A stretch of DNA of 64,000 nucleotides from Spiroplasma endosymbiont of Cantharis nigra (GTDB lineage Bacteria > Bacillota_I > Bacilli_A > Mycoplasmatales > Mycoplasmataceae). The notes below the pieces were generated by a model, which saw only the letters and a list, made by a program, of their open reading frames with translations, was not told the origin of the DNA and searched no databases. The stretch covers positions 186,001 through 250,000 of the forward strand of contig NZ_OZ026470.1 in assembly GCF_964019925.1 (NCBI RefSeq), written 5' to 3'. The translations under genes were made by a program, and so were the position numbers. Shown piece after piece: positions 1-64,000 of the stretch; position 1 is the stretch's first letter, and every line of letters begins with the position of its first letter.

Positions 1-873
1 GAAGTAAAAAGAGACAATAAAAAGTATATAGAGTTATCCTTTGAAGGTAAAAAATTTTTAGAGGAATATTTAAAGGGGAATTTTGAAACTGCAAAAGAAA
101 ATTTTATATATTCCTTAATGAAAGTTTCTTATCCAAATGCTGCAACAAATGAAGTAAAATTATCTTTATTTCCTTTTAGAATCATTTTTAGAATTTTTCT
201 TGAAAAGAAAATTATCTCTAAAAGCGAAATGGATCATTCAATACCTTATATTACAAAAAAATCTGATATTGAAGAAATTTTAGCTAATAAATTTAATGAG
301 AAAAAAAAGTATGATAAATTCAGAACATGAGTTATTAATTCATTAGTTGACCTAAAAATTTTAAGTTTTGATGGTAATTTTTATTCATTATGCGAAAATA
401 CTAGAGATTATGTATTAAATTATATTGATTTTAAAGATGATTTAGATTTATATTTTTTTGATTCTTATATTAAAAATACATATATAGACAAATTAAATTA
501 CTATAATTATTCAAAAATTAAAAGAGATATAAAGCTTGTAAAACAAGTTTATGAGAGAGATAACTACAAGTGTTTTTTTTCAAAAGAGCATTTTTCATTT
601 TTTACAGAAGATGGAAATATGTACTTAGAGGCTCATCATATAATTCCGATATCTCTTACACCAATTTATAAAATAAAACTTGATCTACTAGAAAATATGA
701 TAAGCCTTTGTCCTAATTGTCACAAAAGTATGCACTATTCTGAAAATATCAACAAATATATGATGCTAGAAAAAATTAAGAAATTTGAAAATAGTTTTTT
801 TAAAGAAAATTTATATCTCATGGAAGATATACAAGATATCTACTTAAATAATTCATATTTAGGAAGAAAGTAA
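1..873 (+). CDS. HNH endonuclease, 5' end outside window
   Basis: The frame is open from base 1 to TAA at 871-873, reading TGA at 328-330 as Trp, so the start lies upstream. The last third carries an HNH-type nuclease module: a Cys in YKCFFSKEHF, then EAHHIIPIS (the two metal/catalytic histidines), then ENMISLCPNCHKSMHYS, whose CxxC and final His look like the zinc-supported beta-beta-alpha metal fold of McrA-like and type II restriction HNH enzymes. The upstream part matches nothing I recognise and may be the DNA-recognition domain. No methyltransferase is visible downstream, so it could be a modification-dependent enzyme or the second half of a restriction operon whose methylase lies to the left. 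The nuclease call is well supported; substrate and specificity are not. Confidence 0.75.
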
Positions 874-971
874 TAAAATTAATAGTAATGAGTTTATATG
901 ATTTGAAAAAACGTTTTTTTATTAGTAATCATATTATGTCAACTATAGAATAGATCTTTTATTATATTTAG

Positions 972-999
972 AACACCATGTTTTCATGGTGTTTCTTAT
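972..999 (+). terminator. Intrinsic terminator after HNH gene
   Basis: A perfect 9-bp stem (AACACCATG / CATGGTGTT) with a TTTT loop is followed by a short T-rich run. It lies about 100 nt after the HNH stop codon with no gene between. Confidence 0.7.
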
Positions 1000-1164
1000 A
1001 ATTTACCATTATTCTCTTAAAAATATAGAAATCTCCTTGTTTTTTCTAATAGATATACATATCCAAATATAAATCCAGTATTAAATATTTCATAATACTT
1101 TAGTATTCAAACTTATTATAACTATAAGGTAAGTATGTAACATTAGTTACAAATAATTCACTTT

Positions 1165-1257
1165 TTTTAGTCCTTTCATAAAACATCCATTTATTGATTA
1201 TAAAGGAGGACAAAGTCGCTTGTTAATATGTAGGGACATAATCGCTTATTACTCATA
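1165..1257 (-). mobile_element. Fossil end of ISNCY-like insertion sequence
   Basis: About 90 nt match the right-hand end of the IS found whole at 19047-20484: the 'cctttcataaaacatccatttattgattataaagga' type block (transposase start region, minus strand) followed by GTAGGGACATAATCGCTTAT. The rest of the element is gone. Confidence 0.8.
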
Positions 1258-2157
1258 TTAAACTTTATTAGAATGTTATCAAATGTAGATAAATTTGTTT
1301 TTTTATTATAAAATATTTATACGTTCTAAAGTAAAATATTTTAAAGAATAAAAACTAAAAATAATTTCTAATTACTGAAATTAAAGAAAAAAAGATTAAA
1401 AAATATTTTTTTCAACCTAATTTAATAGAAAACAGAAAAGCTTTAGAATTTGGAGTGAGGTTAATACTTTTAATTCCACCAAAAGTACCAAAATAAGAAT
1501 GGTAATTTTATATTAATAGGTAAAGAATTATGTATTTTAAAAAAATACAAATAGTGTATGAAATAGGTAAAAAACATGAAATAAGTATCTTTATTTTGTA
1601 GAATCGGGGTTCAAAACTTTTTAAATTATATTGGAGAGGGTGTTTTTTTTAGGACAAGAATTATTTGAAAATAGATCTAAGTTTTATAAAAATAGTGAGG
1701 TTATTATTGTAGATATTACTAATAAAAAAAATTATAATAAATTTATAAATAAAAGTAAAAAATATTATCTTGATTTATTAAAGGCAAATCTACCCTATTA
1801 GTGTAAGTTAACTGCCGTAAAATAAAATTAAGAGATAAAAGAAATGAATTATTCCTGTATGTAATTGAAAAAATTCTTGATATTAATTCGACTATATTTT
1901 TTAGAAAATATCGAACCTTTTTAAAAGTAAAAATATTTTATGAAAACAAACTCCAAAAAATTATAGATATAATATCATGTTAATTATCAAATCTATATCA
2001 TATTTATATCTATAACTTTTTGGAAATAATGAGATTATAAATATACCAGATAATTGAAAAAATTCTAATTGTATAGTGAAAATTTTGTAAGAAAAATAAT
2101 TGGTGAGTGGATCTATACCACCATTAATGACTAAAAGAATTATAGAGGTATTAATAA
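1258..2157. other. Gene-free decayed stretch
   Basis: No intact gene is visible. A short open stretch at 1651-1800 (+) reads GQELFENRSKFYKNSEV... and stops; another at about 1810-1980 is interrupted. They look like pieces of a dead gene, but I cannot name it. The last ~100 nt hold the upstream region of the GHKL-TIR gene, whose start has no strong Shine-Dalgarno (TAGAGGT at 2141-2147 is the best candidate). Confidence 0.5.
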
Positions 2158-4221
2158 ATGATAACTAAAAAAGCTAAGTATGGAATTAATTATCCAATGC
2201 TTAAAGAAATAGGCAGAATGCAATATTCAAACTATATAAATGCAATTAGTGAGCTTGTAGCTAATTCAATAGATGCTGATTCAAAAAATATTTATATTTT
2301 TATTAAAAAGAATAAAAATTTAAAAGGGGAAATAAGAATTGTCGATGATGGATTTGGTATGAGCGAAAATTTTATTTTAGAAAATTATGTAAAAATAGGT
2401 TTCAAGAAAAGAAAAAATGACTTATATAGAGATAAAAAAACTATGGGGAGAAAAGGAGTTGGAAAATTAGCTGCACTTTATCTAAGCGATAATTTTATAT
2501 TAACTTCAAAAACTGAAAAGGATTCTAAATTAAGCACTTGAGAGTTTATTTATGAAAAAAATAAACAGAATAATATTGAGGAAGAACCTACATTAAATAA
2601 TATTGATAACAATAAATACAAATTTAAAATTGAATCAGATCTTAATTTTAAATCAGGAACAGAAATATTTATGAGAAATGTGGATTTCAATAAATTTGAC
2701 GTCGATAAAGTAAAAGAATTAAAAAATAGCTTAACTAAAATGTTTACATTAGAAGGACTTAAAGAAATTAATTTAATGTTTTGTTTAGAACATTTTGATC
2801 CAAAAAAAAGTGAATGCTTGAAATTAGAGAAGACAATTGATTTTGAAAGGCTTATTAAAGTTAACTATATAAATATTAATGAGAAATTTAATAGCCAAAT
2901 TACAAAATTTAACGAGCAAGAATTTTCCTTAAAGGCAGAAGAAATTAAACTTGACAAAGAGATAATTACAGATGACTTAGTTTCTCAAAAAGTGACTCTG
3001 AAAAAAGAATCAATAAATTTAAATGATGACTCAAATTTTGTAAAAATTATGAATGAAGATATTAAAAATGTTGAACTTGATGAATCAGATGGTTATCAGG
3101 ATATTAAAGCAGATAATATTAAAATTAAAGGTTGAATTGGAATTGTTGACTCCATAAATAAAAAGGCTTGAAATGAAAAAAAATGTCAACCTTTTGAAAA
3201 CAAAATTAGATTATATATTAATAAAAAACTAGCTTATGAAAATATATTGGACTACAAACCTAAGAATCAGGTATTTGAGAAATATATTGAAGGTGAAATA
3301 GAGTTTGATCTTTTAGATGATTCTAATTATATAGATATAACAACTACTAATAGACAGGATTTAAATAAGGAAGACCCGAGATTTGTTAGATTATACGATT
3401 TAGTTAAATACATTATTAGTGATTTAGTTAAATTTAGAATTAACTCAGTTCAAAAAATAGAAAAAGAAAATAAAATAAAGAAAGATAAAATTGTTAGCAA
3501 TATAAAAAATAACATAATAACCAATGTTTCTAGTCATATTGAAAGTGATGTAACAAAAAAAATAGTATCTGATGTTTTAAATAGAGATTTAATAGGAGAT
3601 ATTTTAAAAAAGGAATCTAAAATATTTATTTCACATTCTAGTCAAGATAAGTGATTTGGAGATTTTTTAAGGGATATGTTAATATACTTTGGTTTAAAAA
3701 GAGAGGAATTATATTATACATCCGATGAAGGAATCAGTGAATATAAACCAAAAACTAATATTTATGATGATATGAGAGAAATTTTAAAAGATAAAAAAAC
3801 TTATATTTTATATTTAGTTACTGAAAATTTTTTAGGAATAACCGATGAGACTAAACATAAAAGTCAGGTTACTCTATTTGAAGCAGGAGCTGGATGAGTA
3901 CTAAAATATGAGGATAATTCATATACGCTGCTTGGTGATTATGATAGTATTGAAAAATATTTAAAGCCTATTAATAGAGTACATGATACATCAAATTTCA
4001 TTGCTAATAATAATTTAATTAAAATGAGCTTAAATTTTTTTAATAAGCATCTTCTGAATTTTTTTAATGATTTATTTAAACATATAAATCAAAATAGAAA
4101 ATTAATAGGGGAAAAAGAAATCCCCACATTAGTTTTTGCTAAGAATGAAAAAGATAAAGTATATCAAAAAATTGAGAAATTTTGAAATGGATATATTAAA
4201 AATAAAAGATTAAAAAAATAA
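2158..4221 (+). CDS. GHKL (Hsp90/MutL/MORC-like) ATPase fused to C-terminal TIR domain
   Basis: 687 residues in table 4. The N-terminus is a GHKL ATPase: N-box ISELVANSIDAD (Glu32, Asn36, Asp39), then IRIVDDGFGMS (Mg/ATP-binding DxGxG, about residues 58-68), then KTMGRKGVGKLAAL (the G2 lid, about 89-103). The middle (about 170-470) is charged and probably helical, without a domain I recognise. Near residue 488 a TIR domain begins with KIFISHSSQDKWFGDFL, and a conserved acidic position follows in VTLFEAGAGWVL (about residue 578), where the NADase glutamate of enzymatic TIRs lies. GHKL domains dimerise on ATP binding; enzymatic TIR domains cleave NAD+ or make signalling nucleotides. The inferred role is an antiphage sensor/effector in which ATP-driven dimerisation or DNA clamping activates the TIR. 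It is followed after 17 nt by an MrcB-like gene, probably in one operon. An Hsp90-type chaperone is unlikely because of the TIR fusion and island context. Confidence 0.82.
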
Positions 4222-4238
4222 TATAGGAGTATAACAAT

Positions 4239-5390
4239 ATGATTTGAGAAAAAATTTTAAAATTTAATAAGGAGTTTAAAAGCATTTCTGGTTTAAAGCC
4301 GTTATTAAAAGTAAATGACCAAAAAACTCTTGAAGTAAAAAAAATACTGAAATCCATTGCAGAGGAAATAATGCTGTTTTTTAATTTAGATAAAAATAAA
4401 ATAAATTTATCAATAGGCCAAGGGAATATTACTTTCACTCCATGAATTGGAATAGATGAAACAAATGACTTATTTATGACTATAATTTTTTATCCAATAG
4501 AAGATGGACTAACAATAAATATTTGCCAAAAAACAGAAAAACTTACAAAAAATAAAGAAGGTAAGCAGCTGCTTATAAAAAATAGAGAAGTATTGAGTAA
4601 TTATTTAAATAATAGCTTTAAAGATTTAAATTGAAAAAATTCTTATCCAAAGTCATTTGAAGAAAATAAATGAGATAGAGGGGCGAGTTATTCAAAAAGT
4701 TCACCAATTTCTATATTTCTAAATATTGAAAAATCTAATTTTGAAGAATTTAATAATTATTTTTTAAAAGTAAAAAATTTCTTTGATTTTATTAAGAAAG
4801 ATTGAAAGTTTAAATTTGCAACTCCCGATAACTATATCGATATTTTTTCAAAGGAATCTAAAAAGGATTATAACGATGTGTTTGATGTAATTGATAAATA
4901 TTACTCTTATAGTTTTTTTGAATCAAAAGATATCTTACTAAATTTAAAGGAGTTTGATATGGAAAATACAAAAAAAGCAAACTATAATGGAATTAATAGA
5001 TTAAAGCATAAAGAAATTTTAAATAATAAAGTCCTAAATGGAGATAAAGCTGAAGATCATGTTGTTTTTTTTGAAAAAAAAAGTCTTATAAATGAAAATA
5101 GATTAGATCTCGCGAAAATGGTAAGAAAACTTGATACAGATGGTGACGGTTTTGATGTTTTAAGTTATTTTCCTGATGGAAAAATAAAAAGAATAGAGGT
5201 AAAATCATCTAAGAATGTTAAAAATAAAACCATTTACATAAGTCAAAGAGAATGAGAACTTTTTGAAAGTGCAAAATCAATAATTTACTATGTAAATGAG
5301 AGTCATAGACAGGTTAAAATAATAAAATTTAAATATCCAGATTTTAATAAAAAAAATTTAATTCCCACTTTATATAAAATCAATTTTTAA
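4239..5390 (+). CDS. MrcB-N-like (DUF3578) DNA-binding protein with C-terminal DUF3883 domain
   Basis: 383 residues; the ATG at 4239 follows an AGGAG site (4226-4230). Residues about 60-100 contain INLSIGQGNITFTPWIGID followed by a strand-rich segment, the signature of the MrcB/DUF3578 N-terminal domain of modification-dependent restriction proteins ('GxGNxxxxPWIxI'). The C-terminus (about residues 295-375) has DTDGDGFDVLSYF...IKRIEVKSSK...ISQREWELF...YYVNE, the DUF3883 pattern, a PD-(D/E)xK-like fold whose D...ExK residues can be seen as GFDV and IEVK. An effector nuclease or DNA-sensing role is therefore plausible. It follows the GHKL-TIR gene closely and most likely acts with it, perhaps recognising modified or foreign DNA while the TIR kills the cell. 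No GTPase (McrB AAA+) gene is present. The domain calls rest on motif recognition only. Confidence 0.72.
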
Positions 5391-5403
5391 AAAAATGTGT
5401 GGA

Positions 5404-6835
5404 TAATAAGCCATTATGTCTCAAAATACAAGTTTTATCTAATAAGTAGATCTTGTGTTTTCTCTTTTCTATCAAAAAAAATCAGTTTGTTGCTTTTCAA
5501 AGAGACTCAATTTTGGGTATTTTAGTAATTTCAAATTTCTCATTAGATAATGTTTTTATACTTATATGTGAGCAATTATCTCCCACTTGAATAAAATTGT
5601 AGATGTCATTTCTAATTAACTCATAATTTCTTTATTACTAGTTTCAATAATCATTACTTTTAACTTTGGTTTAAAGTAATTGGAGTAAAACCTTCAAATA
5701 TAAATCACTTATCTTTTGTAAAACTAATACTGTGGCCATTATCAATAATTCTTTCACTTCGATAAGAGAAAACAATATCCTCCTCTTTAACAAATTTTCT
5801 AGTTACTGATTCTAATTATCTAAAGGTATTGAGAAATCTTTATTGTATTCCTAAATAAGATGGAGTAAATAATTATTTAATTGTTTAAGATTTTTCAAAT
5901 CTAAGAGTCTAATTATTTGAGGCCTTCTTCTTTGTAATGTTCCAAAAAATTTCTCAGCTAAAGCTTTTTCTGAGGTATAGAAGTTATTTTTGTACTTACT
6001 TCAAGAAAGTGGAAAGTAAATGGCAATTGTGCATTGAAACATTATCCCCAAAATGGTCTCAATTATTTTTACTACTAAAAACGTTTCGATTATCACTAAC
6101 ATTTAATTTTGGTAAGCCATAATGTTTAAAGGTTTTTTTATAAATATTATAATAACTCTTAGTAGTTTTTTGCTCCTTGAAATAACCTCCCAAAGTCCTT
6201 TTACTAGATTTATCAATTACAATATGTAAATGACATTTTAAGTTTTTAATTCACTGATGATTTGAAGATCAGTTTCATAGATTTCTTCAAATTTTCTAAT
6301 TTTTTTTTGCCTAGGATGAGGTTTGCTTGTTATAATTGAATTTAAAAGATACTCGCTTGTTAAATTTTCTTGGTTTTGTCCTTTAAATTTTTACCAATAT
6401 CTTTTTTTGTTTTTCTGTTAAAAGCCTAAATTAAGATATTTCTTCTATTAATATTTGTCTGACTGCAGAGTAACTTATTTTACTTTCTCAGTTTAATTCT
6501 TAATAATTTTTAATACTAAAGTCATAATATTTAGTTTGAAATAATTTTATTATTGCATGTTTAAAGAGTGCTAAATTTAATTGTTATTTTACGAATAAAA
6601 AACTTATTTTCAAGCTTTTGATATTTTTTAAGTTTTTGTCATGTGTGTCTAAAACTATAACCTAATTTATAGGTTATATTTTTAAGAGATTCTTTCTTAA
6701 AGATAGTTCCTTAATTAATCTTAGTTGTTTTTGTTTCATCTCATTTAATAGTAATTCTTTCATAAAACCTCAATTTATTAACCATAAAGAAGGATAAATT
6801 TGCTTGTTAATATATAGGGAAATAACAGATTATTA
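5404..6835 (-). mobile_element. Full-length but decayed ISNCY (IS1202-like) element
   Basis: The ends are TAATAAGCCATTAT (5404-5417) and, as reverse complement, TAATAATCTGTTAT (6822-6835). The inside is a minus-strand transposase broken by many stops and frameshifts; segments equivalent to the copy at 19047-20484 can be followed along the whole length (e.g. the reverse strand of 5890-6130 reads as the VERTFGTLQRR / SDNRNVFSS region with errors). No intact coding capacity remains. It fills the gap between the GHKL-TIR cassette and the Z1 cassette. Confidence 0.85.
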
Positions 6836-6924
6836 CTCATATTTAACATAACTTTTTTTATTCATATAAAAAAATAAAAAATATATAGTGTTATAATTAA
6901 ATCAGTTATAAAAGGAAAATATCA

Positions 6925-8661
6925 ATGGAAATTAAAAAATTATCTGCACTTCATTTATTATTGTCTAATTCGCAATTTGTAATACCGACTTTTCAAAGAC
7001 AATATAGATGAGGCTTAGTTCAACTTGAACAATTTATTGAGGCATTAGAAATTATTAGAAAAAAAGATATTGACGAATATTTTATTGGAAGCATTATATT
7101 TTCTGAAAGACCAAGTAAATTAATTGTATTAGATGGTCAACAAAGGCTTACTACAATGTTTATATATACAGTAGCTTTTTCAAATTTTTATAAAAAGCAT
7201 AATAGTTTATTATGAGATGAAAATAATTTATTTAATTTAGATAATAAAATAAGATTTATTAATAATAAAATTAAATTGGAATCATTAGATGATGATAAAA
7301 TTTTTTTATCTCAGTTATTCAATAATGAAATAAATGAGTTAGCTAATAATAAAATTGCAAAAGCATACATATTTTTCATAAATTATTTTCAAAAAAATAT
7401 TAGTTCTATCGATGAGCTCAATTTTCTCAATCTATTTAATAAATTATCTATAGCATTTATAAAAATTGCTGATTCAAAAATGGACCAATTAACTTTTGAA
7501 TCAATTAACTCAACTGGAAAAGCGTTATCTTTAACTGATCTAGTGAGAAATTTTATATTAATGGGTTATAAAGATCCCGTTACTCAACATTTAATAAAAA
7601 CTGAAAAATGAGATATCTGATCTAAATTATTAGGTGAAAAAATGGATGATTTTTTAATTAAATTAGTAACAATATGATCTGGTAAACAACCTTCAGTAAA
7701 TTCACAAAAAGATGGAGAGAAAATGCAAAATAATTATAGAGAAATTTATGATTTATTTAAAAAATATTCTTATGAAAAATTTAAAAATAATTATGATAAT
7801 TTAATTTTTGATATTCACTTATATGTAACTTCATATTTAATTATATTAAAGGGAAAATTTGAGGGTATTTTTTCAAAGAAATTTGAAAGAGATACAATAA
7901 ATTTAAAATCATTCAACTCGTTTAATATTACAGGATATCTGCAAATTTATTTAGTAAAAAAGATGCTAATGGAGTCAATTTCAAATGAGGAACTTGAAAG
8001 ATATACAAATTTGATAGCAAATTTTTATATAAGAAGAATTGTATTATTACCATCTTCAGGAACAAAGGATATTCAACGAAAATTTCCTTTAATTGTTAAA
8101 AAGTTGAGAGATAATGAGGATGTTTATAGATCATGTATAAATTATGAAAGTATTTTAAAAAAAGAACTATTTACTTCAAATAGTGAGAATCAAAATGCTG
8201 AAAATAATTATGAAATTTTAAAACAAAATAAATTATATGATTTCTCTGATTTGAGCTTAACAAAAGAATTAATATCAAAATATTATTTAGACAAAAGTAA
8301 TTTTAATTATAATAATAAATCTGATGAACTTTATGAAGACTTTCTATTATTTAAATCTTTAACTAATGGAATTATTAAAAATAAAATTATATCTAGTTCT
8401 GAAAAGAAGGATTTGGGTCTAGTTGAACCAGAGCAAGTTATAAAAATAGAAAGAATGATTGGAAGTTTTTTTGTATTTGATGAGAAGCCCAAAAAGGGTC
8501 AAAAATATGAAAATAATATTCCTTTACTTACTTTAAATTATTTAAAAAATTCAATGAAATATGAAGATATTGTTAAAATTGATAAGAATTTATTTGAAAA
8601 TAGATCAAATAAAATAATTGAGCATTTTTTGGAACAATATCCATACCCTGAGGAGGAATAA
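6925..8661 (+). CDS. DUF262 (GmrSD/ParB-like) domain protein
   Basis: 578 residues with table 4. The ATG at 6925 follows AAAGGAAA. The N-terminus contains FVIPTFQRQYRWG and LIVLDGQQRLTTM, the two hallmark motifs of DUF262, the ParB-like nucleotide-binding domain of the GmrS half of type IV restriction enzymes. LTFESINSTGKALSLTDLVRNFI fits the rest of that domain. The C-terminal part has the general shape of DUF1524 (IGSFF...IPLLTLNYLKNSM...ENRSNKIIEHFLE), but I do not see the His-Asn-His nuclease residues, so nuclease activity is doubtful. It is the first gene of a tight operon; the next ATG begins 3 nt after its stop, with the GGAGG ribosome site inside its last codons. Likely role: NTP-dependent sensor of foreign or modified DNA working with the downstream GHKL and Z1 proteins. 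Confidence 0.8.
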
Positions 8662-8664
8662 AAA

Positions 8665-10530
8665 ATGGACAGAAGTGGTGGATTAAATTTAGCTGGACTT
8701 TTAAAAACATTTACAACTGATAATTATTTTCTAATAACAACTATTGGAGAATTTATTGATAATTCAATTTCTGCATGTCAAATTGCAAATCTTAAGGAAT
8801 TACACTTTGAAATGATAGTGGATTATGAAGCAGAAAAAATATTTTTTATGGATAACGGTCCTGGAATTGAATCAAAAGATATTAAAAATAAATGAATTCT
8901 TTTTAATAAATATGATCAACTTGATAATATAGGTTTTAATAGAAAGCATGTCGGTTTTAAAAGGGGAGGATTTTGATTAGGGAAAAAAATAGAGTTATAT
9001 ACAAAAACATTATTATCTGAAAGTGGAACATATTTGGATATTGATGAAATTATATCAAAAGAAAATGATAGTTTTTCTATTGAAAAATGTATGGAAATTC
9101 AAGAAATTAATAATCAAAATTTGGTAATATTTAGAAATTTAATTAGTAAAATTTCTAAGCATGGAACTGGTACAATTTTTGCAATCTCAAAAAGTTATTT
9201 TGAATCTGCAAAAACTTTTAATGATAAAATTTTTCCATTAAAAAATTCATTCAAAATTGATGGTAAATATAAAGATAATAATATTTTGTTATTTCTTTAC
9301 TTGAAATATTATAAGTTTATTGAAGGAAATGAGAATTTAAAATTAAATATTGAAATAAGAACTACAGTTAAAGATCAAAAATTGTCTATATCAAAAAAAG
9401 ATTTAAAGCTTGGGAATTATATTTTTAATAAGGAGGACTTTTTAAACCAGTTTGCAAATTTTGATTTTGATGCTTTGGAAAAAAAATATTCAGACTTCTA
9501 TGGAACAAATGTTCAAGAGGAGTATTTAAATACGTTTGGAATAAATATTGAAAAAATTATAGAGGATCTTAAAAAGGGTATTGCATCTTGAAAATTTAAA
9601 ATGCCATATCACTCTATGAGAGGTGAAAGCAAGACGGAATTGCTAGATGTAAGCTTTTCATTTCTAAATAATAAATACATTGAGGAATTCTCTGTACAAG
9701 ATATTTTTTCTGGAATTGTATTGATGCAAGATGGAAGAGCGATAAATATGGGAAATTATAATAAAAAAAATCCAAGCACAAGTGTTTTCTCAAGAATTAG
9801 TCAGAAAATAATTGGCTTTAATAGAACTGGAGATTATGTAACTCTTGATAAATATTGAACAGCTGAAATTAATTTGGATACAGATAATGAAATTCTATCA
9901 AGAGAATTTCAACCTATTGATGATAAAAGCAAGTTTGCTAATTCAGAAGTAATTCAAGATATTACAAAAGCATTCTCTGATTTTATATCAAGCAAATTAT
10001 TATTAAATCAAATTGGTAATGAAATAGTTGATCATCAAAGATCAGAAAGTAATAGAGTATCTTCATCAAAATCTAAAAAAAATTTAAAAATAAACTCTAT
10101 AACTATTAATAGTGAAAAGGAAATTGTTTCAAATAACATAGAAAAATTTATAAAAAAAAGTGAAGTTAAAATTGGTATTTCTGAAAAGTCATCGAAGGAT
10201 AAAAAATATTTTACTTTACTAAATAAGACACTAAAGTTTAGATTTGAATTTACAAATAAACAGAGTAAGATGATTGATTTTAAGTATAGTTTTGATAGGG
10301 TTATAGGAGAAAACTCATTGTTAATAACTTATAATTTGAATTGCCATTTTTTTAATAAATCAAAAAATTTGGAAGAAATTTATTATAAAACTGCTTTTAT
10401 GATGAGTATACAAATTGCTGAAGAATTATATTTAAATCTTCAAACTTTTGAAACTAACTCTAGAGCAGAGCAAGAAACACAACATTTTATAAATAAACTT
10501 TTAGTATTTAAGGAATATTCATATGAATAA
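8665..10530 (+). CDS. MutL/MORC-like GHKL ATPase
   Basis: 621 residues. GHKL motifs: TTIGEFIDNSISAC (Glu and Asn of the N-box), IFFMDNGPGI (DxGxG), and HVGFKRGGFWLGKKI (lid glycines). The remainder is long and without a named domain; it lacks the TIR found in the other GHKL protein of this window. Families of this type with a neighbouring Z1 gene were predicted from comparative genomics as MutL/MORC-related restriction components and later assigned to antiviral Mza-type systems. The gene overlaps the Z1 gene by 8 nt (10523-10530), strong evidence of translational coupling. Expected role: ATP-gated DNA clamp or scaffold. Good confidence for the ATPase, moderate for the defence role. Confidence 0.82.
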
Positions 10531-11959
10531 GGTTTGGGAAATTGATTTAAATTTTTTTAAAAAAAAATTAAAAAATAACAGTACACAATTACCAGAATAT
10601 ATAAAAAGTGATTTAGTAAATGGAATAATAGAAAAATTAAAGGGAACTAATAATTTTTCTAACAATTATTTTGAAAATATTGTTGAAACTAATTTGAAAA
10701 GAATAGATAATGCTATCAATAATATATTTAATAATAAAAAAGGACTACTAATTTTTGGAAAAGTTCAATCTGGTAAAACTATTAACTCAATCTTTACCAC
10801 CGCAATGTTATTTGATAAGGGATATGATATAGTTATTTTATTATGTGGAACAACTAATATTTTAAAAAAACAAAACTCTGATAGATTTGAAGAGTTTAAA
10901 TTTCATTTTAATGATAATGGTTTTATTAAAATGAAAACATTAGCAGATAAAAACATAGTATCTTTTATTGATGATATTGGAAATAGGAACTTTAAATCAA
11001 AAATTTTTATACCAATATTAAAAGAGAAAACTAATTTAGAAAATTTAATTAATATAGTAAACACATCTGTTTTTATCAATAAATGCAAAATTGCTATAAT
11101 TGATGATGAGTCAGATATTGCAAGTATTAATTATAATTTTATGGAAAAAGAACAAGAAGAAAGAAAAATTCCTGTTCTTATTAAAAACTTGTTAAGTAAA
11201 GTTGAAAATTCAAACTACATAGCTGTAACAGCAACTCCATACAATAATATTATTTTTAATAGACAAATAAAAGATGAGGGAATTAAAATTGATTATATTA
11301 TAGGATTAGAAAATGATCTAAATTATCATGGTTTTAATTTTTTTCATCAGAATAAGAGTAAATATATAATTGAAGTAAAAAATAAGGAAATGAAAAAAAA
11401 TATAATCTCACTTATTGAAATTTTTAAAGAAAATTATAATTCATATATTGAAAAAAAAGAAAATTTTTCTATTCTTATTAATACATCTGTTTCTACGACT
11501 GAACATTCAAAAATAAATAGGATTTTAAAAAAGGAACTTGAGATTTTATCTAAAGAATTAGACTTATTGAGTGATAATTACTCAATAAATATTTATAATT
11601 CAAAAAGTGAAGATGAGATATCTTTTTCCAAAAAATTTAACTTTATAATTGGGGGTAATTTACTAAGTAGAGGTATAACATTTCCAAATCTAGTTTTAGA
11701 GCTAATTACAAATTTTAATGAAGATGGATTTAACCCATCAACAATGATACAAAGGTGCAGGTGATTTGGATATAGAGATAAAGTTAAGGAAATAATTAAG
11801 ATATTAATGCCATCTGACCTATCTAAATTTTATAGTTGTATAAGAAATGTTGAAAATATGCTTTTTGAAGCAATTGGCAATGGCATAGAAGTAGATAATT
11901 CATTTGTAGAGAAATTAGCAGGAGAATTTGAAAGAGAAGGTATCAAGTGAAATGCATAA
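10523..11959 (+). CDS. Z1 domain superfamily-II helicase-like ATPase
   Basis: 478 residues in table 4 with every expected motif of the Z1 family: Walker A in GLLIFGKVQSGKTINS, DEAD-box-like IAIIDDESDIAS, motif III AVTATPYNN, and the family-specific FIIGGNLLSRGITFPNLVLE followed by MIQRCRWFGYRDK (arginine-finger motif VI). The typical Z1 protein is often longer at the N-terminus. It starts inside the end of the GHKL gene and overlaps the next gene by 8 nt, so the three are cotranslated. Probable function: ATP-dependent DNA remodelling or translocation in a MutL-Z1 defence complex. Confidence 0.88.
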
Positions 11960-12905
11960 ACTCATTCCAGTAGAAAAGTTTAAAAGTGAATATTTTGATG
12001 TTTGTGATATAGAAGTAGAAAAATCACTAAAGTATAGAATAATAAAATTTAAGGAGCAATATGTAAATAGTCTTCAAGATACATATCTGCCAAACTATGA
12101 ATGAACTTTGACTATGAATAAGAACTTGGAGTATTTTAGTGACACTCCTTTTAAAGTAGATGGAGTGGAAGATAAAGTTGTTGAAGTTATAAAGTACAAT
12201 GTAATTGCTAAAGAAAATGATAATGAAGTACAGGAAGACTTTTATGCAACAGATGAATTTACAATAGATTTGTTAAGGGCAATAGACATAATATTTGAAA
12301 ATAAGAGAATGAATCTTGGATGGATCTTAAATTATTATATAAAAATGTTTGATGGAAAAGAATTAATTAAGGAATATTATTTTTTTAAATTTGGAGAAAT
12401 AATATTCCTATCAAAATTTAAAAATGATAAAATTAAAATAAACAAATTAATAGAAAATTTTAATAAAAAACTAGGATTTGATTTTTATGATAATAATGGC
12501 GGAGCTAATTTTAAAATTAAGGTAAAAAATAATACAGATAGAAATTTTAAAATTAAGTATGATACTTTTTCTGAGCATAAAGAAACAGATTTTTTAGTTT
12601 GTATTAATTTAAATATTTCTAAAGTTGGTTATTTATTAAGTAAATTTAGTGAAGATTTAATTCCTTTTCTTGAAAGCAAAGATAATATTGACAAAATAAA
12701 GGGTATTATAATTTATGCAAAATTTATGGAAAATAAATTATTAAACAGTTTACTTTCAGTTGATATTGAAAACTCTATTGTTGATTTTTTTAGTTCTAAT
12801 GATTTACCATTGATATCTTCAAACTCTAATAATATTTTTAATTTAGTTTTTGAAATTGATGCTAATAAACAATCCAATATACAATTAGAAAGTTTAATAT
12901 TTTAG
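11952..12905 (+). CDS. Unrecognised protein of the GHKL-Z1 operon
   Basis: 317 residues; the ATG at 11952 overlaps the Z1 stop by 8 nt. Rich in Lys, Asn, Asp and Phe, no membrane segment, no clear nuclease motif. In related MutL-Z1 operons this position is taken by a conserved DUF protein (in some a PD-(D/E)xK-like DUF4420); I cannot confirm that relationship by eye. An AIPR-type gene, present in some such systems, is not seen. The tight overlaps make it a component of the same system. It uses a TGG codon as well as TGA for Trp. Confidence 0.65.
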
Positions 12906-13482
12906 ATTCTCTATTTTTTTAAAGAAGATATTAAAATATAAATAAAAGAAATTTTATTTTTGCTAAAAAACTAATTATTAATAAGGGAATAGGTTTTAGC
13001 TTCAAAAGATTTAGAATACAATTTACTAATTCCAGAATTAGTAAATATTAAAATCAAAGAAAATTAAATGAGATAAACAACTGTTTTTTTCAGAACAAAA
13101 TATAAGCAAAATAATAATAAAATTGCTAAGAATATCTTAGATAAAATTTATGAAAAGGTAACACAAAAAAGACTGAAATTAAATATAAGTATTTACTTCT
13201 TGTTTTAGATATTTTCAAGGAGATAAATTTAAAATCTCATAATAATATTTTTGTAATAAGAAAAGCATATAAAGAATTATATGCTTTTCTTATGGACATT
13301 TTAAAAATAATATTTTTGCAAGAATTTAGCAAATTTCACTCTAACATTTTTCAAAAAACTGGTGAAAATAATTTATTGAATAAAATAGATAAGCTTCAAA
13401 AATTAAAAACACTTTTAGATAATACAGAATTTTGGAAATTCCAATCTGAAGTTTTTTCCTTATTATAAGAATACTTGTGAGT
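12906..13482. other. Intergenic stretch with dead-gene fragments and a hairpin
   Basis: Short broken open stretches on the plus strand (e.g. from about 12985) suggest a degraded gene of unknown identity. A 58-codon open frame (13292-13468, MDILKIIFLQEF...) may be its tail; it has no good ribosome site. A perfect 15-bp inverted repeat (AAGAAAAGCATATAA, 13258-13291) sits just before it. Confidence 0.4.
13258..13291. terminator. Long hairpin, possible terminator
   Basis: 15-bp perfect arms, 4-nt AGAA loop. There is no clean T-run on either side, so it may be an RNA hairpin of another kind. It lies 350 nt after the GHKL-Z1 operon. Confidence 0.45.
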
Positions 13483-13616
13483 TGTTCCTTAATTAATATT
13501 AGTCGTTCTTATTTCTTGGGATTTAATAATAATTCCTTCATAAAATCTCCATTTATTGATTATAAAGGAGGCCAAAGTTGCTTATTAATATGTAGGGACA
13601 TAAGCGATTATTATTC
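13483..13616 (-). mobile_element. Fossil right end of ISNCY-like element
   Basis: About 130 nt match the transposase start region and terminal repeat of the other copies (block ending GTAGGGACATAAGCGATTAT). Same orientation as all other copies. The remainder has been lost. Confidence 0.8.
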
Positions 13617-13771
13617 ATAAGTATATAGTATTTTTTATTAATATTTCTATAATAATGGAGTTATTTATAAAATATGAGTGTACTAAAAAAACAATAGAAT
13701 TTTATTTTGTTAATTTGAAGTTATAATTATTTTGAAAGTTCATAATATATTTAGAATTATAGGGGTAAAGA

Positions 13772-14524
13772 ATGATAAAAAGCATTAGAGAACAATTAAT
13801 TAAAATAAGTCAATCAAATATTAATGATTCATCGACGGTGATTTCAAAAGAAATTATTAAAAGTTATGATAATTATATTTTTTTAAGTCAAAAAGAACTT
13901 GCAAATAAATGTTTTGTTTCAGAATCATTAATTACATACTTTTCCAAAAAAATGAATTATTCAGGATATCGTGAGTTAATATCGCGTTTAAAATTAGAGC
14001 GAGATATATATAATATGGATAAGCCAATTAAATTGGACGATAACTCAATTGTAAATTATCGTTTAGAGTTTGAAAAAACTTTAAGCTCAATTGATGCTCA
14101 GAATTTAGAAATAACAAAAACTATTAATTTACTTAAAACTGCTAAAAGAATATTTATTTTAAGTAGTTATGATCAAATTAATAATGCTGAATCTTTATTT
14201 AATATTATGCAAATACAAGGTAAGAATGTGCATTTTTCTAGATATCGAAAAACTAATGGTTATTATGTTAATGAGTTAAAAGAAGAAGATGTTGCATTTT
14301 TTTTAGTATCTGGATTAGATAATAATAGTTTAGTGAATTACTATGAAAGATTATTTGAAAAGAATTGTAAAAGAATTGTTATTGTTTCTAATAGTCAAGC
14401 ATATAAATTTAAGCAACCTGATTCTTTAATAGTTATTCAAAATATTGAAAAGCACGAAATCTATGAAACTGCTCGTTCTGCTTATATTTATTATTTATTA
14501 AATTTTATTTTAATAAATATTTAG
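13772..14524 (+). CDS. RpiR/MurR family sugar-responsive regulator
   Basis: 250 residues. The N-terminal helix-turn-helix is seen in FLSQKELANKCFVSESLITYFSKKMNYSGYREL (about residues 33-65), typical of HTH_6/RpiR regulators. The C-terminal two thirds correspond to the SIS sugar-phosphate-binding domain (RIFILSSYDQ...EEDVAFFLVSG...KRIVIVSNS) although the usual serine/glycine-rich loop is weak. The RpiR family senses phosphosugars and controls the adjacent operon. It lies 112 nt upstream of the PTS gene with a terminator between, so it is a separate transcript that probably regulates the EIIABC and glucosidase genes. Confidence 0.8.
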   Translation: MIKSIREQLIKISQSNINDSSTVISKEIIKSYDNYIFLSQKELANKCFVSESLITYFSKKMNYSGYRELISRLKLERDIYNMDKPIKLDDNSIVNYRLEFEKTLSSIDAQNLEITKTINLLKTAKRIFILSSYDQINNAESLFNIMQIQGKNVHFSRYRKTNGYYVNELKEEDVAFFLVSGLDNNSLVNYYERLFEKNCKRIVIVSNSQAYKFKQPDSLIVIQNIEKHEIYETARSAYIYYLLNFILINI

Positions 14525-14530
14525 TATTTT

Positions 14531-14577
14531 AAACTACTTCAATGATTTTGCATTCATTTAAAGTAGTGTTTTTTTTA
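14531..14577 (+). terminator. Terminator after RpiR gene
   Basis: Stem formed by ACTACTT (14533-14539) and AAGTAGT (14561-14567) with further pairing of CAATG/CATT inside, followed by an 8-T tract. Confidence 0.75.
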
Positions 14578-14635
14578 TTGCAATTATTATATTTAACTAT
14601 TAAATAATTAATGAAGGAGAAGGGAAAAAAAGGAT

Positions 14636-17020
14636 ATGAGAATTAATTTATATGCACCTTGTGATGGGATAATATATCCAATCGAACAATTAAATGATGG
14701 TGTATTTTCACAAAAAGCTCTGGGTGATGGTTTTTTTATTGAACCTACAAATAATATTATTTGTTCACCACTTGAAAAGGCAAAAGTTAGTTTGATCTTT
14801 GAGACACAACATGCTATTTATGTTGAGAATGAAGACTCAAGACTATTAATTCATATGGGAATTGACACAGTCACTTTAAATGGTGAAGGGTTTAAGACAT
14901 CAGTGAAATTAAACCAAAAAGTTAAAAAGAATGATATTTTATCATCTGTAGACTTTACAGTTTTAGAAAAAAAGCAATTAAACAAAGCAATTATAGTAGT
15001 AATTGATTCACAAAAGGGTGAATCAATATTAAATTTAAAAATATCAAAAGAACAAGTTAAACAAGGAGAATTAATTGGTTACTTAGAAGTTAACCAAAAC
15101 ATTATAAATAAAGAAAAGAGCAATCCTTGAAAAGATATTAGTAATGATATTTTAATAAATATTGGGGGAAAAGATAATTTTAATTCCTATTATAATTGCA
15201 TGACAAGATTAAGAATAAAAATTAATGATAAAAAATTAGTTAATGAAAAGGAACTTAAAAAAGTTGCTAAGGTTAAAGGGATAAATTGAAATGGTGACGA
15301 GCTTCAAATTATTATTGGTGGTGATGCTTACAAAGCAAAAGATCAATTTGATTTCATTTTAAAATCAAAAGATATTAAAACTGAAAAAAAGCCTTTTGGT
15401 AAAAAAATAACTCAATTTATTTCAAATGTCATGATACCAGCTTTACCTGTTTTAATGGCAACAGGAATAATTGCAGGAATTCAAGCTTTATTAGCTCAAT
15501 TTGGTTGAGTTCAAATTCCAAGTGCTGAATTACCAGAGACACAATTAGACTTATTCTCAATGCTTTTATTTATTGGTTCTAAAGTTGGTTTAGAAATGAT
15601 TGGAGTTGTATTTTGTTACAATACTGTTAAGTACCTTGGAGGAGATCCCATAATGGGAATCTATTTAGGAGTGGCTTTAACCACAAGACATTTCTTAGGT
15701 TCTGGCTTTGGTGAAGGGGCTTTAAATTGACAACATGATGGTAAAGGATATTATCTATTTAAATTATTTGGTAATAAAATTTATATTAAAGGTTATGAAT
15801 CTAGTATTATTCCTTTAATAACTGGGGGAATTTTCTTATTTTATGTTGATAAATTTGTTAAAAAGTGAATGCCTGGTGCAGTTGATATTGTCTTTAGACC
15901 AGCCATTGTCTTTGCTACAAGTTTTGTAGCAACGCTATTTGTGATTGGTCCAATTACAGGTATAATTGAACAACTACTCGGTCAAAGTGTTATTGCTATT
16001 GGTGATCTACCAATTGGTTTAGGAGTTGCTATATTTTGTGGATTTTGACAAGTTTTGGTATTAACAGGAGTACATATTGCTGTTGCTAATGCTGTTAAAT
16101 TTCCAATAATGGCGAATCAAGGTTCATCAATGTTAGCAGCTGGTTTTGGAATTGCTATTTTGGCTCAATTTGGTGCATGTATTGGAGTATTTTTAAGAAC
16201 CAGAGATCAAAAATTAAAACAAGCTGCAGCAGGAGCTATGCCCTCAATAATTTTTGGGATTAGTGAACCAACAATTTATGGAGTTAATTTACCAAAAATA
16301 AGACCATTTGTGTGTGGTTCAGTTGCTGCTTTCTTTGGTGGAATGTTATCGGGGATTTTAAAATTAGATGCAGATGTAATTGGTGGTGGTGGTTTTTTAC
16401 AAATAATGTGATTTACAGATGGTATTTGAGAAATGGTTCTTTATTTACTTGTTTTGATTGTAACAATTATCATTGCTTGTCTCTTAACTTTAACATTCTA
16501 TAGTGAAAGAAAAACTGAATTGAAGCAAATAAAAGAACTAAATAAATCAATTAAAAAATTCTTTGTTACAAATAATATAGTTTCTAAAAAGGAATATAAT
16601 TCATTATTAAGTAAAACAGAAAAAACTATTATAGATGATCTTATTAATAATAAAAAAGAATATTTTGAATATGAAAAGTTAAGTTTAGAACAGCTTAAAT
16701 TAAGACAAAAAATGGAGGATAATGAAAATAATAAAAATAGAAATTATGAAATTAAATTAAATGAACTTAAAGTTAACTTAAAAGAACAAGAGGTTAAGAT
16801 TAATAATTTGAATAACAAAATAGATAAAAAAATAGATAACTATTTATTAGAAGTTTCTAAAGTGTCTAAAAATTCTGATATTGTTCTTTTAAAAAACGAT
16901 TATGTAAATAGTTTAAATTCATTATTTTCTACTTACAATAATTTGGAATTAAGGGAAAGTCATTTAGAAGTTATTAAGTTAAATTTTAAAAGTAAAGTAA
17001 TGTACATATTTAAAAAATAA
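14636..17020 (+). CDS. PTS beta-glucoside-type transporter EIIABC with coiled-coil tail
   Basis: 794 residues. Domain order is EIIA-EIIB-EIIC: EIIA of the glucose type (LYAPCDGIIYPIEQL... and active-site His73 in LLIHMGID), EIIB with phosphocysteine Cys188 in YYNCMTRLRIKI, and an EIIC membrane domain of the beta-glucoside family (FISNVMIPALPVLMATGII; GISEPTIYGVNLP; ALTTRHFLGSGFGEGALNW). It imports and phosphorylates a sugar, probably an aryl- or disaccharide beta-glucoside, at the expense of PEP. After the last membrane helix (about residue 620) there is a ~170-residue lysine/glutamate-rich coiled coil that classic family members lack. The ATG at 14636 follows GGAGAAGGGAAAA. Next gene (GH1) starts 11 nt later: one operon. 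Confidence 0.9.
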
Positions 17021-17031
17021 AAGGAGAAAAA

Positions 17032-18423
17032 ATGAAAAAAATAGATAAAAATTTTTTATGAGGAGCATCAACAAGTGCTTATCAATTTGAAGGTGGATAT
17101 AATAGTGATGGTAAAGGTCTTTCAATTCAAGACGAGAAGGAAATCCTAAATAAAGAGACATCAGATTTTAAAATTGCTTCAGATCATTATCATCATTGAA
17201 AGGAAGACGTTGCCTTAATGGGTGCAATGGGTTTTAAGTCTTATCGTTTTTCAATTTCATGAACAAGAATAATTCCTAATGGTATTGGTAAAGTTAATCA
17301 AAAGGGAATTGAATTTTACAGTAATTTAATTAATGAATTATTAAAAAATAAAATTGAACCAATAGTAACAATGTTTCACTTTGATATGCCAAATGAGCTT
17401 GAAAAAATTGGAGGATGAGGAAATCGAAAAGTAATTGATGCTTATGTTAATTACGCAAATATTTTATTTGATAACTTTGGAGATCGTGTAAAATATTGAA
17501 TTACAATTAATGAACAAAATGTTTTATTACTTCAAGGACCAATTGTTGGAATTAAAAGACCACAAAATTGCAATGTTTTACAACATGTCTTTCAAATGAA
17601 TCATAATATAACAGTGGCACAATCACTTGTTATGCAAGAATGTCATAAAAGGTTTGCTGCTAAAGTTAAAATTGGAACAGCTCCAAATATTTCATCAATT
17701 TATCCTGCAAGTTGTAAACCAGAAGATGTTATTGCTTCCAAAAATGTTGCTGTTTTAAGAAATTGATTTTATCTTGATATTATTGTTAAAGGATATTATA
17801 ATCGAATTTTATTAGCACTTTTAGAAGAACAAAATGCCATGTTCGAAATTAAAGCTGGGGATATGGAAATAATTCAAAAAGCTAATCTAGATTTTATTGC
17901 TTTTAATTATTACACAACAACAACAGTAAAAATGAATGAAAAAATTGCCAATTATAAATTACCTATTCAAGAACGTATTTTTGGTTTTCCTGGTTTTGGA
18001 GAAACAGTATCAAATAAAAATTTAAATAAAACTCAATTTGGTTGAGAAATTGATCCAAAAGGGTTAAAAGTTACTTTACTAGAATTACAAGAAAGATATA
18101 ATTTGCCAGTAATTATTACTGAAAATGGGATTGGAGCATATGATAAATTGGAAAATGAAAAAATTATTGATGATTATCGAATTGCTTATTTAAAGTCTCA
18201 CATTGAAGCAATTAAAGAAGCAATTAATGAAGGTTCTCAAATATTTGGTTATAACTGTTGAAGTGCATTTGATTTAATTTCAGTTCACGAAGGAATTTCA
18301 AAAAGATATGGTTTAGTTTATATTGATCGTGATGAAAAGGATATTAAAGAAGCCAAAAGAATTAGAAAAAAAAGTTCTTATTGATATGAACAAGTAATTA
18401 GAAGTAATGGTGAAGAGTTATAA
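17032..18423 (+). CDS. bglA: 6-phospho-beta-glucosidase, glycoside hydrolase family 1
   Basis: 463 residues, normal length for GH1. Start after AAAGGAGAAAA. N-terminal family signature FLWGASTSAYQFEGG; acid/base Glu in ITINEQN; nucleophile Glu in VIITENGIG; C-terminal substrate region FGYNCWSAFDLIS. It hydrolyses the 6-phospho-beta-glucoside delivered by the preceding PTS protein, giving glucose-6-phosphate and the aglycone or glucose in the cytoplasm. The pairing with a beta-glucoside EII makes the phospho-specific activity more likely than a free-glucoside one. Same operon as EIIABC. Confidence 0.92.
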
Positions 18424-18530
18424 GTTTAAATATCTAAATTAATAAATTTTGGCATGAATTACAATATACAAATAAAGAGGCTTTTGACAAATATTGCAAA
18501 TATAAATTTAGATTATTTGAAATAAAAGAA

Positions 18531-18587
18531 TAGACACCCCCCAAAGAGATTAATAGTCTCAATAGAAAGGTTGTCTATTTTATTTTT
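18531..18587 (+). terminator. Terminator of beta-glucoside operon
   Basis: Outer arms TAGACA / TGTCTA (18531-18536 and 18572-18577) and an inner GAGATT / AGTCTC hairpin, followed by TTTTATTTTT. Confidence 0.65.
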
Positions 18588-18686
18588 AAATATATTGTAT
18601 TCCTACAAGTCTATAGGGAGTAATGTAGTAAAATTACAATTAGTAAATAGATAATTACTAATTGTGATTTTAGAAAGGAAAAAAAT

Positions 18687-18932
18687 ATGGTTGTAGGAAT
18701 AGTTACTGCTTTGTTAATTTTATGTTTTGTTTTTTTGATTTTAGGCTTATTTATTGCTAGAAAGGGCGATGTTTGAGGAATAATGATGGCAACAATTGGT
18801 TTTCCAATTTTTGGTACTGTGTGAGCTTTTTGTTTGTATGAAAATAAAAAAAATATAGAAGCAGAAATAAAATGAAAAAATTTAAATGAAAATATTAATT
18901 TCATATTATTAGAATTAAATAACAAAGATTAA
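18687..18932 (+). CDS. Small membrane protein
   Basis: 81 residues in table 4, start at 18687 after GAAAGGAAAAA. Two hydrophobic segments (about residues 2-22 VVGIVTALLILCFVFLILGL and 33-48 MMATIGFPIFGTVWAFC) with a charged, partly amphipathic C-terminus. It reads through three TGA codons, which argues that it is a real mollicute gene. No family recognised; it stands alone between a terminator and an IS fossil. Confidence 0.6.
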
Positions 18933-19013
18933 ATAATAATTTTTTATGAGATATTTACAAAACTAATGTCTATAAAAAATTATTATTACTTAAAGCATAT
19001 ATTAAAAGAAATG

Positions 19014-19041
19014 TAGTTTAACCTTTTCTTGGACATATTTT
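19014..19041 (+). mobile_element. Fossil left end of IS3-family element
   Basis: TTTAACCTTTTCTTGGACAT matches, with changes, the left terminal repeat of the IS3 element at 21298 (TGTAACCTTTTTTCGGACAC). It abuts the ISNCY-like copy that follows. Confidence 0.55.
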
Positions 19042-19046
19042 TTTAG

Positions 19047-20484
19047 ATAATAAGCGATTATTTCCCAAAATAGAAGATTTATTAAATAAATAGATCTTGT
19101 ATTTTTCCTTTTCTATCAAAAACATATCAGTTAATTGCTTTCCAGGGAGAGTTAATTTTGGATATTTTAGTAGTTTCAAATTCTTCATTTGATAGTGTTT
19201 TCATACTTTCATGAAATGTTCATCTTTAACTTGAATAAGATTGTAAATGTCATTTCAAATTAATGCATAGTGTTTTTATTTATTGTTTCCATAATCATTA
19301 CTTTTAACTTTGGTTTAAAGTAAATTGGAGTATAGCCCTTACATATAAATTACTTAGCTTTTTTAAAACTAATACTATGACCATTATCAATAATTCTTTC
19401 ACTTAGATAAGAGAAAACAATGTCTTCATCTTGATCAAATTTTCTAGTTACTGATTCTAACTGCTCTAAAGGTATTGAGAAATCTTGATTGTATTCCTGA
19501 ATAGGATGGGGTAAATAATTATTTAACTGCTTAATATTTTTTAAATCTAGGAGTCTAATTATTTGAGGTCTTCCTCTTTTGTAATGTTCCAAAAGTTCTT
19601 TCAACTAATGCTTTTTCTTGAGGGATTGATGTTGTTTTTGAATTTACTTCTAAAGAGTAAAAAATAAATTGCAATTGTGTATTTGAAACACTATCACCAA
19701 AAAGGTCACGCTTATTTTTACTACTAAAAACATTTCGATTATCACTAACATTTAATTTTGTTAAATCATAATGTTTAAAGGCTTTTTTATAGATATTATA
19801 ATAACTTTCAGTAGTTTCTTGTTCGCTGAAATAACCTAACAAAATCCTTTTACTAGCTTTATCAATTACAATATGTAAATGACATTTTAAGTTTTTAATT
19901 CATTGGTGATTTGAAGTATCAGATTCATAAATTTCTCCAAATTTTACAATTTTCTTTTGCGTAGGATGGGGTTTGCTATTTATAATTGACTTTAAAAAAT
20001 ACTTGCCTGCTAAATTTTCTTGGTTGGTTTCCTTTAAAATTTTTACAAATATCTTTTTTTGTTTTTCTGTTAAGAGTATCAATTAAAATATTTTCTTCTA
20101 TTAATATGTGCCTAATTACAGATTAACTTATTTTCTTTTTTCAAGTTAGTTTTTAATATAAAGTTATAATATTTTGTTTGAAATAAATATTTAAAGAATT
20201 GCTGAATTTTATTTATAGGTATTTTATTGGTATTTTTATGAATAAAAGCTTTTGCTCCAATTTCTTGATATTCTTTAAGTTTTATTCTTGTGTGTCTAAC
20301 ACTATAACCTAATTTAAAGGCTGTATTTTTAATAGAGTCTTTTCTTAAAGATAATTTCTTAATTAATCTTAGTTGTTCTTGTTTCATGGTAATTAATAGT
20401 AGTCCTTTCATAAAGGATCGATTTATTGATTATAAAGGAGGGCAAAGTCTCTTGTTAATATGTAGGGACATAATCGCTTATTAC
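19047..20484 (-). mobile_element. ISNCY (IS1202-like) insertion sequence, full length, inactive
   Basis: Bounded by the perfect 14-bp inverted repeat TAATAAGCGATTAT (left 19047-19060, right complement ending 20484); about 1.44 kb. Contains one minus-strand transposase broken by frameshifts. It serves as the best reference for the other copies in the window. Flanking bases do not show an obvious long target duplication. Confidence 0.85.
19350..20411 (-). pseudogene. Frameshifted ISNCY/IS1202-like transposase
   Basis: Read from 20411 leftwards: MKQEQLRLIKKLSLRKDSI... (N-terminal helix-turn-helix with KNTAFKLGYSVRHTRIKLKEY), GAKAFIHKNTNKIP, a middle with ESDTSNHQ, LNVSDNRNVFSSKNKRDLFGD (the DDE catalytic Asp region), EKALVERTFGTLQKR (catalytic Glu), and the C-terminus LEQLESVTRKFDQDEDI. 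These pieces lie in different frames, so at least three frameshifts or stops separate them. The order and the ALVERTFGTLQ motif fit the IS1202-like ISNCY transposases. Not functional. Confidence 0.7.
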
Positions 20485-20580
20485 TCATAAAAGAACTTCA
20501 TAAAAAGAGAGATTAAATTCCTAAGGAGAAAGATAATATAGTAAAATATAAATAATGATAAATAAAAAAGGAATATTATT

Positions 20581-21255
20581 ATGAAATATAAAGGTGAAGA
20601 AAAACAATTATTAAATTTTTTTGAAAGTAAAGGAATGAAGATTACCCTTAATAAAGGCACTATTGATCTTTGCGCTGAAAATAATTCAGGAACTATAGTA
20701 AATTGATATAAAAAAAGTGGAACCTTATATATACAAGGAACTAAAAATGAGCAATTTTCTGTTGATTTAGAAAATTTTATTAATGGAGCAGAGAATGAAA
20801 ATTTTAAAACTTTAAGCCATAATATATATATAGTACATGGACACGATTTAGATGCTAAGGAACAATTGGAAAATATTTTATTAAAATGAGATTTAAAACC
20901 AATTGCAACAATGGATCAGCCAAGTTCAGGGGGAACAATTATTGAAACTTTAATAAGAGATTTAGAGTCTTGTGATTATGGCATAGTATTATTAACTCCT
21001 GATGATGAAGGAAATTCTAAAAAAGATGGTCCTGAAAGCAGACGCCCAAGAGCAAGGCAAAATGTTATTTTAGAGTTGGGAATTTTATTAGGAACATTAG
21101 GAAGAAAAAATGTAATGGTGGTTAGAAAAAGTGATATTGAAGAACCTTCTGATATTCACGGAATTTTATATAAAGCTTATAGCGAAAAAGTTTCTGAGAT
21201 TAAAGACCATTTAAGAAAAGAGTTTAAAGCAGTTGGAATACAGATAAAGGAATAG
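20581..21255 (+). CDS. TIR-like predicted nucleotide-binding protein (PF10137/CAP12-like)
   Basis: 224 residues, ATG at 20581. Residues about 1-75 form a small domain with GTIVNWYKKSGTLYIQGTKN, reminiscent of the TBP-like N-terminal domain of RNase HIII, a nucleic-acid-binding fold. From about residue 80 the TIR-like domain: NIYIVHGHDLDAKEQLE, a central GGTIIETLIRDLESCDYGIVLLTPDD and the hallmark RARQNVILELGILLGTLGRKNVMVV, whose Glu (in ILELG) is the predicted NADase residue. Relatives occur in CBASS and other abortive-infection loci as NAD-degrading effectors. Here it stands alone between IS elements; no cyclase is visible nearby. Function in defence is inferred. Confidence 0.8.
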
Positions 21256-21376
21256 TATTTAGTTGATACAAATTAAAAGAGTTTAGAACAATTGTAGTGT
21301 AACCTTTTTTCGGACACATTTTAAAAATATTTTATATATTGATATAAAATATTTGTGAACGAAGAGAGGTTTTATT

Positions 21377-21673
21377 TTGACTAAGTATTCAATCGATCAA
21401 AAAATTGAATTAGTATTAAATTTTTATAAATCCAATTTGTTATTATCACAATATTCAAAAGCAGTAGGAATTGATAAATCAAGATTGAAAAACTGAATAA
21501 AAACTTATGATGAAAATGGAAGAAGTGGCTTCAAAAAGTCCTTTAAAGCAAATAATGAGGAGATTATAAATTTGAAAAAAGAGCTTAAAAAATGAAAAAG
21601 AGAAAGTGATGATTTAAAATTAAGAGATGAAATGTTTAAAGAATTAAGAGAAATGATTGATAGAAAGAAGTAA
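21377..21673 (+). CDS. IS3-family OrfA, transposase DNA-binding subunit
   Basis: 98 residues from a TTG start at 21377 preceded by GAAGAGAGG. Helix-turn-helix region SIDQKIELVLNFYKSNLLLSQYSKAVGIDKSRLKNWIKTYDENG, followed by a lysine/glutamate leucine-zipper-like stretch, as in OrfA of IS3-family elements. Ends TAA 21671-21673, overlapping the OrfB frame. Confidence 0.82.
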
Positions 21674-22515
21674 ATAAGTGAGAGTTAAACACATTTAAAT
21701 CAAAAGTAGTTTATAACTTTACAATTAAATACCCAAATATTGCAATTAGAAGACTTTGTAGACTAATTGATCTAGCAAAAAGTACTTACTATGATTGAAT
21801 ATCAAAAGGTAAACCAAAAATTAAGGTTATTAATTGAGATTTGGTTTTGAGAGTTAATGATATTTATAAAAATGAAGTTAAAATCTATGGATCTAGAAGA
21901 TTATTGAAGTATTTAAATTTAAATTGTAGTCATAAAAAAGTTCTGTGAATAATAAAGTTTCTAAAGTTAAAACATAATAACTATAAAATACAAAAGAATA
22001 AATCAGTTACTCTAGAAAAAATTGGTAAGTTTCCTAGATTATTTAAATATCAAACGGATTTGAAAAATTATTGAGATATTTTTTCTGTAGATATTACAGA
22101 GAAAATAATAGCAGGATGCAAACTATATACTTGCGCTTTTTATCATGTAAACACTAAAAAAGTTTATGGTTTGGTAACTAAAAATATTAAGGGTATGAAG
22201 TTAGTATTAGAGTCATTTTTTAATATGGTTAATGAGTTTGGAACATTTAAACCAAACTCAATTATTCACTCTGATAATGGTTCAGAACTTAAATCTTATC
22301 AATATCCTTTAGCTACAATGTGATTTGATTTTGGTTTAAGTATGTCTAAAATAGGCAGATCAACGAACAATGGATATATTGAAGGTTTTTGAAGCAGTCT
22401 TAAAAGAGAAGCAATCAAGGAAGGTTATAAATACAATGTTGTAAATGAATATATTTATAATTTGAAAATGTATCAATATTTTTATAATACTAATAGAGTT
22501 AGTTATAAAATATAG
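21664..22515 (+). CDS. IS3-family OrfB, DDE integrase-like transposase
   Basis: Open in frame 1 from 21664 (after a TAG) to TAG at 22513-22515, 283 codons with no obvious ATG near its beginning. The frame overlaps OrfA by 10 nt, so it is probably made as an OrfAB fusion by -1 frameshifting near 21664-21673, although the slippery site there (AGAAAGAAG) is weak. Catalytic residues are visible: Asp in FSVDITEKI, Asp in SIIHSDNGSEL, Glu in NGYIEGFWSSLKRE. Reading is intact, so the protein may still be active. Confidence 0.85.
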
Positions 22516-22630
22516 GTGTCCGAAAAAAAGGAACAGTACACTCATAAAAATAGTTATTAATATTGTATAATACATAGGGAAAAGACATTATAAAATGTAT
22601 AATTATTAATATAAAAGGAATGGTAAAAAA

Positions 22631-24115
22631 ATGGAATTTAAAATAATTTGTCCACATTGTAAAAAAAGTATAACAAAAGAGGATTTTGCATCAGATGAGC
22701 ATTCTATTCTTGAACTTCAAAAATATTTTAAAAGTGAAGAAGAGGAATTTAAAAATAAACTTAAGAAAGAATTAATAGGCGAATTTAATGAAAATTCTAG
22801 AAGATTAATTTTAGAAAAGGAAAAAGAGATTTCTGATAAGAAAATTGGAGAAATTAAGAAAATTGAAGATGAGCATAAAAAGGTTATTGATAAATTACAA
22901 GAGGACTTAAAGAAATTAGAAATTGAAAAAGAGACTTTTGATAAAAAAACAAAGTTACTTATTAAAGACAAAGAGTTGGAAGTAACAAAACAAAAACAAG
23001 AAGAAATTGATAAATTAAAAGATGAATTAAAAGATTTTGAAACAAAAATTAAAACTAATGAAGGAGATCTAAAAAATAAAATTTTAGAAAAAGAGAAAGA
23101 GATTTCAGATAAAAAAATTGGAGAAATTAAGAAAATTGAAGATGAGCATAAAAAGGTTATTGATAAATTACAAGAGGACTTAAAGAAATTAGAAATTGAA
23201 AAAGAGACTTTTGATAAAAAAACAAAGTTCCTTATTAAAGACAAAGAGTTGGAAATAACAAAACAAAAACAAGAAGAAATTGATACTTTAAAAGATAAAT
23301 TAAAAGATTTTGAAACAAAAATTAAAATTAATGAAGGAGATCTAAAAAATAAAATTTTAGAAAAAGAAAAGGAATTTTCTGATAAAAAAATTGGAGAAAT
23401 TAAGAATATTGAAGATGAGCATAAAAAAGTTATTGATAAATTGCGAGAAGATTTAAAGAAATTAGAAATTGAAAATAGTAAATTTAGAATTATTCCTCCT
23501 AAAACTATGGGTGAAAATTTTGAAAAAGAATTTAAATCAGCAATTAAGGAAATATTTTTAAATGATAATATTGTAAAAATAACTTCAGGAAATAAGCGTG
23601 CAGACTTTAAACAAGAAATATTTGAAAGTGAAAAACATATAGGTCAAATTATTTATGAAGTTAAAGCTGGTGAAAATTGAGATGATAAATGAATTTCAAA
23701 ATTTGAAGAGGATATAATTTCTAAGTCTGCAAAATACGGTGTTTTAGTTGCTAATTCTTTTAGAACAAAATTTTTAGATGTTCCTTTTGAAAAAATTCCA
23801 GGAAAAAATATTTTTGTTACGGATTATACAAGTTTCTCATTTGTAGCACATATTTTGAGAATTTTAATAATTAAAGAACATACTCTTTCTTTAAACTCAG
23901 AAAATTCTGAATTTAGAGAAAAAATGACAAATTTTATAGAATGAAGGGATCAAAAATTCTCTCAAATTGTTTCAGCAATAATTAAAAATTCTGACTTAAT
24001 AGTTACATCAGCAAGTAATTTAGAAAAAATTAAAAAAGATATAATAGATTCTGCTAATATTATCAAAGAAAATATTATAAATAAAATTCAAGTTGAATTG
24101 GATACATTAATTTAG
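22631..24115 (+). CDS. DUF2130 coiled-coil protein
   Basis: 494 residues. Starts with MEFKIICPHCKKSI, a possible CxxC zinc site. Residues about 30-285 are a continuous charged coiled coil built from a 91-residue unit repeated two and a half times. The C-terminal part (about 290-494) has the DUF2130 appearance: GENFEKEFKSAI, KRADFKQEIF, GQIIYEVKAGENWDDKW, AKYGVLVANSFRTKF, a nuclease-like E-x-K arrangement (YEVKAG) suggesting a PD-(D/E)xK-type fold. Function is unknown; relatives occur in mobile and phage-linked regions. It is bordered by the IS3 element and decayed IS DNA. The start follows AAAGGAATGGTAAAAAA. Confidence 0.75.
22811..23479 (+). repeat. Tandem 273-nt repeat inside the DUF2130 gene
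   Basis: Units start at 22811, 23084 and 23357 (third is partial). Each encodes LEKEKEISDKKIGEIKKIED... with only scattered base changes. The period is exactly 273 nt (91 codons), so unit gain or loss keeps the frame. Confidence 0.92.
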
Positions 24116-25232
24116 TAAAACATATTTATAATGCAAATAGAAACTAGCTTTGCGGGTAGAATCTATTTTTTTTATTTCGGAATTATAATAAGTCTTTAAA
24201 AGTGTTTCTTTATTTTTTTAAAGATAATCTTAAGTAATTGTAGTAATCAATGTACTTATCAATTTCTCTTTTTAATTTAATAGAAATAGTTTTTTAATGT
24301 TTGAGGGCTCTCGGGCTTAATTTGTAATAAATGTTTCAAAGAGACATTATTTACTGAGTTATCAGATCTTGATAAAGATATTAATATATTTTAGTCTCAA
24401 TTTTCATTGAAACTTGAAGGCCAGTTATAAAGTCTGAATAGACATCTTTAATTATGTTCAAATATGCAAGTGAAACTTGCAAGGGAAAATATAACTAATA
24501 TCAGTAACTCTTAGTTACTTTTGTTTTTATTTTTTTATTGTCTTTTAACTATAATTCTTAACAAACTTTGTTCTGAATCTCTGGTTTTTTTCAGTTTTGA
24601 TTCTAATAAGTGAAGATATATTTAATTTCTTCATTGATTTATAGACATACTGATTAACACTATATTCACAGCATTTCAATAAAAAAGTAAGGCAATGATA
24701 ACCATATTTATCTTTTTCTGGCTTATAAGGTTCTGATACTATTTAGTATATTCCAGATTCCCTTTATACTTAAAAGTATGAATTTTATTTTAAACTCGCA
24801 AATAATTTGATCTTCTAGTTGCATTAAATCTTTTTCATAATGAAATGAAGTAAATCTACTTTTTTAACTTTCAAATAACTAAATAATTTTTGTATTTACT
24901 TACCATTCAGTTAGTATAACTGTTTTAAAATTGCATTTTATAACTCAAGTTACTTACTTATTTTTAAGTAAATAGTTTATTGGAGCACTAGTTCTTTAGT
25001 TATTATATTTGCCACAAGATTTTTATGGTTGCTTTAATACATTTATAATTTTATATTTATTTTAGTTACCTATAAGTTACTCCTTGTTAATAGTGCTATT
25101 TAACTATTTCTAATTTAATTTCTTTGTCTGCATGAGAATATTTGCTCCTAATTGTTCTGAACATAAAAAAATTTTTCTTGTATTGATTAATAATAAATCT
25201 TTTATTTAATATTTTACATACTTAGAAAATTA
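24116..25232. other. Gene-free stretch of decayed insertion sequence
   Basis: More than 1.1 kb without an open frame of useful length. On the minus strand near 25,110-25,165 a piece reads IRSKYSHADKEIKLEIVK, like the start of an IS-type helix-turn-helix protein, and downstream fragments such as YLNIIKDVYSDFITG occur. I infer a second, unrelated dead IS, but cannot assign the family. Confidence 0.45.
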
Positions 25233-25318
25233 TACTCCCTTTTCATAAAACCTCCCTTTATTTATTATGAAGGAGGATAAACTCGCTTGTTAATATGTAA
25301 CGACATAATTGCTTATTA
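25233..25318 (-). mobile_element. Fossil right end of ISNCY-like element
   Basis: Contains the terminal block 'cataaaacctccctttatttattatgaaggagga' and the end ATAATTGCTTATTA (25305-25318). Only 42 nt separate it from the next copy, giving two consecutive ends in the same orientation. Confidence 0.8.
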
Positions 25319-25359
25319 CTCATAAATAATTTATAGTATTATTTATAAAAGTTTGTAGA

Positions 25360-26792
25360 TAATAAGCGATTATGTCTCAAAATACAAGATTTATCTAATC
25401 AATAGATCTTGTATTTTTTCTTTTTCTATCAAAAAAATATCAGTTAGTTGCTTTTCAAGGAGAGCCAATTTTGGGTACTTTAGTAGTTTCAAATTCTTCA
25501 TTAGATAGTGTTTTATGATTTCCATGTAAGCGTTCATCTTCAACTTGAATAAGATTGTAAATGTCATTTTCAATTGATGCATAATGTTTTATATTTATTG
25601 TTTCCATAATCATTACTTTTAGCTTTGGTTTAAAGTAAATTGGGGTAAAGCCTTCACAAATAAATCACTTAGTTTTTTTAAAACTAATACTATGACCATT
25701 ATCAATAGTTCTTTCACTTCGATAAGAGAAAACAATATCTTCATCTTGATCAAATTTTCTAGTTACTGATTCTAATTGGTCTAAAGGTATTGAAAAATCT
25801 TGATTGTATTTCTGAATAAGATGGGGTAAATAATTATTTAACTGTTCAATATTCTTTAAATCTAAGAGTCTAATTATTTGAGGTCATCTTCTTTGTAATG
25901 TTCCAAAAGTCCTTTCAACTAATGCTTTTTCTTGATGTATTGAAGTTGTTTTTGTATTTACTCCTAAAGAGTGAAAAATAAACTGCAATTGTGTATTTGA
26001 GACACTATCACCAAAATGGTCACGATTATTGTTACTACTAAAAACATTGCGATTATCACTAACATTTAATTTTGGTAAACCATAATGTTTAAAGGTTTTT
26101 TTATAGATATTATAATAACTTTTAGTAGTTTTTTGCTTATTGAAATAAACTGCCAAAATCCTTTTACTAGCTTTATCAATTATAATATGCAAATGACATT
26201 TTAAGTTCTTAATTCATTGATGATTTGAAGCATCAGTTTCGTGGATTTCTCCAAACTTTAAAATTTTCTTTTGCGTAGGATGAGTTTTGCCTGTTATATT
26301 TGAATTTGAAAGATACTAGCGTGTTAAATTTTCTTGGTTGGTTTCCTTTAAATTTTTACGAATATTTTTTTTGTTTTTCTGTTAAGAGTCTCAATTAAAA
26401 TATTTTCTTCTATTAATATGTGCCTAATTGCAGAGTAACTTATTTTCTTTTTTCAAGTTAGTTCTCAATAATGTTTAATACTAAAGTCATAATATTTTGT
26501 TTGAAATAATTCAATTATTTCATCTTTAAATAATTGTTGAATTTTATTTATAGCTATTTCATTGGTATTTTTATGAATAAAAGCTTTTGCTCCAATTTCT
26601 TGGTATTCTTTAAGTTTTCTTCTTGTGTGTCTAACACTATAACCTAATTTAAAGGCTGTATTTTTAATAGAGTCTTTTCTTAAAGATAATTGCTTAATTA
26701 ATCTTAGTTGTTCTTGTTTCATGGTATTTAATAGTAGTACTTTCATAAAACCTCCATTTATTGATTATAAAGGAGGACATAATCGTTTATTA
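25360..26792 (-). mobile_element. ISNCY (IS1202-like) element, full length, inactive
   Basis: Left end TAATAAGCGATTAT (25360-25373), right complement end ATAATCGTTTATTA (26779-26792). The subterminal block that other copies carry before the right end (about 25 nt ending GTAGGGAC) is deleted here. The minus-strand transposase is in pieces: 26465-26746 (N-terminus MKQEQLRLIKQLSLRKDSI), 25884-26192 (SDNRNVFSSNNNRDHFGD to ALVERTFGTLQRR) and 25600-25880 (C-terminal part). Stops and shifts make it non-functional. Confidence 0.85.
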
Positions 26793-27027
26793 TTCATAAA
26801 ATATTTCAGATTATTATTAATAAAAGTTATATAAATATTAATCGATATGATAAAATATTTTATGAATTAATTAAATTGTGCAAATTTTATTAAGTAAGGG
26901 TTTTAAAAAGGTACTTGTTCTTAGGGAATATGTTTTTAATAATATCTATATTTTTATTTTTTGCAGTTTAAAAAGTAAATTTTAAATTAGGCTTATAAAG
27001 CTATTTTTAAAATAAAAAGGAAATATT

Positions 27028-30000
27028 ATGAAGAATATAGATATTATTAAAAAGTTTAAAATAAGATTAATTAAAACAAATAAATCGGGTACATTATTTT
27101 ATAATTCTTTTTTAGAAACCCAAAACTCAATTGATTTAAATGATATATTAAAAGTTCTTAATCTAAAAGAGGATATATTAAAGATGTTTTTAAAAAGGAA
27201 TATAAAAATTGATTTCTCTGATTTGAATTTGAAGGATATTGATAATAAAATCTTGGAACTCGTAAATGAGCACAGAAGTCAAACAATTGAAGAGTTAAGT
27301 TTTAATATAACAACAGTAAAGCTTTTACATGAAAATAAAATTTTTACTGTTGAAGAACTTATACAAACAGAAGAAGCAAAAATAAGAAATTTTATTTCGT
27401 CTAATACAAAGAAAATTGAAGATATTATCAATACAAGAAATGAAATTATAAACTTTTTAAAATCAGACGATAAGAAAAAGGAAATTATTAAAATAAAAAC
27501 TAAAAAATCTAATAATCTATTATCAAGATTTAAAAAAATTGATAAAAAAAGCAGACTGCAAATTGAGCAAAAAAATATAAAGGGATTGGGAATTGGATAT
27601 CCTTATATTACAGGTAAGCTTTCATCGGGGAAGGAAGAAATTTTTAGAGCTCCTTTATATATTTGAGATATTGATATTTCATTAGTTGGATCAAACTTAG
27701 AAATAAAAATTGGTGACCCAGTATTAAATAATTCCATACTTTCTATAATTGCAACAAGTAACAATATTGAATATGATTTTAGAGAACTTGAAGATAATAA
27801 TTCAATATTAACAAATGATTATATAGAAAATTTAATTAAATCTATCTCAGTAAATAAATTTAAAAATCCTTACAATGATAGTTTACTTCACTCCTCATTA
27901 GAAAAACCAAGAAAAAATTCTAATAGTAAAAAAATAGATTATGAGGATTCAACTATAACATTAAATAATATAATTAGTTTTGGTATGTATGATGTAGCTT
28001 CATCATCAATATTGGGTGCTTATAATATAATTGAAGAAAAAGGAGATTTAGAATTTATAAATGATTTAGTAAAAACAGAGTATGATTGATTAAGTAATGT
28101 AAAAAATGAATATAAAGATGAAAATATTAAATTAATTTCATACTTAGATAACTCTCAGAAAATTGCTGTGGCAAACTCTATTAAGAAATCATCATATATT
28201 TGAGGACCTCCAGGAACTGGGAAATCTCAAGCTATAACAAATATATTAGCAAATTTAATTTATTCTAAAAATAAAACTTTATTTATAACTGAAAAGCAAG
28301 TAGCATCTGAGGTTGTATATGATAGAATGGGTAAATTAAATAATTTCGCTCTTAAGTTATATGCAAAAGAAAATAATCAAAGTTTTCACACAAAAATTAA
28401 AGCAACTGTTAATATAGTGGCAAATTATATTAGAGGATCAAGTTCAGAATTTAATCGTATAAAGGCAAGTAGGGATAGTCAAAGTGATTTAATTAAAAAT
28501 ATTGAGACCATTTTTGAAGAAATAAAATCATATAAAAATTTTATTTCTATGCAACAATCCTTAAAATATTTAAATATAGTAAAAACAATTAATATTAAGG
28601 AAAATCAAGTTTTGATAGATAGATATCTAAACTGCAGTTTAAAATATGCTAAAAAACTATTTGATATAATTGATAAATCTTTAAATAATTTAAGTGGTGT
28701 AGATTTAGCTAAAGAAATGTTTACATTCTTATGTTATATAAATAATAATTTTAATAATGATAGTGAATATTTTAAATATAGAGAAAAATTTTTTATTTTC
28801 AAAAAAGATAATCAATTATTTAATTTTATTGAAGATTTGAGTGTTGTTAATGAAAAAGAATTAAAAAATTATAAAAATAGCTTTCTCGATGTATTAAAAT
28901 ATGAGAAGTTTTTTGAAAACTTTACAGAAATAGAAACAATTATGCACTTTTTATCAGAGTTCAAACCGGAAGATTTAAATTTATATTTTGATTTAATCAC
29001 TTCTCATAAAGATATGGAAAAAAACAATAGTATATTTAAATTTATTGAACATATAAATGATAATTTTGAAAATATTATTGATGAAAGTTATATAGATTTA
29101 CTGAAACAAAATAAAATGATAAAAAATAGTAAGTTATTGTATAACAGAATTAATAATAAAGTAGATACATATAAAATTAAGTTATCTCAATATTTTAAAT
29201 TTAAAAAGTGAAAAAAGGGAAGTCTTAACTTTTTAAATCAATTTTCCTTATTAATAACTAATGCGAATCAAACAAAGAAAATATTGAGGCTAATAACAGA
29301 ACCAAAAAATAAAAAAATTTTTTTTCAATTAAATGATTTTGAATTTTTTAATATAACAAAAATAACTTATGAAACACTAAATTCATACTCTGATGAAAAT
29401 ATCAATACTCAAAAAATAATTTTTAACCAACTTAAATCTAATAATATTTATTTTAATATATATCAAGATTTTTTAACATTAGAAGATATTAAAAAAATAT
29501 ATTTAATTCTAAGTGAAATAGATTCGGAAAATAATTTTATAGATTCAAATTTATTTAAAGATTTTATAAGAAATATTAAAGATAATCAGGAATTATATCA
29601 GTTTTATTCAGAAGATTTAAATTATAAAAAAATTAATCATATATGAGCTCTAATTTATGAAAGAGTCAATGAAAATCAAATTAAAATTATTAAAGATACA
29701 TATATGGAAAAAATGTTGAATTATTATCAAAAAATATCTGAGGGTGGAGAAAATGAAATATTTTTTGAACATTTAGAAAATATTAAAAATAAACTTTTAT
29801 ATCCGAATTCTAATCCATATTCTACTATGTTTCGACAATTAATTAAGAAAATAGATTCTGTTAAGGTAACCGTTAGAAAATCTACATACTTTAAAAATTA
29901 TCTTCCAATTTTAAAAATTATCTTCCCAATATTTATTTCTTCTCCTGAAGAAATATCTAATAATTCTGTAATTCCACTTAATAAAGCAGAATTTGACTTT

Positions 30001-31266
30001 GCAATATTTGATGAAGCATCACAAATTTTTACCGAAAAAGCTATACCTGTTATGTATAGAAGTAAAAAATTTATTGTTTCTGGAGATGATAAACAATTAC
30101 CACCAACTAGCTTTTTTAAGGCAAAAAATTATGATGATTATGATTTATTAGAGGAAAACGTAGAAAATCATGAAGAAGGAGAAATAGTTGATGCACTTCA
30201 AAATGAAAGTTTATTAGATTTCTCAAAACCTCGTTTTGAAAATTTTATGTTGAAATATCATTATAGAAGTAAATTCAAGGAGTTAATTAATTTTTCTAAT
30301 AAAAAATTTTATAATAATGAATTAGTAGTTGTGGATCAACCTGAAAATTATAAATTACCTATAGAAGTATTTTTTGTCTCTGGAGTTTGAGAAAATCAGA
30401 AAAATATAGTTGAAGCTAATAAGGTTATTTCAGTTATTTTGGATTTAATAAACAATAAATACTCAAATTTAATTGGCAAAAGTATAGGGGTAATCACTTT
30501 TAATCAAAAACAACAAGAATTAATTGAAAATAAATTAGAGGAAATAGCCTATAATAATGAAAAACTAGCACAGCTTATTAATCCTAAAAACTCTGATGAA
30601 TATTTGTTTATTAAAAACATTGAAAATGTTCAAGGAGATGAGAGAGATATAATAATTTTCTCTATAGGTTTTGCCATGGATACAAATGGTGTTTTTTCAA
30701 ATAGATTTGGTCCAATTGGACAAAATGGTGGAGAAAGAAGACTTAATGTAGCTATTTCAAGAGCTAAAGAAAAAATGATTGTTATAAAATCAATTAATTC
30801 AAATATAATAACTACTAAACATCCTAGTTCTACTTTATTTAAGGAATTTCTTGAGTATGTTGAAAGACTACAAAATATTGATAACTCATTAGATCTTTCA
30901 AATGTTATTAACTATAAGAATGAAAAAATAACCAATATCTTTTTAAATGATGTATTTGAAGAAATATCAAGAAATTTGCCAGATCATTATTCAGTTATAA
31001 AGAATTTAAAAGTTGATAAGCATGAAATAAACTTAGTTATTAAAAATAATTTATCAAATGAATATTGTCTTGGTATAATGCTTGATGAATTTGAAAAATT
31101 TCTTAATGAAGAAGAAATAAGAGAGCAATTTAATTTTTTTAATTTTTTAAAGGTTAGAGGATGAGAAATTAAAAGAATTGTTTCAACAAATTGATATAGT
31201 TCTATAAATAACAAAAATAGAAGTATTATAATTGATAAAATATTAGAGATACTACAAAAAATGTAG
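27028..31266 (+). CDS. Large SF1 helicase with C-terminal Vsr-like (MTES_1575) domain
   Basis: 1412 residues in table 4. The first ~370 residues are of unknown fold. Helicase motifs: Walker A IWGPPGTGKSQAITNI (near residue 393), then a very long helical insertion (about 430-980), Walker B FAIFDEASQI, motif III VSGDDKQLPPTSFF, motif V NVQGDERDIIIFSIGF, motif VI GGERRLNVAISRAKEKM. The last ~110 residues (HEINLVIKNNLSNEY, GIMLDEFEKF, KVRGWEIKRIVSTNWY) match the outline of the Vsr-like MTES_1575 endonuclease domain, but its catalytic Asp positions appear changed (usual RIDLAV reads EINLVI; usual CDG reads LDE). Helicase-Vsr fusions of this sort, often with DUF4011/DUF3320, are known antiphage proteins (Hhe type). 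It is alone between two IS copies. Defence role likely; nuclease may be dead. Confidence 0.82.
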
Positions 31267-31334
31267 AGTTTATTTTGCAACTATTATAATAATTTTAGAA
31301 TTTAAAGTATATTTTGCTATATTTTCCTAACTTT

Positions 31335-31885
31335 AGAAAATTTTCATCTTGTAGGGTTGGGGTCTATTTGTTATATTTAATTTTTAAAGATACTCGTGTT
31401 TGAAATTTTCTTGGTTCAATGGCTTTAAATTTCTACTGATATCTTTTTTTTGTTTTCATTTTTTATAGTTTTAATTAAAATATTTTTCTTTATTAATATA
31501 TATCTATTTACAGAGTAACAAATTTTACTTTCTCAGTTTAATTTTCAATAATTTTTAATGATAAGGTCATAATATTTAGCTGAAATAAGTCTATTATTTG
31601 ATCTTTAAATAATTGTTGAAGTTTATTAACAGGTATTTTATTGGTATTTTTATGAGCTCCAATCTCTTGATATTCTTTAAGTTTTCTTCTTTTGTATCTA
31701 ATACTATAACCTAATTTAAAGGCTGTATTTTTAATAGAGTCTTGTCTTAAAGAAAATTGCTTAATTAATCTTAGATGCTCTTGTCTCATGGTATTTAATA
31801 GTAGATTCTTCATAAAACCTCCATTTATTGATTATAAAGGAGGATAAAGTCGCTTTTTAATATGTAGGGACATATTCGCTTATTA
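31335..31885 (-). mobile_element. Truncated ISNCY-like element
   Basis: Right-hand ~550 nt only, ending ATATTCGCTTATTA (31872-31885). It holds the N-terminal part of the transposase on the minus strand (31538-31813: MRQEHLRLIKQFSLRQDSI, lacking the KAFI block before HKNTNKIP). The left half, including the catalytic region, is missing. It separates the helicase gene from cas9. Confidence 0.85.
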
Positions 31886-32058
31886 CTCATAAATTCCAAT
31901 TCTATAATCCATTAAAATTATAAAAAAACTAAGAATTTGATTTATAATTTTAATGGAAAGAAATTTTAAGAAAATTAAATAAGTCATAATATATAAATTA
32001 TCTCTTTTTCAATTTATATATATGGACTTCTTTAAATGCATATAAAAGGGGAAAAAAT

Positions 32059-35000
32059 ATGAAAAAAGTAAATATAGGATTAGATTTAGGAATTGCTTCT
32101 TTAGGTTGATCAATAGTTGAGATAGATACTAAGGAAATTATTGATGCAGGAATTTATCTATTCGAAGAAGCAAATAATTCAAACTCTTCAACAACATCAA
32201 GCTCTGATAGAAGAGCAATAAGGTCAAGAAGACGTATGTTAAGAAGAAGAAATTTGAGAAAAAGAGACTTATTAATTAAATTTAAGGAGCTAAATTTAAT
32301 TAATAGTACTGAAGATTTTTATAAAATTGATAGAAATATTGACTATCTAGAAATCAGAAAAAAAGCATTAGTAGAACAAATTAGTAAAGATGAGTTAATG
32401 TTAATACTTTTTAATTACCTTAAACATCGAGGTAGTTTTAATTTTAAAGATGATTTACAAGAAATTAAAAAAATTAGTGATGATGAAATATCTATTGAAG
32501 ATATTTCATCAAAAAAGTTATCGCCAATTGAGCTCCACTTATCTTTTAAGGAAAAATATAATAAATATAGGGGAGAAAAAATTAAAAATGATGAAAACTC
32601 TTTAATAAATCATGAATGATATATTGAGGAAATAAATTTAATTTTCGATAAGCAAATAAGTTTTGATAAAAGTTTAGAAAATTTAAAAGAAGAATTTTTT
32701 AAAATTTATAATAGAAAAAGAAATTACTATGATGGACCAGGATATCAAAATAAGAAAAATAATATTTTAAGCCCCTATGGTTGAAAAGATGAGATAGATT
32801 TTTTTGATAGACTAGCTGGAAAAGACACTTATGATAATAATGAACTTAGAGCTCCAAAACATTGTTTAACAAGTTACTTATTTAATATATTAAATGATTT
32901 AAATAATCTAAAAATTGAATCATTAGAAGAAGGTTTATCAAGAGAACAAAAAGAGTATATTATTGAAAGTGCTATTAATCATGATAGCAAAAAAGCAAAA
33001 AACATTAGTTTAAAAGAGATTGCTAAATTCTTACAAGTAGATTCAAATACAATTAAGGGCTATAGAATAAACACTAAGGATGAACCAATTTTTACAGAAT
33101 TTGAATCTATTAACAAAATTAGAAGAAAATTATTAGTTGATAATGAAGATTATAGTTTTTTATCATTAAAAAATATAAATGAAATTGACAAAATTTGTGA
33201 AATTTTAACTAAATATCAATCTATTGATAATAGAGTCGAAGAATTAGTAAAATCACTATCGCATTTTTTGACAAAAAGACAATGTGAGTTAATTGGAGAA
33301 ATTTCATTAACAGGGACACATTCTTTATCAATTAAAACAATGAATAAAGTAATTGAACATACTTGAACTGAAAATAAAGAGCAAATGGAAGTTTTTAAAG
33401 ATTTGGGAATGAAACCAGATTATAAATTCTCTAAACTAGCATTTACTAATTTAAAAACTATTCCTGTATTTAGAAAAAAAATTAGTGAAATGTATATTTC
33501 TCCAGTGGTTAAAAGGTCTTTTATTCAAACTCTAAATTTAATTAAAGAAATAGAGAAAAATTATAAAAATATTGAGATTAAAAATATTGTTATTGAATTA
33601 GCTCGTGAAAAAAATTCAGAAGATATTCGTCTATTTAAAACTAGAATTAATAAAGAAAATGAAGATAATAAAAAAATAGTTAATAGTGCCTATGGTTTAG
33701 ATTTCTCATCTTCTAATTCTAGTAGTTTTAAAGGACCATCAAAAAATACTTTACTAAAATTTATGCTTCTAAATGAACAAGATAATAAGTGCATTTATTC
33801 TGGTAAAACTATTGATATTGATAGATTAAAAACTGATGAAAACTATTGTGAGATTGATCATATAATTCCTCTATCAAAGTCTTTCGATGACTCACGTACA
33901 AATAAAGTTTTATGTCTTAGAGAAGAAAACCAAAATAAAGGTCAAATGACACCTTATGAATATTTTAGAAAAATAGGGAGAAATTGAGAAGAGTTCAAGA
34001 TGAGATGTTTAACTACTTATCTTTCTAAAAATAAATCAAAGTACTTTTTTACTAAAGTATATGAAAATTTATTTCTTGAAGATGATTTAAATACTTTTGC
34101 AGCACAACAAAAATTTATTAGTAGAAATTTAAATGATACAAGATATGCAACAGTTGAGGTTAAAAACTATTTAAATTTTTTCAAAAAAGAACTAAAAAAA
34201 GAGTGAAAAATTAAAGTTATTAATGGTAAATTTACTGCATATTTGAGAAATAAAGTCTTTTATATTCAAAAAGATAGAAATCAATTTAAACATCATGGAA
34301 TTGATGCAACTATTATAGCTTTATCTTCTTTAATTAAATTAAGTAAATCTAAAAATATTTTGGATATTTTAGAACCTAATTTAAAAGACCAAGAAGAATC
34401 AATTGAATTAGACTATGATAAATTGAAAAGCGAATATGCAGTATTAGGTAGCAAAATTGATAATTTTGATTATAAGTTTTCTAAGAAAACTTTAGGTAGA
34501 ACTAACTTAAATTTATTTGATGAAACTATTTACTCAGCAAAAGTTATAGATAATAAAGTTTATAAGAAACGTAAATTTGACCTTTTTGAATCAAATGGTC
34601 AACAACTTGATAAACATTTAAATAAAAATTTTGAAAATGTTTTAATGTATCAAAATGATAAAAAAACTTTTTCATACTTAAAAGAGATTTTTAATGAGTA
34701 TTATAATAAAACTTGAAAAGATGAAAATAATAAGGAACATAAAATTACAAACCCATTTGTCTATTATAGAGATATTTTGGGTAAAAAAATAGAAAAACAG
34801 TCTAATGAAGAAAAAAGACCAGAAATTACAAAGATTACGTACTTACAGGGTGCTGAGATATATTATGATATAAGTCATAAGTATAAAAACATTAAAAAAG
34901 ATAAAAAAGTTATTATGACCTCAATGAACTCGTTAGCTTGAGATTTATTTTATAATAAGCACATTAATAAATATAAAATATTGCCAATTAATGCAAAAGT

Positions 35001-35325
35001 TGCCTATTTTAATTTTATTTCTAATGATAAAAGGGATATAGTAATTAATGAAGAAAACTATAAGAAATGTAAACAAGATATAAAAATTACTAAGGACTTT
35101 CAATATCTATTCAGACTAAAAAAATATGATGAAATTGAATTTGATTATGATGGGGTTCATGAGAGATTTATTATTGTGGGATTTGATTTAAACAAAGAAA
35201 GGATGGAATTAAAATATATTAATAGATTCAATGAAAAAAGTGAAAGAAAATCAATTAGTAAGGTTAAAAATCTTATTAAAATAAATTCAAATATTACAAA
35301 AACAAAAATGAAAATTTTTAAATAA
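32059..35325 (+). CDS. cas9: CRISPR-associated endonuclease Cas9
   Basis: 1088 residues in table 4, a compact Cas9. Start after AAAGGGGAAAAAAT. RuvC-I with Asp9 in NIGLDLGIASLGW; arginine-rich bridge helix RRAIRSRRRMLRRRNLRKR (about 52-70); alpha-helical REC lobe; RuvC-II Glu513 in IVIELAREKN; HNH with Asp600-His601 in YCEIDHIIPLSKSFDDSRTNK and Asn615; RuvC-III His746 and Asp749 in KHHGIDATIIAL; C-terminal PAM-interacting region. All catalytic residues are present. Cuts DNA guided by crRNA and the tracrRNA encoded directly downstream. The gene order cas9-cas1-cas2-csn2 assigns the system to type II-A. Intact and apparently functional; an IS remnant upstream suggests acquisition as part of the island. 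Confidence 0.97.
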
Positions 35326-35354
35326 TTAAAAAATTTATGTTATTATAAATATGT

Positions 35355-35447
35355 ATATGAAAAAAGTTCTACTACTACATAATTTTACAGGACTGTCATA
35401 TATAAGGCTTTAATGCCGGACACGAGGGTTTTTAACCCTCTTTTTTT
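35355..35447 (+). ncRNA. tracrRNA
   Basis: Bases 35366-35391 (GTTCTACTACTACATAATTT...) are the exact complement of the 3' two thirds of the CRISPR repeat except the last base or two, followed by TGTCAT that pairs, with one G-U, with ATGGCA near the repeat's 5' end; between them a small bulge forms. Then comes a short hairpin GGC-TTTAAT-GCC (nexus) and a terminal stem GAGGGTT/AACCCTC with seven Ts. This is the layout of type II tracrRNAs. The 5' end is not certain; a TATTATAAAT -10-like sequence at 35341-35350 would start RNA near 35356. Same strand as cas9. Confidence 0.92.
35424..35447 (+). terminator. tracrRNA terminator
   Basis: GAGGGTT-TTT-AACCCTC stem followed by TTTTTTT. It ends the tracrRNA before cas1. 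Confidence 0.92.
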
Positions 35448-35476
35448 ATTTTAAAATAAGAAAGGGGGATATTTAA

Positions 35477-36382
35477 ATGTCCTGAAAAATTATTGTTATA
35501 AAGAATGGTGAAAGTACTAGTCTTTTTTTAAATAATTTAGTAGTTAAACAAATTAATAATAATTTACAAATTCCATTAGGAGATATTAATGTTGTAATTT
35601 ATGAAAATTACAAAACAAACATTACAACTAGAATATTAGCAAAATTGGCTGAATATAAAATTTTAACAATTATTTGTGATGAAAATTTAATGCCTGCTTG
35701 TATTATGCAACCATATAAAGGAAATTTTCAGCAACAAAAAATAATTAGAGATCAATTAAATTGAACTAATAATCAAAAATTAATATTTTGAACTTATATT
35801 GTAAAAAGTAAATTGGAATCACAAATTGATATATTGAAGAAGAATAATAAGCCAAAAGATAGATGACAAATCATTTTTAATTATATTGATGAGATTAAAA
35901 AAGGAGATCCAACAAATAGAGAAGCACATGCTGCAAAAATCTATTTTAATACTTTATTTGGAAATAATTTTAAGAGAGATGATGAAAATCATATAAATAG
36001 TGCATTAAATTTTGGATATATTATATTGAGATCAGCTTTTTGCAGAGCAATTGTATCAAAGGGATTGCATCCGACAATATCGCTTTTTCATCACAATAAA
36101 TATAATTCATTTGCTTTGGCAGATGATTTAATGGAGCCTTTTAGACCAATTGTTGATGACTTTGTTTATCTTAATATTACTCAAAATGATTATTTTTCTA
36201 GAAATGACAAAATAGGTTTAATTAACTTATTAAATTCACAAATTATTTTTAACTCAAAAAAGGTATACTTAACTCAAGCAATTAATGAATATGTTGATAA
36301 GGTAATAAATCACTTTGAAAAAAACGACTTTCAAAATTTTATTTATCCATTAGTATCATCAGTTGAATACTATGAACTATAG
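35477..36382 (+). CDS. cas1: CRISPR adaptation integrase Cas1
   Basis: 301 residues. Start after AAAGGGGGATATTTAA. Type II Cas1 motifs: SLFLNNLVVKQ near the N-terminus; REAHAAKIYFNTLFG with the metal-binding Glu; ALNFGYIILRSAFCRAIVSKGLHPTISLFHHNKYNSFALADDLMEPFRPIVDDFV with the His and Asp/Glu of the active site. It integrates new spacers with Cas2 at the leader-repeat junction. Its 3' end overlaps cas2. Confidence 0.96.
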
Positions 36383-36695
36383 ATTTATGAGATTAATGGT
36401 TTTTTATGATTTACCTTTTGATTCAAAAAATAATATAAGAGATTATAATCGCTTTAGAAATAATTTACTTAGTGAAGGTTTTCAAATGATGCAATTTTCA
36501 ATTTATACAAAAATGTGTCCTAATGATGATTCAGCTAGATATGCTGCTAAAAGAATAGAAAAAATATTGCCGTCTTTTGGTAATATCAGACTTTTAGCTA
36601 TTACAGAAAAACAATATCAAAAAATAAATATTTTAAGAGGAAAAAAAAGCAAACAAGAGTTATTAATTGATTTAAGGAGGTTTTTAGAACTCTAA
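36372..36695 (+). CDS. cas2: CRISPR adaptation protein Cas2
   Basis: 107 residues from the ATG at 36372 (a TTG three codons upstream is an alternative). MRLMVFYDLPFDSKNNIRDYNRFRNNLLSEGFQMMQFSIYTKMCP is the typical Cas2 beginning with its conserved Asp after the first strand. Overlaps cas1 by 11 nt and csn2 by 1 nt (TAATG), so the adaptation genes are translationally coupled. Confidence 0.96.
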   Translation: MNYRFMRLMVFYDLPFDSKNNIRDYNRFRNNLLSEGFQMMQFSIYTKMCPNDDSARYAAKRIEKILPSFGNIRLLAITEKQYQKINILRGKKSKQELLIDLRRFLEL

Positions 36696-37648
36696 TGAAA
36701 ATTAAAATTAACAATTATAATGATATAAAATTTAATCTACAAAATAAAAATATCTTTATATTAAATGATCAAGATTTAAATAATCATCTCTGAAATATAT
36801 TTGAAAATATTACAAATAGTAAGTTAGATACGAATGAATATAAAATACTATTTGAAGATAATGATATAATTATCAACAAAACAACTCATAAAATATTTAA
36901 AATTCCTAGTTATCTTGATTTTTACAAGGATATACAAAATAATAACAAAAGTATATTTAAAGAATTAATAGCATTAGTTTTAAATAATGATTTATTTGAA
37001 AATGAAAATTTAAAGATTTTACTATCAATAATTCATACTCTTGATTTAACAGAATTAACAGGTATTAATACATTAAAAGTAAATTTAGAAAAAGTATCTA
37101 AATTAAATGTTGAAATAGGAGTAAATGATTTTTTAGTGAATTATTTGGTAGATAATGTATATCTAAATTTTATAAATGAGAATGAAATTATTAATAATAA
37201 ATTAAATCAAAAAACTTTGAAGCAAATTTACTTGGAAATATTAAAATTGCTTGGACAATTAAATAATAAAGATTATCTCTACTTCTTTAATAATCCTTTT
37301 GAAGGATTATTTATTGAAGAAGAAGAAAGTTTTATTCAAAATATTAGTATGTTAAATAATTTCATAATAGTTACAGATAGACTTCATACTTTTGATTTAG
37401 AATTAGTAAAGAATATTAAAATATGTATGTCAAAGATAATTGATATCTCAGATATTATAGATAATATTGAAGAATATATACTCTATTCTGATATAAGTAA
37501 TCAAAATATTTTTTTGGAGTATATAAGTACGTTGCTATTTAAATTAATAGATAACAATGTTTTTTTATATAAGGAATATACTAATAAAATGTCTCTAATT
37601 TTTAATATAAAAGAGATGGAAATATTGGAAGCTATATTTAATAGATAA
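36695..37648 (+). CDS. csn2: Csn2, type II-A adaptation protein, long form
   Basis: 317 residues, clearly longer than the ~220-residue streptococcal Csn2 and near the long Csn2 forms. Assigned by position (after cas2, before the array) and by the acidic segment FFNNPFEGLFIEEEESFIQNI and the FIIVTDRLHTFDLELVKNIKI stretch with helical C-terminus. Csn2 forms a DNA-end-binding ring that helps Cas1-Cas2-Cas9 spacer capture. Start codon overlaps the cas2 stop. It ends only 35 nt before the first repeat. Confidence 0.88.
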
Positions 37649-37683
37649 AATTTAAACTTTTATGAAAAAACACTTGATTTGAG
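37649..37683 (+). promoter_or_regulatory. CRISPR leader with ATTTGAG anchor
   Basis: Only 35 nt lie between csn2 and the first repeat. They end in ATTTGAG (37677-37683), the leader-anchoring sequence known at type II-A leader ends, which directs Cas1-Cas2 insertion to the first repeat. A possible array promoter would overlap the csn2 3' end (TTGGAA at 37624, TAAAAT at 37645). Confidence 0.85.
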
Positions 37684-40600
37684 GTTATGGCACCCTGTAA
37701 AATTATGTAGTAGTAGAACTTTATTCTTTCGTCTATATATTTTTTATAAGTTATGGCACCCTGTAAAATTATGTAGTAGTAGAACAATTCTAAATTAAAA
37801 GTTTTATTTTTATAAGTTATGGCACCCTGTAAAATTATGTAGTAGTAGAACTTTAAAAAAACCAGAAGATAAAAAAATCAAGTTATGGCACCCTGTAAAA
37901 TTATGTAGTAGTAGAACCACCAATATACTGGTTGTAATCCATAACCAGTTATGGCACCCTGTAAAATTATGTAGTAGTAGAACAATTTTGTATCATACTC
38001 AAAAAATGAGAACGTTATGGCACCCTGTAAAATTATGTAGTAGTAGAACGCTTTTATGATTTTTACTCATTGAAAAGCTGTTATGGCACCCTGTAAAATT
38101 ATGTAGTAGTAGAACGTTAATGAAAGCGATTGATTTTTATTACACGTTATGGCACCCTGTAAAATTATGTAGTAGTAGAACGTAAGAGTACATTTGCATT
38201 TGATATTGGAGGTTATGGCACCCTGTAAAATTATGTAGTAGTAGAACGAAAAATCAATTAATGCTCTACCAGCACGAGTTATGGCACCCTGTAAAATTAT
38301 GTAGTAGTAGAACGCTACTAATGAATTAGACCCAGATAATGATGTTATGGCACCCTGTAAAATTATGTAGTAGTAGAACAGTTGAATAAAAAGTTATCAT
38401 ATTTCCACTGTTATGGCACCCTGTAAAATTATGTAGTAGTAGAACAATAAATTAAATACAGCAATTATTAATATTGTTATGGCACCCTGTAAAATTATGT
38501 AGTAGTAGAACCATAGAATGTAATGGAAAAGTATGTTAAGTGTTATGGCACCCTGTAAAATTATGTAGTAGTAGAACTGAGTATTTGTTGTTGTCAAATG
38601 TTGATATGTTATGGCACCCTGTAAAATTATGTAGTAGTAGAACAATTAATCTAAATTAATTACTCCTTAATTCGTTATGGCACCCTGTAAAATTATGTAG
38701 TAGTAGAACATATTCTCACTTGTTTGAAATACCAGAGAAGTTATGGCACCCTGTAAAATTATGTAGTAGTAGAACAAAATGAGAAGGTTACTTCTGAGTT
38801 GGAGTGTTATGGCACCCTGTAAAATTATGTAGTAGTAGAACTCTATATTCCAACTTTGATTATGTAAATATGTTATGGCACCCTGTAAAATTATGTAGTA
38901 GTAGAACAAAATGAGAAGGTTACTTCTGAGTTGGAATGTTATGGCACCCTGTAAAATTATGTAGTAGTAGAACAGGATTCTCTACAAGGTCAGGATTCTC
39001 TCTGTTATGGCACCCTGTAAAATTATGTAGTAGTAGAACGAATATACATAATTACACAAATAATACGTAGTTATGGCACCCTGTAAAATTATGTAGTAGT
39101 AGAACTAATAGGGTATGCATAAAACAATACATAGAGTTATGGCACCCTGTAAAATTATGTAGTAGTAGAACCTTCCAGCATTAACAATTCCATTAACAGC
39201 AGTTATGGCACCCTGTAAAATTATGTAGTAGTAGAACAGATATTAAAGGTATAGATTTAGGTTGTTTGTTATGGCACCCTGTAAAATTATGTAGTAGTAG
39301 AACGCAGAAAAGAGATGAGGTTAATCAGACTTTGTTATGGCACCCTGTAAAATTATGTAGTAGTAGAACCTCAATCATGACAACAATACAGCATCCACCG
39401 TTATGGCACCCTGTAAAATTATGTAGTAGTAGAACGTTTTGGCAAAATACTTGCTCGTCATAATCGTTATGGCACCCTGTAAAATTATGTAGTAGTAGAA
39501 CTTTATCAGCATCAATCTTCGTCTATGCATTGTTATGGCACCCTGTAAAATTATGTAGTAGTAGAACAAAAAGAATATTATCATTCTAATGCTTTAAGTT
39601 ATGGCACCCTGTAAAATTATGTAGTAGTAGAACGCATTAGAAGCAACCAATACTCACTTAGTTGTTATGGCACCCTGTAAAATTATGTAGTAGTAGAACT
39701 CCACCAAATACACCTTGACCAAAGTTAATGTTATGGCACCCTGTAAAATTATGTAGTAGTAGAACACTTTAAGCAAAAATATTGTTTCTTTTCCTGTTAT
39801 GGCACCCTGTAAAATTATGTAGTAGTAGAACTTAAATTAACATCATTTAATGCAGGTAGTGGTTATGGCACCCTGTAAAATTATGTAGTAGTAGAACTAA
39901 TTTATTAAAGCTCTCTTGGTCTATTGGGTTATGGCACCCTGTAAAATTATGTAGTAGTAGAACCTATATTACTTTGTTTTTCTAAAATTTCTTGTTATGG
40001 CACCCTGTAAAATTATGTAGTAGTAGAACAAAAAGAATATTATCATTCTAATGCTTTAAGTTATGGCACCCTGTAAAATTATGTAGTAGTAGAACGCATT
40101 AGAAGCAACCAATACTCACTTAGTTGTTATGGCACCCTGTAAAATTATGTAGTAGTAGAACGCTTTCATATCTCCAAACCAAATCATCGGTGTTATGGCA
40201 CCCTGTAAAATTATGTAGTAGTAGAACTCCACCAAATACACCTTGACCAAAGTTAATGTTATGGCACCCTGTAAAATTATGTAGTAGTAGAACACTTTAA
40301 GCAAAAATATTGTTTCTTTTCCTGTTATGGCACCCTGTAAAATTATGTAGTAGTAGAACTAATTTATTAAAGCTCTCTTGGTCTATTGGGTTATGGCACC
40401 CTGTAAAATTATGTAGTAGTAGAACTTTATCAGCATCAATCTTCGTCCATACATTGTTATGGCACCCTGTAAAATTATGTAGTAGTAGAACTTATTACCA
40501 ACAATCCATACCAACCTATCTGTTATGGCACCCTGTAAAATTATGTAGTAGTAGAACATTCTCCTTTGTCCTTAGGACTACTTATATGTTATGGCACCCT

Positions 40601-43600
40601 GTAAAATTATGTAGTAGTAGAACATTGAATTATTAGATTGAATAGATTACTATGTTATGGCACCCTGTAAAATTATGTAGTAGTAGAACGTTTATCAATT
40701 AAAGGTAATATACCTATGTGTTATGGCACCCTGTAAAATTATGTAGTAGTAGAACTTATAAAACAATGGATTTAATGGAATGAAAGTTATGGCACCCTGT
40801 AAAATTATGTAGTAGTAGAACAGCAAAAATTGAAGATAGTTCTTTAATATCGTTATGGCACCCTGTAAAATTATGTAGTAGTAGAACTGCTACTAAAAAA
40901 TCTTGTCATGTTCATAAGTTATGGCACCCTGTAAAATTATGTAGTAGTAGAACGAAAAAGAACAAGATAGTATATTTGAACCTGTTATGGCACCCTGTAA
41001 AATTATGTAGTAGTAGAACAGGTTGAAATAACCTATTTAAAAAAGTGCTGTTATGGCACCCTGTAAAATTATGTAGTAGTAGAACTCTTTCTAATTGTTT
41101 AGCACATACTGCAGTGTTATGGCACCCTGTAAAATTATGTAGTAGTAGAACTGGATTAGGATTATCAACACCTTCAAGGTAGTTATGGCACCCTGTAAAA
41201 TTATGTAGTAGTAGAACTGTAATTCTTGTTTTGTTTTCATAAGAACCGTTATGGCACCCTGTAAAATTATGTAGTAGTAGAACTAAAGATTGATTTATAG
41301 ATTATTCAGATAAGTTATGGCACCCTGTAAAATTATGTAGTAGTAGAACATGATACAGAATTCAAAATCTAAATCATTCGTTATGGCACCCTGTAAAATT
41401 ATGTAGTAGTAGAACATATAAAGTAGGAATTTGTCCTAATTGTGAGTTATGGCACCCTGTAAAATTATGTAGTAGTAGAACAAAGTTGGGTACTCAATAT
41501 CAAGTTTTTTAGTTATGGCACCCTGTAAAATTATGTAGTAGTAGAACAGATTGTAAATAGTTATTTATATTATGGTTGTTATGGCACCCTGTAAAATTAT
41601 GTAGTAGTAGAACTTAAATTAACATCATTTAATGCAGGTAGTGGTTATGGCACCCTGTAAAATTATGTAGTAGTAGAACTCTTGCTTTATTTTTGTTTTC
41701 AGTTAATTCGTTATGGCACCCTGTAAAATTATGTAGTAGTAGAACAAATTCCCACAATTATAGCAAAAATGAACTGTTATGGCACCCTGTAAAATTATGT
41801 AGTAGTAGAACTCTATATCTCAGCTTTGATTATGCAAATAAGTTATGGCACCCTGTAAAATTATGTAGTAGTAGAACACAAGGTAATTGTTAAAAAAAAG
41901 TCAGTAGGTTATGGCACCCTGTAAAATTATGTAGTAGTAGAACAATTACAAAATTATTATTCAGTCAAGGGATGTTATGGCACCCTGTAAAATTATGTAG
42001 TAGTAGAACAATTACAAAATTATTATTCAGTCAAGGGATGTTATGGCACCCTGTAAAATTATGTAGTAGTAGAACCAGATTTTTAAAATTATGTAATATA
42101 CACTTGTTATGGCACCCTGTAAAATTATGTAGTAGTAGAACTTAAAACTCTTGAGGAGTTAATAAAATTAAGTTATGGCACCCTGTAAAATTATGTAGTA
42201 GTAGAACAAAAATAAATAAACCATTATTATCATAATAGTTATGGCACCCTGTAAAATTATGTAGTAGTAGAACAGCTTCACTGCCAAAAAATGCAGATAC
42301 TCCGTTATGGCACCCTGTAAAATTATGTAGTAGTAGAACAAATTCAAAATCTCAAGTCCCATTGATATAGTTATGGCACCCTGTAAAATTATGTAGTAGT
42401 AGAACAATAAAGTTATGAAAATAATCTATTCAATTGTTATGGCACCCTGTAAAATTATGTAGTAGTAGAACAAATTACTAAATATAGTGGAAAATACTTT
42501 AGTTATGGCACCCTGTAAAATTATGTAGTAGTAGAACACATATATACAGTAATAACAAATATAGAGAGTTATGGCACCCTGTAAAATTATGTAGTAGTAG
42601 AACTCTTTATATCTTAAAAAGATATATAAGTCTGTTATGGCACCCTGTAAAATTATGTAGTAGTAGAACAACTTGATCTATGATTAAATTTGTATATTCG
42701 TTATGGCACCCTGTAAAATTATGTAGTAGTAGAACGGTGAAGAGTTTTATTATAAAATTAGAGTAGTTATGGCACCCTGTAAAATTATGTAGTAGTAGAA
42801 CTTTGACCTTTTGGAAACATTGCACTAAATCGTTATGGCACCCTGTAAAATTATGTAGTAGTAGAACTAGAAAAGGTAATTTAAAACCTTTAACTAAGTT
42901 ATGGCACCCTGTAAAATTATGTAGTAGTAGAACAAATATATGCTTAGAGACTTGTAGAGAGATGTTATGGCACCCTGTAAAATTATGTAGTAGTAGAACG
43001 AAGCACTAATAAGAAGAAAAGAAATGCAAGTTATGGCACCCTGTAAAATTATGTAGTAGTAGAACCGTTACTTTTTCATTAATGCTTTATTCAATGTTAT
43101 GGCACCCTGTAAAATTATGTAGTAGTAGAACTTTTGAAAAATGTTCTTCGCACACAACTTGGTTATGGCACCCTGTAAAATTATGTAGTAGTAGAACTAT
43201 AAAACCTTTATATCTTAAAGCTTTGTGGTTATGGCACCCTGTAAAATTATGTAGTAGTAGAACTCTCAAAAGATGTTGGAATTAGAAAAAGTAGTTATGG
43301 CACCCTGTAAAATTATGTAGTAGTAGAACAATCTTGTATCATACTCAAAAAATGAGGACGTTATGGCACCCTGTAAAATTATGTAGTAGTAGAACGGAGA
43401 AAAGAAAAATGATAAAAGACATTAGGTTATGGCACCCTGTAAAATTATGTAGTAGTAGAACGAATTTATTTAAATCTTCTAAAATATCATAGTTATGGCA
43501 CCCTGTAAAATTATGTAGTAGTAGAACCAAATCAAAATCAAATTTCTAATCTTATTAGTTATGGCACCCTGTAAAATTATGTAGTAGTAGAACAGCAACA

Positions 43601-44123
43601 CCACCAGTTGAACCACCAATTTAGTTATGGCACCCTGTAAAATTATGTAGTAGTAGAACTTTATTGATGAATTTAATTTATCTGGTTCTGTTATGGCACC
43701 CTGTAAAATTATCTAGTAGTAGAACAATATCTAATCCAGATATAAAATGAGAGGTGTTATGGAACCCTGTAAAATTATCTAGTAGTAGAACAATCTCCAT
43801 TATGGTCTGAACGGATGGACTGTTATGGCGCACCCTGTAAAATTATGTAGTAGTAGAACTTTTTATTGATGTATAATAAAACAAAAGTTGTTATGGCACC
43901 CTGTAAAATTATGTAGTAGTAGAACTTATTTTAAAAACAGATGTAATATACTTATGTTATGGCACCCTGTAAAATTATGTAGTAGTAGAACTTCATCTCT
44001 TGTTAATCATTTAATGAAAACGTTATGGCACCCTGTAAAATTATGTAGTAGTAGAACAATAAAATACTACTTTACCAGTTTCTTTATGTTATGGCACCCT
44101 GTAAAATTATGTAGTAGTAGAAA
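37684..44123 (+). CRISPR. Type II-A CRISPR array, 98 repeats / 97 spacers
   Basis: 36-nt repeats beginning GTTATGGCACCCTG and ending TAGTAGTAGAAC; spacers are 30 nt, giving a strict 66-nt period from 37684 to 44088 apart from one 2-nt insertion. Repeats at 43690 and 43756 have G to C (TATCTAG), the one at 43756 also GGAACCC, the one at 43822 carries an extra GC (GGCGCACCC), and the last one (44088-44123) ends AAA in place of AAC. Degeneration on the right marks the trailer; the leader and transcription start are on the left. Spacers repeated exactly: 39568=40030, 39634=40096, 39700=40228, 39766=40294, 39898=40360, 39832=41614, 41944=42010. Near-identical pairs are described in the findings. 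Confidence 0.99.
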
Positions 44124-44344
44124 TTTCTTGTTAGAAGAACATATTAAAATTAGGATATTTAAAATATTTCTTAAATTAATATAAAATATTTATAAGTTTA
44201 AAAAACTTAAATAAGAAATAAATACATTAGATACTTAATAATTCAAATCAAAAATATAAAGCCTATTTTTTATTTTATATTAATTAACATTTTTTTTGTT
44301 CAAATAAAATTAAAATAAATTTATTTGATAGAGGAGACTTATAG

Positions 44345-45154
44345 ATGAATATATTGAATTTAATCAAAGAGAAGGAAAATGAATTATCTCCTCAAGAGAA
44401 AAAAGTTATTTATTTCATAAGAGATAATCTAAATAACTTTAGTGATATTTCAATAAAAAATATCTCAAAGCAATTAAATGTTCAAGAAAGTGTAATAACT
44501 AAAACCTTATCTAAAATAGGAATAGGGGGTTTTAAAAATTTAAAGCATATTTTACAAGATTCTTACTATTCGGTTGACAATAAATTAATAAATAAGCAAA
44601 GTATTGATATATATTTCAACAAGATAATTGAAAATATTAACTCAATAAAAAAATTTCTTAATAGTGATTCAATTTTAGAATTATCAAATTTAATTACAAG
44701 TAATAATCCAGAAATTATTTTTTTTGCAACGGGTAAAACCGCAAAAGTTATTGAACCATTTTTCTTTAATCTATTAGAGTTAAATTTTAAAGTAAAGTTA
44801 GAAACATCTTTATATAATCATCAAATATATGATGTGGAAAATAAACTTGTAATTGTTTTCACTATTTCTGGAAAAAACTCAAAGGTTTTTAGATATTTAA
44901 ATTTGATTAAAGAAAGAAAACCATTAAGAATTGTAGGAATAAGTACAAATGAGTCTTTTGCAAATGATTTATTAGATGAACATATTTATGGCACTGTAAA
45001 AAGTTTTTTTACAGACAATAGTAGATCAACACCATTAATAGAAAAATATACAATTCAATTAATATGTGATGCACTTTTATTAATGATTATTTCCAAGTCA
45101 AGTAATAAACATTTGGAAATGAGAGAAAAAATTGCAACTAAAAATAAAGAGTAA
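44345..45154 (+). CDS. RpiR/MurR family regulator
   Basis: 269 residues. N-terminal helix-turn-helix (FSDISIKNISKQLNVQESVITKTLSKIGIGGFKNLKHIL, about residues 37-72) and a SIS domain (EIIFFATGKTAKVIEPFFFNLL; KLVIVFTISGKNSKVFRYLN; LRIVGISTN) that in this family binds phosphosugars. Start after GAGGAGACTTATAG. It lies 90 nt upstream of the PTS EIICB gene and probably controls it. Confidence 0.87.
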   Translation: MNILNLIKEKENELSPQEKKVIYFIRDNLNNFSDISIKNISKQLNVQESVITKTLSKIGIGGFKNLKHILQDSYYSVDNKLINKQSIDIYFNKIIENINSIKKFLNSDSILELSNLITSNNPEIIFFATGKTAKVIEPFFFNLLELNFKVKLETSLYNHQIYDVENKLVIVFTISGKNSKVFRYLNLIKERKPLRIVGISTNESFANDLLDEHIYGTVKSFFTDNSRSTPLIEKYTIQLICDALLLMIISKSSNKHLEMREKIATKNKE

Positions 45155-45198
45155 TTTAAATAATTTATATTTTATGTAAAAAATATAAATTATTTAAA
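45155..45198. promoter_or_regulatory. Perfect 19-bp inverted repeat before PTS gene
   Basis: Arms TTTAAATAATTTATATTTT and its exact complement separated by 6 nt, starting 1 nt after the regulator's stop codon. No T-run follows on the plus strand, so an operator for the RpiR protein or an RNA hairpin is as likely as a terminator. Confidence 0.6.
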
Positions 45199-45244
45199 TT
45201 AGAAAATTACCTTTAAATGAATAAAATTTATTTGGGAGGTAATA

Positions 45245-46888
45245 ATGAATAAAAAGATTAAAAAAGCAAAATTTAAAAGTTTTCTTACTAATTTACGAAG
45301 TGGTTTAGAACAATTTGGGAGAGCTATATTAGTTCCAGTAACAGTTATTCCACTTTTAGCTTTAATAGGTTCAATTGGTTATGCAGGTCAAGCAATTGCA
45401 ACTGAAGTGGGAACTTATAGTGGTGGTACAAAAATTGCTTTAGATGCTATTAAAAATATTGGTATGATAGCAATTACAAATATTGACTTTTTAGTGGCTA
45501 TTGGGTTAGCTGCTGGACTTGCAAAATCTGAAAAGGTTTCTGCAGCTTTATCAGGTATTATGGCATATGCAGCAATGCACTTTGCTGCAAATTTAATGCT
45601 TCAAGTTGTTTATCCAGAAATGTTAAAAAATGCAAAAGAGTATGGTTTGATTACAAGATTTGGAGTAGTTTCATTTCAATATAGTGCTTTTGGGGGAATG
45701 GTTGCAGGACTGATTGGTTATTATATTCATAAGCATACTTATAAATTAAAATTTCCAGCATTTCTATCATTTTTTGGTGGACCAAGATTTTCACCAGTAG
45801 CGTCAACTTTAGTAGCATGATTTATTGGTATGCCAATAGGGGTTGCTTGAATATATATTAATCAAGGTTTAAAATCAATTGGTGAATCTTGACAACATAT
45901 GGGAGCAGGAGCACCGCTCTTATATGGAATGGCAAATCGAGCTTTAATTCCCTTTGGCTTACACCAAGTGATTAATTATTTCTTATATTATACTTCAGTT
46001 GGTGCAACTTGAGTAAATGGTGAAGGCGTTGCTATTGAAGGGATTTATAATATTGCTATTGCAAAATTAGGAGAAGGTGTCTTTATTACTGCAAAAGATA
46101 CTTGGATTGTTAATGGAACGTTTCCAACTAATATCTTTAGTTTAGGGGGAGCTTCAATGGCAATGTATATGTGTATTCCAAAAGAGAATAGAAAAGTTGC
46201 TGGTGGAGCAATTATTTCAGCAATGCTAGCTTCAGCTTTAGCTGGAACTACCGAGCCAATTGAATTTACATTTTTATTTACAGCTCCTGTATTATATGTA
46301 TTACATGTAATTTTTACAGGAATGACTTATATGAGTATGTACTTATGTGGCTTTGCACAAGTTTCTACCAGGGGTAGTGGTATTATTACGTGACTGGCAG
46401 TGGATGCAATGAACTTTAAAAATATTCAAAATGTTTGAGGTTTATTTATAGTAGGACCAATTGCTGGAGCCATATATTTTGGATCATTTTATCTATTAAT
46501 AAAAAAATTTAATTACAATACACCAGGAAGAGATGGTCAAATAGCTGTAATGGGTGAACAAGATAATTCCAAAATACAAGAAAACATTTTAGAAAAAAAC
46601 GAAGAAAAAGCAAGACCTAAAAATAATAAAAAAGAAGAATATGATGAAGAGTTTATTTTAAATATTATTAATGGATGTGGGGGAAAAGAAAATATTAAGA
46701 TAATGGCAAATTGTATTACAAGATTAAGAGTGACATTAATTGATAAAGAAAAATTTAATTTAGATATAATTAATAAAACAAAACCTTATGGAGTTAAAGA
46801 AATAGGAAATCAAAAGCAAATTATTTATGGTCCCAGAGTTACTAATATTGCAACTATGGTTAGAGAATATTTAGGAGTTGAAGACTAA
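45245..46888 (+). CDS. PTS transporter EIICB, glucose/alpha-glucoside type
   Basis: 547 residues, start after GGGAGGTAATA. EIIC membrane domain first: LEQFGRAILVPVTVIPLLALIG, GVVSFQYSAFGGMVAGLIGYY, NRALIPFGLHQVIN (the conserved family signature), ASALAGTTEPIEFTFLFTAPVLYV (substrate-binding region). After a charged linker (about residues 435-470) comes EIIB with Cys490 in IMANCITRLRVTL. Family pattern is PtsG/MalX (glucose, maltose or glucosamine-like sugars). No EIIA is attached; a separate Crr protein must phosphorylate it. It is the first gene of a tightly packed set with the phosphatase, MreB-like and membrane genes. Confidence 0.88.
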
Positions 46889-47407
46889 ATGCCTTTTATA
46901 AAAATTACAAATAATTTATATCTAGGTGATCAATTTTCAAATAAACTTAAAACAAAACATAAGGAATTAAAAATAAGTAATATATATTATGATATGTTAA
47001 AACACCAATATGCAAATAAGCAAAATACTATTTATAATGATTATTTTGTAAAAATAGATGATAAACTAGCTTTGAATTTATTAGACTCACATGATCCATC
47101 TGATTTTAATGACTATAAGTTTGCCTTAGCAATAAAGTTTATCAGCGAAAATATTGAAAACAATTTAATTTATACACACTGTCAACTTGGTGTTAGTAGA
47201 AGTGCTTCAACTATATTCATATATTTAGTAATTAGTAAAACTTTAAATTTTAGTAGTTTTGAACAAGCTTTAAATGAATATTTAACAAAAATATATCCTT
47301 ATATGAAAGTTAATTATGGTGTTTATAACTATCTAAAAAATAATTTTCCGTATACCAAAGTTAAAAACCTTTCTAAAAAGACATGAGGTGATTTACTTGC
47401 ATATTAG
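46889..47407 (+). CDS. Dual-specificity-type protein phosphatase
   Basis: 172 residues with TGA at 47384 read as Trp. Begins directly after the EIICB stop (TAAATG). Starts with MPFIKITNNLYLGDQFSN, typical of eukaryotic-like dual-specificity phosphatases, and contains the P-loop HCQLGVSRSAS with nucleophile Cys98 and Arg104 (HCx5R). An Asp in the segment LLDSHDPSDFNDYKF (about 66-78) could be the general acid. Such enzymes remove phosphate from Ser/Thr/Tyr in proteins, or act on phosphoinositides or sugars. The coupling to a PTS gene suggests control of phosphorylated substrate or protein; this is inference. Confidence 0.85.
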
Positions 47408-48137
47408 TTATATTGATTTTGATTGAGATAAGGTAATTGCATATGATAATAATTTTAATGAAATTTTTAGAGAAAGTTGTTTAATTCTAAGGGACTTAAG
47501 AAATTATGAAGTACTTTTTATTGGAGAAGAAGCAATAAAAAATTTAAAAAAAGAGGGAAACTTTATTGCAATAAACTTTACAGAAAACTCAAAAATTGTA
47601 TCAGAGGAAGACTTTATATTGTTTATTAGTTATTTTAAAAATAAATATAAGCTAATTGATTTTCCAATAATAATTGATAGATATAAAAAAGCAAATTTTT
47701 TTGAAACAAATAATTTAAAATTTATTGAGCTATCACAGTTTTATTCAAATAGAGGAAATGAATTTGGTTTTATTGATTTGAGAAATTCAGATTTAAATAT
47801 ATACAATAAGGAATTAAATGAACTATTTAAATATAATTTAGGAAAAATAAAAATATTGAATTTATTAAATAGATATTTTTATTTAAATTTCAATTCAACT
47901 TTAAATACAAAAAAAACAAAAGATTTATTAAAAAAAATATGTGAAGGTGAAAAAGTTACTAGTGTTACTTGTAGAAATTTTAGTACAGGTCAAGATAATG
48001 ATATTTTAATTACAAACGTAAAAAAACTAACAAAAGAATTAGAAAAACAATTAAGTGCAATTTTAAAAGATGTATTTAATTTTAAAAGATATAGTATGAA
48101 TTTGGATGCACAGGAGGTATTAAATTATGTTAATTAG
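47397..48137 (+). CDS. Divergent, truncated MreB/actin-like protein
   Basis: 246 residues from the TTG at 47397 (preceded by GAGG); a GTG at 47388 is also possible. Segments align in order with MreB: ISYIDFDWDKVIAYDNN (phosphate-1 strand pair), YEVLFIGEEAIKNLKKEGNFIAI (MreB 'VGEEAkxMxGRTPgNI'), FPIIIDRYKKANFFE, LKFIELSQFYSNRG (the 'EPMAAAIG' position), GFIDLRNSDLNIY (the 'DIGGGTT' position), and near the end VTCRNFSTGQDNDILITNVKKLTKEL (MreB 'GRDLVTGLPK...E'). The protein stops there, without the C-terminal nucleotide-site subdomain. The nucleotide loops are poorly conserved, so ATP binding is doubtful. Overlaps both neighbours. Homology is inferred by eye. Confidence 0.6.
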
Positions 48138-48330
48138 TTTAATTATATTTCTAAGTATTTCTACTATTTTATTTATGTGTTCATTTATAATTTTATTTAT
48201 AAATAAACATAAAAAAAATCCTAATTTTAAATTAGAAAGTAATAATAAGTCTTTTATTAAGTTTATGCCAATAGCCTTATTTTGTTCAGGTTTACTTGTT
48301 TTATTTGTGGGACTAGCCACCTATATATAG
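48127..48330 (+). CDS. Small two-helix membrane protein
   Basis: 67 residues with GGAGG (48113-48117) upstream, starting 11 nt before the end of the MreB-like gene. Two hydrophobic segments (MLISLIIFLSISTILFMCSF, and FMPIALFCSGLLVLFVGLAT) linked by a basic loop. Overlap and ribosome site support a real gene in the same operon; it could anchor the MreB-like protein to the membrane, which is inference only. Confidence 0.65.
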   Translation: MLISLIIFLSISTILFMCSFIILFINKHKKNPNFKLESNNKSFIKFMPIALFCSGLLVLFVGLATYI

Positions 48331-48350
48331 ATTATAATTGGATACTTTTA

Positions 48351-48386
48351 AAACATATTCCATAAATTTGTGAATATGTTTTTTAT
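48351..48386 (+). terminator. Terminator of PTS-phosphatase-MreB-like operon
   Basis: AAACATATTC / GAATATGTTT stem with an 11-nt loop, followed by TTTTATT. Confidence 0.8.
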
Positions 48387-48444
48387 TAGAGTATATTGCT
48401 CTACGGTATTGATGAGGAATCCAAGTGGAAAGTATTTAGTTTAA

Positions 48445-48599
48445 AATAACTCTAGTATTTCATCTTTAAAACATTGTTGAGTTTTATTTACAGATATTTT
48501 ATTAGCATTTAATAATAGTTATTTTATAAAATCTCTATTTATTCATAATAAAGGAAGAAAAAAGGTGCTTATTAGTGTTTAGGACATAATTATTTATGC
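48445..48599 (-). mobile_element. Fossil right end of ISNCY-like element
   Basis: Degenerate match to the transposase start block and the end (AGGACATAATTATTTATG). Same orientation as the other copies. The most diverged of the set. Confidence 0.6.
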
Positions 48600-48683
48600 T
48601 TATAAAAATACTTTATTATAATAAAAATATTTTTATTATAATATATAATTATTATAGGTATAAATAAAAAAAGGGGTAAAAAT

Positions 48684-51479
48684 ATGAAAAAATTATTATC
48701 AATTTTATCTGCAATAGCATTTACTGCTTCAACATCATCAGCTGTTGTAAGCTGTAATTCAACTTCAGATAATACAAAAAACATTGATAAGATTATCAAA
48801 AAGAAGGATTTAGGTAAAATTAACAATGTAAGTGAGAATATTTTAAAAAAAGCACTTAAAGAGAATAATCCAAAAGTGGATGTTGATAAATTAGCACTAA
48901 AAGATGTTGATTTATTTAATGGAAATGCAGTATTTGTTGCCAAAAATAAAGCAGCTGATTATTCTGGAGAAGCTCGTGTTAAATTTGATTTTGGTAATAG
49001 AAAAGCAGATTCTCAATATTTATGAGAAGCTATTACAAATACTTGATTGGGAACAATTGACAAAAATGATGAAAAAACAATCAAAGAAGAGTTAAAAGGA
49101 CTTAATCCTTTACTTAATACAGACCAATTAGAAGTTAAAAATATTAATTCATGAGGGGCTACAATTGAAGCAAAGAGTGATTCAACTCTTTATAAAGGTC
49201 AATCAACAGTTTCTTATAGTGTAATTAATGATGCATCTTCTTCAAAAAAAGCACTTTCTTCTGTAGTAAAAAACAGTTGATTAGGTGATATTAGTGTTGG
49301 TGCAAACAAAGAAGAAACTGAAAGAAATATATTAACTGCTTTAGAGCAAAAAAATAGTGGCATTAAAACTAGTGAGTTAGAAGTTAGATCAATAAGTGAT
49401 TGAGGAGCACAAGTAAGTGCTAAACAAAACTCAGAGGTATATCAAGATGAATGCTATATTAGTTTTACTTTAAAAGGAAATTCAGCAGGTCAAGGAGCAG
49501 GAGCAACTTCACTTTATAATGAAGTTAAAACAACATGATTGGGTAGTGTTTCAGATACAAAAGAAGCAACAATTATGGAAGCTGTTAAAAGAAGTAATCC
49601 AAACTTAGATACTAGTAAATTAACTTTAAAAGGTACTAATCAATATAACTCAATTTTAATTCCTAATGAGGAAGGTAAATCTAAATATAAAGATGAAGTA
49701 TGACTTTCATATGGTATTTCAGAAAATGCTAAACCATTTGAAAAAGAAGAATTAAGTAAAGTTATTGAAAATAAAAACTTTGATACAAATTCAGCTATTA
49801 AATTAGCAGAAGGTGAAGAACTAAAAGATTTAAAAGTAAAAGAATTAGTTTACAATTCAAATAGAAGTATAGATTCAAATCAAATTGAAATCTCTGATAT
49901 AACAGAAATTTTAAGTGATAATAATAAATATCAAAAATTCTCAGCAAAAGTAAATGCTAAAGAAAACTCATATAGTTATAAAGGATCTACTGAGATTAAT
50001 TTCTATACTTCAACAACTGTTATAGAGGCCAAAGAATTAAGCAATGTTATTGAAAACAATAAGTTGGGTGAACTTAATGAAAATACAGAAGCTACAATTC
50101 TAAGTACTTTAGTAGAAAAAAACCCAAACTTAGACTTAGGAAGTATTGAAGTTAAAAATATAACACAAACAAGTGCAACTATTAATTCTATTAGTGAAAG
50201 CAAAATTTATAAAGGTTCTGTTGAAGTTAACTTTACAGTTAAACAAGAAGAAGTTGTACCTGAAAATAAAAAAGATTTAGCCGATGACTTAAAAGTAACT
50301 GATTTAGGAGAACTTGATGACGCAAATACATCAACAATCTTGGATGCAGTTTATGGCAAAAATAAAAATGTAATAAAAAATGAAATTGAAGTTAAAAATA
50401 TTACTGCAACTGGAGCAAAAATTAAAGCAAAAGCAAAATCTGAATTTTATAAAGAAGAGTCTGAAGTTTTAATTACTTATACTTTAAAAGCTAATGGTGA
50501 AAAACCAAAACCATCTAATGACGCTTTATTAGTAGGATACTGATATGAGTGAGGTGGAGCAGAACAACACAATAATCCAGTTGATCTATTAAATAGTAAT
50601 GAATTATTAAATTCTGCATATAATGTAATTGATATTTCATTCTTATATACATGAGAACCATATGCAATGCCTACTTTTGAACCATTTAGTCCAACAAGCA
50701 AAACTAGAATTAAAGAAGGAATTAAATCTTTACAAAATGCTGGTAAAAAAGTAATTCTATCAATGGGTGGAGCTACTGGTGGAGAAATGAGATTTAGACA
50801 AGATCAAACTGATCAATTAACTGCTACATTTATTAAGTACATGGATGAATATGGTTTTGATGGAATTGATATAGATTGAGAAGGTGGAGCACTTGGGGAT
50901 AGAGAAAGTCAACAAACTACAATCTCAGCTTTAAAAGAAGCTAAAAAAATTCAAAACTCAAAGGGTAAAGAATTTATGTTAACAATGGCTCCAGAATTAC
51001 CGTACTTAAAATATAATACAGAAGCTGGTAGTCAAGGAAGTTATATTCCTTTCTTAAAAGGACTTGATGGTATTTATGATTTTATTAATCCTCAATACTA
51101 TAATGGATGAGCATTTGGAACATTTATTGATCAAGAAGAAAAAGACTATTTAGGAGTTAATAAATCTTATATTTCAAATGATGATAGTGAGTATAGAGGA
51201 GAATTCTACTACTTAGTAACAAAATATTTAACAACAAAATATAGTTCTCAAAATGATTTCTATGAAAAAATTCCAACAAATAAATTTGTTTTAGGAGCTG
51301 CTACTAATGAAGCTGCAGGTAGAGGTGCAGCAACAAGAGAATCAATTTATAAAGCATATGTTTTATTAGAAAATGACAATATTCACATTCGTGGATTAAT
51401 GACATGAGCTATTAACTTTGATGCTGTTGCAAATTGAATGTTTGAAGCTTGATTCAAAGAAACTTGAGGAAATAAATAG
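48684..51479 (+). CDS. Surface lipoprotein with spiralin-like repeats and GH18 chitinase domain
   Basis: 931 residues. Lipoprotein signal MKKLLSILSAIAFTASTSSAVVSC with the lipid-accepting Cys24. Residues about 25-610 consist of about seven degenerate repeats of ~75 residues, each with a pattern like LGxI....TI..AL...NP.LD...L.VKNI......YKG...V.FTV, as in spiralin-type surface proteins. The C-terminal ~320 residues form a GH18 barrel: KKVILSMGG, catalytic FDGIDIDWEGG (Asp726, Asp729, Asp731, Glu733), and MTWAINFDAVANW near the end. GH18 enzymes cleave beta-1,4 GlcNAc polymers such as chitin; in an arthropod-associated mollicute the enzyme would sit on the cell surface on a spiralin-repeat stalk. 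All catalytic acids are present. Transcribed alone with its own terminator. Confidence 0.9.
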
Positions 51480-51507
51480 TTTATAGTTAAATTTAAGTAA
51501 ATCAAAG

Positions 51508-51539
51508 AACTTATACAAATTATATGTATAAGTTTTTTT
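51508..51539 (+). terminator. Terminator of chitinase gene
   Basis: AACTTATACA / TGTATAAGTT stem, 7-nt loop, followed by TTTTT. Confidence 0.85.
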
Positions 51540-51540
51540 A

Positions 51541-51904
51541 TTCTAATTTTTAATAAATTGTAATACTAAAGTCATAATGTTTAGTTTGAAATAATTCCAT
51601 TATTTCATCTTTTAAAGATGCTAAATTTTACTTGCAAGTAATGTATTGGTATTTTATAAATAAAATTTCTAGTTTCAATCTCTTTATTCTTTTTAAGTTT
51701 TCATCTTGTATATCTAATACTATAAACTAACTTAAATCATTGTGTTTTAAAGGAGTCCTTTCTTAAAGATAATCCATTAATTAATCTTAATTGTTTTTGC
51801 TTCATTATATTTAATAGTAGTTGTTTCATAAAAAAATCATTTATTGATTATAAAGGGGAACAAAGTTTTTTGTTAACATGTAGCGAAATAATTGTTTATT
51901 ACTC
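51541..51904 (-). mobile_element. Truncated, decayed ISNCY-like element
   Basis: Matches the right third of the full copies: 'actaaagtcataatgtttagtttgaaataatt' and the terminal block 'tttattgattataaaggggaacaaagt' followed by ATAATTGTTTATTA (51891-51904). Many changes; no coding capacity. Confidence 0.75.
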
Positions 51905-51906
51905 AT

Positions 51907-51985
51907 ACTATAATTTGAAAATGTGTCAATATTTTTATAATAATAGAGTTAGTTATAAACTATAGGTGTCATAAAAAAAATGACA
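51907..51985 (+). mobile_element. Fossil right end of IS3-family element
   Basis: CTATAATTTGAAAATGTGTC and the following ~50 nt match the end of OrfB and the right end of the IS3 element at 22452-22520 (including ATAGGTGTC). It directly follows the ISNCY fossil. Confidence 0.7.
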
Positions 51986-52022
51986 ATAAATCTCTTTAAA
52001 TTGTTTTTCCTCTAATAATTAC

Positions 52023-52053
52023 TTGCTTTTTTTTTTTTTTTTTAAAATATACT
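52023..52053 (+). promoter_or_regulatory. Promoter with poly-T spacer
   Basis: TTGCTT (52023-52028) as -35, a run of 17 Ts (52027-52043), then TATACT (52048-52053) as -10 (or TAAAAT at 52043-52048). Upstream of the lipoprotein start at 52085. Length change of the T-run would alter promoter spacing. Confidence 0.65.
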
Positions 52054-52084
52054 AAAAATAGTTTTAAAAAAAGGAGAAAATAAA

Positions 52085-53809
52085 ATGAAAAAATTATTAG
52101 GTTTTTTAGGAGCAATTACATTTATTGCATCAACAAGTACTAGCGTTATTGCATGTGGTAATAAGGAGATTACTGATCCTGCTACAGATGAAAATGTCTT
52201 TGAGGAGTTATTTAAGAATTTTGAAAATGATATTCAAAACTCACTTAATAGTCATTATTCAGAAAAAAGTTTAGGTTTTTCTGTAATGAATGACAGTGTT
52301 GAAGAAAAGGGATTTACTTTTTTAAAGGAAAGTAAACTTACTGAAGTTGGTAATGGAGATCACGTATTAGAAGGGGAAAATCTTAATAGTTTTAATCATG
52401 ACTTAAACCTTTTATTAGATGATACTGCTTTGAGAATAAAAATAAATGCTCTAGCAAATCAACCAGAATATAACTTATTAACATCAGGATTATCAAATGG
52501 TATTTATAATGGTCTTATTATAAAAGATAATAAAATTGGTATTAATATTAAAAGTGGAAATGAAAACAATACTGATGCCCAAAGTAATTTTTCAGCAACA
52601 GTTTCATTTTCAATAGCAATTGATATAAATTATATGAAAAATAATGAACTGCAACGTAAAAATAGTGATTATTTATCTTTAACATTCTCATTAATAAATA
52701 ATGAAGACATTAGTGAAGCAATTAATGATATTCAACTATATTTAGGGGAAGAATTATATAAAAGTGCAAATTCACCACTATTTTTAACAGATTCAAAATT
52801 AGGTATAGCAGACTATGCTTTTAAAGAAGATATTAAAGATGATGTAAGAGAATATACTAATAAGTCTTCAAGTTCAACACAAGGAAGCTTTAAAAACCAA
52901 ATAGCCAAAGTTACAAAAGAAATTTTGGATGAAAAATCTACAGTTAGTGGTTCACAAGTTATAGCCAATGAGCAAATGTCTACTGAAAATATTTTATGAG
53001 AAAAGCAATATGCTAAATTTAATGCCACAAATGCAAAAGCAATAACTACTAAATCAGATATTTACAACAAAATTTTAGTTAATAAAGATCCAAATATTAC
53101 TTCTGCTCAAAAAGAAGAAGTAATAAAAAACGAGTATAATAAACAATTAGATGATACTAACTTTAAAAAAAGTTTTGAAACTTTTATAAAAGCTAGAGGA
53201 TTTAGTTCAGTTGAAAGTAAAACTAATTTTGAAAGTGTTTTAGGTTTTGGAACTTTAAATATAGGTGGTTTACAAATTAAAGTAGCAGACGATATTTATG
53301 AAATACCAACAATAGTTTTAGGTTTTGACTATAGTGTTGAAAATGATGATAACTCTTTATTTAAAAGATCAGATTATTCAAAACAAATTTTAAATAGTAT
53401 GGAAGCTTTTAGAAGTTCATTTGATATTAGTTATAGTGATGATGCTATTATGAATTTTTCAGACGAAAGAGTTTGAGTTAGAGCAAATGAGATATTTAAA
53501 GACAATAAAAATGATTTTTCAAGATCACAATTAAACTATTTAATTGGAGGTTCAGGATTTGAAGATAGTCCAGAATACAATAATGAAATTGCAAAAAATG
53601 GAAAAATGGGATATTTTAATTTCTACTTAAACTCAAGTGCAAGATTTTTATTAACAGAAGAAGGAATTAAATACAAATCAGGTAGTGCAAATGGTAATAA
53701 ATTATGCCTTCAACTAGGAGTATTTTTCATTGAGATACGTTTTAACTCAACTGATAATGATCTACTATCAAAAAATGGAGGATTTTTATTTAAAAAGGGT
53801 GTAAGATAA
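52085..53809 (+). CDS. Lipoprotein of an ABC-export operon
   Basis: 574 residues with TGA read as Trp. Signal MKKLLGFLGAITFIASTSTSVIAC with lipobox Cys24. The mature part is hydrophilic, without domains I know. The start follows AAAGGAGAAAATAAA. The permease gene begins 1 nt after its stop, so the lipoprotein is in one operon with the permease and ATPase. Similar lipoprotein/permease/ATPase triads are common in Spiroplasma and Mesoplasma. It may be a component of the transporter or its exported substrate. Confidence 0.8.
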
Positions 53810-53810
53810 T

Positions 53811-55622
53811 ATGATAGCAGAAAATAAAAATTCAATTCCTCTAAAAAAACTTATTGGATTCAATCTTAAACTATATTTAAAAGACAAATCAATTATTATT
53901 TTGTCTTTTATTATTTTATTTTTAACTTTATTTTTTAGTATTTTAATATCAGTATATAAAAAAACAAATGCCAATATTGTAGTTTTTTATAATTACTTTT
54001 TTATAATTACTTTTTCAGTTTTATTATTTCTTTTGATTTTAAGAATGATTCAGTTAATGCTTAATAATAAGATTGATGATAAAACATTTTATTTAATGAT
54101 TTCTACTAATATTTCTAGAAAAAAAATAATATTTACATTAGTAATATCTACATTAATCTATATTTTAGCAATTCAAACAGTTATTTTTTTGTTACCCAAT
54201 ATTCTTTTTTCACTTACAACTATAAAAATTAATGAAGTTTTATTAAGAATTACTTTGGTTCACTTTATTTATGCTTTGTGTTATGGTTTTTGCTTAACTT
54301 CTTTTTTCATATTTTTATCAGCTACATTAAAAATGCAAGTTTCAACAATCTTATGTTCACTTATTTTGGCTACAAATTTTATTAATAGTTTACCAGCCCA
54401 ATTCATGAAGGAATCTGAAAAAAGTATTGTATTAAGTTTTGAAGGTGGACAAGCATTTCAAGTTACTGAAATTTATAAGGCATTTGATTTACAAGAACAT
54501 ATTAAAGAAGAACAAATTAAATATCCTTCACTTAGTAAATACATTAATAATTTTTTTATACAAAATGAATTACTATCAGGACAAGCATTTCAAGCAGCAA
54601 ATATTGTTAAACTAAGAAAACAATTTTGAACTGAATTAGGTTTAATAAATAATGAACCTAAAAATTATAGTTTGACTGATCAGAAACTAACAAAAACTCC
54701 AGATAACTGATCTAAAGCAGATTGAAAAATTGGAGATAAAGTAGATATTAATTTCTCACTTGAAAATACTTTTATTACTAGAGAACAATTAAAGCAATTA
54801 TCAAATGATTCAAATAATGAAAATCAAAAAATTTTAATTGAGTTTTGAAATTTTATGAATTACATTAATAAATACTTTATTGATGATTTAAATTTTCAAA
54901 AAAACTTTTATCAATTATTTGAAGATTTTACTTCAATAGTAGAAGGATCTGATATATCTTATATAGAAAATAAAACTTCAAGAACTTTAAGAAATGCTTT
55001 AGAAGTAGAAAAAAATGATGAAGAAATTATTGTAGGAGCTAAAAATGATTTAACAAGTGAGCTTATAAAATCAATGTATACAAATTACTTAGGAAGAAAT
55101 ACTAGTGGAATTGCTTTAAGTGAGTCAGCAAAAATGGATGATCTTATTTATTCAGAAGAGGGTTTATTTAGTCCAGTTATGTTAACTGCCAGAATTATTG
55201 AAGACTATTTTATTAAGTATTGCTCTATTTATACAATTGCAACTACAAAAGCTATTTCAATGAATAAAAGCTATTTTGATTATCAAAAGGCAAGAACAAA
55301 AAATGAAATATTTTTTCAAATGAATTTTATTGCAAATAATTTATTAAATTTCACATATTATTCAAGAAATGCTTCAGATGAAATTTGATTTAATGAAGAT
55401 AATACTAGTGTAATCAATTTTAATAATCAAGATAATTCATTTTTACCTTATAAACTTTATTCCTTTAAAATAGGTAAAAATGACTTTGGATTAGATTATA
55501 TTGAGCCTTTATCTTATGAGAATTTTATTCCCCCATATATATATTTAATTATTCAACTTATTTTTGCAATTTTTAATTTATTTATTTCTATCTTACTATT
55601 AAATAGAAAGGATTTAAACTAA
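53811..55622 (+). CDS. ABC transporter permease
   Basis: 603 residues. N-terminal half has about six hydrophobic segments (e.g. SIIILSFIILFLTLFFSILI, FFIITFSVLLFLLILRMI, LVISTLIYILAIQTVIFLLP), then a large extracytoplasmic domain (about residues 200-560), and one last membrane helix (PYIYLIIQLIFAIFNLFISI). This is the ABC-2-like layout of a permease with a big external loop. ATPase gene follows after 1 nt. Confidence 0.8.
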
Positions 55623-55623
55623 T

Positions 55624-56553
55624 ATGAAAAATTCAACTATAATTAAATTTGATAATTTTTTAAAAAAGTTTAAAAAAAGTGCAATAGGACCAATTAATTT
55701 TGAAATTAAACAAAATCGAATTGTTGCTTTTCTTGGTAGTAGTGGTAGTGGTAAAACAGTAATTTTAAACTCTTTGATTGGAGCTACTAAAAAATATAGT
55801 GGTGATATTTTTATTGATAAACATAATAGAAAAAAAATTGGTAATCATATTTTAAATAAGCAAATTGGAATTTATATTCAAATGGATTTTTCATTATATG
55901 ATATGAAAGCATATAATTTTCTAAAAACTATGGCATCAATTTATGGAGTTAAAAAAGAATTAATTAATGAGAAAGTTAAATACTGAATGGAGTACTTTAG
56001 TTTATGAGAATCAAAGGATAAAAGTCTTAGAAATTTTTCATGAGGAATGAAAAATAGAATAAATTTTATTTTATGCTTTTTAAAGGATCCCAATATAATT
56101 ATAATGGATGAGCCAGGAGCAAATCTAGATTCAATTTGAAGGAATAAGGTTAAAAACTTATTAATTAAATTTAAAAATGAAGGAAAAACAATTATTTTTA
56201 CAGTTCATAATATTGATGAGATGACTGATATAATTGATGACTATATTATCATTGAAAGAGGAAAATTAATATTTTTAGGATCAAAAGAAGAATTAAATAT
56301 TTATAATAAATATAAAGTATTTTTAGATTCTGAATTTGAAGTAGAAGAACTAAGATCATTTTTAAATAAACGCAATATAAAAAGTTTTAAATTTGACTTA
56401 CAAGAAAATTCAATTGTGATTGCTACAAATAATACAAAGGAAATTAATTGACTATTTTTATTTTTCTTGAAGAAAAATATTCCAATAAAAAATTTAGTGA
56501 AGTTACCAGTAAATATGGAGTCAATTCATAAAGCTTTAGAATCAAAAAATTAG
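55624..56553 (+). CDS. ABC transporter ATP-binding protein
   Basis: 309 residues. Walker A FLGSSGSGKTVIL, Q-loop GIYIQMDFSLYD, a degenerate signature NFSWGMKNRI (usual LSGGM), Walker B IIIMDEPGANLD, and H-switch TIIFTVHNIDEM. The C-terminal ~80 residues are the accessory domain seen in ABC-2 exporters. It powers the permease encoded just upstream. The altered signature (SWG for SGG) is noteworthy but the other motifs are intact. Confidence 0.9.
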
Positions 56554-56641
56554 CATTTAATGATAATAGTTTTTTATATAATATTTCAGAATTAATTTAT
56601 ATACTTATAAAAATATAAGTGAAAATATTTTTATTTGAATT

Positions 56642-56673
56642 AAACATTTAATAGTCTATTAAATGTTTTTTTA
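56642..56673 (+). terminator. Terminator of lipoprotein-ABC operon
   Basis: AAACATTTAATA / TATTAAATGTTT perfect stem with GTC loop, followed by Ts. Confidence 0.88.
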
Positions 56674-56813
56674 TATTTAATAAGTAATTAAAGTACTTTA
56701 AGCTTTTAATTTAAAACAATATCTTTAATTAGTAAATATATAATAAAAATATTGTATTTATCAATTAGGGATGTTGGGCGGGTTATGAAAGAAAGGGAAA
56801 TTACAATTAATAT

Positions 56814-58388
56814 ATGAAAAAAATATTAAATCTTTTCGGAATTGTATCACTATCATCAGTTAACTTACTTCAGAACTCTTGAGTGAAAAATTCAAAAGAA
56901 GATATTAAAATATCAAATAAAATTAATCAGCAACTGAATAGTAACTCTTGTGATTGTTCAGATGTAATAACAAGCTATAAAGAATTTATAGCCTATAAAA
57001 GTGATTCTTATATATCACGAGTTAATCAATTATCTTTAGATCAATGAACTCTAAATTTTTTATTCAATGCTTTTAGAGCTAATCCAAAATTGGATTATAC
57101 AGATGTGGAGAATTTTTTATCCAATTCAATTTTAGACTTTTCTTATAGCAAAAATACCAAAGCAAAAGAAGCAATATCTAAAGCAATAATAAGTCATGGT
57201 TTTAAATATGCCAATTATCAAGTTGGTGGAGTTTTTATTAAAGTGGAGGAAAGAAGGTATGATTCACCTGGTTATGAATGATGAATTAATGGTTTGGAAG
57301 TAGGGATTTTTGACACAACAAAAAGACAACCGTTAGAACAGGAAATATACTCTGATATAAAATTTAGTAAAGCTTTAAACTTATCTGAACCTTTTGAAAG
57401 AAAGACAATTGAGAGTGGAGGATTAATGAGTTATCATTCAATGCCAAGATTTGCATCGAATATCTCAATGCTCAAAGAAGATTTTGCTTATCTTTCTTTT
57501 CCTGATGCTAAAATGGAAGGAATTCTAATTGATGAATATAATGAAATCTATCAAAGATATAACTACTCAAAAGCTTTTAATGGATCAGATTTATATCAAT
57601 CATTTAAAACCTATGATTTAAAATGGAATGGAAATAATGAAAATGAGTATTATTTAAATACAGAATTACAAGAAACATTTACTTATCAAAAGTTAGATCC
57701 ATCCATTTTTCTAATTAATGATACTGAAGTTAAATTAATTTTTAGACAAAACTCTGAATTTAAAAATAAATATGACATTTGATTAGAAAATAAACATCAT
57801 TTTCAAAATTATCGTCCTTTTTTTGAAGAAACCTCTATGACTTTTAATTTTAATTTAAATAATAAAATAGCTTTTTTTAATACATTAGAACTAAAAGAGG
57901 TTGAGAATGTATACAATAAAAAAATATTAGCAAGAGAAAAAAATCTTTCAAATGAAAGAATATTTCCTCCAATAGGGGGAAGTCCATTTTTAACAAGAAT
58001 TATTTATGACGACTTTCATAATGACTTTTGAGGAATGGAAGTCTATTTAAATAGAGAAGCACTTAACTCACTTGCTAATATGATTTGTATTGGAAAAGAT
58101 AATAATCAACCTTTTATAAACATAGTAAGAGAATTATTAATGTTAGCGGCACCCGAATATTTTGAATACACAATTGAAGAACAAAATTTAATTGTAACTC
58201 AAATTGATGCAGCAATTAGAAATAGATATGATAATCATCCAAATTATTTATCTCTTTTCTTTAATGAATTTTATTATAATGAAGAGGCTACAATTGGAGT
58301 TTGAATTCAAGCAAAGAACTTTGAAAATGGAGATCCTAATAATGTTGACTATGATATAGAAAATTGAGATTCTCCACCTCATAATTAG
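56814..58388 (+). CDS. Secreted or membrane-anchored protein of unknown function
   Basis: 524 residues. The N-terminus MKKILNLFGIVSLSSVNLLQNSW has the form of the lipoprotein signals in this window, but no cysteine stands at the lipobox position; the first Cys pair (CDC) is at residues 46-48. So it is either cleaved and secreted or held by the uncleaved signal. The body is acidic and aromatic-rich (e.g. IGGSPFLTRIIYDDFHNDFWG), with no domain I know. Possible weak start signal (AAAGGGAAA at 56793-56801). Not clearly in an operon with its neighbours. Confidence 0.7.
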
Positions 58389-58464
58389 ATAGCAAGATTT
58401 TAATAAATTTATATTTTTATAACTAATATATAAAAAGTAAATATTTATTATGGGAATTAGATAT

Positions 58465-58496
58465 TAAAAAAAGCAGACTGATAATCTGCTTTTTTT
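58465..58496. terminator. Bidirectional terminator
   Basis: AGCAGA / TCTGCT stem with As before and Ts after, lying between two convergent genes, so it serves both strands. Confidence 0.85.
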
Positions 58497-58502
58497 AATG
58501 AA

Positions 58503-60455
58503 CTATTTTGATAGTTGGTATAAAGTCTTAAATAAACCTTCTATAGATATAAGTTTTTCAAAGTTTCCAGTTTCAACAATTCCTTTATCTTGTTCTAATA
58601 CATAAATTTCATCAAAGTTTTTAATTGTGCTTAATCGATGGGCAATTGAAATTGTTGTTCTTCCTTCCATTAGTTTTTCTAACTCTTTTTGAATCTCAGA
58701 TTCAACAATATTATCAAGTGCACTTGTAGCTTCATCTAAAATTAATATTTCAGGATTTTTTAAAATAAGTCTTGCAATTACAAGCCTTTGTTTTTGACCA
58801 CCACTTAATTGTGCACCACGTTCAGATAGAATTGTTTCATATTGATTTGGTCATTGCATAATTAATTCATGCATTTTTGCCTTTTTACAAGCTTCAATAA
58901 TATCTTCATTAGTTTTATTTTCTAATCCATAGGCAACATTTTCAAAGATAGTACCACTTAAAATTTGTGGTTCTTGATCAACATAACCAATTTTATCTAA
59001 TCATGATTTTAAATTTAAATCCTTTAATTTCATTTTATTATTTATTAGAATTTCTCCTTGTTGAGGATCATAGAAGCGCAATAATAATTTTGCTATTGTA
59101 GATTTCCCACTTCCTGTTGGTCCAACAAAAGCATATTTTTTACCTTTGACTAATCTAACATTTAAATCTTTAATAACATGCTTATCAGTGTCAGGATACA
59201 TAAAATCAATATTTTTTAGTTCAATAGAATTAATTTTTTCATTAATTTCTTTTTCATTAAATTTTTCAATAGTAATTTCACTTTTTAAAATTTCACTAAC
59301 ATTGTTAGCTGAAATTCTGGCATGGGGAACAGCTGAAATTACTTGTCTTAATTGCATAATTGGAATTGTCATTACAATTACACCTGTTGTAAAAGCAGTA
59401 ATAATACTGATTAAAGATTGAGTATTATTATAGAATAGAAATACTCCAAAGATAATAGAGGCCATTGAGAAACTACCAATCCCTCCAATTATTAATGCAG
59501 AAGGGACTTCTGAAGCAAAGAATTTTTTCTTTTCTTTTTTTGAAACTCTTTCAATCATTTCATTAAAATGATTTTTCTCATGTTTAAATGTTCCCATAGA
59601 TTTTATTAATCTAATACTGTAAATTTTTTCACTAATATCATTGTCTAAATTTTGTGTAATTTTGCTAATTTTTTTAGTAGCACTATTTGATATTAAAATA
59701 GTGATAAAGATTATTATCATAAATGCTAATAATAGTCCAAAAACACAAAGTGCTAATTTTCAACTAATATTGAACATTAGAATAGCTGAAAATAGGATTG
59801 TAACTGTTGAAAGTAAATAAATAATTGGAGCTTCTTTAATAAAAGAAGAGACAATTGAACTATCCTTAATAATAGTTGAAATCAATTGACCAGCTTTATT
59901 AGAATTAAAATAATTTAAATCTTGATCAACTATTTTATTAATTAATTTAGCTTTTAATTGATTTTCATAGGCTTGAGCAATATAGCCACTTACAATAAAG
60001 TTTAAGTAAGAAAGCATAACAACGAAAATAACATCAACAATCATTGAATAGGCAAGAGTGAATAGTTTAAAATCTCCTCCTAAAATCTTAATATAAAGTT
60101 TGTTACCATCATAATAAACAAAATCATAAAAAAACTTTTGAATGATTTGCTCATAGACATTAGAACCTAGTGATATTGCACTAAGCATTTGTTCTAATTC
60201 TTCTTGTGTAATTTGAAGTCCAATTTCTTGAACTATTTCATAGATATCTGTTGTATTAATTGATTGCATAGAATCAAGAACACTTTTTGATACTAATAAA
60301 GCTGTAATAAGTTCAATTGCTTTAATATTTCATATGAATAATAAAGCAATTGAAATTGTTAAAGTTAACATTAAAAAAGTTAAAACCTTTTTATTTTTCA
60401 TAGCTTGAAATAAGTGAGAATAGAGTTCAACTTTTTTTCTTTTTTTAATAACCAT
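58503..60455 (-). CDS. ABC multidrug/lipid exporter, fused membrane and ATPase domains
   Basis: 650 residues, minus strand, start ATG at 60455-60453 after GAAAGGAATTG. The N-terminal membrane domain begins KKVLTFLMLTLTISIALLFIW and has a large insertion after helix 1 (about residues 65-125) before the usual six-helix pattern (GQLISTIIKDSSIVSSFI, TATKKI...IRLIKSMGTFKHE). The ATPase domain has Walker A FVGPTGSGKSTIAKLLLRFYDP, the signature QLSGGQ (complement of 58790-58805), Walker B in ILILDEATSALDNI and the H-loop. MsbA/LmrA-type half-transporter, dimeric. Divergent from a MarR gene, which probably controls it. Confidence 0.92.
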
Positions 60456-60500
60456 TTTTCAATTCCTTTCTTTTTTTCTTTATAATATTTAATAGTTATA

Positions 60501-60563
60501 AAATGATTTATTTTTAATAAAATCATTTATTTCAAATAAACTTACTTGTTTCATTTGAAATAA
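60501..60563. promoter_or_regulatory. Operator palindromes between exporter and MarR gene
   Basis: Two inverted repeats: AAATGATTT ... AAATCATTT (60501-60528) and TTATTTCAAAT (60527-60537) with ATTTGAAATAA (60553-60563). They lie in the shared 140-nt promoter region of the divergent genes, the expected location of MarR binding sites. Confidence 0.7.
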
Positions 60564-60595
60564 GATAATCTTATAACATTATTAGTGGGGTGTCA

Positions 60596-61033
60596 ATGAA
60601 AAAACAATATAATTTAGATAATTTAAGTACCCTTGTTAAAGGTAATTTAGTTATCATTATAATAAGTAAAAGAATCAGTAAAGATATGATGAAAAAGTAT
60701 CCAGATCTCTATTCATTAGCATATCTGCATTTAATGTTTATTAAAAATGTTGAAGGAATTAGTCAAGTAGAACTAGCGGATTTAACTAATACAAATACTT
60801 CAACCATGCACAGAAACATTAAATCATTAACTGATAATAACTATATTTTCAAAAGGATTTCTACAAGAGCAAATGAAAATGAAATTTACTTAACTCAAAA
60901 AGGTGAACAAGTAGTAAAAGATATAATTGAATGAGTTAATGAATATGAAAAAGAAATGGGTTTTAATGAAGAAAATACAATAGAATTAACAATGATGTTT
61001 AAAAAAATAATCAATAAGTATTCTGATTTTTAA
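60596..61033 (+). CDS. MarR family regulator
   Basis: 145 residues from the ATG at 60596, with GTGGGGTG just upstream (a GTG at 60590 in frame is less likely). Winged-helix core: ISQVELADLTNTNTSTMHRNIKSLTDNNYIFKRISTRANENEIYLTQKGEQVV (residues about 55-110), the MarR recognition helix and wing. Divergent from the ABC exporter gene. Likely a ligand-released repressor of the exporter. Confidence 0.88.
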
Positions 61034-61275
61034 TATCAGAAATTATTAAAACAATTTAAATAATAGCTTATTAAAAAGCTATATGAGAATAGGCAAAATA
61101 ATAGATCTTTTAATAGTATGCTATCTTTTTATCATCTTTAAATTCCCAATAAATAACACTTTTATATTTGAATTTTATACAATAAGTTATAAAATAATTA
61201 TGTAATTAAATAAACTATAATAATTTTTTAGTTTATAAAATTATAAAATAGGTATTAATAATAAAGGGGTAAATT

Positions 61276-62361
61276 ATGAAAAAATTATTAACAATTTTGG
61301 GAGCAAGTTGTTTATCAATTACAGCTAGTTCTAACGTAGTTTCTTGTTTTGATACTACACCAAAAATTAAACATACATTCGCTGATGAATTTGACATCTT
61401 TGAACTTGGCGATATTTCAGGACAAGAAGATGTACCAACATTGGAAACAATATATGATGCTATATTCAAAGCTCATGAAAATGTTATTGACTGAAGATTA
61501 ACAGTCGAGTTTGAATGAATTGTATTTGTAGATACACCAACAAATGAATCTTGTATAATTAAAGTAATTGATAAAATGGCTGTTCCTTTTCATACAGGAG
61601 AAGTCACATTTACATATAAATATCAACAGATATTGGAACCTGAAATTTCTTAAGATTTTTTTCTTGAACAAAGAGATATTAAAAGAAGAACTGGTTCTTT
61701 AAAAGAAATAAGTAAATTCTCAAATTTAGTTTCTAATTGAAAATGAATTGCAAATTTAACATTATCATCTCAATTAGCTTATACTGATTTGAAAAGTTAT
61801 GGAGCAAGTAGTGGTCAAGGATTATGCGAATATATAGCATTAAATATTTTAATAAATTATTCTCAAATATTTGGTAAGCATAATTTATATTCTACTTATA
61901 ATAAAAATAAATATTTTTATCAGTTAAATTCTAAAGATGTAAGGCATTATGAATATGGTAGTGGTAATAAAAAAGCGATTCCTTATTTAATGTATGATAA
62001 AATTCGCTCAGATAAAGGGGGAAAATGAACTGACATTCGTGAAGGTAAAAGTATGAGAAAAATTATGAAGAAATGACTAAGTGATTATTCAAATAATTTA
62101 ATTGATGATTATTCAGTTAGTTGATCACATACTTCAAAACCTGAAACTTGAATAAAAAAATATAATAGACCAGTATTACTTTCATTTTTTGCTAAAGGAG
62201 AGGCGCATTCAATTGTAATATATGGTTATAATAGTTCGACTGAAGAATATGCAGTTAATTATGGTTGACCTGGTATTGATAATGGGAAGCAAATAATTAA
62301 AAAATCTGAAATATGATCATATTTCAGTATGGGCTTTTGATATGGTCTAAGAGATAAATAA
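61276..62361 (+). pseudogene. Lipoprotein with spiralin-like module and cysteine-peptidase domain, interrupted by a stop
   Basis: Lipoprotein signal MKKLLTILGASCLSITASSNVVSC, then a spiralin-like module (FELGDISGQEDVPTLETIYDAI ... GEVTFTYKY). A TAA at 61651-61653 ends the first 125 residues, but the same frame continues without shift for 235 more codons to TAA at 62359. That part has a papain-like triad: Cys184 in GQGLCEYIAL, His311 in GEAHSIVIYGYN, Asn328 in AVNYGWPG (numbering counts the stop as one residue). So one ancestral 361-codon gene has acquired a single nonsense codon, or two products are made. Similar putative cysteine peptidases occur in mollicutes. The first 125 codons may still be expressed as a small lipoprotein. 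Confidence 0.78.
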
Positions 62362-62640
62362 AATTAAATAATTTATTTGTCCAAAATAGTCAGTCAAGAA
62401 AATGGATAACTTTAAAAAGACTAAGCAGTTAATAGAAAGGTTGTCAATTTTTTCTGGCCAAATAATAGATCTTTTAAGAGTATTCTAACTTTTTATCATT
62501 TTTAAATTCACAATAAATAGCACTTTTATATTTGAATTTTATACAATAAGTTATAAAATAATTATGTAATTAAATAAGCTATAATAATTTTTTAGTTTAT
62601 AAAATTATAAAATAGGTATTAATAATGAAAGGGTAACATT

Positions 62641-63432
62641 ATGAAAAAATTATTAGGATTATTAGGGGCAAGCTGCTTATCAATTACAGCTAGTTCTAAC
62701 GTAGTTTCTTGTTTTGATACTACACCAAAAATTAAACAAACATTTGCCGATGAATTTAAAGTTTTTGAGCTTGGTAATATTTCAGGAGAAGAAGAAGTAC
62801 CAACTTTGGAAACAATATATGATGCTATATTAAAAGCTCATGAAAATATTACTGACTGAAGATTAACAGTTGATTTTGAATGAATTGTATTTGTAGATAT
62901 ACCAACTAATGAATCTTGTACAATTAAAGTGATTGATAAATGAGCTATTCCTTTTTATACAGGAGAAGTCACATTTACATATAAATATCAAAAGATATTA
63001 GAACCTGAATTTTTTTAATTTATTTCTTGAACAAAGAGATATTAAAAGAAGAACTGTTTCTTTAGAAGAAATAAGTAAAATCTGAAATTTAGTCTCTAAT
63101 TGAAAATCAATAGCAAATTTATAATTAGTATCTCAATTATCTTATACTGATTTGAAAAATTATGAAGAAATGACTAGGTGATTATTCAGTTAGTTGATCA
63201 CATACTTCAAAACCTGAAACTTGAATAAAAAAATATAATAGACCAGTATTACTTTCATTTTTTTAAGGGTGAGGCGCATTCAATTGTAATATATGGTTAT
63301 AATAGTTCAACTGAAGAATATGCAGTTAATTATGGTTGACCTTTCAGTGATAATCGAGTACAAATAATTAAAAAATTTGAAATATGATCATATTTCAGTA
63401 TGGGCTTTTAATATGGTCTAAGACATAAATAA
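62641..63432 (+). pseudogene. Decayed second copy of the spiralin-module/cysteine-peptidase gene
   Basis: The first 125 codons (62641-63018) are intact and encode a lipoprotein like the first copy (MKKLLGLLGASCLSITASS...SC). It also stops after EPEFF, at the same place as the first copy. Beyond it the peptidase part is broken: the Cys region is deleted (LKNYEEMTR follows directly after the Leu-Ser-Tyr-Thr-Asp-Leu block) and frameshifts occur, though GEAHSIVIYGYN remains. Only the small lipoprotein can be functional. Confidence 0.8.
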
Positions 63433-63500
63433 AATTAAATAATTTATTTGGCTTTTTTAAATTTTATATTTAATTTGAGAGTACTAAAAGTTTTCAATTT

Positions 63501-63529
63501 ACCAGTAGTTAAAATCTACTGGTTTTTTT
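63501..63529 (+). terminator. Terminator
   Basis: ACCAGTAG / CTACTGGT stem with TTAAAAT loop followed by TTTTTT. Confidence 0.85.
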
Positions 63530-63670
63530 AATTTTTTTAAAATAAAAAAATATAAAAGAGATTTTGAATTACTAATTAGTTCTTATATGAGTGAAGTTAT
63601 TTTAATAACTAAAAGTCTAATAATTTATTATACTCCTTTAAATATAAACTTTACTTTTTTTATCTTTTGC

Positions 63671-63697
63671 TTGCTTTTTTTTTTTTTTTTCTATAAT
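63671..63697 (+). promoter_or_regulatory. Promoter with poly-T spacer
   Basis: -35-like TTGCTT (63671-63676), 16 consecutive Ts (63675-63690), then C and a perfect TATAAT -10 (63692-63697), 40 nt before the lipoprotein start. Spacing is 15 nt, two less than the optimum of 17. Confidence 0.78.
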
Positions 63698-63736
63698 TAA
63701 CCTAGATTATTAACAATAATCAAAGGAGGAATAAAA

Positions 63737-64000
63737 ATGAAAAAATTATTAAGCTTATTAACTGCTTTTAGTTTAGTTGCAACAAGTAGTGTAACTGTAG
63801 TTGCTTGCGGAGACAAAACAGTTGAACCCCCAATTACTGAAGATAATAGTCAATTAATTAAGGAGTTAAAAACTGAAACTAATGAGATTTTTAAAAAGCA
63901 CTTAGAGAATAATGTTTATAAAAATTTAATTGGATTACCAGAAATGGAAGTAAATAATAAGTTCTTAACTAAAAACAAGATTAAACAATACCAAGGTAAA
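63737..64000 (+). CDS. Lipoprotein, 3' end outside window
   Basis: 88 codons visible. ATG follows AAAGGAGGAATAAAA, a strong ribosome site. Signal MKKLLSLLTAFSLVATSSVTVVAC with lipobox Cys24, then a Lys/Asn/Glu-rich mature part (ELKTETNEIFKKHLENNVYKN). The general form resembles the lipoprotein at 52085, which also has a poly-T promoter. The rest lies beyond the window. Confidence 0.85.
   Translation, partial: MKKLLSLLTAFSLVATSSVTVVACGDKTVEPPITEDNSQLIKELKTETNEIFKKHLENNVYKNLIGLPEMEVNNKFLTKNKIKQYQGK

Follow-up and report, generated by a model that had tools for sequence, protein, structure and literature searches.

Operons built around MORC and Z1 ATPases have been predicted to be restriction systems since 2008, and a DNA methylase often lies in their neighbourhood (Iyer, Abhiman and Aravind, PMC2292703, in the sections drawn on here). 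A related group comprises the MZA system (mzaABCDE), in which mzaA encodes a sigma-factor protein, and the Z1/DUF4420/methylase systems (PMC9523054). In addition, known DUF262 proteins read DNA modification (PMC10952713 and PMC11662687, in the sections drawn on here). How MORC and Z1 ATPases cooperate with a nuclease is a question on which the operon described here bears. It appears to be a natural variant that lacks both catalytic nuclease sites and keeps every ATPase motif, and would thereby separate sensing and motor from cutting.

The four-gene unit and its ATPases

The window, the whole stretch of 64,000 nt that we analysed, comes from the Spiroplasma endosymbiont of Cantharis nigra, a small bacterium that has no cell wall (GCF_964019925.1, NZ_OZ026470.1, positions 186,001-250,000, forward strand). 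Read with genetic code 4, it contains four tightly joined, co-oriented genes at 6925-12905, whose reading frames fall into fragments under table 11. Specifically, the plus strand encodes a DUF262 protein (6925..8661, 578 aa; Pfam GmrSD_N, 4.4e-29), a GHKL ATPase with a MORC signature (8665..10530, 621 aa; Pfam HATPase_c_3, 1.1e-7), a superfamily II helicase-like protein with a Z1 domain (10523..11959, 478 aa; Pfam Z1, 3.4e-18) and a fourth protein, X4 (11952..12905). The genes are joined by a 3-nt gap followed by overlaps of 8 nt and 8 nt, given an X4 start at ATG 11952; the X4 frame is open from TTG 11928, but the ATG is favoured because the homologue in G033, another genome of the same genus, starts at the same residue. 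G033 carries a second copy with all four genes in identical order, at protein identities of 40% (DUF262), 40% (GHKL), 41.9-43% (Z1) and 26.5-29% (X4), so the unit, known from two copies in one genus, is beyond chance. These results bear out the first-pass annotation, which had described a fixed four-protein unit with a GHKL-Z1 core and DUF262 as the lead gene; DUF262 is the first of the four genes in G033 as well. That annotation had named as counter-evidence the absence of DUF262 from all related operons and a match of X4 to an unrelated housekeeping family. Neither is the case: DUF262 is present in the one close relative and stands at the end of three further GHKL-Z1 operons, and X4 belongs to no housekeeping family. 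A promoter scan found 68 candidates against 61 expected, an excess too small to be informative.

Both ATPases look intact in both copies. The GHKL protein contains the ATP motifs EFIDNS, DNGPGI and GFKRGGFWLG, and the MORC motif GhXhhpXXRhl, as defined in the part of PMC2292703 drawn on here, reads GIVLMQDGRAI in the window and GVSIVQDNRII in G033. By this signature the operon belongs among the MORC/Z1/restriction-fold operons that Iyer and colleagues described in 2008 (their type 3). The Z1 protein contains GKVQSGKT, IDDESD, VTATPY and QRCRWFG, compared across the 22 loci of our GHKL-Z1 family set, and the motif DThhQXuRhFG is present as STMIQRCRWFG in the window and ATMIQRCRWFG in G033, with a deviating first residue. 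The letters of the helicase motifs are those of the sequence.

A two-row profile search of 320 genomes of the order found close GHKL relatives in G000 and G033 only (next best, 47.8 bits), the corresponding search of 392 genomes of the phylum found close Z1 relatives in the same two only (next best, 133.6 bits), and G000 was the sole close match in a class draw of 395 genomes. Pattern scans of genome contigs and viral contigs returned no relative, nor did a scan of plasmids for GHKL; such scans depend on exact matches to short peptides, so that an empty result carries little weight. For Z1, the plasmid scan returned distant proteins only (11 of 72,556 records, with four of the regions inspected) and the phage scan four weak records. 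We found no description of the DUF262-GHKL-Z1-X4 gene set in the open-access literature.

The first-pass annotation had called the operon Mza-like. Broadly this stands, in that the operon is of the MORC/Z1/restriction-fold kind described in the consulted part of PMC2292703; in the strict sense it finds no support, as the profile scores fall far under their cut-offs (MzaB, 12 bits against 850; MzaC, 59.4 bits against 1500) and there is no AIPR. The annotation had rightly noted that this expected partner is missing: an HMM search of the whole genome gave no AIPR match, the same search being positive in one of 14 control genomes. None of the four operon proteins has a Pfam match to a sigma factor. 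It is most improbable that this is a standard mzaABCDE system whose AIPR was simply missed. The GHKL, Z1 and DUF4420-like components are common to MZA, and the MzaC profile does match, but the genome-wide absence of AIPR, the low MzaB and MzaC scores and the lost catalytic residues of the slot-4 protein (below) all speak against it. Furthermore, a locus in genome G029 (L039) has the layout AIPR-GHKL-Z1-DUF4420-like, so an MZA-like layout exists in the genus and is distinct from this operon. Judged by sequence, MZA proper is a more distant relative than the MORC/Z1/restriction-fold operons. In MZA, the AIPR protein is MzaE.

Two predicted nuclease folds and their active sites

X4 has no Pfam match. 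The profile check that had been suggested for the fourth protein aligns it with DUF4420-like proteins (hhalign probability 95.2, E 2.5e-8, 175 columns), a result that makes no use of the structural model. In controls, only 7 of 13 slot-4 proteins, each taken singly, outscored every one of 110 control proteins, and a comparison of X4 with only the c22 slot-4 proteins of L036 and L038 gave nothing (probability 0.1). In a VIA-align comparison with the X4 model, the top 15 rows are all PD-(D/E)XK folds (best Z 8.8), and plain Foldseek returned no match at E ≤ 0.001; as intact relatives were part of its alignment, the model does not count as evidence independent of the family assignment. X4 is thus a predicted restriction-endonuclease-fold protein, DUF4420-like, with the fold in its C-terminal half, and the guess of DUF4420 was right at the level of the fold. 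The loss of the ExK site, which the first-pass annotation did not see together with the fold, is new and is seen in the sequence columns of both copies: the E-D-ExK site reads E-D-KxK (K-I-K) in the window and R-D-KxL in G033, while all 13 other slot-4 proteins retain E-D-ExK.

E157, D185 and the lysine are still in place in the window X4, where the ExK glutamate is the one residue changed (to lysine), and its fold is predicted to be intact, which would suit a degenerate nuclease that goes on cutting by means of non-standard residues. We consider this quite unlikely. The G033 X4 has kept just one of the four motif residues (R, D, K, L), and the span of 45 residues that begins at the D includes no [DE]xK. 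Over this span the window protein has a single one, EHK, but at 216 it falls outside the site. Moreover, X4 has changed more quickly than the proteins encoded alongside it (26.5% identity against 41.9% for Z1), whereas the ratio of the two is 0.89-1.03 in nine other pairs.

In the DUF262 protein, Pfam GmrSD_N covers residues 12-211, and the N-terminal ParB-like NTPase has its DGQQR motif intact at 70-74. GmrSD_C has no Pfam match in the protein, and a genome-wide HMM search for GmrSD_C or an intact DUF1524 partner gave no match (positive in 6 of 14 control genomes). PADLOC labels the protein Orf5 (1.2e-39) and HEC-06, labels behind which we found no described system. Its structural model (pLDDT 79.3) matches SspE_CTD (Z 20.3 over 198-577), DndI (Z 19.4) and BrxU (Z 11.6). 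The protein is predicted to have the whole SspE/DndI/GmrSD fold, including the C-terminal DUF1524-like part, although three segments surrounding the missing HNH residues (463-477, 485-487 and 519-544) are modelled at pLDDT <50. In the motif columns, the HNH histidine is G in the window and S in G033 and the asparagine is S in both, and the nuclease site looks dead in both copies. The first-pass annotation was therefore correct that HNH residues are lacking, but overlooked the retained DUF1524 fold. This combination of a whole fold, absent HNH residues and an intact DGQQR is likewise new.

DUF262 matches occur in 41 genomes, of which 20 stretches from 19 genomes were taken; 23 proteins longer than 440 aa from these stretches were aligned with five from GHKL-Z1 operons. 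Among the 28, window included, the histidine is kept in 19, the asparagine in 23 and DGQQR in all. The histidine is absent from all five operon proteins and from 4 of the 23 others (L107, L112, L120 and the incomplete protein of L116), a hypergeometric value of 0.0013 that does not come from independent samples because only two lineages are involved. The loss of the HNH histidine in every operon protein, together with the universal DGQQR, fits a DUF262 protein that acts as a sensor only. The four-gene unit is absent from all 20 stretches. The L115 stretch does include a Z1 gene, some 6 kb away from its DUF262 gene, which is part of another system.

Neighbouring nucleases, methylases and insertion sequences

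With both nuclease domains apparently worn out, either a cutter would be borrowed from a neighbouring gene or foreign DNA would be stopped uncut. The reading that we favour, with a confidence somewhat short of even, is a modification-sensing, probably antiviral complex for defence against foreign DNA, akin to MORC/Z1 restriction systems, with its cutter supplied by a gene outside the four. A candidate nuclease in trans is the HNH endonuclease gene of which the C-terminal part lies at 118..873 on the plus strand (Pfam HNH, 2.3e-9); its frame is open upstream past the window start, and it shares 72.5% identity with a 382-aa homologue in L040. A C5 methylase gene (3.9e-51) lies just before the window (L061:18178-19251), and L032 contains a C5-methylase-like gene. 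The methylase motif letters are likewise those of the sequence. In G033, an HNH_2 gene (2.5e-9) opens the operon and is separated from DUF262 by 5 nt. Both copies have a C5 methylase and HNH genes in their vicinity, the HNH genes falling in different sequence clusters; a search of the window's genome for a relative of the G033 HNH protein, with a query that had no positive control, gave no match. Furthermore, no DUF4420-like gene was found in slot 4 of 7 of the 22 GHKL-Z1 loci (L041, L043, L045-L048 and L050), and these have HNH-cluster and C5-methylase-cluster genes near GHKL-Z1, one HNH being confirmed by Pfam, making HNH a plausible cutter for such a core.

This difference between the HNH genes of the two copies counts against the favoured reading, and so do two observations on the window. 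The methylase-HNH-NOV_C module is common to G029 (73-83% identity), where it adjoins a GHKL-Z1 operon with an intact slot-4 nuclease, so the window module may be an independent restriction system. In addition, an insertion-sequence remnant sits between the module and the operon. This degenerate element with transposase fragments, recognized by sequence identity, lies directly upstream of the operon (5391..6847, minus strand); it is 84% identical to 25347-26822 and 83% identical to 19046-20489, and its end sequence recurs in the genome. Directly downstream is an end remnant (13484..13619, plus strand), 82% identical to 6706-6841. A second C5 methylase is represented in this island by a fragment.

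Remnants on both flanks and a methylase fragment would suit an IS-ridden island in which a former restriction system is decaying and no longer functions. Such decay is nonetheless rather unlikely: none of the four frames is broken in either copy over about 60% protein divergence, and the pattern of ATPase and DGQQR motifs kept with only nuclease residues lost is not one expected of decay.

The same pattern, both nuclease centres lost and all ATPase motifs kept in both copies, argues for a non-cutting system, which we regard as unlikely but deserving of weight. Here a DUF262 modification sensor would load the MORC ATPase as a clamp, and Z1 as a motor, onto foreign DNA, which would be trapped, compacted or silenced; the two former nucleases would serve only as DNA-holding scaffolds. 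In eukaryotes, MORC proteins such as C. elegans MORC-1 entrap DNA and condense it (PMC8277788, in the part drawn on here), and human MORC3 is the PDB entry whose sequence matches the GHKL profile best (5ix1, E 0.0082). Against this, HNH genes adjoin or lie near both copies, the prokaryotic MORC operons in the consulted part of PMC2292703 are mostly restriction-modification systems with endonucleases, and DNA trapping by a bacterial MORC was not found in the literature searched. If true, such nuclease-free immunity would be a bacterial counterpart of eukaryotic MORC-based silencing. The variant makes directly testable whether a bacterial MORC complex acts without a nuclease or borrows one.

Proposed mechanism and comparison with described systems

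In the favoured reading, a complex with a borrowed cutter, the DUF262 protein would bind DNA according to its modification state and turn on NTP hydrolysis. The MORC ATPase would close on DNA as a dimeric clamp, the Z1 protein would act as an ATP-driven motor or switch, and the two dead nuclease folds may serve as DNA-binding or assembly parts. Cutting would fall to a separate HNH nuclease: in G033, the product of the gene directly upstream; in the window, perhaps the HNH protein that is linked to the C5 methylase and encoded 6 kb upstream.

The operon shares with the MORC/Z1/restriction-fold operons, as presented in the sections of PMC2292703 drawn on here, a GHKL protein with the MORC motif, a Z1-type superfamily II helicase, an adjacent restriction-fold protein and a nearby C5 methylase. 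It differs in its DUF262 lead gene, which we did not find named in those sections, in the lost catalytic residues of the restriction fold and in a methylase outside the operon. With MZA and the Z1/DUF4420/methylase systems of PMC9523054 it has GHKL, Z1 and DUF4420-like components in common, but it has no AIPR, no sigma-factor gene among its four and only sub-cut-off MzaB and MzaC scores, while DUF262 is present and nuclease residues are lost. CglI/NgoAVII (PMC4267653) likewise combine a DEAD-Z1 ATPase, which drives a partner nuclease, with a C5 methylase; the CglI nuclease is of the PLD type with a B3 domain, and neither GHKL nor DUF262 is among its three genes. Finally, the DUF262 protein resembles the modification-dependent DUF262-DUF1524 nucleases GmrSD, SspE, DndI and BrxU in its predicted full-length fold and DGQQR NTPase motif, and differs from them in having lost the HNH histidine and asparagine and in sharing an operon with MORC and Z1 ATPases.

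The four-gene operon and its relatives

The four-gene unit occupies positions 6925-12905 (+) of the window (G000:C1:186001-250000), in a genome of 1.24 Mb. GC content is ~21-24% across the operon. Uninterrupted long frames are obtained only with TGA as a tryptophan codon, indicating a code-4 organism, presumably a Spiroplasma-group mollicute. ORF calls and translations bear out the four ORFs and the spacing proposed in the first-pass annotation. Gene 1 matches Pfam GmrSD_N (DUF262) over residues 12-211 only, gene 2 matches HATPase_c_3 and gene 3 matches Z1; a Pfam scan gave no match for the fourth protein, X4 (11952-12905). The GHKL protein contains EFIDNS, DNGPGI and GFKRGGFWLG motifs and a MORC signature, and the Z1 protein contains a Walker A motif, DDES, TATPY and an arginine motif. 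Searched against PDB sequences, the GHKL profile best matches human MORC3 (E 0.0082), a weak sequence match but an apt one.

The Z1 protein as query gave matches in 24 of 60 genomes of the family, from which 29 regions were fetched and their neighbour genes mapped. Locus L032 of genome G033 has the identical four-gene order and, in addition, an HNH gene 5 nt upstream. The two copies share 40% identity in the DUF262 protein, 40% in GHKL, 43% in Z1 and 29% in X4, and form one clade on a long branch (support 1.000) in a GHKL and Z1 tree of 22 loci. Neither the GHKL profile, run against 320 genomes of the order, nor the Z1 profile, run against 392 genomes of the phylum, turned up a third close member.

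More widely, a GHKL gene of one cluster adjoins Z1 in 22 of 30 Z1 loci. Leaving out the window and L032, a protein of ~250-320 aa (slot 4) directly follows Z1 in 13 of 20 GHKL-Z1 loci. It matches DUF4420 in L040 (4e-13), L033 (4e-6, just under the cut-off) and L039 (9e-4, below the cut-off); slot-4 scans of L053, L036 and L042 gave no DUF4420 match. The gene preceding GHKL differs among loci, encoding a C5 (L040), Dam (L036) or N6 (L042) methylase, PAPS reductase (L033), HNH (L041), AIPR (L039) or DUF262 (window, L032) protein; thus DUF262 sits in a variable first slot. In L052, L053 and L055, DUF262 comes last, in the run GHKL-Z1-DUF4420-like-PAPS reductase-x-DUF262, where a PAPS reductase-like protein lies near a DUF262 protein without HNH residues. 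The gene content of these runs suggests a modification-linked system, which we matched to no described system.

Other arrangements were also seen. PAPS reductase-GHKL-Z1-DUF4420-like runs without DUF262 occur in L033, L034, L035 and L037, and L039 (G029, same genus as the window) has an MZA-like arrangement, AIPR-GHKL-Z1-DUF4420-like. Two DUF262 and two C5 methylase genes alternate in a single run in L113 (G032). Elsewhere in the window's genome, L051 (G000:C1:290000-309000) encodes another Z1 protein, which is longer (843 aa) and differs in kind, with a C5-methylase-cluster gene close by.

Nuclease sites of the DUF262 protein and X4

The DUF262 model (pLDDT 79.3) matches DndI by Foldseek (E 7e-11), as well as SspE and BrxU. 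Its C-terminal two thirds align with the SspE C-terminal domain (Z 20.3, rmsd 4.0, 344 aligned), so the predicted structure keeps the DUF1524 part as a fold; GmrSD_C has no match anywhere in the genome. All 28 aligned DUF262 proteins carry DGQQR; 19 keep the HNH histidine and 23 the HNH asparagine. The histidine is replaced by G in the window and S in L032, and the asparagine by S in both. Loss of the histidine is seen in 5/5 DUF262 proteins of GHKL-Z1 operons versus 4/23 others, with a probability of 0.0013 if the five were independent, although they really represent two lineages.

Profile comparison relates the X4 pair to ten slot-4 proteins (probability 95.2, E 2.5e-8, 175 columns, residues 146-323). 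Against single sequences, X4 scores up to 33.6 with slot-4 proteins versus 21.6 for the best of 110 control neighbours, a value exceeded by 7 of 13 slot-4 singles. The AlphaFold model of X4 (pLDDT 70.6, pTM 0.68), built with an alignment that included intact relatives, aligns over its C-terminal half with PD-(D/E)XK enzymes in each of the first 15 rows of matches to PDB chains, including I-Ssp6803I (best; Z 8.8, rmsd 2.8, 113 aligned), Hjc (Z 8.7), DpnI (6.1) and EcoRV (5.1); plain Foldseek with this model gave no significant match. The motif columns read E-D-E-K in 13/13 other slot-4 proteins; the window has E-D-K-K and L032 has R-D-K-L. Over the 45 residues from the conserved D, neither of these two has a [DE]xK close to the site. 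X4 has also changed more quickly than its operon partners, with a slot-4/Z1 identity ratio of 0.63 between window and L032 versus 0.89-1.03 in nine other pairs. Judged by its motif residues, X4 is best read as a pseudonuclease.

The surrounding defence island

A complete C5 methylase gene (3.9e-51; L061:18178-19251) ends ~250 bases before the window. Next comes an HNH gene, listed at 118-873, with a frame that stays open upstream past the start of the window. The methylase, HNH and NOV_C proteins share 83%, 73% and 76% identity with their counterparts in L040 (G029), where the genes adjoin another GHKL-Z1-DUF4420 operon. The gap upstream of the four-gene operon (5391-6924) holds an eroded insertion sequence (5391-6847), and IS ends lie on both flanks of the operon. 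These remnants and the neighbouring defence genes place the operon in a shuffled defence island.

Copies or remnants of one insertion sequence lie at 5391-6847, 19046-20489, 25347-26822, 31355-31891 and 51544-51907, and 15 sites in the genome match the sequence of its end, roughly half of them in or near the window. Beside an IS end, ~1625-1800 carries a piece of a second, broken C5 methylase gene (48% over 50 aa). A second GHKL protein (2158-4221) has a C-terminal TIR-like part (PADLOC spbK, 5.1e-15, residues 413-637) and scores 163 bits with the BbrUII/HgiDII profile, below that profile's cut-off. The next gene (4239-5390) encodes a NOV_C (DUF3883-like) protein, and the pair resembles the paraMORC4-TIR described by Iyer 2008 (PMC2292703). 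Further probable defence genes at 20581-21255, 22631-24115 and 27028-31266 encode a CAP12/Pycsar-type TIR protein (5.6e-36), a DUF2130 protein and a DUF4011 helicase with an MTES_1575 nuclease (ProA/Hhe-like). By its sequence, 32059-44126 resembles a type II CRISPR locus: it has a Cas9-like gene, small genes downstream of it and a very long array of repeats (tandem repeat finder; period 66, ~98 units).

Possible mechanism and comparison with known systems

In CglI, a DEAD-Z1 ATPase is complexed with a separate nuclease and cleavage needs ATP hydrolysis (excerpts of PMC4267653), and in SspE and related proteins the DUF262 domain detects modified DNA by way of NTP hydrolysis (excerpts of PMC10952713 and PMC11662687). 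By analogy, the DUF262 protein would be the sensor, the MORC-type GHKL protein the clamp and the Z1 protein the motor, while X4 and the dead DUF1524 part could serve as a scaffold, with the nuclease supplied in trans. A version of the four-gene system that works without any cutting is a less likely possibility. For a nuclease acting in trans, the best candidate in G033 is the HNH gene that heads the operon there; in the window the partner is uncertain.

The MORC/Z1 operon kind has already been described (PMC2292703), as have related systems (PMC9523054). The open-access literature searched yielded no description of a form that begins with DUF262 and has lost both nuclease sites, and it is this form of a known operon kind that we rate as new.

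Follow-up and report, generated by a model that had tools for sequence, protein, structure and literature searches.

Why a PTS sugar permease should be followed directly by a phosphatase and a relative of MreB, and whether such a set ties sugar sensing to the cytoskeleton or to a signalling complex at the membrane, is the question raised by the locus described here. The window analysed is a stretch of 64,000 nucleotides (186001–250000) from a Spiroplasma-type genome of 1,237,520 bp (G000) that reads TGA as Trp, and genes were called under code 4. The sequence-only reading had described one unit made of EIICB, a phosphatase, an MreB-like protein and a two-helix protein, joined by 0-nt spacing and 10–11-nt overlaps and ending at one terminator. 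These four components were recovered, but the unit is larger, since rpiR is conserved together with them (Table 1). The spacing held as claimed: DSP begins immediately behind the stop codon of EIICB (0 nt), and the DSP/MreL and MreL/two-helix peptide overlaps are 11 nt each. A hairpin with a T-rich tail was likewise located at the end of the unit, which the consensus scanner missed because the stem is AT-rich. The start of MreL is most likely TTG 47397 rather than the longer alternative GTG 47388, because the matching place is ATG in other species. Between G000 and G002, dN/dS was 0.11 for RpiR, 0.10 for EIICB, 0.34 for DSP, 0.27 for MreL and 0.23 for the peptide, and all five frames are gap-free, and they are therefore real genes. 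The inverted repeat between rpiR and EIICB, which has a z of -7.0 as RNA, recurs in a 19-bp version in G002 and was not found in the remaining operon loci; its sharing by two genomes does not establish a conserved RpiR operator. Further upstream, the window contains a Cas9-like ORF (1088 aa), a Cas1-like ORF (301 aa) and a possible Csn2-like ORF, all named by eye (32059–37648), and behind them a CRISPR array with a 66-nt period (about 40522–44184), which ends just upstream of rpiR.

Table 1. Features of the rpiR–EIICB–DSP–MreL locus (positions in the window).
Feature	Position	Strand	Remarks
rpiR, RpiR-family transcription regulator	44345..45154	+	HTH_6 and weak SIS domain
22-bp AT-only perfect inverted repeat	45152..45201	.	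Between rpiR and EIICB; candidate operator or hairpin
PTS EIICB permease, glucose/maltose/GlcNAc family	45245..46888	+	547 aa; PTS_EIIC and PTS_EIIB
DSP, dual-specificity (VH1/DUSP-like) phosphatase	46889..47407	+	172 aa; HCQLGVSRS, general-acid Asp66
MreL, MreB-derived actin-fold protein without nucleotide-binding motifs	47397..48137	+	TTG start
Two-helix membrane peptide, 67 aa	48127..48330	+	Same-layout peptide behind MreL in 10/10 PTS-type copies
Hairpin and T-run, likely terminator	48350..48385	+	-11.2 kcal/mol, z -3.9

A total of 60 genomes of the family were surveyed, with a wider set of 320 genomes of the order. The EIICB subgroup, defined at ≥57% identity, was detected in 10 of the 60 family genomes (G000, G001, G002, G004, G015, G017, G030, G043, G054 and G055), spanning four GTDB genera, while the next-best EIICB outside the subgroup is 32% identical. 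In each of the ten, DSP, MreL and the two-helix peptide come after EIICB, and rpiR lies upstream; two opposite-strand genes lie between rpiR and EIICB in G001, EIICB is split by a stop in G004, and stops occur in both EIICB and DSP in G015. The sequence-only reading had named a gene order unique to one strain as the outcome that would speak against it, and the order recurs in ten genomes. The flanking genes differ from species to species among the operon copies, so general synteny does not account for the shared order; nor is the locus a product of chance, because the same order is found in 10 genomes of four genera, in different neighbourhoods, with its frames under purifying selection. Within the 60 family genomes, an intact MreL without the subgroup EIICB was observed only in G042 and G037, and the association (10/10 with EIICB versus 2/50 without) has a hypergeometric value of about 1e-9, which is not a true probability as the genomes are related. 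MreL was found in 15 of the 320 genomes of the order, all 15 of them in this family. Broken or fragmentary copies were observed in G015, G045, G040, G039 and G034, the last four carrying remnants. MreL and DSP are 69% and 74% identical, respectively, between G000 and G002, against 99.4% for DnaK. Overall, these comparisons support five genes that behave as one co-inherited unit in several wall-less bacteria (Spiroplasma and Mesoplasma). No description of the operon was found among the open-licence papers searched, which does not prove that the set is new.

The phosphatase alignment led to two Mesoplasma loci, in Mesoplasma grammopterae (G030) and Mesoplasma seiffertii (G054), while a peptide-pattern search of the genome contigs with MreL alone gave no match. 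In Mesoplasma grammopterae, DnaK shares 89% identity with the proteins of G054 and G055, the other two Mesoplasma-group carriers, and 78–82% with those of genus g1 Spiroplasma. For EIICB the picture is reversed, with 71–82% identity to copies from g1 against 59% to those of the other two Mesoplasma-group carriers, and the MreL tree joins this species to G017 (support 96/95). Because the EIICB is Spiroplasma-like although DnaK is not, the operon of this species appears to have been transferred as a unit, and movement between genera would be the simplest reading of these trees and identities.

The permease itself was readily recognised, with 148.1 bits for PTS_EIIC (cut-off 30.7), 45.3 bits for PTS_EIIB (cut-off 27) and the EIIB motif NCITRLR. 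Assignment of its sugar by the sugar-specific NCBIfam equivalog models missed every cut-off, the Glc, maltose and GlcNAc models scoring 275–285 bits, below all cut-offs of 553–632. RpiR carries HTH_6 (57.1 bits, cut-off 28.3), with SIS at 14.5 bits, below the cut-off of 25. In every carrier genome, EIIA proteins are encoded away from the operon. Downstream, the window encodes a lipoprotein that combines repeated MAG1450-like domains with a GH18 chitinase-like domain at the C-terminus (48684–51479); a chitin or GlcNAc reading through this neighbour was dropped, as it is not conserved beside the operon.

DSP scores 35.3 bits for DSPc (PF00782) against the curated cut-off of 33.5, and Foldseek matches it to DUSPs (E about 1e-5), with a fold like that of human DUSPs; by sequence as well as by fold it comes closest to DUSPs that act as protein phosphatases and to the pseudophosphatase STYX. 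The residues D66, H97, C98 and R104 are invariant in all eight intact PTS-linked copies aligned, and a ninth intact PTS-linked copy (G043) keeps HCx5R as HCQRGVSRS. The PTS-linked DSP is, on this evidence, a VH1-like member of the DUSP family with a predicted intact active site. A second DUSP-like phosphatase was observed in 20/20 genomes of genus g1 and in most other Spiroplasma-type genomes (e.g., L055 5997–6443), near a GH1 gene in several loci examined.

MreL (P0003) has no Pfam match, so the curated cut-off of PF06723 is not reached and its descent is visible only to profile methods. A profile of 12 MreLs searched against PDB gave MreB as the top match (E 6.5e-5), and hhalign of the MreL profile against Spiroplasma MreBs gave 95% probability. 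The best structural matches of the AF2 model (pLDDT 92.3) were all MreB, with Z scores of 16.3 to Geobacillus stearothermophilus MreB (240/246 residues, rmsd 3.2, MreB 6–300) and 15.5 to S. eriocheiris MreB3, and MreL genuinely descends from MreB. The earlier description of it as truncated is right in that the C-terminal end of MreB is gone, and many loops are shortened, but the full-length model still aligns to MreB 6–300. In an alignment with nine MreBs, the phosphate-1 (DxGT), phosphate-2 (GGGT) and adenosine (GGG) motifs were missing from 13/13 MreLs, whereas they are present in most Spiroplasma MreBs of the same alignment. The phosphate-1 loop reads IDFDW, IDIDW, IKFGNY or IELGSY in place of DLGT, and the phosphate-2 loop IDLRNSDLNIY or VDVKTRKTVIY in place of DIGGGTTD. 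This loss suggests that MreL is a pseudo-actin, for which nucleotide binding or normal polymerisation is very unlikely. Weak MreL matches in G001 and G025 were true MreBs, and a match in G032 (E 0.001), which runs across another gene, was put down to chance.

A variant of the locus was found in genus g8, where in three genomes (G042, G037 and G043) the DSP–MreL pair follows the gene of a many-helix membrane protein of 503 aa, with no PTS; G043 holds both this pair and the full PTS-type operon. The 503-aa partner matched no Pfam or NCBIfam family. All three g8 DSP copies read ACYDGISQS, having lost the His and Arg of HCx5R (L048 6200–6703, L049 5722–6225 and L050 7197–7697), so that their active site is predicted to be dead and catalysis would be dispensable in one lineage. 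Purifying selection nevertheless acts on the pair (dN/dS 0.16 for DSP and 0.19 for MreL), and in the DSP tree the g8 copies fall inside the PTS-linked group, beside G054/G055 (support 95/94). A phosphatase that is dead yet kept under purifying selection suggests that the pair serves in binding. The constant element is DSP and MreL next to a membrane protein, and the two appear to form a portable module that attaches to a membrane transporter.

The explanation that we tentatively prefer, with slightly less than even confidence, is that the locus represents a PTS operon that is self-contained and moves horizontally, and in which a DSP docked by MreL at the permease would tune transport or signalling according to sugar. 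The operon would consist of the RpiR regulator and the glucose-family EIICB, joined by an accessory module of three genes, those for DSP, MreL and the two-helix peptide. RpiR-family regulators exert control in response to sugar phosphate, and the RpiR here would control the unit in this way, while EIICB would import the sugar with an EIIA encoded elsewhere in the genome; both steps are standard for their families. From there on we infer the complex, the substrate of DSP and the effect: MreL may no longer polymerise and may serve as a rigid, nucleotide-free actin-fold adaptor that binds DSP and, anchored by the two-helix peptide, brings it to the membrane at the permease; there DSP would remove phosphate from a partner phospho-protein and thereby tune transport or signalling with sugar. 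DSP would thus be the catalytic partner in the PTS-type operon and a binding partner in g8. In favour of this stand the obligate linkage with differing flanks, the apparent transfer as a unit, the invariant DSP residues, the loss of motifs from every MreL, the g8 pair and the EIIA encoded elsewhere. Against it, the fast divergence of MreL and DSP could also mean weak constraint, and shared inheritance of an operon is not proof of a physical complex.

The main rival, which we regard as unlikely but serious, takes DSP for a metabolic phosphatase acting on the sugar phosphate imported by EIICB, whether to relieve stress or to free sugar into another pathway, with MreL as an accessory or a leftover. 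Enzymes of the PTP fold with non-protein substrates exist, such as laforin and the PTP-like phytases, and the strict linkage to one permease subgroup and the active site kept in the eight aligned PTS-linked copies would suit such a role. However, the best matches of DSP are the protein-phosphatase DUSPs and STYX, MreL is kept everywhere, and the g8 pair combines MreL with a dead DSP without any PTS, which argues against this reading as the whole story. A little less probable is that DSP and MreL are a portable regulatory module in which the nucleotide-free actin fold holds the eukaryote-like DSP on the transporter and DSP acts directly on it, possible targets being the phospho-cysteine of EIIB or some phospho-protein close by, with the g8 pair and its dead phosphatase re-used on another membrane protein.

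A coupling of sugar sensing to the MreB cytoskeleton, in which MreL would, for example, cap or join MreB filaments and DSP would act on MreB, is improbable. MreL is derived from MreB, and the Spiroplasma carriers possess about five full-length MreBs, yet the nucleotide motifs are lost in all MreLs, and MreL is absent from most Spiroplasma genomes with full MreB sets. In addition, mreB and fib were reported lost in Mesoplasma (PMC6117150). Our Pfam search detected one MreB-family protein in each of the carriers G030 and G055, without nucleotide motifs; since this sole family member is degenerate, the operon occurs in genomes that lack a canonical MreB. One such degenerate protein, of about 320–350 aa, is kept in Mesoplasma and related non-helical genomes (L096, at G030:C1:286000–289500, L097 and L098), and it adjoins dnaN/rsmA-type genes in L096 and L097. 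Of the two possibilities put forward in the sequence-only reading, a membrane-bound signalling or regulatory complex around the permease is thus plausible for a unit co-inherited in 10 genomes, while the cytoskeleton link is not supported, given the motif loss, the carriers without canonical MreB and the g8 pair placed at another membrane protein. That DSP, MreL and the peptide are decaying hitchhikers without joint function would fit their fast divergence and the five genomes with broken or fragmentary copies, but is similarly improbable in view of dN/dS values of 0.23–0.34 between G000 and G002 and 0.16–0.19 for the g8 pair, and of a unit kept across four genera and never separated from EIICB.

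Bacterial actins are studied as nucleotide-driven filaments, and a conserved MreB descendant without a nucleotide pocket, encoded in a sugar-transport operon and tied to a phosphatase, would, if the preferred reading is true, represent a non-filament use of the MreB fold as well as a novel mode of PTS permease regulation. The annotation is also corrected, since neither Pfam nor NCBIfam recognises MreL, which would otherwise be entered as a hypothetical protein.

A comparison with known systems places each part in a familiar family. The locus shares with glucose-family PTS EIICB operons the EIIC–EIIB order, the NCITRLR motif, the upstream RpiR and an EIIA elsewhere, but it differs in the three extra genes always behind EIICB and in a sugar that is not assignable from sequence. 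DSP resembles the VH1-like DUSPs (DUSP3/10/22 and STYX) in HCx5R(S), the general-acid Asp and the DUSP fold, whereas it is bacterial and is encoded in a PTS operon beside an actin-fold partner, and the g8 copies depart further, with ACYDGISQS instead of HCQLGVSRS. MreL shares its fold over almost its whole length with MreB and MreB1–5 of Spiroplasma (PF06723), its best profile matches, but it has about 240–250 aa against 330–350 for MreB and lies in a PTS operon. PilM and FtsA are actin-fold proteins that bind the tails of membrane proteins rather than forming classical filaments, and MreL may be likened to such adaptors by its proposed role rather than by sequence.
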